Shown here: positions 1-45,937 of the stretch, one piece after another | Layout: every line of letters begins with the position of its first letter | How positions within the stretch are numbered: position 1 is the first letter of the stretch | Assembly (NCBI GenBank): GCA_013112585.1 | Contig: JABFGH010000035.1 | Coordinates: 1-45,937, forward strand | Direction of reading: 5' to 3' | Source: Ignavibacteriota bacterium | GTDB lineage: Bacteria > Bacteroidota > Ignavibacteria > Ignavibacteriales > Melioribacteraceae | DNA length: 45,937 nt | Notes under the pieces: generated by a model | Database searches by the model: none | The model's input: only the letters and a program-made list of their open reading frames with translations | What the model was told of the DNA's origin: nothing | Position numbers and translations under genes: made by a program

Positions 1-90
1 TTTTCCTTCTAAAACCGAGTTTATTACTTTTATTTTAAAGGATTCACTATACTTTCTTTTTTGTTTTTTCATACTTTTGTCCTGGTTTTT

Positions 91-109
91 GTTGACTTTT
101 TTAGTCAAC
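91..109. repeat. Short perfect hairpin, possible terminator
   Basis: The arms GTTGACT and AGTCAAC pair perfectly around a five-base T loop. No clear U-tract follows on either strand, so termination is only a possibility. No gene is visible between 1 and 255 apart from this hairpin and the repeat at 139-178. Confidence 0.4.
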
Positions 110-138
110 CTATTTCAGGACTATACAACTTTTTGGCA

Positions 139-178
139 GATTGCTTCTCCCGATAAACAGCATCGGGATCGCAATGAC
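139..178 (+). repeat. Dispersed palindromic repeat (GATTGCTTC...GCAATGAC family), copy 1
   Basis: The outer arms read ATTGCTTC and GCAATGAC. They enclose a hairpin with arms CCCGAT and ATCGGG. The same outer arms and inner hairpin recur in reverse orientation at 26388-26429, which marks this as a dispersed repeat family. Confidence 0.55.
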
Positions 179-255
179 CCGAACCAGTTAATTCAGGGGT
201 AATTCAAATTTTTCTTTTATTTAAAGAACAAATTTATTTAATCCTTATCCATCGG

Positions 256-1899
256 TCACTTTAAATTTACCACAGATCCAACAAATGATTTTACACCATC
301 ATTAACTTGAATTATATATATACCGGATGAGAGAGGCAATGTTAATTTTATCTGATTTGATTTACCGACAGTTACATTATGCTCTTCCGTTTTTACAATT
401 TGCCCTAATATATTGAAGACACTAATTGTTATTCTATTCTGTTGTTCACTCACATATTCAATATTAACCATACTGTTAGTCGGGTTTGGATAAAGACTAA
501 GCTTAGTTGAAGCCAATAAGTTATCATCCGCTACAGCAGTTGCCGCATCAAATTCAAAGGCGCCGATATCGGGACTGCTTCCATTAAAGGGCAAGCCGAC
601 AAAAGTACCCGCATCAATGAGATCGGAATTAGGGGAGAGTTTTAAAAAATCTATATCAGGTAATGAACCGTCTTCTTTCCTCGGCAGAGTTAATTGAGAG
701 CCGTCGAGCGAAACAAAATCATCATCAGTTACAGTAACAGAATCGGTGGGCACCCATCTCGGCAATGAGCCGGGTTCGCCGTAATCCCATGTGTTGTGGC
801 TTTCAGTATAATAGTCGAATACAGCTAAGTTATAAGGTCTGCCGCCGGCGTCTATTTCCAATGGTTCATAAACTATATTGTTTCTATAAACACTTAATGA
901 TGTGTCGGGATAAAGGCTGTTTCTGCTTATACCAATTCCAGTACCGCATTTATATATTGTGTTGTTATATACCCTTGAATTATTGCGGTAGTAAGGCTCA
1001 TATTCAAGATCGTAAAATCCGCTTCCGTTATTAAATGCTGAAATACAATTTCGAACAATTCTGGGAGGTTCGGTTAAAGAATCTCTAACACCTCCAAACT
1101 TAAAACCATTTGCATCTAAGGCACCGGGAAACTGCATATTAAAAGCCCAGCAATTATCAAAAATAAGAGTAGCGCTGCCGCTGATATCAAATCCGTCATC
1201 GGAGTTATTCCATGATCTGCAGCCGTATAAATAAAAATAGGTGCTGTCCTCCTGGTCCATTTTCCATCCGTCGCCGCCATTACCCGGTACTTCACTTAAA
1301 GAATCAATGCAATTATACACATCGCAATTTATCCAGTAAGTCGAATCGTATTCAACTCCGAAAAAACCGGTTGCTCCCATATATGAGAAACCCCTGCCGC
1401 CAATATCGTGTAAGGTAATATTCTCAAAATGCAGATTTGAAGATGCCCATGCTCCTATACCGGCAGCTAACTGACGTGAATGCGGCTGATAAATATTTCG
1501 GATTGTTAATCCCCTGAAGTTGATGAAATGCTTCTCATCTATAAACATACCGGAGTTGTAGTCATTCCCAACGGTATCAACAAGCGAACAATCGAGGATA
1601 GGATGCTCACCCGGGTAATTTAAAAAATAAATTCGGTTATTCTTCGTTCCGCTATTTTTAATGATTGTAATAAAATTGCCTTCGGTATGATCTGCCGGAT
1701 ACCAGACACCGCCTCTAAAATAAACTGTATCACCGGCAACCGCAGTATCAAAAGCTTTTTGCCAGGTTCCCCATGGTTGAGTAATAGTACCGGGATTTAA
1801 GTCATTGCCGTCAACAGCAACATAGTAAGTGGCGGCTAATATTTGTGAACTTGCTGCTAAGTTAAACATGAATAGCGGGATTAAGAATAATTTTTTCAT
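256..1899 (-). CDS. Secreted PL9-like right-handed beta-helix protein with T9SS sorting domain
   Basis: 547 residues. A signal peptide (about 1-23) precedes a TYYVAVDGND start typical of parallel beta-helix polysaccharide lyases. The residues known for family 9 pectate lyase PelL/Pel9A are all present: D210, D234, D235 and D238 (in GGDGW and NSDDGFD) match the calcium-site aspartates with the same spacing as D209/D233/D234/D237 in PelL, and K267 (ANGFKFGG) matches the catalytic lysine. The C-terminal 81 residues begin LSLYPNPTNS and end in a KSFVG...NLK strand, a T9SS type A sorting domain, so the protein is probably exported through the outer membrane and cell-attached or released. It likely cleaves a uronate-containing polysaccharide, with pectate the best guess. 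It stands alone, 320 bp from the next gene. Confidence 0.82.
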   Translation of the reverse strand: MKKLFLIPLFMFNLAASSQILAATYYVAVDGNDLNPGTITQPWGTWQKAFDTAVAGDTVYFRGGVWYPADHTEGNFITIIKNSGTKNNRIYFLNYPGEHPILDCSLVDTVGNDYNSGMFIDEKHFINFRGLTIRNIYQPHSRQLAAGIGAWASSNLHFENITLHDIGGRGFSYMGATGFFGVEYDSTYWINCDVYNCIDSLSEVPGNGGDGWKMDQEDSTYFYLYGCRSWNNSDDGFDISGSATLIFDNCWAFNMQFPGALDANGFKFGGVRDSLTEPPRIVRNCISAFNNGSGFYDLEYEPYYRNNSRVYNNTIYKCGTGIGISRNSLYPDTSLSVYRNNIVYEPLEIDAGGRPYNLAVFDYYTESHNTWDYGEPGSLPRWVPTDSVTVTDDDFVSLDGSQLTLPRKEDGSLPDIDFLKLSPNSDLIDAGTFVGLPFNGSSPDIGAFEFDAATAVADDNLLASTKLSLYPNPTNSMVNIEYVSEQQNRITISVFNILGQIVKTEEHNVTVGKSNQIKLTLPLSSGIYIIQVNDGVKSFVGSVVNLK

Positions 1900-2219
1900 A
1901 ATGAATACTGATTTATTTTTGGAATTATATTTTGCTTTGGGTTTTTTGAGTATGCTTCAACTGTGATAAATAAAATTGAATTAAGTATTTATTTTGTTAT
2001 CGCTTAACCAACTTTTTAGCGTAAAACTCTGCAATGATTTTTAATATTAAATCTTGCAGAAAGTGTGCCATATCACAATTGCGTTATTATTTCAGTCCTT
2101 TTCATATAGTATGATGTAGTTATTACCAGCATCGGTAATTTATATTTGGTGTTTATACTTTGCGGAGGGGATCAAAAAATAATATTTCTTTTGAACGGGC
2201 GTATGCTATAAATCTATTT
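1900..2219. other. Intergenic gap without a recognisable gene
   Basis: AT-rich. It contains a small hairpin (ATTACC / GGTAAT, 2122-2139). Around 2075-2100 the text CACAATTGCGTTATTAT weakly resembles the structured repeats found between 4.5 and 17 kb, but too little is shared to call a copy. Confidence 0.4.
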
Positions 2220-2903
2220 TTATTCAACCCTGCTCAATGTATGACCTTCGGTGCTGAAGATATTCTCATCGCTAGATTCGTTAAAATTAATCAGGTTAAT
2301 TGTTACATCAGCTTTCCCTTTTTTACTTTTCAGAAATAATTCCAAAGGCAAGCCTTCTACACCAAGCTGATCGAAAAGTTCAATCTCTTTTTTTGACTTT
2401 CCTTTGCCCACACTTTGATAACTCAATACACGCGTCATTGAAAGGGGAATATCTTCTGCCAGCCAAAGCACCGTAGTATAGTCGTCATTCTCGGCTGTTA
2501 CTTCTTTACATATAAACCCTTCAATTATTTTTTCCTTTCCGGTATAATTTAAATTTTCCCGCTGCATAGTATTGCGGGTGCGGAATGCTTGCGGCATACC
2601 TGGCCAATGCTCTTCATCCATAGGCAGTATATAGCCTCCCTTTTTATCATTCATTTCAAAAAGAGTTGTAATGGTTGAATCTATAGGACTAAAGATCATT
2701 TTCATGTCCGGGTTATTACGTCTTCCGTAAATCATTATTGCTGTTTTTTCCTTTCCAAAATAATAGCTAATTGTATCGCTGCGAATATTTCCATTAGCAT
2801 AGTGTTGAGTAGCTGTTAAGTCAAAACTTCCTGTAAAAGTTTGAGCAGTTAATGAGCTAACGCTTAAAAAAAATATGAATAGAAGTGAATGTATTGTTTT
2901 CAT
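2220..2903 (-). CDS. Exported DUF4412-like protein
   Basis: 227 residues with a clear signal peptide (MKTIHSLLFIFFLSVSSLTA, cleavage near 20). The body is a beta-rich domain: a strand ending ISYYFGKEKTAI, then FSPIDSTITTLFEMNDKKGGYILP, then a conserved-looking GKEKIIEGFICKEV...VLWLAED segment. That pattern (start, metal-free beta sheet, 'I-G-F-C-K' centre, 'W-L-A' near the end) matches DUF4412, a periplasmic or outer-membrane-associated family of unknown function. No catalytic motif is evident. The gene is followed on the same strand by the PL9-like gene, but 320 bp away. Confidence 0.65.
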   Translation of the reverse strand: MKTIHSLLFIFFLSVSSLTAQTFTGSFDLTATQHYANGNIRSDTISYYFGKEKTAIMIYGRRNNPDMKMIFSPIDSTITTLFEMNDKKGGYILPMDEEHWPGMPQAFRTRNTMQRENLNYTGKEKIIEGFICKEVTAENDDYTTVLWLAEDIPLSMTRVLSYQSVGKGKSKKEIELFDQLGVEGLPLELFLKSKKGKADVTINLINFNESSDENIFSTEGHTLSRVE

Positions 2904-2964
2904 AAATATCCTTTTATGTAAAAAGTTTTTGCTGAATATCCGCTTCGTTAGAAAGGGTGTTTAA

Positions 2965-3900
2965 CTAATTATCGATTCCAAATTTTAGCTGCCGGTTATA
3001 TTCCTCTGCTGGGAAACTTCCTTTTGATTTTTGAATAAGATTATCTTCACTCATCTGCCAGAGTTCAAACCCGCTGACATTTACTTTGTTGCCTGTTCCG
3101 CCGGGACCTGTATTGGCAGCTTTTAAAGTCCAATGAAATTCAACTCCATCTTTTTTATTAACTAAGCTATCATAGAATACGACCATGTCGGGCAGATCAG
3201 TCATAAATCCTTTAGCGACTTTTGTTATTTCTGCTCTGCCAACAGCAGGTTTTCCATCGTTTACCTGCAGTGATCCGTTTTCAGCAAAATACATCGCAAC
3301 AAATTCGGGTCGCACCCCGCTCCATGCCTGGGCATAGCTATGTGCAAACAGGTCCGGATCAAATTTTCTTTTTTCTTCGGGTAAACGTTCAACCGTCCAT
3401 GCTATACTTAGAAGCTTCCAATTCTCATCTTCCTTCATAAATGTAAAATTATTAATTTCTCTATTCAGAGGAACACCAAATCGAGAAAGGACGGCATCGG
3501 CTTTTACTATCGCTATTCGACCCTCTGTTATAATAATGTCGTATTCAGTTGGTATTTCCACAAAGGGTTTTAGGTCAGTTTTCACAACGTTATTTTCAAT
3601 ATATTCTTTTACAGTCAATTCATTATTTGACCAAACACCATCCTTTAAATAGCTGTATCCAATTATAGCTATGTCTGAAGTCAATTTGTCTAATTCCTCA
3701 AAGTTTCGGTTGCCTGCAACAATTAATATTTTATCCACAGCGGCTTTTACATCTTTTTGATCCTGGTCCAAAATTGTTTCTTCAGAATTATTATCTTGTT
3801 TTGATGCCGAGTAATTATTGTCTGCTCGACACCCTATTACAAGTATGATGAGGACAAAGGGTGTGACTAAGGCGGTAAAAATTTTTACGACTCTATACAT
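2965..3900 (-). CDS. Lipoprotein with two NTF2/SnoaL-like domains
   Basis: 311 residues. The N-terminal hydrophobic segment ends in a lipobox-like LVIGC with Cys24, so it is probably a membrane-anchored lipoprotein. Residues about 50-175 and 185-305 each look like an NTF2-fold (DUF4440/SnoaL) unit: helices, then a sheet ending ENWKLLSIAWTVE in the first copy and a KVNVSGFELWQM strand in the second. The second copy resembles SnoaL-type polyketide-cyclase or ester-hydrolase-like proteins. NTF2-fold proteins of this type bind small ligands, but no substrate can be inferred. It lies 61 bp upstream of the DUF4412 gene on the same strand and may be co-transcribed with it. Confidence 0.65.
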   Translation of the reverse strand: MYRVVKIFTALVTPFVLIILVIGCRADNNYSASKQDNNSEETILDQDQKDVKAAVDKILIVAGNRNFEELDKLTSDIAIIGYSYLKDGVWSNNELTVKEYIENNVVKTDLKPFVEIPTEYDIIITEGRIAIVKADAVLSRFGVPLNREINNFTFMKEDENWKLLSIAWTVERLPEEKRKFDPDLFAHSYAQAWSGVRPEFVAMYFAENGSLQVNDGKPAVGRAEITKVAKGFMTDLPDMVVFYDSLVNKKDGVEFHWTLKAANTGPGGTGNKVNVSGFELWQMSEDNLIQKSKGSFPAEEYNRQLKFGIDN

Positions 3901-3958
3901 TTTATTTTCCTCTGAATAATGATAATGCTCATTAAAAATAATTCACATTCTAAAATTT

Positions 3959-4417
3959 TTAAAACCCGATTTTCCAAACCTTGTCAGATGCTTCAAGATA
4001 TTCCGGCAGTGCAGCAGACCCATACCACATATAAAGTTCAGGTTCTAAAAACTCTGCTTTTATTGCCGGATCAGTTTCGAGCAAAATATCTGCTTCCTCC
4101 AATGTCGGCACATCTAAAATAAAAATTCCTCTGTATGATCTTCCATTTTTTTGCATTGGTCCTGCTACAATTAATTTTCCTTCCTCTACTAAACGGGTAA
4201 TGTTTTTCATATGCCCCGCAAAGCAGCTATCCCTAAAATCTTTATCTGTTGATTTGTTGCTGCCTGTTTTTAGAATTACAAATACATATTTTTTCATTCC
4301 GTAATCATCAGCACCTAATTGAGCGGCAAAAGTAGAATCATAATTAGGGTTGGTTTTTTGACCAAATGATAGAGTGACTGAAGTTATTAATGCTAAAATT
4401 GTAAGTAGTGTTTTCAT
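3959..4417 (-). CDS. Exported YCII-domain (YciI-like) protein
   Basis: 152 residues with a signal peptide (MKTLLTILALITSVTLSFGQ). The YCII domain spans about 40-135: YVFVILKTGSN, then DSCFAGHMKNITRLVEEGKLIVAGPM with the conserved His-Met, then FILDVPTLEEADILLETDPAI. YCII domains have a ferredoxin-like fold and a conserved His-Asp pair; most are cytosolic and uncharacterised, so the export signal is the unusual trait. It is preceded by the minus-strand repeat at 4487-4567. Confidence 0.72.
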   Translation of the reverse strand: MKTLLTILALITSVTLSFGQKTNPNYDSTFAAQLGADDYGMKKYVFVILKTGSNKSTDKDFRDSCFAGHMKNITRLVEEGKLIVAGPMQKNGRSYRGIFILDVPTLEEADILLETDPAIKAEFLEPELYMWYGSAALPEYLEASDKVWKIGF

Positions 4418-4486
4418 AATATCTATTTAGTTTCTTTTCGGGATTGAAATTCGCTCTGAATTATAGCAAAACATTTTAAAAAAGAA

Positions 4487-4567
4487 CTACGTTAATCAAG
4501 TCTAAATGTTCTATTGCTCGAATTATTATAAAATTACAATTTAAGATTTGAAGAAACAATTGAACGG
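4487..4567 (-). repeat. Cassette-boundary repeat, partial copy (site E)
   Basis: Shares about 60 bp with site D at 7381-7497. The common text includes TCTAAATGTT (ACTAAATGTT in D), AATTATTATAAAATTACAAT and AAACAAT. Only the half nearest the upstream gene is kept; the palindromic core is eroded. Confidence 0.5.
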
Positions 4568-4770
4568 AAAAATTAATTTTTGCCTGCCTAATAAATATTT
4601 ACTGAGCATAATCCGAGAAAAAATTTTTAACTCTGTTGATAGATAAATAAGTGCTTCTTAGCCAATGACTTCTTTGAAATTTAAACTCATTAACAAGGTT
4701 TAATAATTATTAAAATTTTAGTGTGAGGTGGAAGGGAATCGGGAAGAAAAATTAGTGCTAACTGCCCATG

Positions 4771-5175
4771 ATATTCTGTTATAAGGTAAAGTTTGAATGT
4801 CGGACTTATCCATTATGCAAATTCAAATGCAATATGTTTATAAGCATAAGTTCCGCCATACCTGCCGGATTTTGAAATTATTCCAATAGAATTCGTTGTT
4901 TCAATCCATTTTTTCGGAGTAAGAGTAAAGCTGTTTAAACCAGATTCATTTCTAAAGGCATCGAATTCGATGCGTTTAAAATTCAGATTGTGTTATTGTT
5001 CCCAAAGTCCAATAAATTCAATTGTACTACAAGTTCTCATCCAATTCTGAATAATGTAATTTGTTCTTTCAGTGTCCCGGAATTTTGCCATATCTGTCAG
5101 GGAAATGAACTCTTCTTCGCCTTGTTTGTAAGGAACAATCTCAATCTCGTTTACATTTAATTTCTTTTTACTCAT
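4771..5175 (-). pseudogene. Decayed KilA-N domain gene with two in-frame stops
   Basis: The start is intact: MSKKKLNVNEIEIVPYKQ, then EEEFISLTDMAKFRD and YIIQNWMRT...TIEFIGLWEQ, which is the N-terminal half of a KilA-N DNA-binding domain. A TAA at 4993-4995 stops it at residue 60. Reading on in the same frame, the family text continues: HNLNFKRIEFDAF, SFTLTPKKWIETTNSIG, SKSGRYGGTYAY and HIAFEFA. A second TAA at 4813-4815 follows, and then WISPTFKLYLITEY, still recognisable, before similarity stops at about 4771. Each stop is explained by a single base change (for example TTA to TAA and TCA to TAA). KilA-N proteins of this kind are phage and accessory-genome proteins of about 250-300 residues, so the 3' half is also lost. 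Confidence 0.85.
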
Positions 5176-5261
5176 AATTTCATTTTATCAAACAATAAAT
5201 TAATTACTAATTCAATTAATATTCTATTTGTTTCTATATGTAGTAACAGGTATAACAATGA

Positions 5262-5399
5262 ACACTAACGTTTCTGTGTATGATTCCGTTGTGAGAAATT
5301 CGGAAGAATTTCGAAGTAGGAATCGAACGCACACTAAATTACAAAGTTTGCCTTAAACAACCGAAATTCGCAAAGGATTATACGCGTAGTTGTAAGCAG
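5262..5399 (-). repeat. Possible cassette-boundary site of a different type (site G)
   Basis: On the minus strand the stretch begins with a CTTACAACTACGCG segment and ends with ACGTTAGTG, placing AAC and GTT core-like ends about 125 bp apart. A diverged internal inverted repeat based on CGAAATTC and GAATTTCG lies between them. It sits directly after the VOC gene stop and before the KilA-N relic, the place an attC would occupy. It does not share sequence with sites A-F, so support is weak. Confidence 0.25.
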
Positions 5400-5401
5400 T
5401 T

Positions 5402-6100
5402 TTATTCCAAAATAACAATTCCTTTTTCAGTTTTAATTTTTGCTCTAATCTTTGGCTTCTCTGCCTTGGTAATTTTGATATTAACACCAAGATTTTTTAA
5501 ACCCTCTCTAACTTTATCTGGATTTGGATGTTGGATTTCAAATTCAACCAATTCGCCAGCTTTAGGTACAGCTTTAGCAGGATGAGGAGTATCTCCCCAA
5601 CTAATTAAAAAAGGAACTGTGCCGTCCAATGGAAATGCGTAAGGATCTGTCAATTTCCACGCTAAGATCGTTCCGTCAGGTTCTTCTCTTTTTCCAGAAT
5701 CCACCTTGCCTAATTTTAAACCTTTTTCTAGCGCTTCTGAATACATATTTTCGATTTGCTCTTCCCTCAGCACCCAAGTTGTTAATTTTGGTTTGTGATT
5801 GTAAGCATTATTTAATAATCTTCCTTTTTTGGGAACTGGCAAATCAAGATCAGGTGCCATGACTTCAAGATAAGTGCTTTCCCCAAGTGAGAGTAAGGCA
5901 TTATGGGTTCCAAAATTTGGGTGTCGACCTCCTAGAACAGGCTTGATTCCAAGTAGTGATTCAATTTCGTTAATACCTTCTTCAAGACTTGGAGCAGTAT
6001 AGACTAAATGATCTATATTTTTAGGAATTTCATTAACTCTATCATCACAACTTAATAATGGAAATAAGCAGGTTGAATCAAATAATAATTTTATTTTCAT
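5402..6100 (-). CDS. VOC-fold protein, Glyoxalase_3-like
   Basis: 232 residues. From residue 28 the text IDHLVYTAPSLEEGINEIE and GGRHPNFGTHNALLSLG...YLEVMAPD matches the Glyoxalase_3-like branch of the vicinal oxygen chelate (VOC) superfamily, including the His of IDHLVY and the Glu of YLEV that supply metal ligands in active members. A second half-domain (EFEIQHPNPDKVREGLKNLG) completes the fold. No substrate can be assigned. The first about 24 residues contain a LLSC lipobox-like string but also an Asp in the hydrophobic stretch, so a lipoprotein signal is doubtful. The start lies only 15 bp after repeat site A, as expected for a cassette gene. Confidence 0.7.
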   Translation of the reverse strand: MKIKLLFDSTCLFPLLSCDDRVNEIPKNIDHLVYTAPSLEEGINEIESLLGIKPVLGGRHPNFGTHNALLSLGESTYLEVMAPDLDLPVPKKGRLLNNAYNHKPKLTTWVLREEQIENMYSEALEKGLKLGKVDSGKREEPDGTILAWKLTDPYAFPLDGTVPFLISWGDTPHPAKAVPKAGELVEFEIQHPNPDKVREGLKNLGVNIKITKAEKPKIRAKIKTEKGIVILE

Positions 6101-6115
6101 CGTGTTCTAAAATTG

Positions 6116-6282
6116 ATTACAACATCCCAATACACACAATGCCCCGCAACAGAAACAGCGGGGTAAATAGTATAACAGGACTATATGTTATATTTAGTTG
6201 TTTATATTAAACAATCTAAAATATTATATATGAAAAGACAAGAAATTATAGATAGCTTCAATAAGCAATTGAAAACTATTCT
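6116..6282 (-). repeat. Cassette-boundary structured repeat (site A)
   Basis: Core 6116-6197. On the minus strand it opens with ATATAACATATAG and closes with GGGATGTTGTAATC; TATAACAT pairs with ATGTTGTA. The centre is an extra hairpin with arms CCCCGC (6142-6147) and GCGGGG (6158-6163) that other copies lack. Similarity to site B continues on the gene side to about 6282, including ATCTAAAATATTATAT and GAAAACTATTCTGA. It lies downstream of the DUF2200 gene and immediately upstream of the VOC gene. Confidence 0.7.
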
Positions 6283-6349
6283 GAACAATCTATAAAAAAA
6301 TATCATTCAGCGATGAGATTCTTTTTATTGTGTGATGCACAACTGCCTA

Positions 6350-6718
6350 TTATTTTTCCCCGCGTAAAATTTTTTCCATTTTTCGACCTTTCGCTAATTC
6401 GTCTACTAATTTGTCTAAAAATCTCACTTGCCGGGTTAGTTGATTATCAATTTCTTCAATTCGATAGCCGCATATTACCCCTTTAATAAGGTGGGCATTT
6501 GGATTTAATTTGGCTTTTCTAAAGAATGTTTCAAAGGTTACTTTTTCATCAATGAATTCTTCTATTTTCAATTTGTCAAAGCCGGTTAGCCACTCAATCA
6601 CTTGGTGCAGTTCTTCTTTTGTTCTGCCTTTTTTTTCCACCTTTGTAACGTAGTGTGGATAGACTGAAGCAAACGTCATTTTTGCAATTCGTTCATTATG
6701 TTCAGTTGTAACTTTCAT
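6350..6718 (-). CDS. DUF2200 domain protein
   Basis: 122 residues, the full family length. The characteristic text [39 protein letters not shown] and [32 protein letters not shown] is DUF2200, a small cytosolic family with no established function. No signal or membrane segment. It starts 9 bp after the YdeI-like gene on the same strand, so the two are almost certainly one transcript, and both belong to families often found on accessory DNA. Confidence 0.85.
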
Positions 6719-6727
6719 TTTTTCCCC

Positions 6728-7357
6728 TTATTTATGAGAGCCGTCACAATTCGGCATCTGTTTAGATTTACCGCAAATACAATCGTTTAATCCTTTTCCA
6801 TTTAGAATTCTCTCGATGTTTTTTTCAATTCTTGATATTCGGCTTTTGGTTCGTTTTGGTTTGGCAAAATATAAAAGATAGCCCCTCTGTCTTCCTGCAG
6901 TCAGATCTTTAAACGCTTTTTCCAATTCGGGATTTTCTTCAAATTTTTGATCTAATTCCTCCGGCATTTCATAATCCGAAGTTTCCCTCTTCTTTACTTT
7001 CAAACCGGATTTCTCTACTTCAATTGCTTCTTTAATATAATCCTTGATCGTTGTTTCAAGGTCTCCAATCTCTGATGTTTTCGTAAATCGGATTTGGCGT
7101 GCAGATTGAACATTTTCTGTTTGCTGAACCAAAATCTTTTTACTGTCTTTCAACAATGCTCCTTTATGAAAAAGTATTGCGCAATAGTCCTTAAACGCGT
7201 GGATTAAAACAATGTTTTTCCCTTTATATGTATAGCAAGGATGCATCCATTTAAAATCTTCAGCTAAACCACAATCGAGAATTATTTCATGAAGTATTGT
7301 TAGTTCATCTTGCCAATTTGTTTGGCTGCTTAGATATTTTTCTATTTGTTTATTCAT
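6728..7357 (-). CDS. YdeI-like DUF1801 protein with C-terminal CDGSH-type motif
   Basis: 209 residues. Residues about 15-115 are a DUF1801/YdhG-like fold (FKWMHPCYTYKGKNIVLIHAF...CAILFHKGALL). Residues 125-190 are the YdeI/OmpD-associated tail (MPEELDQKFEENPELEKAF, GRQRGYLLYFAKPK, KNIERILNGKGLND). The last 17 residues read CICGKSKQMPNCDGSHK. This exactly fits C-X-C-X2-S-X3-P-X-C-D-G-S-H, the 2Fe-2S ligand signature of CDGSH (mitoNEET-type) proteins, with C193, C195, C204 and H208. The protein may therefore bind a redox-active cluster. It is co-transcribed with DUF2200, and its start lies 24 bp after site D. Confidence 0.8.
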   Translation of the reverse strand: MNKQIEKYLSSQTNWQDELTILHEIILDCGLAEDFKWMHPCYTYKGKNIVLIHAFKDYCAILFHKGALLKDSKKILVQQTENVQSARQIRFTKTSEIGDLETTIKDYIKEAIEVEKSGLKVKKRETSDYEMPEELDQKFEENPELEKAFKDLTAGRQRGYLLYFAKPKRTKSRISRIEKNIERILNGKGLNDCICGKSKQMPNCDGSHK

Positions 7358-7380
7358 TCTTTTTAAGGTCGCTCGTAAAT

Positions 7381-7497
7381 GCTGCCTAAGATCCTAATAC
7401 GCAAATTACATATATCAGGACTAAATGTTTAATAATTCAAATTATTATAAAATTACAATTTTGAGAATGAATAAACAATAAAATGGAATTTATAAAA
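7381..7497 (-). repeat. Cassette-boundary structured repeat (site D)
   Basis: The core (7381-7433) aligns with sites A, B and C. On the minus strand it closes with AGGATCTTAGGCAGC, whose CTTAGGC is close to the classic attC core GTTAGGC. The gene-side half shares about 60 bp with site E. It is followed without a break by a relic of the bshB1 start at 7498. Confidence 0.65.
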
Positions 7498-7569
7498 ATG
7501 CTTGATGTTTTAGCTTTTGCCAAGCATCTTGTTGACGCTGCAATTAGAAAAACAAGAAGAACCGCCCGA
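7498..7569 (+). pseudogene. Relic of the 5' end of a second bshB1
   Basis: From ATG the frame reads MLDVLAFAKHLVDAAI, against MLDVLIFAAHPDDAEI at the intact bshB1 start (17131). About 38 of 53 bases match, and the catalytic HPDD is changed to HLVD. The upstream DNA is also repeat family in both places (sites D and C). Only about 20 codons remain before the stop codon of the facing NTF2-like gene at 7570. Confidence 0.7.
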
Positions 7570-7977
7570 TCATTGTCCCTCTAAACTACTAGTCCAAATA
7601 TCTCGATGCATCTTCCAGGCATCACCGGTTTTCTTCCATATCACAATACCTTTACCGGCATCGATAACTTGTTGATCATTATCGCTGAGGGTGTAGTTAC
7701 TCATCTCTATGGTTGTATCTTCATGCTCTTCAATTTCTATAATATCTATTTTGATATGTGTGATTCCCATATCTATAGCCGATTGCCAAAATTCTTTTAT
7801 ATTTTGTCTGCCTTTAACAAAATCGGATCCTGATGGAAGCAGCATACCGCTCTCGGTATAAAATTCGGCTATCTCATTAACATTGCCGATTGAAAAAGTT
7901 GACTCAAAGCTATCCGTAATTGATCGGATAGTTGAGTGAATGTCTGATGCTATTGTTGTCATTTTATTTATCTCCAT
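7570..7977 (-). CDS. NTF2-fold (DUF4440/SnoaL-like) protein
   Basis: 135 residues, a single compact NTF2-like domain: an N-terminal helix (IRSITDSFESTF), then AEFYTESGMLLPSGSDFVKGRQNIKEFWQSAID, then paired strands ending in GKGIVIWKKTGDAWKMHRDIWTSS. This matches the DUF4440 / SgcJ-EcaC group. No signal peptide. The start could also be the second Met (MTTIAS). It lies 36 bp downstream of the NmrA-like gene on the same strand, so an operon NTF2-NmrA is likely; such pairs often act in small-molecule detoxification, but no substrate is evident. Confidence 0.72.
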   Translation of the reverse strand: MEINKMTTIASDIHSTIRSITDSFESTFSIGNVNEIAEFYTESGMLLPSGSDFVKGRQNIKEFWQSAIDMGITHIKIDIIEIEEHEDTTIEMSNYTLSDNDQQVIDAGKGIVIWKKTGDAWKMHRDIWTSSLEGQ

Positions 7978-8013
7978 TTTTATTATAAAGTTTATTTGGA
8001 TTGTATGCAGCTA

Positions 8014-8856
8014 TCAAAGTGTTTCTACAACAGGCTGATTCCAAATACCGGTTTGAGCCGCCTTCTCTACGAATTCTGAAAAATCAACCGCTTTTCTCCC
8101 AAGTATCTTTTCAATGTCGTCAGATATGGTTTGATTTTCAGCATTGCCCAAAACTTCTTTAAATAAATAGCCGATAAGCCAGACATAATCATCGGGGACA
8201 CCTGCGTTCTTCATAGATTTAATATATTTATCCAAGGAAATTGTTTGAAATACTATGTTCCTATTTGTGCGATTTGAGATTTCTTCAATCACTTCGCGGA
8301 AGGTAAGTTTTCGGGGTCCGGTGACGGTTAAAGTTTTATTGTTGTACGAATCATCCAGCAAAACTTTTACAACAACGTCAGCGATATCATCCGCATCAAC
8401 AAAAGGAACTTCAGCTTTAGGCATTGGCAGTGTAACATGTCCGGCTAAAATAGGATCTAAAAAGAAACTCTCACTAAAATTCTGATTAAACCAGGAAGCC
8501 CTTACTAGTGTGTAATTAAGTCCTGAGTTAGCTACGATCTCCTCACAAGCTTCAGCTTCTTTTTCTCCCTTTCCGGAAAGCAGCACTACTTTTTCTAAAC
8601 CCGCTTTGAGCGCAGTTTCTGTTATAGTATTTATGGCTTCCTTTGCACCGGGTACGGCAAGATCGGGATAATAAGTAATATATGCTCTATCCATTCCCTT
8701 TAGTGCTTCATGATATGTGGAAGGGTCCTCCCAATCAAAGGAAGGAGTATTGCTTCGGCTGCCAATTCTTACCGTTTGATTTAGTTTGTTAAGTCTTTCA
8801 GCTACACGGCTGCCGGTCTTACCGGTGCCTCCGATTATAAGAATTTTATTTTCCAT
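8014..8856 (-). CDS. NmrA-family NAD(P)-binding oxidoreductase or regulator
   Basis: 280 residues with the start taken at MENKILIIGG. GAGGA lies 9 bases upstream there, while the longer frame begins inside the preceding gene with non-family text. The Rossmann motif GGTGKTGSRVAERL (residues about 8-21) is followed by VRIGSRS, the dinucleotide selectivity loop. Then come an SDR-like VVLLSGKG segment, VRASWFNQNF, and PFVDADDIADVVVKVLLDD. This is the atypical short-chain dehydrogenase NmrA/QOR2-like branch, cytosolic, reading or reducing quinones or simply sensing NAD(P)H. The next gene upstream (DUF1772) is 34 bp away in the same direction. Confidence 0.82.
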   Translation of the reverse strand: MENKILIIGGTGKTGSRVAERLNKLNQTVRIGSRSNTPSFDWEDPSTYHEALKGMDRAYITYYPDLAVPGAKEAINTITETALKAGLEKVVLLSGKGEKEAEACEEIVANSGLNYTLVRASWFNQNFSESFFLDPILAGHVTLPMPKAEVPFVDADDIADVVVKVLLDDSYNNKTLTVTGPRKLTFREVIEEISNRTNRNIVFQTISLDKYIKSMKNAGVPDDYVWLIGYLFKEVLGNAENQTISDDIEKILGRKAVDFSEFVEKAAQTGIWNQPVVETL

Positions 8857-8890
8857 TTTAATTTTCCTCATTCTATTTGATTTAAAATTA

Positions 8891-9394
8891 TTAGATGTTT
8901 TTTGATTGCGTGAATAGAGCCGCCACAGAAAGCAGGAAAGAGAATACTGCAAAAATTGTTCTGATAAGGTGAAGGCGATTCCATTTGCTCTCATAATATT
9001 TTCTGAATTCTAAAATCTTATTGGAAGATATTTTATTTAGATTCAGTGCATCCAGTTGATTGTTTAGCGGAACATTGCCTAATCCTGTAACTACTACTGT
9101 TCCTATTAGATATAAAAGAGATGCCATTAGCATAAACCAGAAAGAAAGATTGCCGGTATCAAATTGATAGATGCTTCCAATAATTAAAAGTATTAGGCTT
9201 CCGAAAAAGATGAGAAAGAATGCCGGATTAAGAATAGCCCGGTTGACCGACTGCATGGTTTCCAAATAAGTCGAAGCGTCAACTCTCTTTGTGCCCTGTA
9301 TGACCGAAACAGACCAGGCATAAAAGAATCCTGCTGAAAGTCCCGTGAGAATTACTGCCCCAAATAAAACTATTGTTTTTAATGAAATTTCCAT
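8891..9394 (-). CDS. DUF1772 (anthrone oxygenase-like) membrane protein
   Basis: 167 residues with the start at MEISLKTIVLF; AGGACAA precedes it, and the longer frame has no family text. Four membrane segments are visible: near 7-27 (VLFGAVILTGLSAGFFYAWS), 50-75 (ILNPAFFLIFFGSLILLIIG), 80-105 and 140-160. The FFYAWSVSVI segment, the VNRAILNPAFF segment and GNVPLNNQLD...FRKYYESKWNRLHLIRTIFA are typical of DUF1772, which includes fungal anthrone oxygenases but is mostly uncharacterised in bacteria. It sits in a likely operon with the NmrA and NTF2 genes, downstream of the AraC regulator. Confidence 0.8.
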   Translation of the reverse strand: MEISLKTIVLFGAVILTGLSAGFFYAWSVSVIQGTKRVDASTYLETMQSVNRAILNPAFFLIFFGSLILLIIGSIYQFDTGNLSFWFMLMASLLYLIGTVVVTGLGNVPLNNQLDALNLNKISSNKILEFRKYYESKWNRLHLIRTIFAVFSFLLSVAALFTQSKNI

Positions 9395-9501
9395 TTGTCC
9401 TGCCTTTCTTTTTGATTTACAGAACAAATTTAATATAAGGCAGGCACTAAACGCTTGACACTTTAAGCCAATGTTTTGACAAAATAAGCCAAGATGTCTT
9501 T

Positions 9502-10491
9502 TTATTGAGATTTGCGGTATTCGGCGGGGGAAATGTTTGTCCAATTTTTAAATGCTCGGCTGAAAGCGCTCTGTTCTGAAAAGCCGGTTTCAAATGCAAT
9601 TTCAGCAATACTTCTTGTTGAATTTTTTAGAAGGTCTCTTGAAACTTCTTCCTGCGTTTTCTTGATCAGGTCTCTAAATGTTAGTCCGTTTTCAGATAAT
9701 CTGCGTGTGAGTGTACGTCTGCTTAGTCCCATTAATTGCCCAATCTGATCAACACCCGGGATGCCGCTTGGCAATGCATCTTTAATCAAATTTTCGATAT
9801 CAATTATAATTTTGTTTGCACTTAATTCAATACCTTTGGTTTCTTCCTCAACTCTTTCAACCAGAAATTTATTTATACTTACATCTGCTTTTGCCGTTCG
9901 CATATCAAGGTCTTCGGTTTTGTAAGCTATGTAGTTTTGAGGCAGGCTGAATAATACGGGACATTTAAAGGCTTTGCTGTAGTCATCTAATTTTTGGGGA
10001 GGATCATGTTTAAATGAAACTTCAACGGGAGAAATATTTGATTCTGTCATAGCCTGAAGCACAACAACTGAGGCAGAGAGTGTTGCTTCATTGGATAATT
10101 CTACACCCCGCCGATGAGCTTCGCGATTTAGATAAACGCGGGAGATGTTTCCAATTTTCTCAACCTTAAATAAATAGGTGTTTGAAAGAAGCTTAAAGTA
10201 GCGCTCACATCTTTCAAATATTTCGCCGGCGCGCGAACAGGTTTTCCAGGACAAACCGAGCACACCGTAATCTTCCATTTTCATCTGCTGTCCTACGCGG
10301 ACAGAAAATCCGGGTCCCAATTCTTTTTCTAGTTTTTCATGAAGTTCAAAAAAGTGATCAGCCGGAACAGCTTGAATAGAATCAATGGAATCAACAGGAG
10401 TTGGCAAATTCATAAAGTAATCGCGCGCCATGCCTTCGCTTATAGCGTGATCAATAACTTTGCGGTATAGTTTTATGGAAATGTAATTCAT
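9502..10491 (-). CDS. AraC-family transcriptional regulator (Arabinose_bd type)
   Basis: 329 residues with the start at MNYISIK; an upstream Met ten codons earlier is possible. Residues about 15-200 form the N-terminal ligand domain of the OruR/ArgR-like 'Arabinose_bd' class (GPGFSVRVGQQMKMEDYGVLGLSWKTC, then LSNTYLFKVEK). Residues about 240-328 hold the AraC DNA-binding domain, two helix-turn-helix units: IGQLMGLSRRTLTRRLSENGLTF and SIAEIAFETGFSEQSAFSRAFKNWTNISPAEYR. The latter is a textbook second HTH. It lies 107 bp upstream of the DUF1772-NmrA-NTF2 genes on the same strand and is the obvious candidate to control them; the ligand is unknown. Confidence 0.88.
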   Translation of the reverse strand: MNYISIKLYRKVIDHAISEGMARDYFMNLPTPVDSIDSIQAVPADHFFELHEKLEKELGPGFSVRVGQQMKMEDYGVLGLSWKTCSRAGEIFERCERYFKLLSNTYLFKVEKIGNISRVYLNREAHRRGVELSNEATLSASVVVLQAMTESNISPVEVSFKHDPPQKLDDYSKAFKCPVLFSLPQNYIAYKTEDLDMRTAKADVSINKFLVERVEEETKGIELSANKIIIDIENLIKDALPSGIPGVDQIGQLMGLSRRTLTRRLSENGLTFRDLIKKTQEEVSRDLLKNSTRSIAEIAFETGFSEQSAFSRAFKNWTNISPAEYRKSQ

Positions 10492-10649
10492 TTTTTTCTC
10501 TTGCGAGATCGCCCTAATCATGTGCCATAGTATAAATTAACTCCCATTTAAAAGCTACTATCTAAGTAATGAATTGTTAATTAAAGCTACACATTTTCAG
10601 TTTTGTACAAAACCAATGAAAGCATTTGAGCATTATTTACAACTCAAAT

Positions 10650-10943
10650 TTAATCACTAAATACATTATTCAAATCTTGTCTTCCAACTATAGCCATAAT
10701 CTCTACAATGTTATTATTTACTTTAAAATAAATACTATCAGAGCCACAAACACAACGTCTATACCCCTTTTTGATATAATCAACTGATTCAAATGAAAAT
10801 GGTCGTTGAGCAATAATATCAAAGTATTTAAAAAACGAATCAAAATATCTGTCAGCTTCTTTCACTCCAAATTTATTAACACCGTAATGATGAATTCTTA
10901 TTAAGTCTTCTTTTGCGGCATTGCTTAATCTATATTTATTCAT
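10650..10943 (-). CDS. RelE/ParE-type toxin
   Basis: 97 residues, the normal length for the superfamily. The fold pattern is clear: AKEDLIRIHHYGVNKFG (helix 1), EADRYFDSFFKYFDIIAQRPFSF (helix 2 and loop), KKGYRRCVCGSDSIYFKV and NIVEIMAIVGRQDL (C-terminal strands with the conserved Arg of GRQD). The lack of the RelE ribosome residues and the R-C-x5-SIYFKV strand favour a ParE-like DNA gyrase poison, though this is inference. It overlaps the antitoxin gene by 8 bp, typical of a translationally coupled toxin-antitoxin operon. Confidence 0.85.
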   Translation of the reverse strand: MNKYRLSNAAKEDLIRIHHYGVNKFGVKEADRYFDSFFKYFDIIAQRPFSFESVDYIKKGYRRCVCGSDSIYFKVNNNIVEIMAIVGRQDLNNVFSD

Positions 10944-11175
10944 TAAGTAAAGACTTAGATTTTAATAATATTTGCTCCTTACTGTCATTTGTAAACCCGC
11001 TATTTTCAGCACTCTCCAATTTAGAACTTATCCAATCCAATTGACGCTGTTGTTTTCTAGCTTGACGTATTAAATCATTTACCAGTTCGCTTTTGCTTGA
11101 ATACTCTTTACTATCAACTTGAGATTTTAGCCATTCGTCATTTGGCTGGGTTAGTGAAATACTTTGTCTAGTCAT
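10936..11175 (-). CDS. ParD-like ribbon-helix-helix antitoxin
   Basis: 79 residues. The N-terminal MTRQSISLTQPNDEWLKSQV and the following helix SSKSELVNDLIRQARK form a ribbon-helix-helix DNA-binding module (residues 1-45). The rest is a flexible charged tail (LDWISSKLESAENSG) that would wrap the toxin. Such antitoxins repress their own promoter; the region upstream of 11175 is the likely operator. It precedes the toxin gene in the transcript and overlaps it by 8 bp. Confidence 0.87.
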   Translation of the reverse strand: MTRQSISLTQPNDEWLKSQVDSKEYSSKSELVNDLIRQARKQQRQLDWISSKLESAENSGFTNDSKEQILLKSKSLLNE

Positions 11176-11372
11176 AATTTAATCCTTTTGATGCGAAGAT
11201 ACACCACAAATACATCTTAAGCAAATAAATAGAATGATTATTTAAGTTAATTATTTCCCGCTGTTTTTTAGTTGCCGAGGTCTTCTATATAAAAAGTAAC
11301 AGATTTTAATGTGCTGCCTTTTGGTTTAAATACCAAAACAGTTATTACTTCTATACATTTTTATAAGCTTTC

Positions 11373-12401
11373 TCACCTTTTCAATATTTTGGCGATCCTA
11401 TTATTTATGATTTCCGACAAGTTCCAATTGTACAGTTTAGGATCGGTTGTGCTGTAGAACTGAATAACAACAGCATCAAGGTCATTATAATAGTTGGCGA
11501 AACTCTGGTATCCCGGAACCCAGCCGGCATGTTCATTTTCGTAGATTGAAGAGTATATTTGCTGTTCATCTCCATCGAACAGTGAGCCATCATTTAATGC
11601 CCGTAGGAAAATACCAACATCCTCTGCTGTGGCTAACATGCCGTGTTCATCTGCCTTTAAATCATAGGGATGCCCAACATGATAGCCGCTCATAACACTG
11701 TCTATATTAACTTCGCTGAGTGATGCAAAAGTATTTTTCAGCTCAAGCCGGTTTAAAATTTCTGCCCGGATAAATTGGAAATGAGGATAACCCAGCATTC
11801 TATCCATTATCTCTGCAAGCAGCAAGTAATTTGTGTTACAGTATTCGTAATCTTCGCCCGGTTCAAAGTTAGCAGGTTTGTCCAGAATCAATGCAAGACT
11901 TTCTTCATAGGTCTCTGTTGGCGCTGCCCAAAAATTCGGGGCATCTGTGAAATTGGGAATACCGCTCCGATGCTGCACCATCATTCGCAAGGTTATACTT
12001 TCGGCATTTTCAATTCTGCCCACAAGCTCCGGAAAGTAAAAGGCAAGTGTACTATCCAAAGATAAACGTTCGTCATTTACTAATTTAGCTACAGCAACCG
12101 CATTGTATAATTTGCTGATACTGGCAATTTTGAATAACGCCTGCGGGTAGGCGGGAATTTTATTTTTTTTGTCATGCCAGCCGGCTGCATAAAACTCCGG
12201 CGGTTTCTCGGCTTCGTCGACGTAAACAATCATTCCATCAAACCCATGTTCAATAGCTTCATCTAATTGTTCTTGAACCGTATCCGGCAGAGGTAATATC
12301 CAAGCATATACTAAGAGCCATGGTACGAAAAACATTGCGATGATAGTTCCAATTAGCAATGCGATTCTGATTATAAGTTTTGTTTGTTTTTTAGTCATCA
12401 T
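11373..12401 (-). CDS. Membrane-anchored serine hydrolase, beta-lactamase/DD-peptidase fold
   Basis: 342 residues. An N-terminal membrane helix (about 10-37) anchors a class C-like beta-lactamase domain facing the periplasm. The three active-site elements are present: S94-I-S-K97 (catalytic Ser and Lys), Y187-C-N189 (YxN), and H291-A-G293 in the place of KTG/HxG. Lys97 and Tyr187 act as the general base pair in this family. Members hydrolyse D-Ala peptides, esters or lactams; the sequence does not decide which. It stands between the ParDE pair and site F, its start 36 bp after that repeat. Confidence 0.85.
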   Translation of the reverse strand: MMTKKQTKLIIRIALLIGTIIAMFFVPWLLVYAWILPLPDTVQEQLDEAIEHGFDGMIVYVDEAEKPPEFYAAGWHDKKNKIPAYPQALFKIASISKLYNAVAVAKLVNDERLSLDSTLAFYFPELVGRIENAESITLRMMVQHRSGIPNFTDAPNFWAAPTETYEESLALILDKPANFEPGEDYEYCNTNYLLLAEIMDRMLGYPHFQFIRAEILNRLELKNTFASLSEVNIDSVMSGYHVGHPYDLKADEHGMLATAEDVGIFLRALNDGSLFDGDEQQIYSSIYENEHAGWVPGYQSFANYYNDLDAVVIQFYSTTDPKLYNWNLSEIINNRIAKILKR

Positions 12402-12437
12402 GTCTTATTTTTTAGTGCGGTGTACTATCATTAAATG

Positions 12438-12491
12438 GTAGATAACAACACAATATGCGCACTGCGTATAAATGTGCTATCTGTTGTTATT
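12438..12491 (-). repeat. Cassette-boundary structured repeat, strongest palindrome (site F)
   Basis: The ends ATAACAACA and TGTTGTTAT form a perfect 9 bp stem. Inside is a second hairpin, ATGCGC / GCGTAT around ACT. The total is 54 bp, about the length of the shortest known attC sites. GCGTATA is shared with site C. It lies between the AbiE toxin gene and the serine hydrolase. Confidence 0.6.
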
Positions 12492-12512
12492 CTTCAATAT
12501 TAAAAATAATTG

Positions 12513-13304
12513 TTAAAACCTTTCTAAAATTTCATTTTTAACCCACTCAAATGCAGCTTCTTGATCATATACAATCCCTGTTCTCAACAAAGCTACCATG
12601 TCACCTGAAAAATTAAGATCATTTTCTTTTTCTTCTAAATTTAACAGAAATTCTTTTTTACTAGGAGGTCTATTTCCTGTGGCAAAAGTTATATATTCTT
12701 CAAAACATGTAATAATTTTTTTAAAGTCTAACGCAATGTTGAGATGCGAATAGTACAAATCGAATAAATCTCTTCCTTTACTTCGCTGATAAAGTGCCCT
12801 TAATTTAGTACCCAATAATTCATTGATGTTGTATGTTCTTATCTTTGCATCACCTTTAAACCAGTTGCTTTCAATAAAAAAGGGAAAGTCAATCAGGTTC
12901 AATACATTTAGATGTTCTTTGCAATTTATCTCTAGTTTTAACCTCATGCGTATTTCTTCATATTCTGATGTGAATCTATATAAAATTTTTGCTCCATGTC
13001 CTCGAACTTGTGTTTTTCTAGACTCTTCAAAAAATGTAACTACTTCATCTATTCGTTTCAGAATTGGTTTAATTGGTCCGGATTTTACTTGAACCAAATC
13101 AATGTCCTCTGAATATCTTGATGCAGGATTGAGATATAATTTGTGTAAAGCGGTCCCCCCTCTGAATGCAAGATTTTCGCGTAGAAATTCATCTGAGAAA
13201 ATTTCAATTAAAGTTCTGGAAATAATTAAATCCTGTTCAACTTGAGCAAACTCTTTCCATGGAGCATGTTCCTGCCATCTTGCTATATCTGGTTTTGGAA
13301 TCAT
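12513..13304 (-). CDS. abiEii: AbiEii-type nucleotidyltransferase toxin
   Basis: 263 residues. The polymerase-beta-like core begins with LAFRGGTALHKLYL (G49-G50-T51), followed by SRYSEDIDL (S65-E-D67-I-D69), the GG(S/T)-x-DxD metal and nucleotide motif of the AbiEii/AbiGii toxins. Downstream, LGTKLRALYQRSKGRDLFDLYY is the typical third motif. Known AbiE toxins of this DUF1814 family nucleotidylate target RNAs and give abortive infection. The gene shares ATGA with the AbiEi antitoxin (4 bp overlap), the usual coupled order antitoxin then toxin. Confidence 0.87.
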   Translation of the reverse strand: MIPKPDIARWQEHAPWKEFAQVEQDLIISRTLIEIFSDEFLRENLAFRGGTALHKLYLNPASRYSEDIDLVQVKSGPIKPILKRIDEVVTFFEESRKTQVRGHGAKILYRFTSEYEEIRMRLKLEINCKEHLNVLNLIDFPFFIESNWFKGDAKIRTYNINELLGTKLRALYQRSKGRDLFDLYYSHLNIALDFKKIITCFEEYITFATGNRPPSKKEFLLNLEEKENDLNFSGDMVALLRTGIVYDQEAAFEWVKNEILERF

Positions 13305-14092
13305 AAATCACTTTCCACTTTTACATTAACATCAACCTTCCACCTATTATTTACAGCTCCGGGTTTTTCATTTGATTTTGGGCTAAGTAAAACAGGAAAA
13401 AAACATGTGCTTTTTAATTTCTCAAATATTAATTCTTGCAATTCTTCATTACTTCCTAGTTCTTCCAACAAAAAACCAAACCTTTGCAATGTACTTTTTT
13501 GAGGATACCAGTTTAGAAGTTCAATCAAATCGGCTTCTTTTAATTCCTCAGATAATTCTTCTATAACAGAAAACATTCTGCTAATTCCACCCAGCTTTGT
13601 TTGATGATTAATTAAATCAACAATAGTTAAAGCAGGACTTGAAACTTTGTACAAACCGGCATCGGATTGTTTCGATTGAACATTTTTACCTGTCCAGTTA
13701 CTTGTTGTAAAAAAACGAATATCAATAGCGTTTTTAGAAATGTCCTTAAACTTTGGTTTTTCAATTATTATATAATCTCTTTGAACTTGTTGATGACTGG
13801 CACCATGAAATTTTGCAGCAGAAAAAAGAGCTACATAATAATTTCTATTTAAGTATTTAAAAAGTTTATGGCAATAAAGCTGAATTGGCAATTTTTTGGC
13901 TGATGAATATCTTGGAGTAATAATAAGATAAAAACCTTTTCTCAGGTTTACTATTTCATTTTTAGCAATTAGGCGAGAGAGTTCGCTTTTAATAGAAATT
14001 TCGGTTTTATGGAGATTCTGAATTAATTCATTTAAAGAAAAAGAATATTCCTCATATGATAATAATTGCTTTATGTAATTCGTAACCGTCAT
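13301..14092 (-). CDS. abiEi: AbiEi-type antitoxin
   Basis: 263 residues. The N-terminal winged-helix part (about 1-60: SLNELIQNLHKTEISIKSELSRLIAKNEIVNLRKGFYLI) matches the AbiEi DNA-binding domain that represses its own operon. The C-terminal part (LYCHKLFKYLNRNYYVALFSAAKFHGASHQ, then SPALTIVDLINHQ...) is the AbiEi_1 domain. AbiE is a type IV system: the antitoxin does not bind the toxin directly but antagonises its effect. Expected operators are inverted repeats within the 475 bp upstream; none is obvious by eye. Confidence 0.85.
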   Translation of the reverse strand: MTVTNYIKQLLSYEEYSFSLNELIQNLHKTEISIKSELSRLIAKNEIVNLRKGFYLIITPRYSSAKKLPIQLYCHKLFKYLNRNYYVALFSAAKFHGASHQQVQRDYIIIEKPKFKDISKNAIDIRFFTTSNWTGKNVQSKQSDAGLYKVSSPALTIVDLINHQTKLGGISRMFSVIEELSEELKEADLIELLNWYPQKSTLQRFGFLLEELGSNEELQELIFEKLKSTCFFPVLLSPKSNEKPGAVNNRWKVDVNVKVESDL

Positions 14093-14302
14093 TTTAATAA
14101 AGCTTAGTAATTTTTATATAAAACTACTCATTTATGATAACAATCTCAAATTATTACTATGTTTTTGTTGATTTACAGAGAAATATTTTTCATTTTTGAT
14201 TCAATAGATTTCACCCATTCTTCATTCATCCTTTAACTATCTGCATTATTCGTATATGCAGCATAAATTCTATCACTCTTATGTAATTAACTCTGTTCAA
14301 AA

Positions 14303-14460
14303 GCTACTAATATACCAACACACACATTATAAATAGCGGGTCTATCTGTTATGTTTAGTAGTTAATTGTAACCAATCTAATATATTATATTTGAAGGAAC
14401 AAGTTTGATAGAAAAACTAAATCAAAAAGCTAAAGGTTGAAAATTATTCTGATCAAACTA
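14303..14460 (-). repeat. Cassette-boundary structured repeat (site B)
   Basis: Core 14303-14358, with CCAACACACACATTA, ATAGCGGGTCTATCTGTTATG and TTTAG aligning to sites A and C. On the minus strand it starts with CATAACAGATAG and ends with GTATATTAGTAGC. Gene-side similarity to site A (AATCTAATATATTATAT, AAAATTATTCTGATC) continues to about 14460. This repeat is what the 475 bp gap between 14092 and 14568 mostly holds. Confidence 0.65.
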
Positions 14461-14567
14461 TTAGAAAAGAATCAAACCTGCGCCGACATCTCATCTTATT
14501 CAATTAATAAAATTAAAAGCCCGTTTGATAAAGAGAGGTTCAGCTAAATGAAAAAAATAATATTGTT

Positions 14568-15386
14568 TTATGGTAAAACTACTAATGGGGTTTGACCTTC
14601 AAAAACTAATTCATTAATGAAAAATTTTCTAAAGAGCTGGTCGGTTAAATGGCGTGAACCTTTTTGAACAACCAATATTTCATCAATTTTATTATTTATA
14701 ACTTTCTTGATATCAACAAAAGAGCTATCTCCCCGGTAAACGGCAATCGATGTATTAAATCTATTGGCAAACATTTCTGACAATTCCTCAAGCTGCTTTT
14801 GGATATTCTCATTTTTTTCTGAAGGCTTATATAAATTAAAAAAGGTTATGCTTGTTTTTCCTCCATCAACAAAGTTAAGAAAGTTCTTAAATTCCGAAAT
14901 GTTCAAAGGGTGCTTTTCTGTAACTGCAACAAATATTTTTTCGTGTGAGAATTTATAAATTTCCTTAGGCATTGCCACAATAATATTTTTAGTTTTGTTA
15001 ATTACCTCAACTGCTACGCTTCCGATAAATATTTGTTTTAGCAAACCCGTTCCCTTCAAGCCAACAAAGATTATATGATCAAAAAATTCTGCTAAATATT
15101 TTTGTAAAGTAAATTCTAATAGATTTTCGGAAACAGAATAAGAAACTTTAACATTCGGCGGCAGTACTTCCTTAGCTAGTTTTTGCAATTTAATAAATGC
15201 TTCTTCATTGGCGTGTTGGGTTATGGCTTTTCTTATTTCACTATCGATAAGTGCAGGTGCCATAACTGTTGTTTGATGCACTAAAAGGAGTTCAGCGTTT
15301 ACTTGCTTGCTCCAATCGTAAGCATATTTAAGTAAGTTTTTTGAATACTCAGAAAAGTCTATAAGTATGATAAATCGTTTTTTCAT
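14568..15386 (-). CDS. Tandem universal stress protein (UspA fold)
   Basis: 272 residues, two UspA-like halves. The first contains the complete ATP signature G109-x2-G112-x9-G122-S123 (VGLKGTGLLKQIFIGSV), so it probably binds ATP. The second half (about 150-272) is diverged and ends ELVFEGQTPLVVLP, lacking that signature. Cytosolic. The start lies 4 bp after the antiporter gene stop on the same strand, so the two are translationally coupled. This pairing suggests the Usp protein senses ATP or stress and tunes the transporter, an arrangement seen for other CPA antiporters; that link is inference. Confidence 0.85.
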   Translation of the reverse strand: MKKRFIILIDFSEYSKNLLKYAYDWSKQVNAELLLVHQTTVMAPALIDSEIRKAITQHANEEAFIKLQKLAKEVLPPNVKVSYSVSENLLEFTLQKYLAEFFDHIIFVGLKGTGLLKQIFIGSVAVEVINKTKNIIVAMPKEIYKFSHEKIFVAVTEKHPLNISEFKNFLNFVDGGKTSITFFNLYKPSEKNENIQKQLEELSEMFANRFNTSIAVYRGDSSFVDIKKVINNKIDEILVVQKGSRHLTDQLFRKFFINELVFEGQTPLVVLP

Positions 15387-15390
15387 TTCG

Positions 15391-16872
15391 TTAAGATTTT
15401 TGTGGATGAAATTGTTTGACTAGTGAGATGTTTGCTTTATCAAGTCCTTCCTGATCGTCTGAAAGAATAACCAGAGTATCGTTTGCTTCAATAACGGTAG
15501 AACCATTTGGTGTTAAATACTTATTGTTTCGCTTAATCATAGCAATAATGGCGTTTTGGGGAAACTTTAAATCCACTATCTTTCTGCTTACGGCGTACCA
15601 ATCGGGCAAAACTTGAATTTCTTTCAGAGCAGTTTTAGGAATGTTCAAGGTGAGTTTCTCACTTTCTGAAAGAGGTTTATCTTTCTCGGGTAATGCAACG
15701 TTCAGCCACTTGGCAACTATTGGTAATGTTGTTCCCTGAATTAAAACTGATGTAACCGATATGAAAAACACAATATTAAAAATCATATCAGCTTTATCGA
15801 TACCTGCCAATAGGGGATAGGTAGCAAACACAATGGGCACTGCACCGCGCAAACCAACCCATGAAATGTAAAAGCGTCTTCGCAACTTCATTTTAAAAAA
15901 CATTAGACTAAGAAAAACACTTACCGGGCGGGCAGCGATGATAAGGAACATAGAAATAATCAATCCAATTCCGATAACGGGAAGAATTTGCGATGGAAAA
16001 ACAAGCAAGCCCAAAGTGAGGAACAAAACAATTTGCGATAGCCACGCCAGTCCGTCGTACATTTTAAAAATTGTTTTCTTGTGTATCAGGTCTTGATTTC
16101 CGAGGTAAACCGCACAAACATAAATAGCAAGAAAACCATTGCCGCCCACAAAGTCAGTAGCAGAAAATGTAATGAACATTAGTGCAATAACTAAAACAGG
16201 GTATAGTCCTTCAAAATCAAGTTTGATATTGTTAATAATGGTTTTGCCTAATTTACCAAGAACTAATCCGGCTATGCCGCCCAAAATCATTTGCTGCAGA
16301 AACAATGGTACTATTGAAGCAAGGCTTTGATCTTGGTGGATTACCAAAGTTAAAAAAGCAATGGTTAAAACATAAGCCATCGGATCGTTACTGCCGCTTT
16401 CTAATTCGAGAGTCGGTCTCAGGTTAGACCTTAATGCAAGACTTTTTGAACGCAGAATTGAAAACACTGCCGCTGCATCTGTGGACGAAACGATTGAACC
16501 CAGCAGCATACTTTCATAAATGGTAAAGTCGGTAACAAGCCAAACAAAAGTTCCCAGTGATACTGCTGTTAACAAAACACCCAGGGTGGATAAGACGATA
16601 CCTTCACGAAGTATTGGTTTTACAGACGTCCAATTCGTGTCAAGTCCGCCTGAAAACAAAATAAAATTAAGAGAAACAATACCAATAAATTGAGCCATTT
16701 GAGGATTGTCAAAATTAATACCGCCAATGCCGTCGGAACCCGCCAGCATTCCAATTGCCAGAAAGAGTAATAAAGTCGGGACGCCGAATCTATAAGAAGT
16801 TTTACCCGCGATAACACTAATAAAAAGTAATAACGAGCCAACTAATAGAATATTTTCAATCGTTAAATTCAT
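15391..16872 (-). CDS. K+/H+ (CPA1/NhaP2-type) antiporter with RCK-C domain
   Basis: 493 residues. About twelve membrane helices occupy residues 1-390. Within them T131-D132 (SSTDAAAVF) and N162-D163 (ESGSNDPMAYVL) are the paired ion-site motifs of the CPA1 branch. The C-terminal about 90 residues (VLPDWYAVSRKIVDLKFPQNAIIAMIKRNNKYLTPNG and DTLVILSD) are a TrkA-C/RCK-C regulatory domain. This length and architecture match the NhaP2/CvrA potassium/proton antiporter group. It exchanges K+ (or Na+) for protons at the inner membrane and helps with osmotic and pH stress. Next to a Usp protein. Confidence 0.88.
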   Translation of the reverse strand: MNLTIENILLVGSLLLFISVIAGKTSYRFGVPTLLLFLAIGMLAGSDGIGGINFDNPQMAQFIGIVSLNFILFSGGLDTNWTSVKPILREGIVLSTLGVLLTAVSLGTFVWLVTDFTIYESMLLGSIVSSTDAAAVFSILRSKSLALRSNLRPTLELESGSNDPMAYVLTIAFLTLVIHQDQSLASIVPLFLQQMILGGIAGLVLGKLGKTIINNIKLDFEGLYPVLVIALMFITFSATDFVGGNGFLAIYVCAVYLGNQDLIHKKTIFKMYDGLAWLSQIVLFLTLGLLVFPSQILPVIGIGLIISMFLIIAARPVSVFLSLMFFKMKLRRRFYISWVGLRGAVPIVFATYPLLAGIDKADMIFNIVFFISVTSVLIQGTTLPIVAKWLNVALPEKDKPLSESEKLTLNIPKTALKEIQVLPDWYAVSRKIVDLKFPQNAIIAMIKRNNKYLTPNGSTVIEANDTLVILSDDQEGLDKANISLVKQFHPQKS

Positions 16873-17013
16873 TCTTTTTATTTACTACTATCCATTATTG
16901 TAATGATTCGTTTCTCGTTTAAGAAACTGGCAAATAGTTTCACTGCTTTTTGATTAGTGGAATTGAATCTTGTTAGTTTATAAAATATCATTTTGGGTTT
17001 TCTAAGTATTACT

Positions 17014-17130
17014 GCTAATATCTCAATACACAAATTGCGTATAGCGGGGCTATATGTTATATTTTTGTTTATAGAACATGAATTTAATTAAGAATAAATG
17101 AAGAAACAACAGAACTAGGAAATTATAACT
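17014..17130 (-). repeat. Cassette-boundary structured repeat in front of bshB1 (site C)
   Basis: Core 17014-17065: CTAATATCTCAATACACA, GCGTATAGCGGGGCTATATG and TTATATTT. TAATAT on the left pairs with ATGTTA on the right; small hairpins (AGC GGG GCT) are inside. The following about 65 bp up to the bshB1 ATG resemble the flanks of sites A and D (GAAATTATA, GAAGAAACAA). The intact bshB1 follows directly, so this copy may be the ancestral anchor of the array. Confidence 0.65.
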
Positions 17131-17853
17131 ATGCTTGATGTATTAATATTTGCAGCACATCCCGATGACGCTGAAATTGGAATGGCGGGAACGATTGCTA
17201 AATTAGCCGGCAGCGGTTTTAAGGTAGGGATAATTGACTTAACCGCCGGTGAAATGGGAACGAGAGGAAATGCAAAGCTGAGGAAAAAAGAAGCCGACTC
17301 AGCCGCAAAAATAATGAATGTGGAAGTCCGTGAAAACTTAAACCTGCCGGATGGAAAAATAAAACTTAGTGATGAGTTCACAAAAAAAATTATTGTAAAG
17401 ATAAGGCAGTATCAGCCGAAAATTATTTTCGTAAATTATTTTAACGACAGGCATCCCGATCATATTGGTGCGGCGGCAAATGTTAAAGAGGCATTCTTTT
17501 TCAGCGGGGTTAAAAAGTATATAACCAGGCATAAAAATAAAATCCAGCAAATGTACCGCCCAAAAAAACTTTTTTATTTTATGAATGCTTACGAGTTTAA
17601 GCCTTCATTTATTTTTGACATTTCGGAAACATTTGAAGTAAAGCAAAAAGCACTTGCGGCATACGGTTCGCAGTTTTATAATCCAAAAGCAAAAAGCAAA
17701 GAGCCGGAAACATTTATTAGTCAGCCCGCATTTATTAAAATGATAGAGGCGCGCGCAAGAGTTTATGGATTCAATATCAGCAAGGAATATGGCGAGCCGT
17801 TTTACTGTGAAGAATCAATTGAACTGGATTTGAAAAATCTTTTAACTGCCTAG
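17131..17853 (+). CDS. bshB1: Bacillithiol biosynthesis deacetylase BshB1
   Basis: 240 residues of the PIG-L/LmbE zinc deacetylase family. The zinc motif H10-P-D-D13 (AAHPDDAEIG) and the second motif H108-P-D-H111 (NDRHPDHIGAA) are present, and LTAGEMGTRGN is diagnostic of BshB1. It removes the acetyl group from GlcNAc-malate, the middle step of bacillithiol synthesis; bshA and bshC are not in this window. Plus-strand, in contrast to the run of minus-strand genes on its left, and preceded by repeat site C. A decayed copy of its first codons lies at 7498. Confidence 0.95.
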   Translation: MLDVLIFAAHPDDAEIGMAGTIAKLAGSGFKVGIIDLTAGEMGTRGNAKLRKKEADSAAKIMNVEVRENLNLPDGKIKLSDEFTKKIIVKIRQYQPKIIFVNYFNDRHPDHIGAAANVKEAFFFSGVKKYITRHKNKIQQMYRPKKLFYFMNAYEFKPSFIFDISETFEVKQKALAAYGSQFYNPKAKSKEPETFISQPAFIKMIEARARVYGFNISKEYGEPFYCEESIELDLKNLLTA

Positions 17854-17860
17854 AAATAAT

Positions 17861-18382
17861 ATGGAAATGCAAAGATTATCTAGTAAAGAACTTGAACTCT
17901 ATTCAAAGGTTATATCTCTTGAGGGAGATATTGAGGAAAAGATTGAACTAATTGGAAATCTTGGAATTTTTGATGAATACAAGAAAGTACATCAACAATA
18001 TGCGAAGTTGTGTGAAGAAGATTTAGAAGCTTTGAAAAGAGGATTATTTCTAACTTGGTATTCAATAATGGAACCTTCTTGGTTAACTGGAATTGGAGAA
18101 CTCGATCCAGATGCAGAGGAGCGAATAATAAAAACTTTGGATTTAAAATTGAATCAAGATTTTTCTGATAAAGAATTAAATTGGATGATAAATTACTATT
18201 CTAATTGGGAGGGGGTTTTCGACAGATTTAATAATTATTTGGCACTGAAAAATAAATTACAAAATAGTGATAAAGAAGATTTCCGAGATTTGATTAAAGA
18301 TAAAGAGATGAGTAATAGAGGGCAAATGGGCATTTATTGGAATACAATATTATCTGAAAAACATAATAACCAAAAAAGCTAA
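17861..18382 (+). CDS. Hypothetical cytosolic protein
   Basis: 173 residues, no signal or membrane segment and no family recognised. It looks alpha-helical and acidic in the first half (SKELELYSKVISLEGDIEEKIELIG, HQQYAKLCEEDLEALKRGLFLTWY), followed by a distinctive ITELD-like strand SWLTGIGELDPDAEERII and a Trp-rich segment (ELNWMINYYSNWEGVF). The start is 7 bp after bshB1, and the next gene follows after 15 bp, so it is read in the same transcript. The wording and composition differ from bshB1, and it may be an insertion into that operon; an immunity-like role is only a guess. Confidence 0.6.
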   Translation: MEMQRLSSKELELYSKVISLEGDIEEKIELIGNLGIFDEYKKVHQQYAKLCEEDLEALKRGLFLTWYSIMEPSWLTGIGELDPDAEERIIKTLDLKLNQDFSDKELNWMINYYSNWEGVFDRFNNYLALKNKLQNSDKEDFRDLIKDKEMSNRGQMGIYWNTILSEKHNNQKS

Positions 18383-18397
18383 AAGGAAAAATATATT

Positions 18398-19255
18398 TTG
18401 AACATCACATTTTTAGGAACCGGGTTAATGGGTCTGCCGATGGCGGAAAATTTAATTAAGTCGGGCAACAAACTTACAGTTTATAATAGAACAAAATCGA
18501 AAACTGAACCGCTTGCAAAATTAGGTGCAGAAGTTTGTGAGTACGCTGCAGAAGCTGTTTCGAAAAATGAAGTGATCATTTCCATGCTTACAGACTATCC
18601 CGCTTTTGAAGATGCACTTTTGTCGAATTCAAAATTAAACCTGAATGACAAAACAATTATTCAAATGAGCACAATTGCGCCGGATGAAAGTAAAGAACTG
18701 CAAACACGTTTAAATGAATTAGGCGCCGGGTATCTTGAGGCTCCCGTGCTGGGCAGCATTCCGCAAGTTAAGGAGAGAACATTGTTTGTTCTTGTTGGCG
18801 GCAGTAAAGAAAAATTTGAAAAGTTTAAACCTATCTTTGATCAGTTGGGTGATAAAGTTTATTTTGTTGGCGAGGTTGGTTCCGCGAGTTCAATAAAGTT
18901 AGCATTGAACCAATTGATCTCTACAATGACAGCGGCATTTTCGATGAGCCATGCATACTTGAAAAACGCAAATGCCGATACAGAGATATTCATGGAAATT
19001 TTACGGGGAAGTGCTTTGTATTCTCCTACATTCGATAAAAAATTGGAGAATATGGATAAGCGCGATTTCTCGAACCCTAATTTTCCGCTTAAGCATTTAT
19101 TAAAAGATGTAAACTTGATGCTTAGTGAATTTGAAAAAGAAGGTGTGAATGTTAGTCCGCTTAAAGGCGTGCAGCATGCAATTGAAAAAGGTATTGAGCT
19201 TGGTTTTGCGGATGATGATTATTCTGCTATTTATAATGGGATCAATTTGAAATAG
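18398..19255 (+). CDS. Beta-hydroxyacid dehydrogenase (3-HIBADH / glyoxylate reductase-like)
   Basis: 285 residues; the start is TTG preceded by AAAAGGA. The N-terminal Rossmann motif FLGTGLMGLPMAENL and YNRTKSK (Arg/Thr after the second strand, suggesting NADPH) are followed by IIQMSTIAPDES, YLEAPVLGS (substrate-binding motif) and the catalytic Lys167 in GSASSIKLALNQ. This is the 6-phosphogluconate-dehydrogenase-like beta-HAD family, cytosolic, probably reducing a small semialdehyde or keto acid such as succinic semialdehyde or glyoxylate. The EAPVLGS variant (usually EAPVSGS) is slightly unusual. Likely in the bshB1 transcript. Confidence 0.87.
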   Translation: MNITFLGTGLMGLPMAENLIKSGNKLTVYNRTKSKTEPLAKLGAEVCEYAAEAVSKNEVIISMLTDYPAFEDALLSNSKLNLNDKTIIQMSTIAPDESKELQTRLNELGAGYLEAPVLGSIPQVKERTLFVLVGGSKEKFEKFKPIFDQLGDKVYFVGEVGSASSIKLALNQLISTMTAAFSMSHAYLKNANADTEIFMEILRGSALYSPTFDKKLENMDKRDFSNPNFPLKHLLKDVNLMLSEFEKEGVNVSPLKGVQHAIEKGIELGFADDDYSAIYNGINLK

Positions 19256-19277
19256 AGTATTTAAAATATTTCTTACA

Positions 19278-19335
19278 GTCTACTGGCAGACAGGTATTAA
19301 TTTTTACTTTTTCCTCCTGCCTACCGGCAGGCAGG
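19278..19335. repeat. GC-rich palindromic repeat, intact copy plus degenerate copy
   Basis: The 20 bp at 19316-19335 (CCTGCCTACCGGCAGGCAGG) are nearly self-complementary. A degraded copy (GTCTACTGGCAGACAGG) lies just before it. Further copies are at 23618, 30005, 30423 and inside the element at 26105. In such an AT-rich region, these blocks stand out clearly. Confidence 0.7.
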
Positions 19336-19388
19336 TTTTAATTATCCCTTTTACCTTTATTATCAAACCTAAAATTATAGATTAAAAA

Positions 19389-19820
19389 ATGCCGATTGTT
19401 TCAAAAAATACATTAAAAATTTTAGCCGCTATCGTTTGGATTAGCGGTGCGCTGGTATTGATAATTAAAGGCGGTTCACTTTTTTATGAAGTAAAACTAA
19501 TGCGACCCGAAAGCAATCTTTATCTGCTTGGAATTATTTTTGGATTTTTAATCGGCGGACTTAAAGCACGGTTCCTAATGGTTAATTTCTGTAAGAAAAA
19601 CCTTAATCGAATTTCAAAATTAAATAGACCAAAGCTTCATCAGTTTTTTACACCCGGTTTTTTTATTGCACTTTTTTTAATGATAGCAGCCGGAATGTTT
19701 TTATCGAAAGCCGCTAACGGAAATTTTACATGGCTGCTTGCTGTTGCTGTTTTAGATTTAGGTATTGGTACTGCACTGCTAACTAGCAGTCGTGTTTTTA
19801 TTGAGCAGGGTAAAATATAA
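19389..19820 (+). CDS. Hypothetical membrane protein
   Basis: 143 residues with about four membrane segments: 8-27 (ILAAIVWISGALVLIIKGGS), 42-58 (YLLGIIFGFLIGGLK), 90-108 (FFIALFLMIAAGMFLSKA) and 113-130 (WLLAVAVLDLGIGTALLTSS). A positively charged loop CKKNLNRISKLNRPKLHQFF lies between the second and third. No family recognised with confidence. It is set off from the dehydrogenase by the GC-rich palindromes and from the KAP gene by a triple hairpin element. Confidence 0.6.
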   Translation: MPIVSKNTLKILAAIVWISGALVLIIKGGSLFYEVKLMRPESNLYLLGIIFGFLIGGLKARFLMVNFCKKNLNRISKLNRPKLHQFFTPGFFIALFLMIAAGMFLSKAANGNFTWLLAVAVLDLGIGTALLTSSRVFIEQGKI

Positions 19821-19846
19821 ATAAAAATTTATTGAAAGATTTAAAA

Positions 19847-19944
19847 CCGTTAAAACGGCTATTCACTTTTCATGTATTATTAACCCACGACTTAAGTCGT
19901 GGGTTAGTTAATCAATAATAAAGTTTTTAACGGTTTCAACCGTT
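19847..19944. repeat. Triple-hairpin REP-like element
   Basis: Three palindromes in a row: CCGTT/AACGG (19847-19858), a perfect 24 bp palindrome with arms AACCCACGACTT (19882-19905), and AACGGTT/AACCGTT (19929-19944). Elements with AACGGTT and AACCC hairpins recur at 25892-25954 and 26279-26294. This is the style of REP elements moved by TnpA-REP (RAYT) transposases, but no such transposase is in the window. Confidence 0.7.
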
Positions 19945-19987
19945 TTATAATTTACAAGTGAACACAAAATGAGATCAGATAATTAAT

Positions 19988-20728
19988 ATGAATAAACGAG
20001 AAAAAATCACCATAGAAGAGAATGATCCCTTCTACTACGATAAACTAAATAGAGAAAAAACAGCACAGAAGTTAAGTGAAGTATTATCAAAAATTAATGA
20101 ACCGTTTCTCTTAATGATCAACGGGAAAGGGGGCAGAGGTAAATCCACTTTTGTTGATATGTGGAAACAGGAACTGATTAATTATGGCAACAATACATTA
20201 AAGCATAACGCAGTTGAAAATGAATACTCTGAAAATCCCTTAGCATCATTAGTCTCTGAACTAATAGATAAAATAAATGACATTCAAAAAGGGGAGAAGA
20301 TCCCGCCGACTATCAAATGGAATTTCAAAACTATCAGTGAAGCAATTGATGAGCTGGCAGATAATTCAACCGGCAGTAAAATTAAACGGATGGAAAGTTT
20401 TGAAAAGAAAAAGAACGCTGCCTCTGTAATTAAAAAAAGCATGACTGCAATTTTAAAAGAATACTATACTAACGAAGAAGGAACATTTACTCCGCTTTAT
20501 TATTTTATTGATGAACTTGATAAATGCAAACCTTCATTTGTTTTGGATATGCTGAACACAATTAGCAGAGTATTAAATATTCCCGAAATAATTTTTATTG
20601 TTGCCGTGGATAAATCTCAAATTGAAAATGCCGTAAAAGTAATTTACGGCAATGGGTTTGATACTGATAATTATTTCAAGAATACATTTAACTTAATTTG
20701 TGATCTGGACGAAGAGAAAAAATCTTAA
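19988..20728 (+). CDS. Short KAP-family P-loop NTPase
   Basis: 246 residues. Walker A is G46-K-G-G-R-G-K52-S53-T54 (NGKGGRGKST), and the Walker B-like region is YYFIDELDKC (D175-E-L-D178), followed by LNTISRVLNIPEIIFIVAVDKSQIENAV, all typical of KAP NTPases. These are STAND-like ATPases, several of them membrane-linked or connected with phage exclusion. The family is usually about 450-700 residues with membrane insertions between Walker A and B; here the insertion is missing and the C-terminal part after YLEK-like FDTDNYFKNTFNL is lost. So it is either a minimal soluble form or a truncation. It converges with the next gene, overlapping by 4 bp. Confidence 0.75.
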   Translation: MNKREKITIEENDPFYYDKLNREKTAQKLSEVLSKINEPFLLMINGKGGRGKSTFVDMWKQELINYGNNTLKHNAVENEYSENPLASLVSELIDKINDIQKGEKIPPTIKWNFKTISEAIDELADNSTGSKIKRMESFEKKKNAASVIKKSMTAILKEYYTNEEGTFTPLYYFIDELDKCKPSFVLDMLNTISRVLNIPEIIFIVAVDKSQIENAVKVIYGNGFDTDNYFKNTFNLICDLDEEKKS

Positions 20729-21624
20729 TTTTTCTTCCAAGTATAATCAGGTTCAAAGTAGTCCCACAAAATTTTTGATACATCTCTGATCAGCACATAA
20801 CCTTCATTATCATCTTCCCATCTAGTATCTTCTTGATTTTTTGTGATCACACAAAACACATAATCGCCATGCGGGGCATTAACTAAAACTACTTCCGATT
20901 TTGATCGACTGACCGCACCCTGCTTTGATGCAGCTTGCACAGTCGGCGGAATTTGAGAGAGCGCTTCTTCATCCCAGTGAATTCTTGTTAAGTGGCGGTA
21001 CATATCTTCACTTGCGTTTTCGGAGACAGCCTCACCATTTCTGATTCTAATTAATAGCTCAGCCATTTCTTTTGGAGTAGTTTGTCCCCAGCCGTATTTT
21101 TTATAGCCCGCTTCTCTCCCTTTGGTTCTTGAATTTACCCGTGTATGTTTTAAGCCCGCAATTTCAAGCCATTCATTAATTGCTGTGCCGGTGCCGGCTA
21201 ACTTCTGCAGCCATAAACTTGCGTGGTTATCGCTGAAGGTAATCATGTGCGTGAGCAATTTACTAATTGAAATATCTTCACCTTCACGAAAGCGGGAAAT
21301 TGCATCATCACCTTTCCACTGGTAATTAATTGTATCCTTAAAATAAAGCAGCGTGCTGTCTTTGCTCAATTCTCCTTTTTCAATCCGGTCAAATATTTTT
21401 ATCATTATTGGCACTTTTATCATACTGGCTGTGGGAAAAAGAGTATCGGCATTTATTTCAAATGTTTCGCCGCTCTTTAAATCTTTTACAAAAATTCCAA
21501 CATCACCCTTAAAATTTTCAACTCTCTTTTCTAAAGTCGCTTGTACGTCAGGCTTTTGTTCACAACCGGTGAAAAGTATTACTGCCGCTTGTAAAATTAT
21601 AATTGCAAAAGTTTTCTTAAACAT
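20725..21624 (-). CDS. Class A beta-lactamase-like serine hydrolase lipoprotein
   Basis: 299 residues. The signal peptide ends LFTGC, so Cys21 is lipidated and the enzyme sits at a periplasmic membrane face. S67-M-I-K70 matches class A S70/K73, S131-D-N133 matches S130-D-N132, and K234-Q-G236 stands at the KTG site with Gln in place of Thr/Ser. The omega loop (SRTKGREAG...GQTTP) has no residue obviously equal to Glu166, the deacylating base. The protein therefore looks more like a slow acyl-enzyme or D-Ala-D-Ala-peptidase relative than a real beta-lactamase. It is followed on its own strand by a membrane protein gene. Confidence 0.85.
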   Translation of the reverse strand: MFKKTFAIIILQAAVILFTGCEQKPDVQATLEKRVENFKGDVGIFVKDLKSGETFEINADTLFPTASMIKVPIMIKIFDRIEKGELSKDSTLLYFKDTINYQWKGDDAISRFREGEDISISKLLTHMITFSDNHASLWLQKLAGTGTAINEWLEIAGLKHTRVNSRTKGREAGYKKYGWGQTTPKEMAELLIRIRNGEAVSENASEDMYRHLTRIHWDEEALSQIPPTVQAASKQGAVSRSKSEVVLVNAPHGDYVFCVITKNQEDTRWEDDNEGYVLIRDVSKILWDYFEPDYTWKKN

Positions 21625-21627
21625 TTT

Positions 21628-22197
21628 TTACCCAAATTTCTGTAATAATATTTTATCTGATATTAATTGAATTACACGTTCTTTACTTGGAAAAGTTAGA
21701 ATGAAAATAAAATTCATTACGAGCATAGGTAAAATTGCGAGCCAATAAACGCTATTGTAATGAATTGAATTATTTAGAACACTCAAAATTAATGTTACCA
21801 ATCCGAAAAGTGCAGCCCCTTCGAGCATAGCAAATTTTATTATGTAGTGTGTAGTTGCTACGCCGAGTAATTTATTAACAATGGAATATTCATCAATTCG
21901 ATCAGCTAAAAGCATTTTGCTATTATTCCTTAATATTTGATCAGGCACAACCCGGGAAACAATAATCATTAGAACTGTAAGCCCTAATGATAACATTAAC
22001 AAAGTATCGATGAGTTCAATGTCAACTGGTTTTGGGATTTCTTGTTGGTCACCCGAAAAATAAAGAAACAAGCAGACGGCAAAAAATAGAAGCACTCCAA
22101 TATTCAACGCACTAATAATAATTTTTAAATTTCTAAGGTCTTCATTTGTAATTTCTTCTTGCAGTTTTTGTGTTGTCAGATTTTTAATATTTTCCAT
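21628..22197 (-). CDS. Hypothetical membrane protein
   Basis: 189 residues with about four membrane helices: 27-47 (ISALNIGVLLFFAVCLFLYF), 64-83 (IDTLLMLSLGLTVLMIIVS), 122-142 (IIKFAMLEGAALFGLVTLIL) and 152-172 (WLAILPMLVMNFIFILTF). A cytosolic coiled N-terminus (NIKNLTTQKLQEEITNEDLRN) precedes them. The GAALFGLV helix resembles F0 subunit c-like segments but there is no ion-binding motif. No family is recognised. The gene lies 3 bp upstream of the serine hydrolase start, so the two are probably translated together. Confidence 0.6.
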   Translation of the reverse strand: MENIKNLTTQKLQEEITNEDLRNLKIIISALNIGVLLFFAVCLFLYFSGDQQEIPKPVDIELIDTLLMLSLGLTVLMIIVSRVVPDQILRNNSKMLLADRIDEYSIVNKLLGVATTHYIIKFAMLEGAALFGLVTLILSVLNNSIHYNSVYWLAILPMLVMNFIFILTFPSKERVIQLISDKILLQKFG

Positions 22198-22216
22198 TTA
22201 CACCTCGAATAATAAA

Positions 22217-22810
22217 TTACTTTCCTTTGCGTGCACCGTTCATTGATGAAAATCTTGATTTCCACCATGATGTTTTCTGCGGAAAGACTCCTTCTGAAAC
22301 ATATCTAATATCTTCTACTGAATAGAAGGCTTTGGGATTAAAGTTCTTTATTTGCTTAACAACAAACTGTAAACTTGTGCGTTTAATAACTGTATAAATT
22401 AAATGAACCTGTCCGGCTGATCCCTCGGCTTCAATAGTTGTTACGCCAAAATTTTCTTCTTTTAAAAAATTTATTAGCTTCGATGCATCTGTAGATGTTA
22501 TTACACGCACAACAACAATTCCAAGTGCAAGTTTTTGTTCGATCAAAATTCCAAGATAGTTGCCAATTGCAAATCCGGTAGCATAAGCTAAGTAGTTGGT
22601 AACATTAGTAAGGTTCTGCATTACTTGCCCTATTGCTATCAACCAAATTAACACTTCAAAAAATCCAAGTATAGGTGCAATCAACTTGGCGCCTTTTGCA
22701 ACTAATATAATTCTTAGGGTTCCGAGTGATACGTCAATTATTCTTGATAGACAAATGAGCACAGGAATTATTAAATAACTGAGAATTGGGGAGTTCGTAA
22801 TTTCAAACAT
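22217..22810 (-). CDS. UPF0316 / DUF2179 membrane protein
   Basis: 197 residues. Three membrane helices come first (YLIIPVLICLSRIIDVSLGTLRII, LIAPILGFFEVLIWLIAIGQV, YATGFAIGNYLGILIE). The DUF2179 soluble domain follows (about 95-180: VVVRVITSTDASKLINFLKEENFGVTTIEAEG, VHLIYTVIKRTSLQFVVKQIKNF, FYSVEDIRYVSEGVF). This is the DUF5698-DUF2179 layout of UPF0316 (YebE-like) proteins. The DUF2179 domain also ends YitT-type proteins such as the one at 42518 and may bind a ligand. 19 bp from the next gene; likely same transcript. Confidence 0.85.
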   Translation of the reverse strand: MFEITNSPILSYLIIPVLICLSRIIDVSLGTLRIILVAKGAKLIAPILGFFEVLIWLIAIGQVMQNLTNVTNYLAYATGFAIGNYLGILIEQKLALGIVVVRVITSTDASKLINFLKEENFGVTTIEAEGSAGQVHLIYTVIKRTSLQFVVKQIKNFNPKAFYSVEDIRYVSEGVFPQKTSWWKSRFSSMNGARKGK

Positions 22811-22901
22811 AGTAAGTAAACAATAGTGTTAAAATTTTTATTTGTAAATATCCGAAAAAAAATTGCATAAAAATTAAATTAGAAGTGAAAATAATTAATA
22901 T

Positions 22902-23600
22902 TTAATGATAACCGCTTCCCCAGTAGAGGAAGTTTATAAAGATCAGATGTATTTTGAAGTAAATCCAATCAAAAATTTTCCAGGCGATTAAGATACCAAA
23001 AATTGCAAATGCGCTGTTGTGAATAAAACTCATATACTTTCTTGAGTTCTTATCGCTTAGATAAAGAGTAACCATTCCGCTGCCATCCAATGGGGGGATT
23101 GGAATGAGATTAAATATGAATAAAATTAAATTGAGTGAAAATAAAATACTCACCATTGAGGCAAGTGAAGTTCCAATTCCTTCATCATAAGCTTGAACAA
23201 TTGAAGAAATAGTAATCGAATCGGGCTGATAAAAATAACCGAGTGCAATTCCTATATGAATAAGAATACCGGCAATAACAACGAGCAGTAAATTTGAAAA
23301 GGGTCCTGCCGCTGCCATAATTCCCGCTTTTTTCGGATGGTCGTAAGCCCACTTCAAATTATAAGGTGCGCTTGCCCAGCCTATCATCCATCCCGCTAAG
23401 AAAAATGAAATAAAGGGAACAACGACAGTTCCAATTGGCTCTTGTTTAATATGTGGAATTGGGTTAAGTGTTACCTGTCCGTTATGGTAAGCGGTTAAGT
23501 CCCCGAGTTTCATTGCAAAAAATGCGTGTGATGCCTCGTGTAAAGTGGTTGATAGTAAGAATACTAAGTACCAAAATAATATGTCAGGAAAAACTTCCAT
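22902..23600 (-). CDS. Site-2-type zinc metalloprotease (M50), YwhC-like
   Basis: 232 residues, about five membrane helices. The zinc motif HEASH (H21, E22, H25) is in the first helix, and N164-LIPIPPLD172-G173 supplies the third ligand and conserved Asp; the NPxPPLDG pattern matches M50 family YwhC/FtsH-like intramembrane proteases. No PDZ domain, so this is the minimal form. M50 proteases cut membrane-spanning substrates such as anti-sigma factors after a first cut; a link to the anti-sigma at 33213 is only a speculation. The start is GTGAAGT-poor, with no clear SD; a Met is used. Confidence 0.82.
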   Translation of the reverse strand: MEVFPDILFWYLVFLLSTTLHEASHAFFAMKLGDLTAYHNGQVTLNPIPHIKQEPIGTVVVPFISFFLAGWMIGWASAPYNLKWAYDHPKKAGIMAAAGPFSNLLLVVIAGILIHIGIALGYFYQPDSITISSIVQAYDEGIGTSLASMVSILFSLNLILFIFNLIPIPPLDGSGMVTLYLSDKNSRKYMSFIHNSAFAIFGILIAWKIFDWIYFKIHLIFINFLYWGSGYH

Positions 23601-23617
23601 GTAAATCTCAATTAAAA

Positions 23618-23637
23618 CCTGCCTGCCGGTAGGCAGG
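23618..23637. repeat. GC-rich palindromic repeat
   Basis: CCTGCCTGCCGGTAGGCAGG, the exact reverse complement of the copy at 19316. It sits between the M50 protease and the next membrane protein. Confidence 0.7.
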
Positions 23638-23669
23638 AGGAAAAATGAAAAATTAAAAAAATAATTAAA

Positions 23670-24461
23670 TCACTTCAATCTCTGCACAATTGGGTGAAAC
23701 AGCCAAACCCAAATAACTGCCGCAGCAAATGAAATTATCGTTCCAATTAAAACTCCAAAAATCGGATATGTAAAATAAACCGCTATTGCATAAATAGTAA
23801 TATTTGTTGATGACAAAATTAATATTTTTCCCGTTGCCTGTGCAAACTGAATATTTTGATTTAACGAAAGTATAATTACAGTTGACAAAAGCACCGCCGG
23901 AAAAGTTGAAAAGATGCCAACGAAATATGGACTTAAAAATTTTGAAATTAAAATTACCGAGGCAACAATTCCGCCTGCAAATGCCGCGCGAATCATAATT
24001 TGAGTTTTGGAATATCTTTTATTCGATTTTGCCATTGCCGGGATCTTAGTGAATTTTTCTAAAACAAAAAATGCAACGAATGTAATAATGATATATGCAG
24101 AAAAATTAATCCACAAGTTTGTACTTGTTATAAATCCCGTAGCTGCGGCTAAGGCAAACCAAATCATTAATGAAATAATTGTTGAGGAGATCAATCCTTT
24201 TCTAAGCAGCACGACATAGACAGAAAGAAAACATGTATTAATGAGCATACCTATTGGTACCGAGGGAACAACGCTGATCACATAATCGGTATCATAAACA
24301 AAATATAGAAAGAGTAAACTGACTAAAATATTGGATGGAAGATTAGCGATAAGTCCGCCTATTTTAGTTCCCATTCTTTCGGCAAGCAGAGTAGCGGCGC
24401 TTATCCAAATTCCGGCAACGAAAAATGAGATAATAACTTTGGTGAGAAATATAGAATCCAT
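23670..24461 (-). CDS. Polytopic membrane protein with two-fold internal repeat
   Basis: 263 residues and about eight to nine membrane helices. Two halves look related: residues 1-75 (IISFFVAGIWISAATLLAERMGTKIGGLIANLPSNILVSLLFLYF) and 150-215 (IRAAFAGGIVASVILISKFLSPYFVGIFSTFPAVLLSTVIILSLNQ), each with a 'gly-rich loop then P-S/F-P-A' pattern. This resembles DUF3147-type proteins of unknown transport function. It is the next gene after the GNAT-YoaP gene (6 bp gap). Confidence 0.6.
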   Translation of the reverse strand: MDSIFLTKVIISFFVAGIWISAATLLAERMGTKIGGLIANLPSNILVSLLFLYFVYDTDYVISVVPSVPIGMLINTCFLSVYVVLLRKGLISSTIISLMIWFALAAATGFITSTNLWINFSAYIIITFVAFFVLEKFTKIPAMAKSNKRYSKTQIMIRAAFAGGIVASVILISKFLSPYFVGIFSTFPAVLLSTVIILSLNQNIQFAQATGKILILSSTNITIYAIAVYFTYPIFGVLIGTIISFAAAVIWVWLFHPIVQRLK

Positions 24462-24467
24462 TATCTA

Positions 24468-25241
24468 TCAGCTAACCAGCTTGTTCATAATATTTTTGAA
24501 ACGTCCATTACTGATCGGATGATCGGCTACAACCTTGCCGCCAAACAAAATACAGAAACAGCCGAATGCACAGGGGCTTTGCTGTGCTTGTTTTGCTGAT
24601 TTTAGTTCAACTATTTTCGGCGTAATTTTATATTCGGATTTTGCCGTTTCGCTAATTTCATTTATAGCTTTTGTAGTGTATGGGCATTGATCGGATGTTA
24701 TAAGAGTTAATCCTTTTGAATATTTACTTTCTCGTTTTTCCCAATCGCCGGTAAATTTGGGGAGTGCAGATTTTTTGTTAAACCTTTTTACCAGCAGTTC
24801 AAAATCGGGCGGGGCAGTATCAACTACTTCAAAACCATTTTTGATATATAATTCTTTTCCCGCCATCCAGGTTCCTTTGCGGGCAATAACAACTGCTCCA
24901 TTCATCTTTTCCTTTTTCGCATCCTTCAAACATTCTGCTAAAAGCAAATCGCCGTAACCTTTACCTTTGTATGGTTTTTTCATTATGTAAATGCAATGGA
25001 TCATCATGTAGCCGGATGCTTCAACTGCACGCCATGTAAACTCACCGGGTATATATTCAATTCCACCAATTGCTCCATCTTCTTCTGAATGGAGAACTTT
25101 ATATCGCATTCCTTCGGCGAAACGTTTTTTATTCCACTCAACTTTTCTGCGGTAACCTTCCTGCTTTTTATTCTTGTAACCGCACATTGCAAAATTGTCT
25201 GCATTGTCAGAATTTGTGCTTATAATTTTTATTTCATTCAT
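24468..25241 (-). CDS. GNAT acetyltransferase with C-terminal YoaP domain
   Basis: 257 residues. Residues about 5-150 form a GNAT domain: GGIEYIPGEFTWRAVEASGYMMIHCIYI, then KPYKGKGYGDLLLAECLKDAKK, which has the Q/RxxGxG/A-like acetyl-CoA loop (KGKGYG). Residues about 175-250 are the YoaP domain with a SDQCPYT cysteine and FGCFCILFGGKVVADHPIS. The two together are the YoaP-type architecture, a cytosolic N-acyltransferase of unknown substrate. The CFCILFGG cysteine pair may bind metal or be redox-active; this is inference. Confidence 0.83.
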   Translation of the reverse strand: MNEIKIISTNSDNADNFAMCGYKNKKQEGYRRKVEWNKKRFAEGMRYKVLHSEEDGAIGGIEYIPGEFTWRAVEASGYMMIHCIYIMKKPYKGKGYGDLLLAECLKDAKKEKMNGAVVIARKGTWMAGKELYIKNGFEVVDTAPPDFELLVKRFNKKSALPKFTGDWEKRESKYSKGLTLITSDQCPYTTKAINEISETAKSEYKITPKIVELKSAKQAQQSPCAFGCFCILFGGKVVADHPISNGRFKNIMNKLVS

Positions 25242-25380
25242 TATAACTATTAGATATGTTTTGAATTAAATTGTTAGTGAAAATTATCCTATTAAATGAA
25301 TAAAAACAATTTGAATAATTGGAATATGAATCCTAATAGCGGATTATGCATCCTATTAAATAAAAACACGGAGGAAAAAC

Positions 25381-25767
25381 ATGAGTTATCACAATTCAAA
25401 AACAGTAAGCTATTCGTTTGATGAAGCGATTGAAAAAGTAACCGCAGAATTAAAAGAAAAGGGATTTGGTATTTTAACCGAGATCGATGTTACTGCTACG
25501 CTTAAGAAAAAACTTGACGTTGATTTCAGAAAGTACAGAATACTCGGCGCATGCAATCCGCCATTTGCTCACAAAGCTTTAAGTGCTGAAAAGAACATTG
25601 GTGTACTTCTTCCATGCAATGTTGTAGTGCAAGAGTTAGAAGGCGGACAAGTTGAAGTATCGATGGTCAACCCGATGGTATCTATGCAGGCAGTGGAGAA
25701 CCCAAAACTTGAGGAAGTTGCATCTGAAGTAAGCAGCTTGATGAGCCAGGCTTTGGCAAAATTGTAA
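25381..25767 (+). CDS. DUF302 domain protein
   Basis: 128 residues, a single domain. The text SYSFDEAIEKVTAELKEKGFGILTEIDV, KLDVDFRKYRILGACNPPFAHKALSAEKNIGVLLPCNVVVQE is the DUF302 signature including the ACNPPFA...LLPCNV cysteine pair, which in this family may coordinate heme or metal. Cytosolic, small, commonly found near stress or metal-handling genes. An AGGAG-type site (GGAGG) lies 8 bp upstream. The gene is followed by the repeat nest at 25778-26430. Confidence 0.88.
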   Translation: MSYHNSKTVSYSFDEAIEKVTAELKEKGFGILTEIDVTATLKKKLDVDFRKYRILGACNPPFAHKALSAEKNIGVLLPCNVVVQELEGGQVEVSMVNPMVSMQAVENPKLEEVASEVSSLMSQALAKL

Positions 25768-25777
25768 TTATGATATT

Positions 25778-26104
25778 AAACCGGTTATTGATGTTTCCTT
25801 GCCTTTAAATTCCAATGGATAAATCCGTTAGTTAAAATCCTTCTGTTTCAAGGTCAGAAATTATTCTTGCTAAATTAAAAAAAAGTATTAACCAATGGTT
25901 TTAACCATTGGATTGTGAACTACACCAAACAAAGTTATAACCCGTTCACGGGTTTGTTGCAAACCTAGAAGCAATTAAATAAACCGATTATTGATGTTTC
26001 CTTGCCTTTAAATTCCAACTGATAAATCCGTTGGTTAATATCATTCTGTTTCAAGTTTAGAAATTATTTTTACTAAATTAAAAAAATATTAACCAATGGT
26101 TTTA
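25778..26104. repeat. Tandem duplication of a hairpin-containing repeat
   Basis: Two direct copies of about 125 bp, at 25778-25903 and 25981-26104, share GATGTTTCCTTGCCTTTAAA and run to AACCAATGGTTTTA. After copy 1 come two hairpins: CCAATGG/CCATTGG (25892-25911) and AACCCG/CGGGTT (25939-25954). In copy 2 the first hairpin is broken by the element at 26105. This fills most of the 790 bp gap between DUF302 and the DHS-like gene. Confidence 0.75.
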
Positions 26105-26242
26105 GAGGCTGTGTGAAAATCAACATTTTGTCAGATTGAACTCGTCGAAATCTGCGATTGCTCGCCAAAAAGAAACTTCGATGAACCCGCCTTCCGCAGG
26201 CAGGCTCAGTTTGACCAGAAAACATATTTTCCACACAACCTC
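26105..26242. mobile_element. MITE-like element with imperfect terminal inverted repeats
   Basis: The left end GAGGCTGTGTGAAAAT and right end ATTTTCCACACAACCTC are inverted repeats with one mismatch and one indel. TTA flanks both sides, a 3 bp target duplication. The insertion cuts the second copy of the 125 bp repeat after AACCAATGG. Inside is an imperfect long palindrome (TCAGATTGAACTCGTCGAA against TTCGATGAA...TCAGTTTGACC) that has itself taken up a GC-rich repeat (CTTCCGCAGGCAGG). No ORF, so it would need a transposase supplied elsewhere. Confidence 0.7.
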
Positions 26243-26278
26243 TTAAGTCCGGGGCTAATTAAATTAGAAAAGATAGCA

Positions 26279-26294
26279 ACCGTTTCAACGGTTT
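26279..26294. repeat. REP-type hairpin AACCGTT/AACGGTT
   Basis: The same arms, in inverted order, as the last hairpin of the 19847-19944 element, with the same TC loop. It is probably the displaced right part of the repeat interrupted by the MITE-like element. Confidence 0.55.
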
Positions 26295-26387
26295 TAATAA
26301 AAGTTAAGAACAGACTTAACCACTAAATTTCTTATGTGAGATTACTTCGTCGTTAAAATCAACTCCTCGTAATGACAAGCTATCAAG

Positions 26388-26429
26388 GTCATTGCTAACC
26401 CGATGTTTTTTATCGGAGTGAAGCAATCT
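26388..26429 (-). repeat. Dispersed palindromic repeat (GATTGCTTC...GCAATGAC family), copy 2
   Basis: On the minus strand: AGATTGCTTCACTCCGAT, hairpin, ATCGGGTTAGCAATGAC. Matches the copy at 139-178. A more diverged relative (GAGATTACTTCGTCG, CTCGTAATGACA) lies just before it at 26337-26377. Confidence 0.55.
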
Positions 26430-26496
26430 ATTATACACCTATCCTCTTTCACTTATTACACAAATCCAAAAAATCCATCGAATAAAAATTTTCATT

Positions 26497-26524
26497 TTGA
26501 ACATTCTAAAATTTGTATTACAAT
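26497..26524 (+). promoter_or_regulatory. Candidate promoter of the DHS-like gene
   Basis: TTGAAC and TACAAT separated by 16 bases, 34 bp before the ATG, fit a primary-sigma promoter. An overlapping TAAAATTTG also resembles the Bacteroidota -7 type TAnnTTTG. The gene has a good AGGAG site (26544-26550). Confidence 0.45.
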
Positions 26525-26557
26525 ACATCCCTTTGATAACATGAATAGGAGAATAAT

Positions 26558-27601
26558 ATGGCTACGAAGCAAGATTTTCTGAAGGAAAAAATTCAACACA
26601 TTAATATAAAAGAACACAACGTTGTTCCGCTCGTTGAGTCAATGGAAAAGATGGCTTTTTCGGCGAGGGACTTAAACCGTGCCGCGCAAATTTATGATAT
26701 GATGCTTAAAGATAAAGAATGTGCGGTTATACTTACTCTTGCGGGCAGCTTGTTCAGCGCCGGATTAAAAAAAGTCGTTCATGATCTAATTGAAAATAAC
26801 ATGGTTGATGCAATTGTTTCTACGGGTGCTATAATGGTTGATCAGGACTTTTTTGAAGCGCTCGGATTCAAGCATTACATCGGCTCGCCTTACACTGATG
26901 ATAATATGCTTCGCGACCTTCACATCGATAGAATTTATGATACATACATTGACGAAGATGAATTAAGAATTTGTGACGATACCACTGCTGAAATTTTCGA
27001 TAGTCTTGAACCCCGCCCATATTCCTCACGTGAATTGCTTTGGCACTTTGGAAAATATTTAGAAGATAACGGCGGACCGAAAGTTGATGATTCAGTTGTT
27101 TACGCTGCGTATAAAAACAACGTTCCTATATTTGTCCCCGCATTCTCTGACTGCTCAGCCGGATTTGGATTTGTCGTACATCAAACAAAAAATCCTGATA
27201 AACATGTTACGCTTGATTCTGCAAAAGATTTTCTTGAATTGACAAAAATAAAACTTGAAAATAAAGAGACCGGAATATTTATGGTCGGCGGCGGTGTCCC
27301 AAAAAATTTCACACAAGATATTGTTGTTGCGGCTGATATTCTTCAAGAAGATGCGCCTATGCATAAATACGCAATTCAAATTACTGTTGCCGATGTTCGG
27401 GATGGTGCGCTTTCAAGTTCAACATTAAAAGAAGCAAGTTCTTGGGGTAAAGTTGAAACTACTTATGAGCAAATGGTTTACTCGGAAGCAACACTTGCCA
27501 TGCCGCTTATTACCGGCTATGCTTATCATAAAGGCTCATGGAAAGCACGCGGGAAAAAAGAACTTCAGAAAATTTATATGAAGGAAGAAATAGTTAAATA
27601 A
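26558..27601 (+). CDS. Deoxyhypusine-synthase-like protein (bacterial clade)
   Basis: 347 residues covering the whole DHS fold, NAD-dependent. LAGSLFSAGLKKVVHDLIENNMVDAIVSTGA, MVGGGVPKNF and SSWGKVE (Lys298, equal to the enzyme-intermediate lysine K329 of human DHS) are clear. However, the human active-site pair His287-His288 in GGGVVKHH is replaced here by Asn250-Phe251. Bacteria have no eIF5A, so the substrate must be different: bacterial homologues in this clade include homospermidine synthases (speY type), while others are uncharacterised. Cytosolic. It stands alone, with its own promoter and hairpin after the stop. Confidence 0.83.
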   Translation: MATKQDFLKEKIQHINIKEHNVVPLVESMEKMAFSARDLNRAAQIYDMMLKDKECAVILTLAGSLFSAGLKKVVHDLIENNMVDAIVSTGAIMVDQDFFEALGFKHYIGSPYTDDNMLRDLHIDRIYDTYIDEDELRICDDTTAEIFDSLEPRPYSSRELLWHFGKYLEDNGGPKVDDSVVYAAYKNNVPIFVPAFSDCSAGFGFVVHQTKNPDKHVTLDSAKDFLELTKIKLENKETGIFMVGGGVPKNFTQDIVVAADILQEDAPMHKYAIQITVADVRDGALSSSTLKEASSWGKVETTYEQMVYSEATLAMPLITGYAYHKGSWKARGKKELQKIYMKEEIVK

Positions 27602-27609
27602 AATTAAAT

Positions 27610-27636
27610 GAGCCGCGGATAAAAATTCTGCGGCTC
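27610..27636 (+). terminator. Hairpin after the DHS-like gene
   Basis: GAGCCGC and GCGGCTC arms around a 13-base loop, starting 9 bp after the stop. There is no U-tract, so it may be a weak terminator or a 3' stabilising hairpin. Confidence 0.5.
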
Positions 27637-27845
27637 ATAATACCTCCCAAGTTCCTGTATTGAAAACCTGCCAAACATCTATTCCCTGCTAAAATAATTT
27701 CCTGCTCCGCAATTTATTTTGATGAAAAATTTATTTGTATGTCACTTTATTCTGTTAGCGCATACTATTTCTATAAATCAGAAAGTTTTTAATTAAAAGA
27801 AAATTAAAGATCTAAACACTCATTAAATTTAAAACGGAGTCAATT

Positions 27846-29825
27846 ATGAAACGTAGTAATGCAAAACAAAATATCCCCTTTCTAAAGTTTGTTAAATTAA
27901 TCCCGATTCAATTGCTTCTCCTCCTGCTTAGTACAAGCCTGTTTGCTCAGCACGGACAGGAAATTGAGGTAGAAGGATACATAAGTGAAGTAGGGATAGA
28001 TTATTTGGTAGTTCAAGATTATTCATTTATTGTTGATGAAAATACAGAAATTGTAGATGAAGACGATATTCCTCTGCTATTCTCATCACTAAGCGTGGGC
28101 ATGTTAGTTGAAGTTGAAGGGTACCTCAATAACGATGGAAGCTATATAGCTCATACAATTGAAGTAGAAGACGATTCTTTAGGCGGAGACGACTTTGAAA
28201 TTACCGGCTTTGTAGAAGCAATCGATTCAATTTCATTCAGTATTAATGGATTCCCTTTTATTGTTGATGCTAATACGGTTTTCGAAACCGAAAGCGGATT
28301 ATCTTTTTCTTTTTCACAAATAGAAGTCGGGATGCTGCTGGAAGTTGAAGCTGAGCTTTTGCCGGGCGGTGAATTATTAGCGTTGGAAGTAGAATTGGAA
28401 GATGATCACAATTCCGGTGAAGAAGTGGAGCTAACAGCCCGCATAGATAGTATTACAACCAACAGTATAATTATAGGCAATTGGGAATTCTTCGTAAATG
28501 AGCAGACTGAAATTAAGGGAGATGATGATCAAATATTAACATTAAGTGATCTTGCTGTTAATAGCCTTGTTGAAGTTGAAGCATTCAAGCAGCCGGATGA
28601 AACCTTTCTTGCTGTTAAAATTGAAGTTGAAGATGATCATGAAAATGAAATTGAATTTACTGCATGGATTGAAAGCATTGAAGGCAGCAGTATTACCTTG
28701 CTCGGAATTACTTTTTTAACTGATTCTAATACAGTATTTCTTAATAATAACAGAATGCAGGTAAGCATTGGTGCTTTGGCTGTAGGAATGCTGGTGGAAG
28801 TAGAGGGTATTAAGTTAAATGACGGAACATACTATGCCGAAGAAGTTAAGATTGAAGATTTTTATAGTGACGAAATTGAGGTTGAAGGTATAATAAGTGA
28901 ATTATCTAATTCATACCTTATTGTAAATGATATACAATTTGAAGTTGACAGCACAACAGAAATATTAGACGATCAAGATAATGTGATTCCGTTTTCAGCT
29001 TTAACTGTTGGACAGTTGGTTGAAGTAGAAGGAATAAGAACAGAAAACGGCTCAATTCTAGCATCAAAAATAGAAATTGAAAATGAGAATGACATTGAAA
29101 TATTCGGAAAAATTACGGCAGTTAACAGCGATAATTTGGAACTGAATGGATTGACAATTTATGTTACTGAAAATACTATCTACTTAAATCAAAATAATCA
29201 GCCAATAACATTTGGAGACTTAAGTGTTAATCTTTTAGTAGAAGTTGATTTAACAATCGGGCTCAACAACGTTTTAACAGCAGAAAAAGTTAAAATTGAA
29301 GACGGACCGGATTTCTCTAAAATTAACGGCAGTATTGGTGCGGTATCGGGAATTGAAATTCAAGTTGCTCAAGCAAGTTATTCTATTAGCAGTGAAACAA
29401 TAATACTTGATAAAAATTTCAACAAAATTTCAATCAGTCAACTCAATACCGGAGAGAAGGTAACTGTTTGGGCACAATCGAATGGATCAAACAGAAGTGC
29501 TTTCCAAGTTCAGTCAAGCATCGGCGGTGTAACAGCAGTTGACGATAATGCCATTGTTGCCGCTAACTTTGAACTGGAACAAAATTATCCTAATCCGTTC
29601 AACCCTACTACAACAATTTCCTTCACAATATTTTCTGATGAATTGGTAACTCTAAAAGTATTTAATGCCATTGGTCAAGAAGTAGCAACTCTATTAAACA
29701 ATAAATTAGGCAGCGGCAGCTACAATGTAAGTTTTGACGCAGCCGGTTTAAGCTCAGGCATCTATCTTTACAGGCTCGAAAGCGGAAGCCAGTTACAAGT
29801 AAAGAAAATGATGCTCCTCAAATAA
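27846..29825 (+). CDS. Secreted seven-repeat DUF5666 protein with T9SS sorting domain
   Basis: 659 residues. A hydrophobic signal segment (about 15-34) ends SLFAQH. Seven repeats of about 70 residues follow (about 36-560). Each has the plan 'I-E-V-E-G-x-I-S-x-V...F-x-V-D-x-x-T-E-I...L-x-V-G-x-L-V-E-V-E-G...A-x-x-I-E-V-E-D-D', which is the DUF5666 beta domain. The repeats are very acidic, ending in VEDD clusters that might bind cations. The last 85 residues, starting ELEQNYPNPFNPTTTISF and ending QVKKMMLLK, are a T9SS type A sorting domain, so the protein is probably displayed on or released from the outer membrane. It is followed by a strong terminator. Confidence 0.87.
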   Translation: MKRSNAKQNIPFLKFVKLIPIQLLLLLLSTSLFAQHGQEIEVEGYISEVGIDYLVVQDYSFIVDENTEIVDEDDIPLLFSSLSVGMLVEVEGYLNNDGSYIAHTIEVEDDSLGGDDFEITGFVEAIDSISFSINGFPFIVDANTVFETESGLSFSFSQIEVGMLLEVEAELLPGGELLALEVELEDDHNSGEEVELTARIDSITTNSIIIGNWEFFVNEQTEIKGDDDQILTLSDLAVNSLVEVEAFKQPDETFLAVKIEVEDDHENEIEFTAWIESIEGSSITLLGITFLTDSNTVFLNNNRMQVSIGALAVGMLVEVEGIKLNDGTYYAEEVKIEDFYSDEIEVEGIISELSNSYLIVNDIQFEVDSTTEILDDQDNVIPFSALTVGQLVEVEGIRTENGSILASKIEIENENDIEIFGKITAVNSDNLELNGLTIYVTENTIYLNQNNQPITFGDLSVNLLVEVDLTIGLNNVLTAEKVKIEDGPDFSKINGSIGAVSGIEIQVAQASYSISSETIILDKNFNKISISQLNTGEKVTVWAQSNGSNRSAFQVQSSIGGVTAVDDNAIVAANFELEQNYPNPFNPTTTISFTIFSDELVTLKVFNAIGQEVATLLNNKLGSGSYNVSFDAAGLSSGIYLYRLESGSQLQVKKMMLLK

Positions 29826-29849
29826 AATCCCTCCAATCTAAAGTGCTTA

Positions 29850-29886
29850 AAAAGCACCGGTGTTTTTCCCTGGTGCTTTTTTATTT
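29850..29886 (+). terminator. Rho-independent terminator of the DUF5666 gene
   Basis: AAAAGCACC/GGTGCTTTT arms (with GG/CC beneath them) around TGTTTTTC, followed directly by TTTTTTA. It lies 24 bp after the stop codon. Confidence 0.85.
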
Positions 29887-30183
29887 TAAAATTTTTAGGG
29901 TTAACCAATCAATTTTATTCGCAATAAAATCGTTTATTAGATGGTGACTATTGAATCATCCTGCCGATACTTTTATGTCTCAAGATTTGTCTTTACCTTT
30001 TACTCCTGCTATCCGGCAGGCAGGTTTCTCTTTTCACCATTCGCCGTCATTTAGTCTATTCTCATTTTGTACTGCTTTAATAGTATATGTTTTTTAAAGT
30101 CAATGTTATTCAGGCATGGACAATCGAAGAATCGATAATCGAATAATCGAAAATTTGTAATCATCAATAATAAATTGGAGTTC

Positions 30184-30269
30184 TTTCCAAAGATTCTATC
30201 TTCAAAAGGCGAAGATTGATCTTTTTTAGTTAAAGATGGAATCTCTGGAAGAGATTACATCTTTGGGAA
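30184..30269 (+). repeat. Cloverleaf-like structured repeat, copy 1
   Basis: An 11 bp closing stem TTTCCAAAGAT / ATCTTTGGGAA holds three arms: ATCTTC-7-GAAGAT (30198-30216), ATCTTT-7-AAAGAT (30219-30237, loop TTTAGTT) and AATCTC-5-GAGATT (30240-30256). Compared with copy 2 there are eight substitutions and one insertion, all of which fall in loops or junctions or keep the pairing. It is not a tRNA: the arm loops and conserved tRNA residues are absent. Confidence 0.8.
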
Positions 30270-30353
30270 TCATTATCAGCAGCGTTGGATAAGGAAACAA
30301 GACTACAAAGACAATAATGAATAATGACCACCGAATTTTGAATATCGAATTAA

Positions 30354-30488
30354 CCCGAATTATGCATTAGAAATAATTTATAAAGTCTGAATAAAAATTG
30401 TCTTTGTAATTGCCCCGTCATTCCTGCCTGCCGGACAGGATTCACGGCGCTGAAGCACCGTGCTATTATCGTTTTTGCATAATTCGGG
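30354..30488. mobile_element. MITE-like element with 13 bp terminal inverted repeats and ATTAA duplication
   Basis: CCCGAATTATGCA at the left end and TGCATAATTCGGG at the right are perfect inverted repeats. ATTAA flanks both ends, a 5 bp target duplication. The 135 bp element has no ORF; inside are a GC-rich palindrome (CCTGCCTGCCGGACAGG) and a CACGGCGCTGAAGCACCGTG hairpin. Confidence 0.8.
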
Positions 30489-30543
30489 ATTAATCGAAGA
30501 ATCGATAATTTGTAATCATCAATAACAAATAATCAATAATGAA

Positions 30544-30630
30544 TTTCCAAAGGTCCTATCTTCAGAAGGCGAAGATTTGATCTTGTTTAGTTCAGGATGG
30601 GATTTCTGGAAGAGATTACATCTTTGGGAA
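30544..30630 (+). repeat. Cloverleaf-like structured repeat, copy 2
   Basis: Same closing stem and three arms as copy 1. Arm 2 is ATCTTG-TTTAGTT-CAGGAT: the T-A pair next to the loop in copy 1 has become G-C, and another T-A has become T-G. The A-T to G-T and C-G to T-G changes in the closing stem and third arm also keep pairing, but only if the plus strand is the folded RNA. Confidence 0.8.
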
Positions 30631-30923
30631 ACAACTTTATTGTAAGATAGTATCGGCAGATTTGCTAGCCGGCGGTGCGCTTTATTTTGCTTACACTTAA
30701 CGTTAATAAAATATTTTTAACCGCGGGAATAAATGCACTGATGAACTAAAGAAATGATTACCAATAAATTATCCGATCGAAATTTTTGAGAAAAAAGAAA
30801 CGCTAATTTAAAAATATTGCAGTATAGAAAAGTTTTTTGGTCGGCAGTTCCCTAAAAATTTTAAAGGAAGGGAGGTAAATAATTTGATTTAAGTTTAGTA
30901 ATTTTTACATAGAATAAAAACTT

Positions 30924-32534
30924 CTACTTCAATAATACAGCCTTCTTGAGCAGAATATTTTTTTCGGTTATAAGTCTAATTAAATAAATACCGGAACTAA
31001 ATTTCGAGCCGTCAAATTTGTGATTGAAAAACCCCTGCTCGGCAATTCCCTCATAAAGTGTTTGAATTGTTTCTCCAAGAATGTTTACTATTTCTAATTT
31101 AACATGCCCTCTTACAGGATTAAAGAACATGATATTAGTTTCCGGATTAAACGGGTTAGGATAATTTGGGAATAGAAAGGGTGAGTCTGCTATCGGTTCA
31201 TCCTCATTAACCTTAGTAATAACAAAATTAAGTTCCGCGTTAGTAATTGCAGTATTTTGCTGAGTGATAGTAAAAGTGACATCACTTTCAACTATTTCAG
31301 AACCGAGGGTTTGTGCAAATAATTTGTAATTACCGTAGGGTAAATTGGTTACTCCAAAATTCCCTGCCGGGTCTGTTAAGTTATAATGATAAAATGTATT
31401 GTTTGATGTATTCTGTGCAAGTACGATTATCTCTCCCGATGAAATAGGCTGAGAATTTATTAGAACTACACCGTTAATAGTACCTGCACCATAAGCAGAA
31501 TCCCGCGCTGCAAATACATCTTTATCTATAACTTGGTTGATAATATAAACAGAATCGGCATCCTGCCAATAAGCTATTGGATAGTTGGCTGAAGAGTTAT
31601 AATAAGAGGGGATATAAAAATCGGGGAATGCCTGAATAAAATAATAACCGGGCTGAAGAATGTCGTTGATTTCGTAAGAGCCGTCAGGATTTATCAATGC
31701 AGCGTGGGTAGTCGGTTCTTCAGAAATTCCGAATGGACCGATGCTCATTTTAGTCGGGTCATGTTTTCCTTTTCTTACAATTATCACACCCCTGTCGATA
31801 GGATAGCCGTCGTTGAAGTCAATCACTTTACCTGAAACAGAATTACCTGCAGCATTTTTTCTGATTATTGGGACAGTAATGTTAGTAACGGAATCATCAT
31901 CAACCTCTATTGTTTCTGCCAAATATGGATTTAGAACATTGTTAAAGTAAGTAAGGTAAAATCCTTCTTTTTCAACTGCTAAAGTATAATCACCCTCATG
32001 AACCATTAAAGAGAAATTTCCTCCAGCATCTGTTCTTAAAGTATCGTAAAGATAAATTCCTTCTCGGTACAAATATACTTTTGAAAATTCTGTTGAAACG
32101 CTGTCGTTTACAACCTTTCCTGTAATTTGTCCTTCCTTTTCCGAATCATCAAAAAATTCTATCTCAATTTCCAGTTCTTTAAATTGTGTTCCATTAGAAT
32201 AATAAAAAAGCATTTCATCTGAAGTATCTAAGGAAGTTACATTAAAGTAGTTTGAAAGAATTATTTCCATAGCAATAGTATCGCCGGGCAGGATAGAAAT
32301 GGGATAGACTTCCGGGATATTAAAGGATTTATAATATAGTGCTTCATTAAATATTATTGAGTCAATAATAACGGCTACATCTCCATCGTTAAAAAGAATT
32401 GCATTTTCAATTCTATGGAAAGGGTCTTCAAATTCAATTTGATTCGGATGAATTTCCAGTTCGGGCTGTGCAGTTAGCGTTATGTTAACTGCTATTATAA
32501 GTACAAAAGTTAATCTGTTAATTTTCAATTTCAT
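30924..32534 (-). CDS. Secreted T9SS protein with carboxypeptidase-regulatory-like domains
   Basis: 536 residues. Signal peptide (about 1-22, ending NITLTAQP), then an Ig-like 'PELEIHPNQIEFEDPFHRIENAILFNDGD' domain of the abnormal-spindle/ASH or choice-of-anchor type (about 24-125). Then come three CarboxypepD_reg-like beta sandwiches: GQITGKVVNDSVSTEFSKVYL...GDYTLAVEKEGFY (about 135-200), NSVSGKVIDFNDGYPIDRGVII...GYYFIQAFPDFY (about 232-310), and GTINGVVLINSQPISSGEIIV...GNYKLFAQT (about 352-415). The end (from about 453, PNYPNPFNPETNIMFF to LLKKAVLLK) is a T9SS sorting domain. It is divergent from the sigma factor operon with a 66 bp shared promoter region, so it may be a target of that system. 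Confidence 0.83.
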   Translation of the reverse strand: MKLKINRLTFVLIIAVNITLTAQPELEIHPNQIEFEDPFHRIENAILFNDGDVAVIIDSIIFNEALYYKSFNIPEVYPISILPGDTIAMEIILSNYFNVTSLDTSDEMLFYYSNGTQFKELEIEIEFFDDSEKEGQITGKVVNDSVSTEFSKVYLYREGIYLYDTLRTDAGGNFSLMVHEGDYTLAVEKEGFYLTYFNNVLNPYLAETIEVDDDSVTNITVPIIRKNAAGNSVSGKVIDFNDGYPIDRGVIIVRKGKHDPTKMSIGPFGISEEPTTHAALINPDGSYEINDILQPGYYFIQAFPDFYIPSYYNSSANYPIAYWQDADSVYIINQVIDKDVFAARDSAYGAGTINGVVLINSQPISSGEIIVLAQNTSNNTFYHYNLTDPAGNFGVTNLPYGNYKLFAQTLGSEIVESDVTFTITQQNTAITNAELNFVITKVNEDEPIADSPFLFPNYPNPFNPETNIMFFNPVRGHVKLEIVNILGETIQTLYEGIAEQGFFNHKFDGSKFSSGIYLIRLITEKNILLKKAVLLK

Positions 32535-32600
32535 TTTTTAGTATTCGATTTCGTATTTATTATATTAGTAAACAAATTAATCAAAAAGTGACATACAAAA

Positions 32601-33158
32601 TTGAAAAAAAATAGCCGGCATTACAGTAATTTTTCAAAGGCTGAGCTCGACAAGTTGCTTCAGGGTGCAAAAGCAGGTGATAACCATAAATTTAATTCAC
32701 TTTCTTCAAGCATTAGAGAAATAAGCCACAGTTATTATTATTCAAAATATAAATTAGGCAAAATTCAATCTGAAGATGATGTAGATGATCTTTGCCAAAA
32801 TTTGTTCTTGTCATTTGCTAAGCAGTACCAGAATATAGAAAATATTGAAAACTGGCTGCGAAGAGTTTTGTTTTTAACTTATGCCAATTGGTATAAGAAA
32901 TCAAGTAAGAATAAAAATTTTGAATTTGACGAGAGTTTTTATCAGCAGGATGAGGCAGAGGATATAACGGAAAGAGCAGATCATGAAACAATTGTTAATA
33001 TGTTAAACTCACTTGATGAAAAAAAACAGCAGATAATAAAATTAAGGTTTTGGGGCGGATTGAAGTTTTCTGAAATTGCCGAAAAACTTGATGGAAATGA
33101 AGCAGCAATAAAAAAAATGTTTTATAGAACACTAATGAGCCTTAAAAAAAAATTGTAA
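32601..33158 (+). CDS. ECF-type RNA polymerase sigma factor
   Basis: 185 residues; the start is TTG. Region 2 (about 30-95: SEDDVDDLCQNLFLSFAKQYQNIENIENWLRRVLFLTYANWYKK) and region 4 (about 125-182: MLNSLDEKKQQIIKLRFWGGLKFSEIAEKLDGNEAAIKKMFYRTLMSLKKKL) are clear, with the acidic linker FDESFYQQDEAEDITERADHE between them. ECF sigma factors direct RNA polymerase to a small regulon and usually to their own promoter, and they are held by an anti-sigma factor. The next gene (54 bp downstream) has the features of that anti-sigma. Confidence 0.9.
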   Translation: MKKNSRHYSNFSKAELDKLLQGAKAGDNHKFNSLSSSIREISHSYYYSKYKLGKIQSEDDVDDLCQNLFLSFAKQYQNIENIENWLRRVLFLTYANWYKKSSKNKNFEFDESFYQQDEAEDITERADHETIVNMLNSLDEKKQQIIKLRFWGGLKFSEIAEKLDGNEAAIKKMFYRTLMSLKKKL

Positions 33159-33212
33159 ATGTCACTAATCGTTTACCTGCAATACTAATATTGTAACAAA
33201 GAGAATATTAAA

Positions 33213-34187
33213 ATGAACGAAAAAGATTTTATTTATAAATTATTGGAAAAAGAAAACATTTCGGATGATGAAAATTCCCAAATGAACGAAATACTAAATA
33301 AGGATCGTAGTTTAAAGTCTTTCGTTAATTTCTATTTCAAAGCAAAAGCTGCTGTTGAAAAAAAATCTCATATCGCTCCTGATATTTTAGCCGATTATAT
33401 TTTATTTAAATCTCAGTTACAGACTGAAAGTGCGGGCATTTTTAATTTGGCTGATAAAATTGAAAATCATTTAAGAGGATGTGATAAATGCACGGAAGAT
33501 TTTAAAGTGCTGAATGAAGAGTATTTATCGGTTGATGAATTTATTACTGATAATATTAGTCAAACCGATATAAATGAAACGGAGATTACTAAGAACGTAT
33601 TTAAGAATATTTTTCAAAGTAGAACTGTTTATAAATCTTTATATGCATTTGCATTGCTTGTTTTGTTTTATGCCGGAGCAGTGTTCATTACAAATTATTC
33701 CATTCCCGATTACAATAGGGAGATAACTGAGCTAAGCGGGGAATTGAACTTGAATTCAAGAGGAAGAGCAAGTCAGGAATTTTTAATGGGAATTTCCGAA
33801 CTTCAAAAAGGGAATTTTGAAAATGCCGTTTTATCATTTAAAAGCGACTTAAAAAATAATAAGAACTCTAAAACTATTTTTTATACTCATTTTATTCTCG
33901 GTCAAGCTTATTTAAGAAATGCAAAAAAAGATTTACTTGGAATAAATTTGGGATTTGACCAGGACTTTATTAATAAAAGTATCAATGAATTTAGGAATTG
34001 TATTGCTGTAAATAATAATTATCAGTTCGTAAATATTAATTATGACGCTCATTATTTTGTAGGAAGAGCATATTTACTGCGTGATGATAAAAACCAGGCA
34101 ATTGAAGAATTTAATAAAGTGATAGAAAATAAGGGCAGATTTATTAATGAAGCAAAAGAATTAATAAGTACAATTAAGAGTGAATAG
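33213..34187 (+). CDS. Membrane zinc-finger anti-sigma factor with extracytoplasmic TPR domain
   Basis: 324 residues. Cytosolic part 1-140: helical start, then the zf-HC2-type zinc motif H86-x3-C90-x2-C93 (ENHLRGCDKC), the classic ZAS anti-sigma signature. One membrane helix at about 142-162 (SLYAFALLVLFYAGAVFITNY). Outside: TPR-like repeats about 187-320 (SQEFLMGISELQKGNFENAVLSFKSDL, IFYTHFILGQAYLRNAKKD, AHYFVGRAYLLRDDKNQAIEEFNKVIENKG). So a cytosolic sigma-binding head is joined to a periplasmic protein-interaction domain. The stop overlaps the next gene start by one base (TAGTG), indicating tight co-expression. Confidence 0.85.
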   Translation: MNEKDFIYKLLEKENISDDENSQMNEILNKDRSLKSFVNFYFKAKAAVEKKSHIAPDILADYILFKSQLQTESAGIFNLADKIENHLRGCDKCTEDFKVLNEEYLSVDEFITDNISQTDINETEITKNVFKNIFQSRTVYKSLYAFALLVLFYAGAVFITNYSIPDYNREITELSGELNLNSRGRASQEFLMGISELQKGNFENAVLSFKSDLKNNKNSKTIFYTHFILGQAYLRNAKKDLLGINLGFDQDFINKSINEFRNCIAVNNNYQFVNINYDAHYFVGRAYLLRDDKNQAIEEFNKVIENKGRFINEAKELISTIKSE

Positions 34188-37100
34188 TGGCGAGATATTT
34201 TGTAAAAATATTTTATGCAATATTAATTGTAAGCCTGTTTTATTCTTCTCCGGCGGCTAAATCAAATTTTATAAATATTGATTCCTTAAAAATTGAAATT
34301 ACAAATAATGGATTTAAGGGCAGCAGTCTTGATGATTATATATTCTATATTGTAAACAATCCGATTGATACAGATGCTGAAACAATATTTTTGAATAAGA
34401 CAGATCATCAGAGTAATGAACACAAACTCGCAAAAATATTTCTGCTAAAGAAGGAGGACAAATTTAATCAAGCGTATGATCTCGCTGAAGAATTACTCAA
34501 TTCAGGGTTTAAGAATTACTCCTTTTATGAAGAATTGATCTTTATTGCGCAAGCCGATAATAAATTGGAAAGACTGAAAAAAAGAAAAGAAATTTCTAGT
34601 AATAAATTTTTAGCCGGTCTTATAAAGTTTAAAGAGCAAAATTATTCAGAAGCAAAAAAGATATTTACGGAATTGACGGAGGAAGATAAAAGTAAGGAGA
34701 ACTATTATTGGCGTGCTTATTCGGAAAGGTATTTAGGCAACTATCGGAATGCCTTATTAAATTTAAATAAAATACTGAACACATTAAAAGCAGAAGACCC
34801 ATTTTACGAAAAAGTGCTTAATGCATCGGGCAGTTTATATTATTTATCGGGGGAGTATCAAAAAGCAGAAAAGTTTTATCGAGAAGCATTTAATAAAGCG
34901 TTGGAAAACAAAAATAATATTGAATTAGTAAAAGCTAATATAAACTTAGCGATTATAGATGATGAAGCTGGTGAAATTTATGAAGCCAGAAAAAAACTTA
35001 GTCGGGCACAATTAATAGCAGAGGAAATTAACGCATTAGATTTAATAGCTATCGTTCACTCAGAGCTGGGTGTATCATATACTTATGAAACCCGACTCAC
35101 AGAAGCGGAGGAGCACTATTCAGAATCGCTTAACATATATAAGAGTATTAATGAAAGCAGTAGATTGTCATCTTTGTACAATAATTTGGGTAAGATTTAC
35201 TTAAGTCTTTTTAATTACCGATTAGCATTAAACTATTTTAACAGCGGGTTGGAATATGCCGGAGATAATGTAAGAGGACAGATTATGAATCTTACTCAAA
35301 TAGCGGATGTATATGCTAATATGGCAAACTATTCCGAGGCTTTTAATTATTACCAAAAAGCAAAGGCACTTTCCGGGCAGATACAGGAATTAACACTTCA
35401 ATTTGAAATTGAAATGGGTCTCGGAATGCTGGACTTTAATTTAGGCAAGTTTTCCGAATCTCTTAAACTTTTCAAAAATAGTAAAGAACTGATATCGGAA
35501 AATAAACATCCATATTTGTTTGCCGAAGCTGAACATAAAATTGGAATTGCATACAGCTATTTAGATAGTTTACAACTTGCCGAAAGCTCATTTATTGAAT
35601 CAAGAAAATTATTTAAAAAGCATAGAGATATTTATAGTCAATTGCTGGTTGAATATGATTTAGCAGACCTGTGGCTGAGAACTAATCAATTTAAAAAGGC
35701 AAAGAATATTTTAAAGGAAAACAGAGAGATTTTAGATGTTTATGAGTTAGACTATCTGCTTTCCTTGAATTATTTATTTAATGCTAAAATTTCAATTGAG
35801 GAAAAAAAATACATAGATGCTGAAATTATGCTTGGCAAAGCAATAGAACTTGGCGAAAAAATTAATAAGGAAAATATAATTATTGAGTCGATCTACGCAC
35901 TTGCTAAATTACAAATGCTTAACGATGATAAAAGCCGGGCTGAAGAACTCTTTAAAAGTATCCGTGCAAAAATTGAAAGCAGGTCACTTTCGTTAATAGG
36001 TAATGCAGATGTACAGATATCTTATTTTGCAGGCTTCGACGAAATATATAATTCTATTTTCAATTTTTATTTGGAACAGGATAAACCGAATAAGGCGTTT
36101 GAAGTTCTGGACATTTCGCGTTCACGGAATACCCGCCAAAATATTACTAATCTTAAATTAAGTGCAAGTTCAAGTAATATGCCTCTAATCAAAAAGTATT
36201 ATGAATTGAACTGGGAAGTAAATTCCGATCTCTACTTAAAAGCAGAAAAAGATTCTCTTGAAAAAGATTTGAATGATATAAAGAAAGAAATTCTAAAAAA
36301 TAATCCTGAACTTCAAAAATATATGTCGCCGATCTATTCTAAAACTGTGGTGCAGATACAAAATGAATTAGATGACTCTGCACTGGTTTTGTCTTTAGAA
36401 TCAACAGATAATGTTACACATCTGTTTTTAATAGGAAAAAATAAGTTTAAGTATTTTAAGCAGGAGATTTCTAAGGAAGAAATATTCAAACTGCTTGCTC
36501 AAATCTCACCTTACTATTCAGAAAATGGTATCACTGAGGAAATAATTTTTAATAAAGACCTCTTCTCATTTAATGTTCAAAAGGCAAATGAACTTTATAA
36601 TAGATTATTCAAAGATATCTTTGAGCTTATCGGGAAAAATAAAAATCTGATTGTCTCAACATCTAATGAACTATTGAATTTCCCAATAGAATCAATTGCT
36701 TCAGAATATAATGAAGATTCCAGTCCATATAGTTTTAGAGATACAAAATTTTTAGTTGAAGATTACAACATAACTTATTCACCTTCAGTAAGTATTTATC
36801 TGCAGCTTCAAAAAAATAAGCCAAGCATGGCAGCAAATAATTTGCTCGTCGGTGACCCCATTGTTACAGAGAATAATTTTTACATAAATTTTAGAAGTTC
36901 GGTTCTACGAAATAACAAAGACATAAATCAAATTAAGTTAAATCCGCTTGAATACTCCAAAGAAGAAATTCAATCAATAAATTCTATTGTTGGCAATTCA
37001 ATTAATATTATTTCAGATGAAGCAACGAAATTAAACTTTAAAAAATATGCTCCGCAAAGTAAGCTCATTCACATTTCTTCCCATTCATTTTTAATAAACG

Positions 37101-37600
37101 AACTTCCTTTCATTGTGTTCTCAGAAAGTAATGAGGATAACGGTTTTTTAGAGATTGGAGAAATTTTACAGTTAAAATTAGATGCTGACCTTGTTGTTTT
37201 AAGTTCTTGTAAATCCGGATTGGGAGTAGTTGATAAAAGAGAAGGTATATTAGGAATGCAGAAATCTTTTTTTGATGCGGGTGCTAAAAGTGTGGTAGTT
37301 TCATTGTGGGACGTAAGTGATAAGCATACATATTTATTTATGGAGTTGTTTTATAAAAATCTTAAAACCGGATTGAATAAATCTTATGCATTGAAAAAAG
37401 CAAAACAAGATTTTATTAAAGAGTATTCACCAAATCCATACTATTGGGCGGCATTTGTCTTAGCAGGCAATACTGATGAACTAATTTTTAGTGAGACCGG
37501 CTTAAAATTAAATGCTGCACACTTCATCCTTCTTCTTTTGGTTTTAAGCCTAATTTACATTGGTAAAAAAAGTTTTACAAAAGCGAAAAAAATAGTTTAA
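34187..37600 (+). CDS. Exported TPR-CHAT (caspase-like) protease
   Basis: 1137 residues; GTG start. Signal-like N-terminus (1-25: MARYFVKIFYAILIVSLFYSS). About a dozen TPR repeats fill 60-620 (for example NLGKIYLSLFNYRLALNYFNSGLEY, AEHYSESLNIYKSI). The CHAT domain is about 780-1095, with the catalytic pair His966 (KLIHISSHSF) and Cys1008 (VVLSSCKSGLG), then GMQKSFFDAGAKSVVVSLWDVSD and YWAAFVLAGNTDEL, all standard for CHAT peptidases. A C-terminal membrane helix (about 1111-1128) and a basic tail (KKSFTKAKK) would anchor it with the protease outside. Third gene of the sigma/anti-sigma operon, so the anti-sigma TPR domain is a candidate partner or substrate. Confidence 0.87.
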   Translation: MARYFVKIFYAILIVSLFYSSPAAKSNFINIDSLKIEITNNGFKGSSLDDYIFYIVNNPIDTDAETIFLNKTDHQSNEHKLAKIFLLKKEDKFNQAYDLAEELLNSGFKNYSFYEELIFIAQADNKLERLKKRKEISSNKFLAGLIKFKEQNYSEAKKIFTELTEEDKSKENYYWRAYSERYLGNYRNALLNLNKILNTLKAEDPFYEKVLNASGSLYYLSGEYQKAEKFYREAFNKALENKNNIELVKANINLAIIDDEAGEIYEARKKLSRAQLIAEEINALDLIAIVHSELGVSYTYETRLTEAEEHYSESLNIYKSINESSRLSSLYNNLGKIYLSLFNYRLALNYFNSGLEYAGDNVRGQIMNLTQIADVYANMANYSEAFNYYQKAKALSGQIQELTLQFEIEMGLGMLDFNLGKFSESLKLFKNSKELISENKHPYLFAEAEHKIGIAYSYLDSLQLAESSFIESRKLFKKHRDIYSQLLVEYDLADLWLRTNQFKKAKNILKENREILDVYELDYLLSLNYLFNAKISIEEKKYIDAEIMLGKAIELGEKINKENIIIESIYALAKLQMLNDDKSRAEELFKSIRAKIESRSLSLIGNADVQISYFAGFDEIYNSIFNFYLEQDKPNKAFEVLDISRSRNTRQNITNLKLSASSSNMPLIKKYYELNWEVNSDLYLKAEKDSLEKDLNDIKKEILKNNPELQKYMSPIYSKTVVQIQNELDDSALVLSLESTDNVTHLFLIGKNKFKYFKQEISKEEIFKLLAQISPYYSENGITEEIIFNKDLFSFNVQKANELYNRLFKDIFELIGKNKNLIVSTSNELLNFPIESIASEYNEDSSPYSFRDTKFLVEDYNITYSPSVSIYLQLQKNKPSMAANNLLVGDPIVTENNFYINFRSSVLRNNKDINQIKLNPLEYSKEEIQSINSIVGNSINIISDEATKLNFKKYAPQSKLIHISSHSFLINELPFIVFSESNEDNGFLEIGEILQLKLDADLVVLSSCKSGLGVVDKREGILGMQKSFFDAGAKSVVVSLWDVSDKHTYLFMELFYKNLKTGLNKSYALKKAKQDFIKEYSPNPYYWAAFVLAGNTDELIFSETGLKLNAAHFILLLLVLSLIYIGKKSFTKAKKIV

Positions 37601-37630
37601 AAAAAGGAGCTCAATTTCTTGAGCCCCCCC
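37599..37630 (-). terminator. Terminator of the DUF5916 gene (minus strand)
   Basis: On the minus strand GGGGCTCAA / TTGAGCTCC form a stem (one mismatch) around GAAA, and a run of seven T follows. It begins about 38 bp after the DUF5916 stop and overlaps the end of the CHAT gene on the other strand, so it may serve both. Confidence 0.75.
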
Positions 37631-37667
37631 ATTGGAGTTGTCATGTTGTTTAATAAACAACACGCAA

Positions 37668-40313
37668 TTACATATTAAGCCAGTACGAAAATTTTATGAG
37701 AAAAATATCATTCGTTTCCGCTTTCCATAATTTTGAAAAGTCTCGGCTGAAATTAAAATTACCTGCATACTCATCATTCGATCTATCATGCGACCAAACC
37801 AAATAAAGAATTGTACCCGGAAGCATTTCGTAGCGAAGAACTAAATTACCGCGTAATGATTTAAAGTTGAAATCGGGATTTTCGAAAGTGATCTCCTCTG
37901 CATTAGCATTAAAATCAGGGTTAACAATGTATTCATCATTTTCATTATCATATTTAATTGATGAATTCTCCGATCCGAATTTGTTATAGTCATTTGTTCC
38001 GGCTTTTGCTAGTTCCATAAAATTGCTGTAGGAACCAACTGCAAAAAGGGGCTGCAAAAATAATTGCAGACTAAGCTGCGGAGTGAACGTCCAGTTCAAA
38101 CGAATATTTCCCGAAATTGTTTTTTGATCGATATGTGCAAAAACATACCTGCTGCCGAAAGTTTTAAGTGCAGTCGGGTCTTCAAAACTATCCACCCACT
38201 GTCGTTTCTCCTTCCTCCTATTATATTCGGGTCCGAATGAAATGTCAATCTGCGAGCTTGGTTTCCATTGTACATCCAATCCTACGCTGTAATTTTGAGT
38301 TCCGTTTGCATCATACGCATATCTTGAATTTATATGTCCGATGATATTTTCTCTACTGTCTGAATTTGCGAATAAACTAAACGAAGCCTCTGATGGAAGT
38401 TTCACACTGGGTCCGCCTCTTGTCCATCTATCGTTAAAAGCAGAAAAGTTATGACTTGCACGCAAATTAACACTGTAATAATTATTGAATTGAAAATTTG
38501 CTGCTGTCCATATTCCATTGCTTGTATTTTTACCGTCAAAGTTATAATCTCTAAAATGACTTATGTAAAATGATTTTCTTCTAAAAATATTATCGGGTTC
38601 GTACCAGCGGTAACCGGTAACAAAATGACCGTTGAATTTATTTCCATTCCATTGAAACCCAAGATCATTAATTTCAAAACCGGGAGATACTGCCCCGATA
38701 GCTGTATTAATATAAAAATTACCCTTCTGCTTATTTAGCATTACCCGCGAAAACCAACCGGCGAGATGAGTTTTATTCCTATCAATTCTGGCAAATTCCG
38801 CATCGGGTCTTTGAAGATACCTGTGAGGTCTTTCCTGCAGACTTTCAATTGCTTCTTTTGAACCGTGAGAATACGAACCAATAATATTAGCTGTCACTAC
38901 ATAAGTTTCATCTTCATCAAGGAATGTCCATCCGTCAAAACCTAATGTGTAGGCATTTTTTGTTAATGCTGTACTTAAACTGGAATCGCGCAGATCCCTA
39001 TTCACGGATGTAAAAATCAAACCCAAAGCTTGTTTCCCATCATTAAATTCTTTTTGAGATCTTAGAACAGCATAATGAGTAAAAGGCTCCACCTCTTCCT
39101 TACTTCGCAAGCCGCCGTTATCCAATGTCGCATAGGTTCTTTCAGTTATTGCAGAAAGCGCACCGAGCGTCCAGTTATCTGCAATTTTTCCCGTTAATTT
39201 TGCAGCGCCTAATATTGAAGTCTCACTTGGATAATTTGAATAATCATTATCGGAAATATCTCCTTGAGGTGATCTTCCTATTCTTCTTGAATAAAAAAGT
39301 TCGGGTACTCCAAAGTTGAAGCCCCAGTTGTTATTTGAACCGCCGAAACCAAATGAAAAAATATTTGAACCCTCAATAAAAAATGGTCTTTTTTCAGGAA
39401 AAAAAGTTTCGAAGGCTGAAAGATTTACAACCGCGGGGTCAACTTCAACTTGACCGAAATCGGGATTTATTGTTCCGTCGATTGTTAGATTGCTGCCCAT
39501 GCCCAACTTAAAGTCGGCACCGATGCTGGTTTTATACTGATTCGATTTATAGAAAGGATTTCCGCTATCATGTTCAAGGTACTTTGCTTTTTGAACAATG
39601 TATGGAAGGAATTCAACGCGCTGCTGAGGCTTCACACCATCCAAACCTTTTAGCTCTGCAAAGTGAGACACAAAACCGCTTTCACTTTTAGGAACCATAA
39701 CAAGGTAGGTACTCTCTTTTTTACGTTTAATATCCCTGTTAAAATTTACACCCCAGGTCATTGAAGAAGCTTCATTAAAACGGAGTTGGGAAAACGGAAT
39801 TTTCATTTCCAAATTCCAGCCTTTATCATCGATTGAAGTTTTTGCCTGCCAGACCCCATCCCAAGAATCATTGTTCCAGCTATCATTATAAAGAACTCCG
39901 TCGGAAATTGAACCTCCTGCATTAACTGCAAAAAAATAACCTGTGCGTTTATCATTATATGGATCAACAAAAAAGAAGAACCAATCGGATTCAACAATAT
40001 TATCCCGCCGCATTAAACTTGCATCAATTCCATTAGGGTCCGAATCATACAACTTAGCCGAAACGTAAAGATTTTCTTCATCATAGGTAACCCAAACCTT
40101 TGTTCTTTCCGATTCAATTTTTCCTTCATCCGGGTCTCTTTGAATAAAACCCTCAATTGGTATTTTCTGATAAATGCTCTCTGTCAGCTTGCCGTCTAAC
40201 ACAATAGATTTTTTTAGTTTAATTGCCTTTAAAGTTTTTGGCGGATTGCCATTTTCCGCTGCTGACGAATATGATAAAAATAGTAGTAAAAAAAATAAAA
40301 CATTACTTTTCAT
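37668..40313 (-). CDS. DUF5916 outer-membrane protein with CBM9-like domain
   Basis: 881 residues with a signal peptide (1-18, ending SSAAEN). The CBM9-like carbohydrate-binding domain follows (about 30-215: SIVLDGKLTESIYQKIPIEGFIQRDPDEGKIESERTKVWVTYDEENLYVSAKLYDS). The rest is DUF5916: PYIVQKAKY, GADFKLGMGSNLTIDGTINPDFGQVEVDPAVVNLSAFETFFPEKRPFFIEGSNIF (family signature), then about 20 alternating strands ending in FLIKFSYWLNM, a C-terminal aromatic residue pattern typical of outer-membrane beta barrels. Function of the family is unknown; surface polysaccharide binding is plausible. Minus strand, with its own terminator. Confidence 0.87.
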   Translation of the reverse strand: MKSNVLFFLLLFLSYSSAAENGNPPKTLKAIKLKKSIVLDGKLTESIYQKIPIEGFIQRDPDEGKIESERTKVWVTYDEENLYVSAKLYDSDPNGIDASLMRRDNIVESDWFFFFVDPYNDKRTGYFFAVNAGGSISDGVLYNDSWNNDSWDGVWQAKTSIDDKGWNLEMKIPFSQLRFNEASSMTWGVNFNRDIKRKKESTYLVMVPKSESGFVSHFAELKGLDGVKPQQRVEFLPYIVQKAKYLEHDSGNPFYKSNQYKTSIGADFKLGMGSNLTIDGTINPDFGQVEVDPAVVNLSAFETFFPEKRPFFIEGSNIFSFGFGGSNNNWGFNFGVPELFYSRRIGRSPQGDISDNDYSNYPSETSILGAAKLTGKIADNWTLGALSAITERTYATLDNGGLRSKEEVEPFTHYAVLRSQKEFNDGKQALGLIFTSVNRDLRDSSLSTALTKNAYTLGFDGWTFLDEDETYVVTANIIGSYSHGSKEAIESLQERPHRYLQRPDAEFARIDRNKTHLAGWFSRVMLNKQKGNFYINTAIGAVSPGFEINDLGFQWNGNKFNGHFVTGYRWYEPDNIFRRKSFYISHFRDYNFDGKNTSNGIWTAANFQFNNYYSVNLRASHNFSAFNDRWTRGGPSVKLPSEASFSLFANSDSRENIIGHINSRYAYDANGTQNYSVGLDVQWKPSSQIDISFGPEYNRRKEKRQWVDSFEDPTALKTFGSRYVFAHIDQKTISGNIRLNWTFTPQLSLQLFLQPLFAVGSYSNFMELAKAGTNDYNKFGSENSSIKYDNENDEYIVNPDFNANAEEITFENPDFNFKSLRGNLVLRYEMLPGTILYLVWSHDRSNDEYAGNFNFSRDFSKLWKAETNDIFLIKFSYWLNM

Positions 40314-40604
40314 TCAACTCCCCCATTGAATTACTAACTAAAGGATTTTTGGATTGTCTTTTACGAACTATACTTTAGACTCGTGAGGCTTAACAATTGT
40401 TGCTTTTTTATTATTTGTTTTTCAGGTAAACGTAATAAAGGTTGGAATATTGTAATTAATTTTAAAAAAACTAAATAGTTATGAAAAAAGAATCGATAAT
40501 ATGAATAAATAGATTGATACCGGTTTTTATTTAAAACATAAGTGTCTATTTTTACTATTTAGAATATAAATAACTTAGTTACAGTTTAATTTGCGGAAAT
40601 TTTT

Positions 40605-41954
40605 ATGAAAAACGTTTTAATTTTTGGCGCGGGGCAAAGTGCACCTTATTTAATAACCTACATGTTAGATAACGCCGAAGCGAATGATTGGTTTATAACA
40701 GTTTGCGACAGAGATATTAAATTAGCCGAAGCAAGATTGAATGGTTCCAAGAGAGGTAAAGCTGTTGAGTTTGATGTGAATGATGAAGAAATGAGAAACT
40801 CACTTATCGAAAATTCGGATATTGTTATTAATTTTTTAGCTCCAAAATTTCAATACTTAATTGCTCTCGATTGTTTAAGCCATAGTAAATCAGTAATAAC
40901 AGCTTCTTACGAAAGTTTTAGAATTGCTGATCTGCACAAGGATGCGGTTAAAAAAGGAATTATTATTTTAAATGAAATGGGATTAGATCCGGGCATTGAT
41001 CATATGTCAGCTGTGTCGATGATCAAAAAAATCCAAAAACGGGGCGGTCAAATTAAAAGTTTTATTTCATACGGCGGTGCATTGCCTGCTCCCGATGTGA
41101 AGTCCAACCCATTGGATTACTGCATTACATGGAACCCTAGAAATGTTGTTATGGCTGGTGAATCGGGCGCCCAGTATATGGAAAAAGGGTATAACAAATT
41201 AGTTTCGCACGGGCAAATATTCAGAAGAACATGGCAGGTAGATGTTGACGGCATAGGTAAACTTGAAGCATATCCAAACCGGGATTCTTTAATCTACCGA
41301 AAGACTTTTAACTTAAAATATGTTGATACAATGATAAGAGGTACTTTAAGGTACCCCGGCTGGAGTGAAACCTGGCTGCAAATTGTTAAGCTGGGTATTA
41401 CAAACGAAACAATGAGCATTCCGAATTTAAGTGAAAAGACTTATGCTGAATTTACCGAAATGTTTGTTCCGCTAAGCGGAAACGGAGGCAATGTTGACAC
41501 TCGTGTTGCTAATAGTCTCGGCATAAGTCCTACCGGAAAAATTATGGATAACCTGCGCTGGTTAGGTTTGTTTGATAATCGAAAAATTGCTAAAGGAGCA
41601 AATACGCCCGCCGAAGTTTTAGAGAAATTATTACTCAAGAAAATGCCTATGCCGGCAGGTAAACGGGATATGGTAACCTTGGTTCATGAAATAAAAGCGG
41701 TTTATCCTGAAAAGAAAAATAAGATTGAGAAAGTTACTTCATGTTTAATTGATTACGGCGATCCGGATGGATTTACCGCAATTGCAAAAACAGTCGGCGC
41801 ACCTGCGGCAATTGCAGCTAAACTTTTACTGAACGGTGAAATAAAATTAACAGGATGTCATATACCAACTAACCCCAAAATTTATACTAAAGTATTAAAG
41901 GAACTTGAAACCATTGGAATTAAGTTTACTGAAAAGGTTGAAAAAATAAAGTAA
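40605..41954 (+). CDS. Saccharopine dehydrogenase-like protein
   Basis: 449 residues. A Rossmann start MKNVLIFGAGQSAPYLITYM and VITASYESFRIADLH are followed by EMGLDPGIDHMSAVSMI and KSFISYGGALPAPDVKSNPL, text conserved in fungal Lys9 and plant/animal LKR-SDH saccharopine dehydrogenases. The C-terminal domain (about 130-400) covers the substrate pocket: AGESGAQYMEKGY and SGNGGNVDTRVANSLGISPTGKIMDNLRWLGLFD. The likely reaction is saccharopine to glutamate plus aminoadipate semialdehyde (lysine degradation), but a carboxyspermidine-like substrate is a known alternative in the superfamily. No partner lysine-ketoglutarate reductase is in this window. Confidence 0.82.
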   Translation: MKNVLIFGAGQSAPYLITYMLDNAEANDWFITVCDRDIKLAEARLNGSKRGKAVEFDVNDEEMRNSLIENSDIVINFLAPKFQYLIALDCLSHSKSVITASYESFRIADLHKDAVKKGIIILNEMGLDPGIDHMSAVSMIKKIQKRGGQIKSFISYGGALPAPDVKSNPLDYCITWNPRNVVMAGESGAQYMEKGYNKLVSHGQIFRRTWQVDVDGIGKLEAYPNRDSLIYRKTFNLKYVDTMIRGTLRYPGWSETWLQIVKLGITNETMSIPNLSEKTYAEFTEMFVPLSGNGGNVDTRVANSLGISPTGKIMDNLRWLGLFDNRKIAKGANTPAEVLEKLLLKKMPMPAGKRDMVTLVHEIKAVYPEKKNKIEKVTSCLIDYGDPDGFTAIAKTVGAPAAIAAKLLLNGEIKLTGCHIPTNPKIYTKVLKELETIGIKFTEKVEKIK

Positions 41955-41972
41955 GTTATAAAGTAGTTTTTT

Positions 41973-42048
41973 AGAGAGACTTTCTTAAAAGCGCAAATCT
42001 ACTTTAAAGTGAATTTGATGCAGTTTTGCTTTTAAGAGAGTCTCTTTC
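41973..42048. terminator. Long hairpin, probable two-way terminator
   Basis: AGAGAGACTTTCTTAAAAGC and GCTTTTAAGAGAGTCTCTTT pair over about 20 bp with few mismatches. It lies between the converging saccharopine-dehydrogenase-like gene and the small basic protein gene, with T-rich or A-rich text on both sides. Confidence 0.7.
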
Positions 42049-42063
42049 TAATTAATCAAATAA

Positions 42064-42255
42064 TTAAATAGCCTTTGCACTTTTTTTAATCCGCTTAGAT
42101 TTTCTCTTGTTCCTAAAATAATCGTAAGAAGCTTTGGTTATTAAAGCAATTTCCGTATCGGAACCGCAGCTATGATAGCTCTTGTAAGCCCCGATGTACT
42201 CAATTTTCTGGGTTCTTTTGTTTGTTCTTTTATACGCATCAACTAATTCTTTCAT
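42064..42255 (-). CDS. Small basic hypothetical protein
   Basis: 63 residues. A strong GAGGAGG site 6 bp before the ATG shows it is a real gene. The end is very basic (NKRKSKRIKKSAKAI), typical for a nucleic-acid or ribosome binding peptide; the middle holds YIGAYKSYHSCGSD. No signal or membrane segment. Not a family I recognise. It lies 262 bp downstream of yitT on the same strand, but a hairpin (AAGACTT/AAGTCTT, 42478-42493) separates them. Confidence 0.65.
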   Translation of the reverse strand: MKELVDAYKRTNKRTQKIEYIGAYKSYHSCGSDTEIALITKASYDYFRNKRKSKRIKKSAKAI

Positions 42256-42517
42256 TTAAACCTCCTCAAATTTTCAATTAATTAAAGTATTTCTCTAATG
42301 CTAAAAACCGCTTAATGTCTTTTATTAGCTCTGATCGAATTTCATCACTTTAATATATTTGCAGGGGATAATAAATGCTAAAGGTATGAGGTGCTGCAAC
42401 CCCTTTGGGCTATGGCTTAAATATTGTGTGCTGAACCATGTTCAAGGATTAATGTAAAGTTTTAAAATCTTATTGTCAAGACTTTTAAGTCTTAATTAAC
42501 AATTTTGATAATATATA

Positions 42518-43453
42518 TTAGATACGTCTCCTAAAACCATTGCCAAGCACCTCGTGCACATTGCTGATTATTACAAAGGCATCCGAGTCAATTTCTTTAA
42601 TAATATCCTGAAGTTGACCTAATTCTTTCATTGTAACGACCGTAGTTAAAACTTCGCGCTCAACATTTTTATATAATCCTCTTGTTTTTAATGCAGTTGC
42701 GCCTCGGCTTAAATCATGCATTATGGCGTGAGAAATTTCTTCATATTTATCTGAAATTATGTATACCATTCTCGCGTAATCAAATCCGTCGATTATTATA
42801 TCAATAATTCTTGCAGAAATAAATAATAAGAATATCGCATAAAATGTTAGTGATAATGCAGGACGATCAGGGGAAAGATCTTTTGTGTCTATGATAAATC
42901 CGGCAAGTGCTATTACAAAAAAATCTATAAACATAATTGCCTGACCCGGTTTAACTCCGAACTTTTTCTGCATAATTGCTGCAACAATATCGGAACCGGC
43001 TGTTGTGCCTTTGAATTTAAAAATCAAACCTAATCCGGCGCCAAGTAAAGCCGCACCGACTAAAATCAAAAAGAGGAAATCATTTTTTAACAGATCCTGC
43101 ACAGTTTGCGAATCCTGCAGACGCACGGAACCCAGCCCGGGAATATCGCCGCGGAAAAAATCAATAAAAAATGAACTGATTGTGAAACCATAGAATGTTC
43201 TAACACCAAAACGTTTGCCCAGTACTTTCAATCCCCAAAGGAACAATGGAATATTAATAACCCATACCATCATACCAACAGGAATTGTATTATTGGAAAG
43301 GTAATGCATAGCCATTGCCAGTCCGCTTGCACCGCCGGGTACAACGCGTGCATCAACAAGAAAAATTCCAATTCCAATAGCCATCATTGCACTGCCGAGT
43401 GTGATGAAGAAGTAATCTATAACCGGATATTTTTTTAATAATTTTTTAGCCAT
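42518..43453 (-). CDS. YitT-family membrane protein (DUF161-DUF2179)
   Basis: 311 residues. Five to six membrane helices at 1-215 (FFITLGSAMMAIGIGIFLVDARVVPGGASGLAMAMHYL, typical; then GFTISSFFIDFF; LFLILVGAALLGAGLGLIFKFKGTTAGSDIVA, a family signature; IMFIDFFVIALAGFII). The DUF2179 domain (about 222-305: RMVYIISDKYEEISHAIMHDLSRGATALKTRGLYKNVEREVLTTVV, IDSDAFVIISNVHEVLGNGF) follows. YitT proteins are inner-membrane proteins of uncertain role. The genome has a second DUF2179 protein at 22217, one of the shared themes of the window. Confidence 0.9.
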   Translation of the reverse strand: MAKKLLKKYPVIDYFFITLGSAMMAIGIGIFLVDARVVPGGASGLAMAMHYLSNNTIPVGMMVWVINIPLFLWGLKVLGKRFGVRTFYGFTISSFFIDFFRGDIPGLGSVRLQDSQTVQDLLKNDFLFLILVGAALLGAGLGLIFKFKGTTAGSDIVAAIMQKKFGVKPGQAIMFIDFFVIALAGFIIDTKDLSPDRPALSLTFYAIFLLFISARIIDIIIDGFDYARMVYIISDKYEEISHAIMHDLSRGATALKTRGLYKNVEREVLTTVVTMKELGQLQDIIKEIDSDAFVIISNVHEVLGNGFRRRI

Positions 43454-43654
43454 AACGACTCCAAATCATAAACATTAAATAATACTCTTAGTCAAACTAA
43501 TATCTCAGACTTGCGATACACATGTTCATTTAAATCTTCGGGGAAATGTGAAAAATTTTTGAGGTCTAAAGAAATTTGATCAGAGAACGAAAAAAATGAA
43601 TAGTAAAATTATGAAGTTAAATTGATACTGCAAAATGAAATTTTTTATTAATTA

Positions 43655-43676
43655 AAAATGCCGGCAAAAAGCCGGC
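43655..43676 (-). terminator. Terminator of gpmA
   Basis: On the minus strand GCCGGC-TTTTT-GCCGGC is followed by ATTTTTAATTA. It starts 34 bp after the gpmA stop codon. Confidence 0.8.
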
Positions 43677-43709
43677 AAAATTTCACTTAAGAGAAAATAA
43701 TTTTCCGAA

Positions 43710-44456
43710 TTATTTTTTCTCCGTTTGCTTAGCAACGGCATTTATTGCTGCGGCAATTGCTTCCTGATCGCCCAGATAATAGTTTTTAATCGGCTTTAGA
43801 TCTTTATCGAGTTCGTAAACTAAGGGAACGCCGGTAGGAATGTTTAATTTTACGATATCTTCCTCGGAAACATTATCAAGATATTTTACTAATGCTCGTA
43901 AACTATTACCATGAGCAGTGATGATTACCTTGTTGCCGCTTTTGATTGTAGGTACAATTGTTTCATGCCAAAAGGGTAAAAACCTTTCAACAGTAAGTTT
44001 TAAGCTTTCCGTTAAAGGAATATCTTTTTTATCTACATGTTTGTAGCGGGGGTCTTTTGCCGGATACCTGTCATCATTTTCTTCGAGAGCCGGGGGAGGA
44101 ACATCATAGCTTCTTCTCCAAACCAACACTTGTTCATCACCATATTTTTCGGCAGTTTCAGCTTTATTTAATCCTTGCAGTGCGCCGTAGTGTCTTTCAT
44201 TCAATCGCCAGTCTTTTACTACCGGCAGCCAGTCCATTTCCATTTCTTCAAGAACAATATTAAGAGTTTTGATTGCTCTTTTTAAAACTGAAGTAAATGC
44301 TATATCAAAATCATATCCACCTTCTTTTAACTGTCTGCCGCCTTCTTTCGCTTCTGCAACTCCCTTTTCCGTTAAGTCAACATCTGTCCAGCCGGTAAAA
44401 AGATTTAACTTATTCCACTCGCTTTCGCCGTGACGTATTAAAACTAATTTGTACAT
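43710..44456 (-). CDS. gpmA: 2,3-bisphosphoglycerate-dependent phosphoglycerate mutase
   Basis: 248 residues; the second ATG is chosen because AAGGG lies six bases before it, while the first ATG touches AAGGG directly. RHGESEWN (phosphohistidine His9), [26 protein letters not shown] (with the proton-donor Glu), RRSYDVPPP and [15 protein letters not shown] (second His182) are all present. It interconverts 3- and 2-phosphoglycerate in glycolysis and gluconeogenesis, in the cytosol. Full-length and intact; a terminator follows. Confidence 0.96.
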
Positions 44457-44540
44457 GTTCATCCCTTATTTAATTACATATTTTTTCATTTATTAAGAAT
44501 AAATATAGCAATGAGCTAATGTGAAATCAAATAATTAAGG

Positions 44541-45160
44541 AGCCAGAAGTCGGAATCCAGAATCCAGAATTCAGAATTCAGAATTCAGAATTCAAAAGCC
44601 AAAGAGCAAATCTCAAAACACAAATTCCAAAACATAAATCCCAAAACACAAATCTCAAATCTCAAATTCCAAAACACAAATCTCAAAACACAAATTCCAA
44701 ATCTCAACTTCTAAAACCATGTATTGATCATCAGAAAATTCCTTTGCGGCTTAGCGACTTAGCGTGCAATTCATTTCTCCAGAAACATCTGATTTAATTC
44801 AAGAATCCAGAAACCAGAATTCAGAATCAAGAATTCAGACTTGCCCGCCTTTCTTTTGGCGGGATTCAGAAGTCAAAAGCCAAAGAGCAAATATCAAATC
44901 ACAAGCGACAAAATTCAAATCCCAAGTCCCAAATCCCAAAACACAGATCCCAAATCTCAAATTCCAAATCTCAAATTCCAAATCTCAAATTCCAAATCTC
45001 AACTTCCAAATCTCAACTTCTAAAACCATGTATTGATCATCAGAAAATTCCTTTGCGGCTTAGCGACTTAGCGTGCAATTCATTTCTCCAGAAACATCTG
45101 AGTTAATTCAAGAATCAAGAATCCAGAATCCAGAATCCTCTTTCAAATTTATTTTCAATA
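44541..45160. repeat. Degenerate short-repeat block with a 111 bp duplication
   Basis: Composed of tandem variants of CCAGAATTCAGAATTC and of CAAATCTCAAATTC (seven-base periodicity). 44697-44807 and 45006-45116 are identical except for one base; each contains CTTTGCGGCTTAGCGACTTAGC and CATTTCTCCAGAAACATCTG. The open frames through it (for example 44764-45036) merely reflect the repeats. This explains all of the gap between gpmA and the TPM gene. Confidence 0.85.
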
Positions 45161-45190
45161 CCTTATTTTGAAATAAAAATTGAGAAGGAT

Positions 45191-45643
45191 ATGAAGGAAA
45201 GTTTGGTCTATAATTATTTTACGGATGATGAGTTTTTAAGAATTTCGAATAAAATAAAAGAAGCTGAAAAAATTACATCCGGTGAGTTAAGGGTAAGCAT
45301 AAAAGAAGAAAGACCCCGATTTAATAAAAAAAGTGTACGCGAATTAGCGGAAGAGGAATTTTATAAACTCGGAATGGATAAAACGCGTGACAAAACCGGT
45401 ATAATTATCTACATGCTCTTAAATGAGCATCAGTTTTATATTCTTGCAGATTCCGGCATAAATGAAAAAGTGGAAGAGAGTACCTGGGATAAAGTTCGCG
45501 ACGAAATGCAGTTAAATTTTAAGAATGGCGAATTTGGAAAGGGTGTTGTACTTGGAGTAGAAAAGGTGGGAAACATTCTTGCTGAACATTTCCCAATAAA
45601 GTCTGATGACACGAATGAACTATCTAATAAAGTAGTTCTCTAA
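45191..45643 (+). CDS. Soluble TPM-domain protein
   Basis: 150 residues. The TPM domain occupies nearly all of it: TDDEFLRISNKIKEAEKITSGELRVSI, then FNKKSVRELAEEEFYKLGMDKTRDKTGIIIYMLLNEHQFYILADSGI (family signature), then WDKVRDEMQLNFKNGEFGKGVVLGVEKVGNILAEHFP. No signal or membrane segment, unlike many TPM proteins of photosystem II repair or of LemA-linked operons; function unknown. An AAGGA site precedes the start. Confidence 0.85.
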   Translation: MKESLVYNYFTDDEFLRISNKIKEAEKITSGELRVSIKEERPRFNKKSVRELAEEEFYKLGMDKTRDKTGIIIYMLLNEHQFYILADSGINEKVEESTWDKVRDEMQLNFKNGEFGKGVVLGVEKVGNILAEHFPIKSDDTNELSNKVVL

Positions 45644-45805
45644 ATCTTCATCGTCTGGTCTTTAATGTTGATTCTTATTGATCAATTATATTTTTCTACT
45701 TTGATATATTATCACGCCCACTATTTTAAGATTATTAAAAGTAAAGAAGGAAACCTTAACATCTAACTTATTAAAAGATATAAGGTATTATTAAAAAAGA
45801 CTTGC

Positions 45806-45822
45806 TTTTTTTTTTTTTTTTT
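45806..45822 (+). other. T17 homopolymer
   Basis: Seventeen T in a row, followed by TTGACTT-like text (GACTTATT). Slippage-prone; possibly variable in length. It lies 71 bp upstream of the last gene start and could affect its promoter spacing. AGAGTT/AACTCT (45839-45853) just after it forms a small palindrome. Confidence 0.4.
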
Positions 45823-45892
45823 GACTTATTTTAAATCGAGAGTTAAAAACTCTTGCTATTGTTTAGCAAATGTTTGGAGGAACGGCAGAGAA

Positions 45893-45937
45893 ATGAAAAA
45901 TCTATTACCTACAATTACAATAGTTTTATTTACTATT
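45893..45937 (+). CDS. Start of an exported protein, cut by the window end
   Basis: ATG preceded at good distance by TTGGAGGAA. The 15 codons read MKNLLPTITIVLFTI, the beginning of a signal peptide. Nothing more can be said. Confidence 0.6.
   Translation, partial: MKNLLPTITIVLFTI

Follow-up and report, generated by a model that had tools for sequence, protein, structure and literature searches.

An ECF sigma factor, a membrane anti-sigma factor and an exported TPR-CHAT protein may form a Craspase-like membrane switch in Ignavibacteria

Genomes of Ignavibacteria carry a set of genes, recognized by profile scans and hydropathy, that encodes an ECF sigma factor, a membrane anti-sigma factor and an exported TPR-CHAT protein. 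We analyzed this set in a stretch of 45,937 nucleotides, referred to here as the window, and in related genomes. It is best read as a split relative of the anti-sigma factor DdvA with a Craspase-like mode of action at the membrane, in which the anti-sigma factor that restrains the sigma factor is probably cut by a caspase-like enzyme located outside the inner membrane. The sequence suggests both where the cut might fall and which genes would be switched on.

Results

The trio of genes that a sequence-only reading of the window had singled out is real, and its coordinates agree with ours (Table 1): an ECF sigma factor, an anti-sigma factor with an HxxxCxxC motif, one membrane helix and an outer TPR domain, and an exported, anchored TPR-CHAT protein with His966 and Cys1008. 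The sigma factor has the sigma-2/sigma-4 architecture of the ECF class. It matches NCBIfam sigma70-ECF (TIGR02937) over residues 49-185 with 59.1 bits against a cut-off of 42.9, and region 4 is found above cut-off by Pfam Sigma70_r4_2 (1.1e-9), region 2 not being listed separately for the window protein.

Table 1. Features of the sigma/anti-sigma/TPR-CHAT locus and of its predicted targets, in window coordinates
Feature	Position	Strand	Basis
Predicted regulon member: protein with DUF5666 repeats and T9SS tail	27846..29825	+	DUF5666 8e-89
Third copy of core motif TGTCAC-N18-ACTA, upstream of DUF5666 gene	27740..27771	+	motif scan
T9SS-exported protein with CarboxypepD_reg domains	30924..32534	-	CarboxypepD_reg 1.3e-14, Por_Secre_tail 1.2e-9
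Promoter-like motif TGTCACT-N17-ACTAATAT before divergent T9SS gene; TGTCAC just ahead of sigma start	32562..32593	-	motif scan
ECF-type sigma factor, 185 aa, TTG start	32601..33158	+	NCBIfam sigma70-ECF, Pfam Sigma70_r4_2
Promoter-like motif TGTCACT-N17-ACTAATAT, upstream of anti-sigma and CHAT genes	33160..33191	+	0 mismatches
Membrane anti-sigma factor, 324 aa: zinc-motif domain inside, single TM, linker, TPR domain outside (188-323)	33213..34187	+	motif, hydropathy, AlphaFold model
H86-x3-C90-x2-C93 zinc motif	33468..33491	+	sequence, alignment
Anti-sigma transmembrane segment, residues 142-160	33636..33692	+	average hydropathy of 2.06; inner flank positive
Codons of Arg183-Gly184 in linker outside membrane; bond predicted to be cut, or CHAT docking site	33759..33764	+	conservation pattern
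TPR-CHAT protein, 1137 aa, GTG start: hydrophobic N-terminal signal, long array of TPR helices, CHAT, C-terminal anchor	34187..37600	+	Pfam, AlphaFold model
CHAT domain	36581-37471	+	Pfam CHAT
His966 codon, predicted catalytic	37082..37084	+	conservation
Cys1008 codon, predicted nucleophile	37208..37210	+	conservation
C-terminal membrane anchor, residues 1108-1126	37508-37564	+	hydropathy

Among aligned CHAT-linked anti-sigma factors, H86 is found in 28 of 30 and C90 and C93 in 28 of 29; two relatives, L035 and L059, lack the H-x3-C-x2-C motif. No zf-HC2 or other zinc-finger model is among the 20 Pfam families listed at E 0.01 for the anti-sigma factor and 26 aligned relatives, so its identity as a zinc-type anti-sigma factor rests on the motif, on a topology with a single membrane helix and on the position of its gene downstream of an ECF sigma gene. 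A zf-HC2 match above cut-off does occur in L175, a non-orthologous CHAT-linked relative. In the outer part, a TPR_2 match at residues 278-305 falls just below Pfam's cut-off (E 1.2e-5), and the outer domain of the AlphaFold model (pLDDT 83.8) matches TPR folds, with a best Z of 15.8.

The third protein belongs to the CHAT family (Pfam PF12770, 2.8e-54, 185 bits against a cut-off of 24) and also matches TPR_12 (4.5e-25); its CHAT match is the only one found in the genome. As had been predicted, the putative catalytic pair is intact: His966 and Cys1008 are both present in all 32 aligned sequences that cover them, the window's included. The two positions are likewise invariant in a 44-row alignment of diverse CHAT domains, a set found with two peptide patterns, one of which includes this Cys. 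Hydropathy predicts an N-terminal hydrophobic segment in 27 of 27 proteins and a C-terminal transmembrane helix with a positive tail in 25 of 27, a topology that would place the protease and the outer domain of the anti-sigma factor on the same side of the membrane, as earlier proposed.

The AlphaFold model of the TPR-CHAT protein (pLDDT 85.6, pTM 0.78) resembles separase, Csx29 and DdvA. Separase, a eukaryotic intracellular enzyme that acts on cohesin and cuts after Arg, also joins a helical array to a caspase-like domain; 5fc2_B matches with Z 29.0 and rmsd 2.8 over 307 residues. The match to Csx29 (8eey_B) has Z 30.3 and rmsd 9.0 over 586, and that to DdvA (8rw5) a Foldseek E of 4.7e-15, with VIA Z 23.8 and rmsd 6.3 over 620. 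In sequence searches, phmmer with the CHAT domain gave one chance-level match and the narrow profile A3 none. The broad CHAT profile A4 recovered both DdvA and Csx29; in its match to DdvA chain 8rot_B (E 1.8e-7), His and Cys align. Entries 8rot and 8rw5 are titled transmembrane anti-sigma factor DdvA, and we take them to be the Myxococcus xanthus protein.

The three genes are closely linked. In the window, a one-base overlap, TAGTG, joins the end of the anti-sigma gene to the start of the CHAT gene, and the trio proved conserved across relatives: all 27 orthologous loci on contigs long enough to be read keep it, with anti-sigma-CHAT spacings of -4 to 23 nt. CHAT orthologues were found in 36 of the 146 genomes of the order, the window's own counted, and the anti-sigma factor in 33, with 31 genomes common to both (Fisher 3.7e-24 over 146 genomes, relatedness ignored); in the five genomes with CHAT alone, the locus is cut by contig ends. 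Linkage is kept even though pairwise identity across the order is only 26-40% for CHAT and 23-36% for the anti-sigma factor. The divergently transcribed T9SS surface protein is a fourth member of the set, with a homologue in 25 of the 33 orthologous loci fetched. Beyond the orthologues, an ECF sigma gene and a transmembrane anti-sigma-like gene lie near 12 of 49 non-orthologous CHAT genes, and the arrangement recurs in other phyla. Two genomes, G006 and G011, keep sigma and anti-sigma genes at a locus that has no CHAT gene, T9SS gene or exact copy of the promoter motif described below, implying that the sigma/anti-sigma pair can also operate otherwise.

Arg183 of the anti-sigma factor follows the presence of CHAT. 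It occurs in all 34 CHAT-linked anti-sigma factors and in none of three homologues not beside CHAT, and among 20 positions conserved at 90% or above, only R183 and G184 are lost in all three; the contrast has only three CHAT-less cases, one of them generally diverged (12 of the 20 conserved positions kept), and ignores relatedness. From this pattern we propose Arg183 as a candidate CHAT cut site in the linker. In the AlphaFold model R183 sits at the linker-TPR junction, where the TPR domain starts, so it may be a structural cap instead. Moreover, one invariant Arg need not be P1, since no individual Csx30 residue proved essential to cutting by Craspase in an alanine scan (PMC10028731). An R-[SGN] pattern is present in 12 of 17 non-orthologous anti-sigma factors versus 5.0 in shuffles; we keep it as a lead only, because some of these proteins are closely related, two of the 12 first matches fall at position 1, and five proteins (L175, L189, L159, L068 and L173) lack it.

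A search of the sigma/T9SS intergenic region and others for a shared motif had been suggested, and one was indeed found: TGTCAC-N18-ACTA, with 54 sites across relatives at spacing 18 against 0-5 at other spacings. Across relatives it precedes the anti-sigma gene (22 of 29 upstream stretches at spacing 18) and the divergent T9SS gene, which supports the earlier view of the T9SS protein as a likely regulon member; it also lies upstream of DUF5666 relatives in four other genomes. Genomes with the system carry roughly five times as many copies of the motif (mean 4.14 in 36 positive versus 0.85 in 110 negative genomes; one genome that has motif sites, the T9SS gene and a 71-residue fragment of CHAT was entered as negative), whereas a reversed-pattern control gave 4.0 and 3.6. 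In the window's own genome motif and control both number 5, so the signal there is one of location: three of the five motif sites are in the window, outside genes, and the other two are inside genes. CHAT-less G006 has a relaxed form (TGTAAC) near its sigma gene and three exact sites elsewhere. We infer that the ECF sigma factor recognizes TGTCAC-N18-ACTA.

Other proposed connections fared differently. The M50 protease at 22902, put forward as the enzyme of a second cut, had no tblastn match (E 1e-3) in 33 orthologous loci totaling 479 kb; it is also the weakest of three M50 matches in the genome, a far better one lying on another contig, and we dropped it as a partner. A role in defense was set aside too, as PADLOC matched the CHAT protein to just two models, both TPR, and gave no match to the other three proteins. 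There is no sign of CRISPR involvement within the window ORFs scanned: Pfam named no Cas gene in 18 of the 40 ORFs of 100 aa or more. In titles and the opening parts of abstracts, a coverage with most subscription papers outside it, the split sigma/anti-sigma/TPR-CHAT set was not found described; PMC9308784, seemingly relevant by its counts, was discarded, the 'chat' matches displayed for it being author names.

Discussion

We propose the following model. The inner domain of the anti-sigma factor would hold the ECF sigma factor, and the exported TPR-CHAT protein would be anchored on the outer side of the inner membrane by its C-terminal helix. Its TPR part might sense a signal, possibly via the co-regulated T9SS surface protein, upon which CHAT would cut the anti-sigma linker between the membrane and the outer TPR domain, most likely beside Arg183-Gly184. 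A general site-2 protease would then release sigma. Once free, sigma would act at TGTCAC-N18-ACTA promoters, transcribing its own anti-sigma factor and protease, a feedback, as well as the T9SS protein and a few others that are exported or lie in the membrane. The central idea of the sequence-only reading, that CHAT cuts the anti-sigma factor, draws support from gene linkage, the predicted shared membrane side, the catalytic pair, the Csx29 fold and the Arg183 pattern; the role it gave to M50 falls away. We judge this whole module, from cut to sigma release to regulon, to be on balance the likely one.

The TPR-CHAT protein might instead be a sensor that does not cut at all. Like a split DdvA, it would bind the outer TPR domain of the anti-sigma factor and alter the hold on sigma by conformation, with Arg183-Gly184 as its docking site. 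TPR arrays on both partners, the place of R183 at the start of the TPR domain and the union of TPR-CHAT and anti-sigma factor in the DdvA chain all fit this, yet the invariant His966 and Cys1008, here and in the diverse alignment, count against a pure scaffold, which would not need them, and we regard such a sensor as rather unlikely. Slightly less probable again is that CHAT is an output, a sigma-induced protease that processes T9SS surface proteins or another target, with the anti-sigma factor released by ordinary DegS/RseP-type proteases. The promoter motif common to the anti-sigma-CHAT genes and the T9SS gene, and the survival of sigma and anti-sigma factors without CHAT in G006 and G011, would be expected of an output; the tight packing of CHAT against the anti-sigma gene, the tracking of CHAT by Arg183 and the DdvA fusion argue instead for a direct partnership. 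That the genes are merely co-transcribed, with no direct link, seems very improbable given linkage kept across the order at such identities, co-occurrence, and recurrence of the arrangement in other phyla.

If the cleavage model is right, a caspase-like enzyme heads a bacterial pathway from membrane to transcription without CRISPR, and Craspase and DdvA gain a likely evolutionary setting. Immediate tests could start from a named promoter and candidate cut site and from a few listed target genes. More tentatively, and with the odds somewhat against it, caspase-fold TPR-CHAT enzymes outside the inner membrane may, as a general class that recurs in several phyla, act as site-1 proteases on ECF anti-sigma factors, cutting after Arg plus a small residue some 23-26 residues past the membrane helix. 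DdvA would then be the fused form and Craspase the CRISPR-captured form, and the split seen in L066 and L067 (TPR with the first CHAT half on one protein, the catalytic half on another, a small membrane protein) a two-part switch.

The same logic is proposed here as in the DegS/RseA/sigma-E pathway, in which an outside cut is followed by further cuts and release of an ECF sigma factor (PMC10028731); the differences are that a caspase-fold cysteine enzyme would make the first cut and that its substrate has a TPR outer domain. A bacterial coupling of caspase-type domain, TPR protein and ECF sigma factor has also been predicted for EACC2/caspase systems (PMC8195603), but in these the EACC2 and caspase domains are constant, the C-terminal domains vary and there is a TRADD-N link, and the passages on them name neither a CHAT protease nor an anti-sigma factor.

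The likeness to Craspase that had been proposed holds in part. In Craspase (Csx29/Csx30/CASP-sigma, type III-E CRISPR), too, a TPR-CHAT protease cuts the inhibitor of an ECF-like sigma factor (PMC10028731), and the Csx29 fold match stands. Craspase, however, is RNA-activated and works with Cas7-11, whereas the protease here is predicted to be exported and membrane-anchored, and the anti-sigma factor sits in the membrane and has a TPR domain outside. The nearest known relative, which the sequence-only reading missed, is DdvA. DdvS and DdvA of Myxococcus xanthus (PMC4374960), where DdvS controls an anti-phage island (PMC12288465), are likewise an ECF sigma factor and a transmembrane anti-sigma factor, and the DdvA chain itself carries TPR and CHAT, so that anti-sigma factor and TPR-CHAT occur fused in nature. 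The TPR-CHAT fold is shared, but DdvA is one polypeptide, whereas here the anti-sigma factor, with a small TPR domain of its own, and the TPR-CHAT protein are encoded by two genes, making a cut in trans possible.

A conserved sigma/anti-sigma/CHAT gene set

Every feature that the sequence-only reading had claimed for the sigma factor, anti-sigma factor and CHAT protein is present where it was placed. The sigma and CHAT identities carry Pfam and NCBIfam scores exceeding curated cut-offs, and the anti-sigma factor, which no profile named, is identified by motif, topology and position. The window's genome contains a single CHAT match; sigma region 4_2 matches 26 times, with 22 of the scores clearing the cut-off.

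Across the order, some CHAT match at 1e-10 occurs in 65 of 146 genomes. Of these, 36, among them the window's, were counted as having an orthologue (E at most 1.4e-44, with some copies truncated where the contig ends). We read the DNA surrounding 33 of the orthologue hits, in 32 genomes (loci L032-L064). The proposed co-occurrence of the three genes in Ignavibacteria was borne out: in all 27 loci with enough contig to tell, sigma and anti-sigma precede CHAT and share its strand; in the other six the contig ends too soon. L046, one of the 27, has a T9SS gene between sigma and anti-sigma. A T9SS/CarboxypepD_reg homologue accompanies 25 of the 33 loci, 17 divergent upstream of sigma and 8 downstream of CHAT. 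Separate searches found the anti-sigma factor in 33/146 genomes and the T9SS protein, queried without its tail, in 34/146, including a weak match (5.7e-17) in G038. Two genomes (G006, G011) have anti-sigma without CHAT; five (G014, G044, G096, G098, G136) have CHAT without anti-sigma, and in each CHAT runs off the contig end. In a scan of 298 relatives, with the best 80 kept, the top 31 loci (L116-L146, many being the same records as the order's loci) are titled Melioribacteraceae, Ignavibacteriaceae, Ignavibacteria, Ignavibacterium, Ignavibacteriae or Ignavibacteriales, and otherwise only Bacteroidetes, Chlorobiota or 'Bacterium'. The L055 CHAT gene is split by a frame shift, and the anti-sigma gene of L232 (G156) has an in-frame TAG; either break may be decay or assembly error.

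Coordinates of features in the window and in related loci
Feature	Sequence	Position	Strand	Remark
Beta-lactamase-family protein	window	11373-12401		
Beta-lactamase-family protein	window	20725-21624		
Deoxyhypusine synthase family protein	window	26558-27601		3.1e-99; directly before DUF5666 gene
DUF5666 gene	window	27846-29825	+	motif upstream
T9SS gene	window	30924-32534	-	CarboxypepD_reg
Sigma factor	window	32601-33158	+	TTG start
Anti-sigma factor	window	33213-34187	+	
CHAT protein	window	34187-37600	+	
CHAT gene	L055 (G025)	7696-11155		frame shift shortly after Cys1008
Sigma/anti-sigma fusion	L198 (G138:C327)	2933-4393		single 487-aa ORF matching both profiles
Split variant	L066	4623-9233		
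Split variant	L067	6258-10896		

Topology and candidate cut site

The predicted catalytic pair, His966 and Cys1008, is present in all 32 aligned sequences that cover it, window included; two partial sequences fall short. All 27 full-length CHAT orthologues tested have a hydrophobic N-terminal segment, and 25 have a C-terminal hydrophobic segment followed by a positive tail, the exceptions being L047 (below threshold) and L055 (broken gene). In the anti-sigma factor, the flank on the inner side of the membrane is mostly positive and the outer part is a TPR domain. The relevant parts of both proteins are therefore predicted to lie on the outer side.

The linker joining the membrane segment to the TPR domain is variable; within it, 31/31 aligned CHAT-linked anti-sigma factors have Arg183, with Gly184 and Arg185 in 28 each; G156, with a stop within the gene, was left out. 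Arg183 also occurs in three further CHAT-linked loci (L233, L234, L235). Three homologues not beside CHAT instead have Q-N, G-E and Q-P at 183-184. They fall in different parts of the tree (nearest-join support 0.98, 0.40 and 0.68). At the 20 positions with at least 90% conservation, G006 keeps 15 residues, G011 17 and the G138 fused copy 12, and no positions besides 183 and 184 are missing from every one of the three. G138 has a CHAT locus elsewhere in its genome, and no CHAT match was found in the 12 kb fetched around the fusion. The G006 and G011 loci (L196, L197) retain sigma and anti-sigma and lack CHAT, the T9SS partner, an exact motif site at the locus and Arg183. These three losses suggest, but do not prove, a tie between Arg183 and CHAT.

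A shared promoter-like motif and its predicted regulon

Searching for a shared sigma-target motif, as the sequence-only reading had proposed, yielded TGTCACT-N17-ACTAATAT, common to the two intergenic stretches on either side of the sigma gene with no mismatches. Across relatives, a TGTC[AC]C-N18-ACTA core precedes anti-sigma in 22 of 29 stretches (that of L054 being only two bases); among T9SS genes it precedes 13 of the 18 divergent copies and none of the eight downstream of CHAT. Other spacings from 12 to 24 gave only two further hits in these stretches, both at 17, and some misses reflect misplaced starts, since a whole-locus scan recovered the L035 and L037 sites. A scan of 34 loci totalling 525,375 bases gives 54 sites at spacing 18, against 0 to 5 at every other spacing from 10 to 26. 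Per whole genome, the exact pattern averages 4.14 in the 36 positive genomes versus 0.85 in the 110 negative (Mann-Whitney 8.5e-16) and still 2.72 in positives once fetched core stretches are excluded, both uncorrected for relatedness; a reversed-pattern control averages 4.0 versus 3.6 (p 0.34). Because none of the window's three spacing-18 sites is directed at the sigma gene, sigma appears to induce anti-sigma, protease and T9SS gene, not itself. In eight relatives (L034, L041, L042, L043, L045, L047, L055, L064), the sigma frame has no ATG, GTG or TTG near the N-terminus; in-frame ATA, ATC or ATT codons, which we read as candidates, follow the upstream stop. Weak initiation may act as a brake on sigma level.

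We surveyed 103 motif sites in loci of which 40 (L076-L115) had been fetched for holding the motif. Ninety-two lie outside genes of at least 170 aa and no more than 160 nt from a start, five farther away and six inside genes. Downstream of the 92 are anti-sigma (25); a cluster of 25, read as 18 T9SS components plus 7 other secreted proteins merged through their tails; a mixed cluster of nucleotidyltransferase-like and other starts (7); DUF5666 (5); DUF2231 (4); four clusters of three (YgaP-like TM, T9SS-tailed secreted, CxxCH-bearing and PepSY); two of two, one radical-SAM; and 10 singles, among them a cupredoxin and a YceI protein, with Pfam run on examples. Such an output may be an envelope or redox response.

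Relation to known systems

By fold, the CHAT protein (AlphaFold model, pLDDT 85.6) resembles separases, Csx29 and DdvA. When a profile built from 44 diverse CHAT domains, one of them the window's, is run against solved chains, DdvA comes first (E 1.8e-7) and Csx29 next. This set was gathered by two peptide patterns, one including the catalytic Cys, so its Cys conservation comes partly from selection. In 12 of 49 non-orthologous CHAT loci, both an ECF sigma and an anti-sigma-like gene with a TM segment lie at most four genes away (searched with iterated profiles of this family, E 0.01), a count lowered by some short contigs. A nearby sigma is expected by chance in an estimated 5% or so of loci, from 26 sigma genes per ~4,300 genes (binomial for the observed 12, 9e-6; relatedness ignored). 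No cyanobacterial or Thermaceae locus among the 49 has this pair within four genes. The split variant of L066 and L067 comprises an ECF sigma, a TM anti-sigma and a membrane protein of 250-252 aa that holds the catalytic half of CHAT, adjoining an opposite-strand TPR protein that weakly matches the other half (25 bits).

The idea that CHAT would cut the anti-sigma factor to free sigma stands, in sharper form; the second cut suggested for the M50 protease at 22902 does not stand. According to PMC4374960, DdvS is active once DdvA is inactivated, by a signal described as unknown, and PMC12288465 places an anti-phage island under DdvS control. DdvA carries anti-sigma and TPR-CHAT in one chain, whereas the system here is most readily classed as a new split form of that kind, one that would work like Craspase but, as far as examined, without CRISPR.
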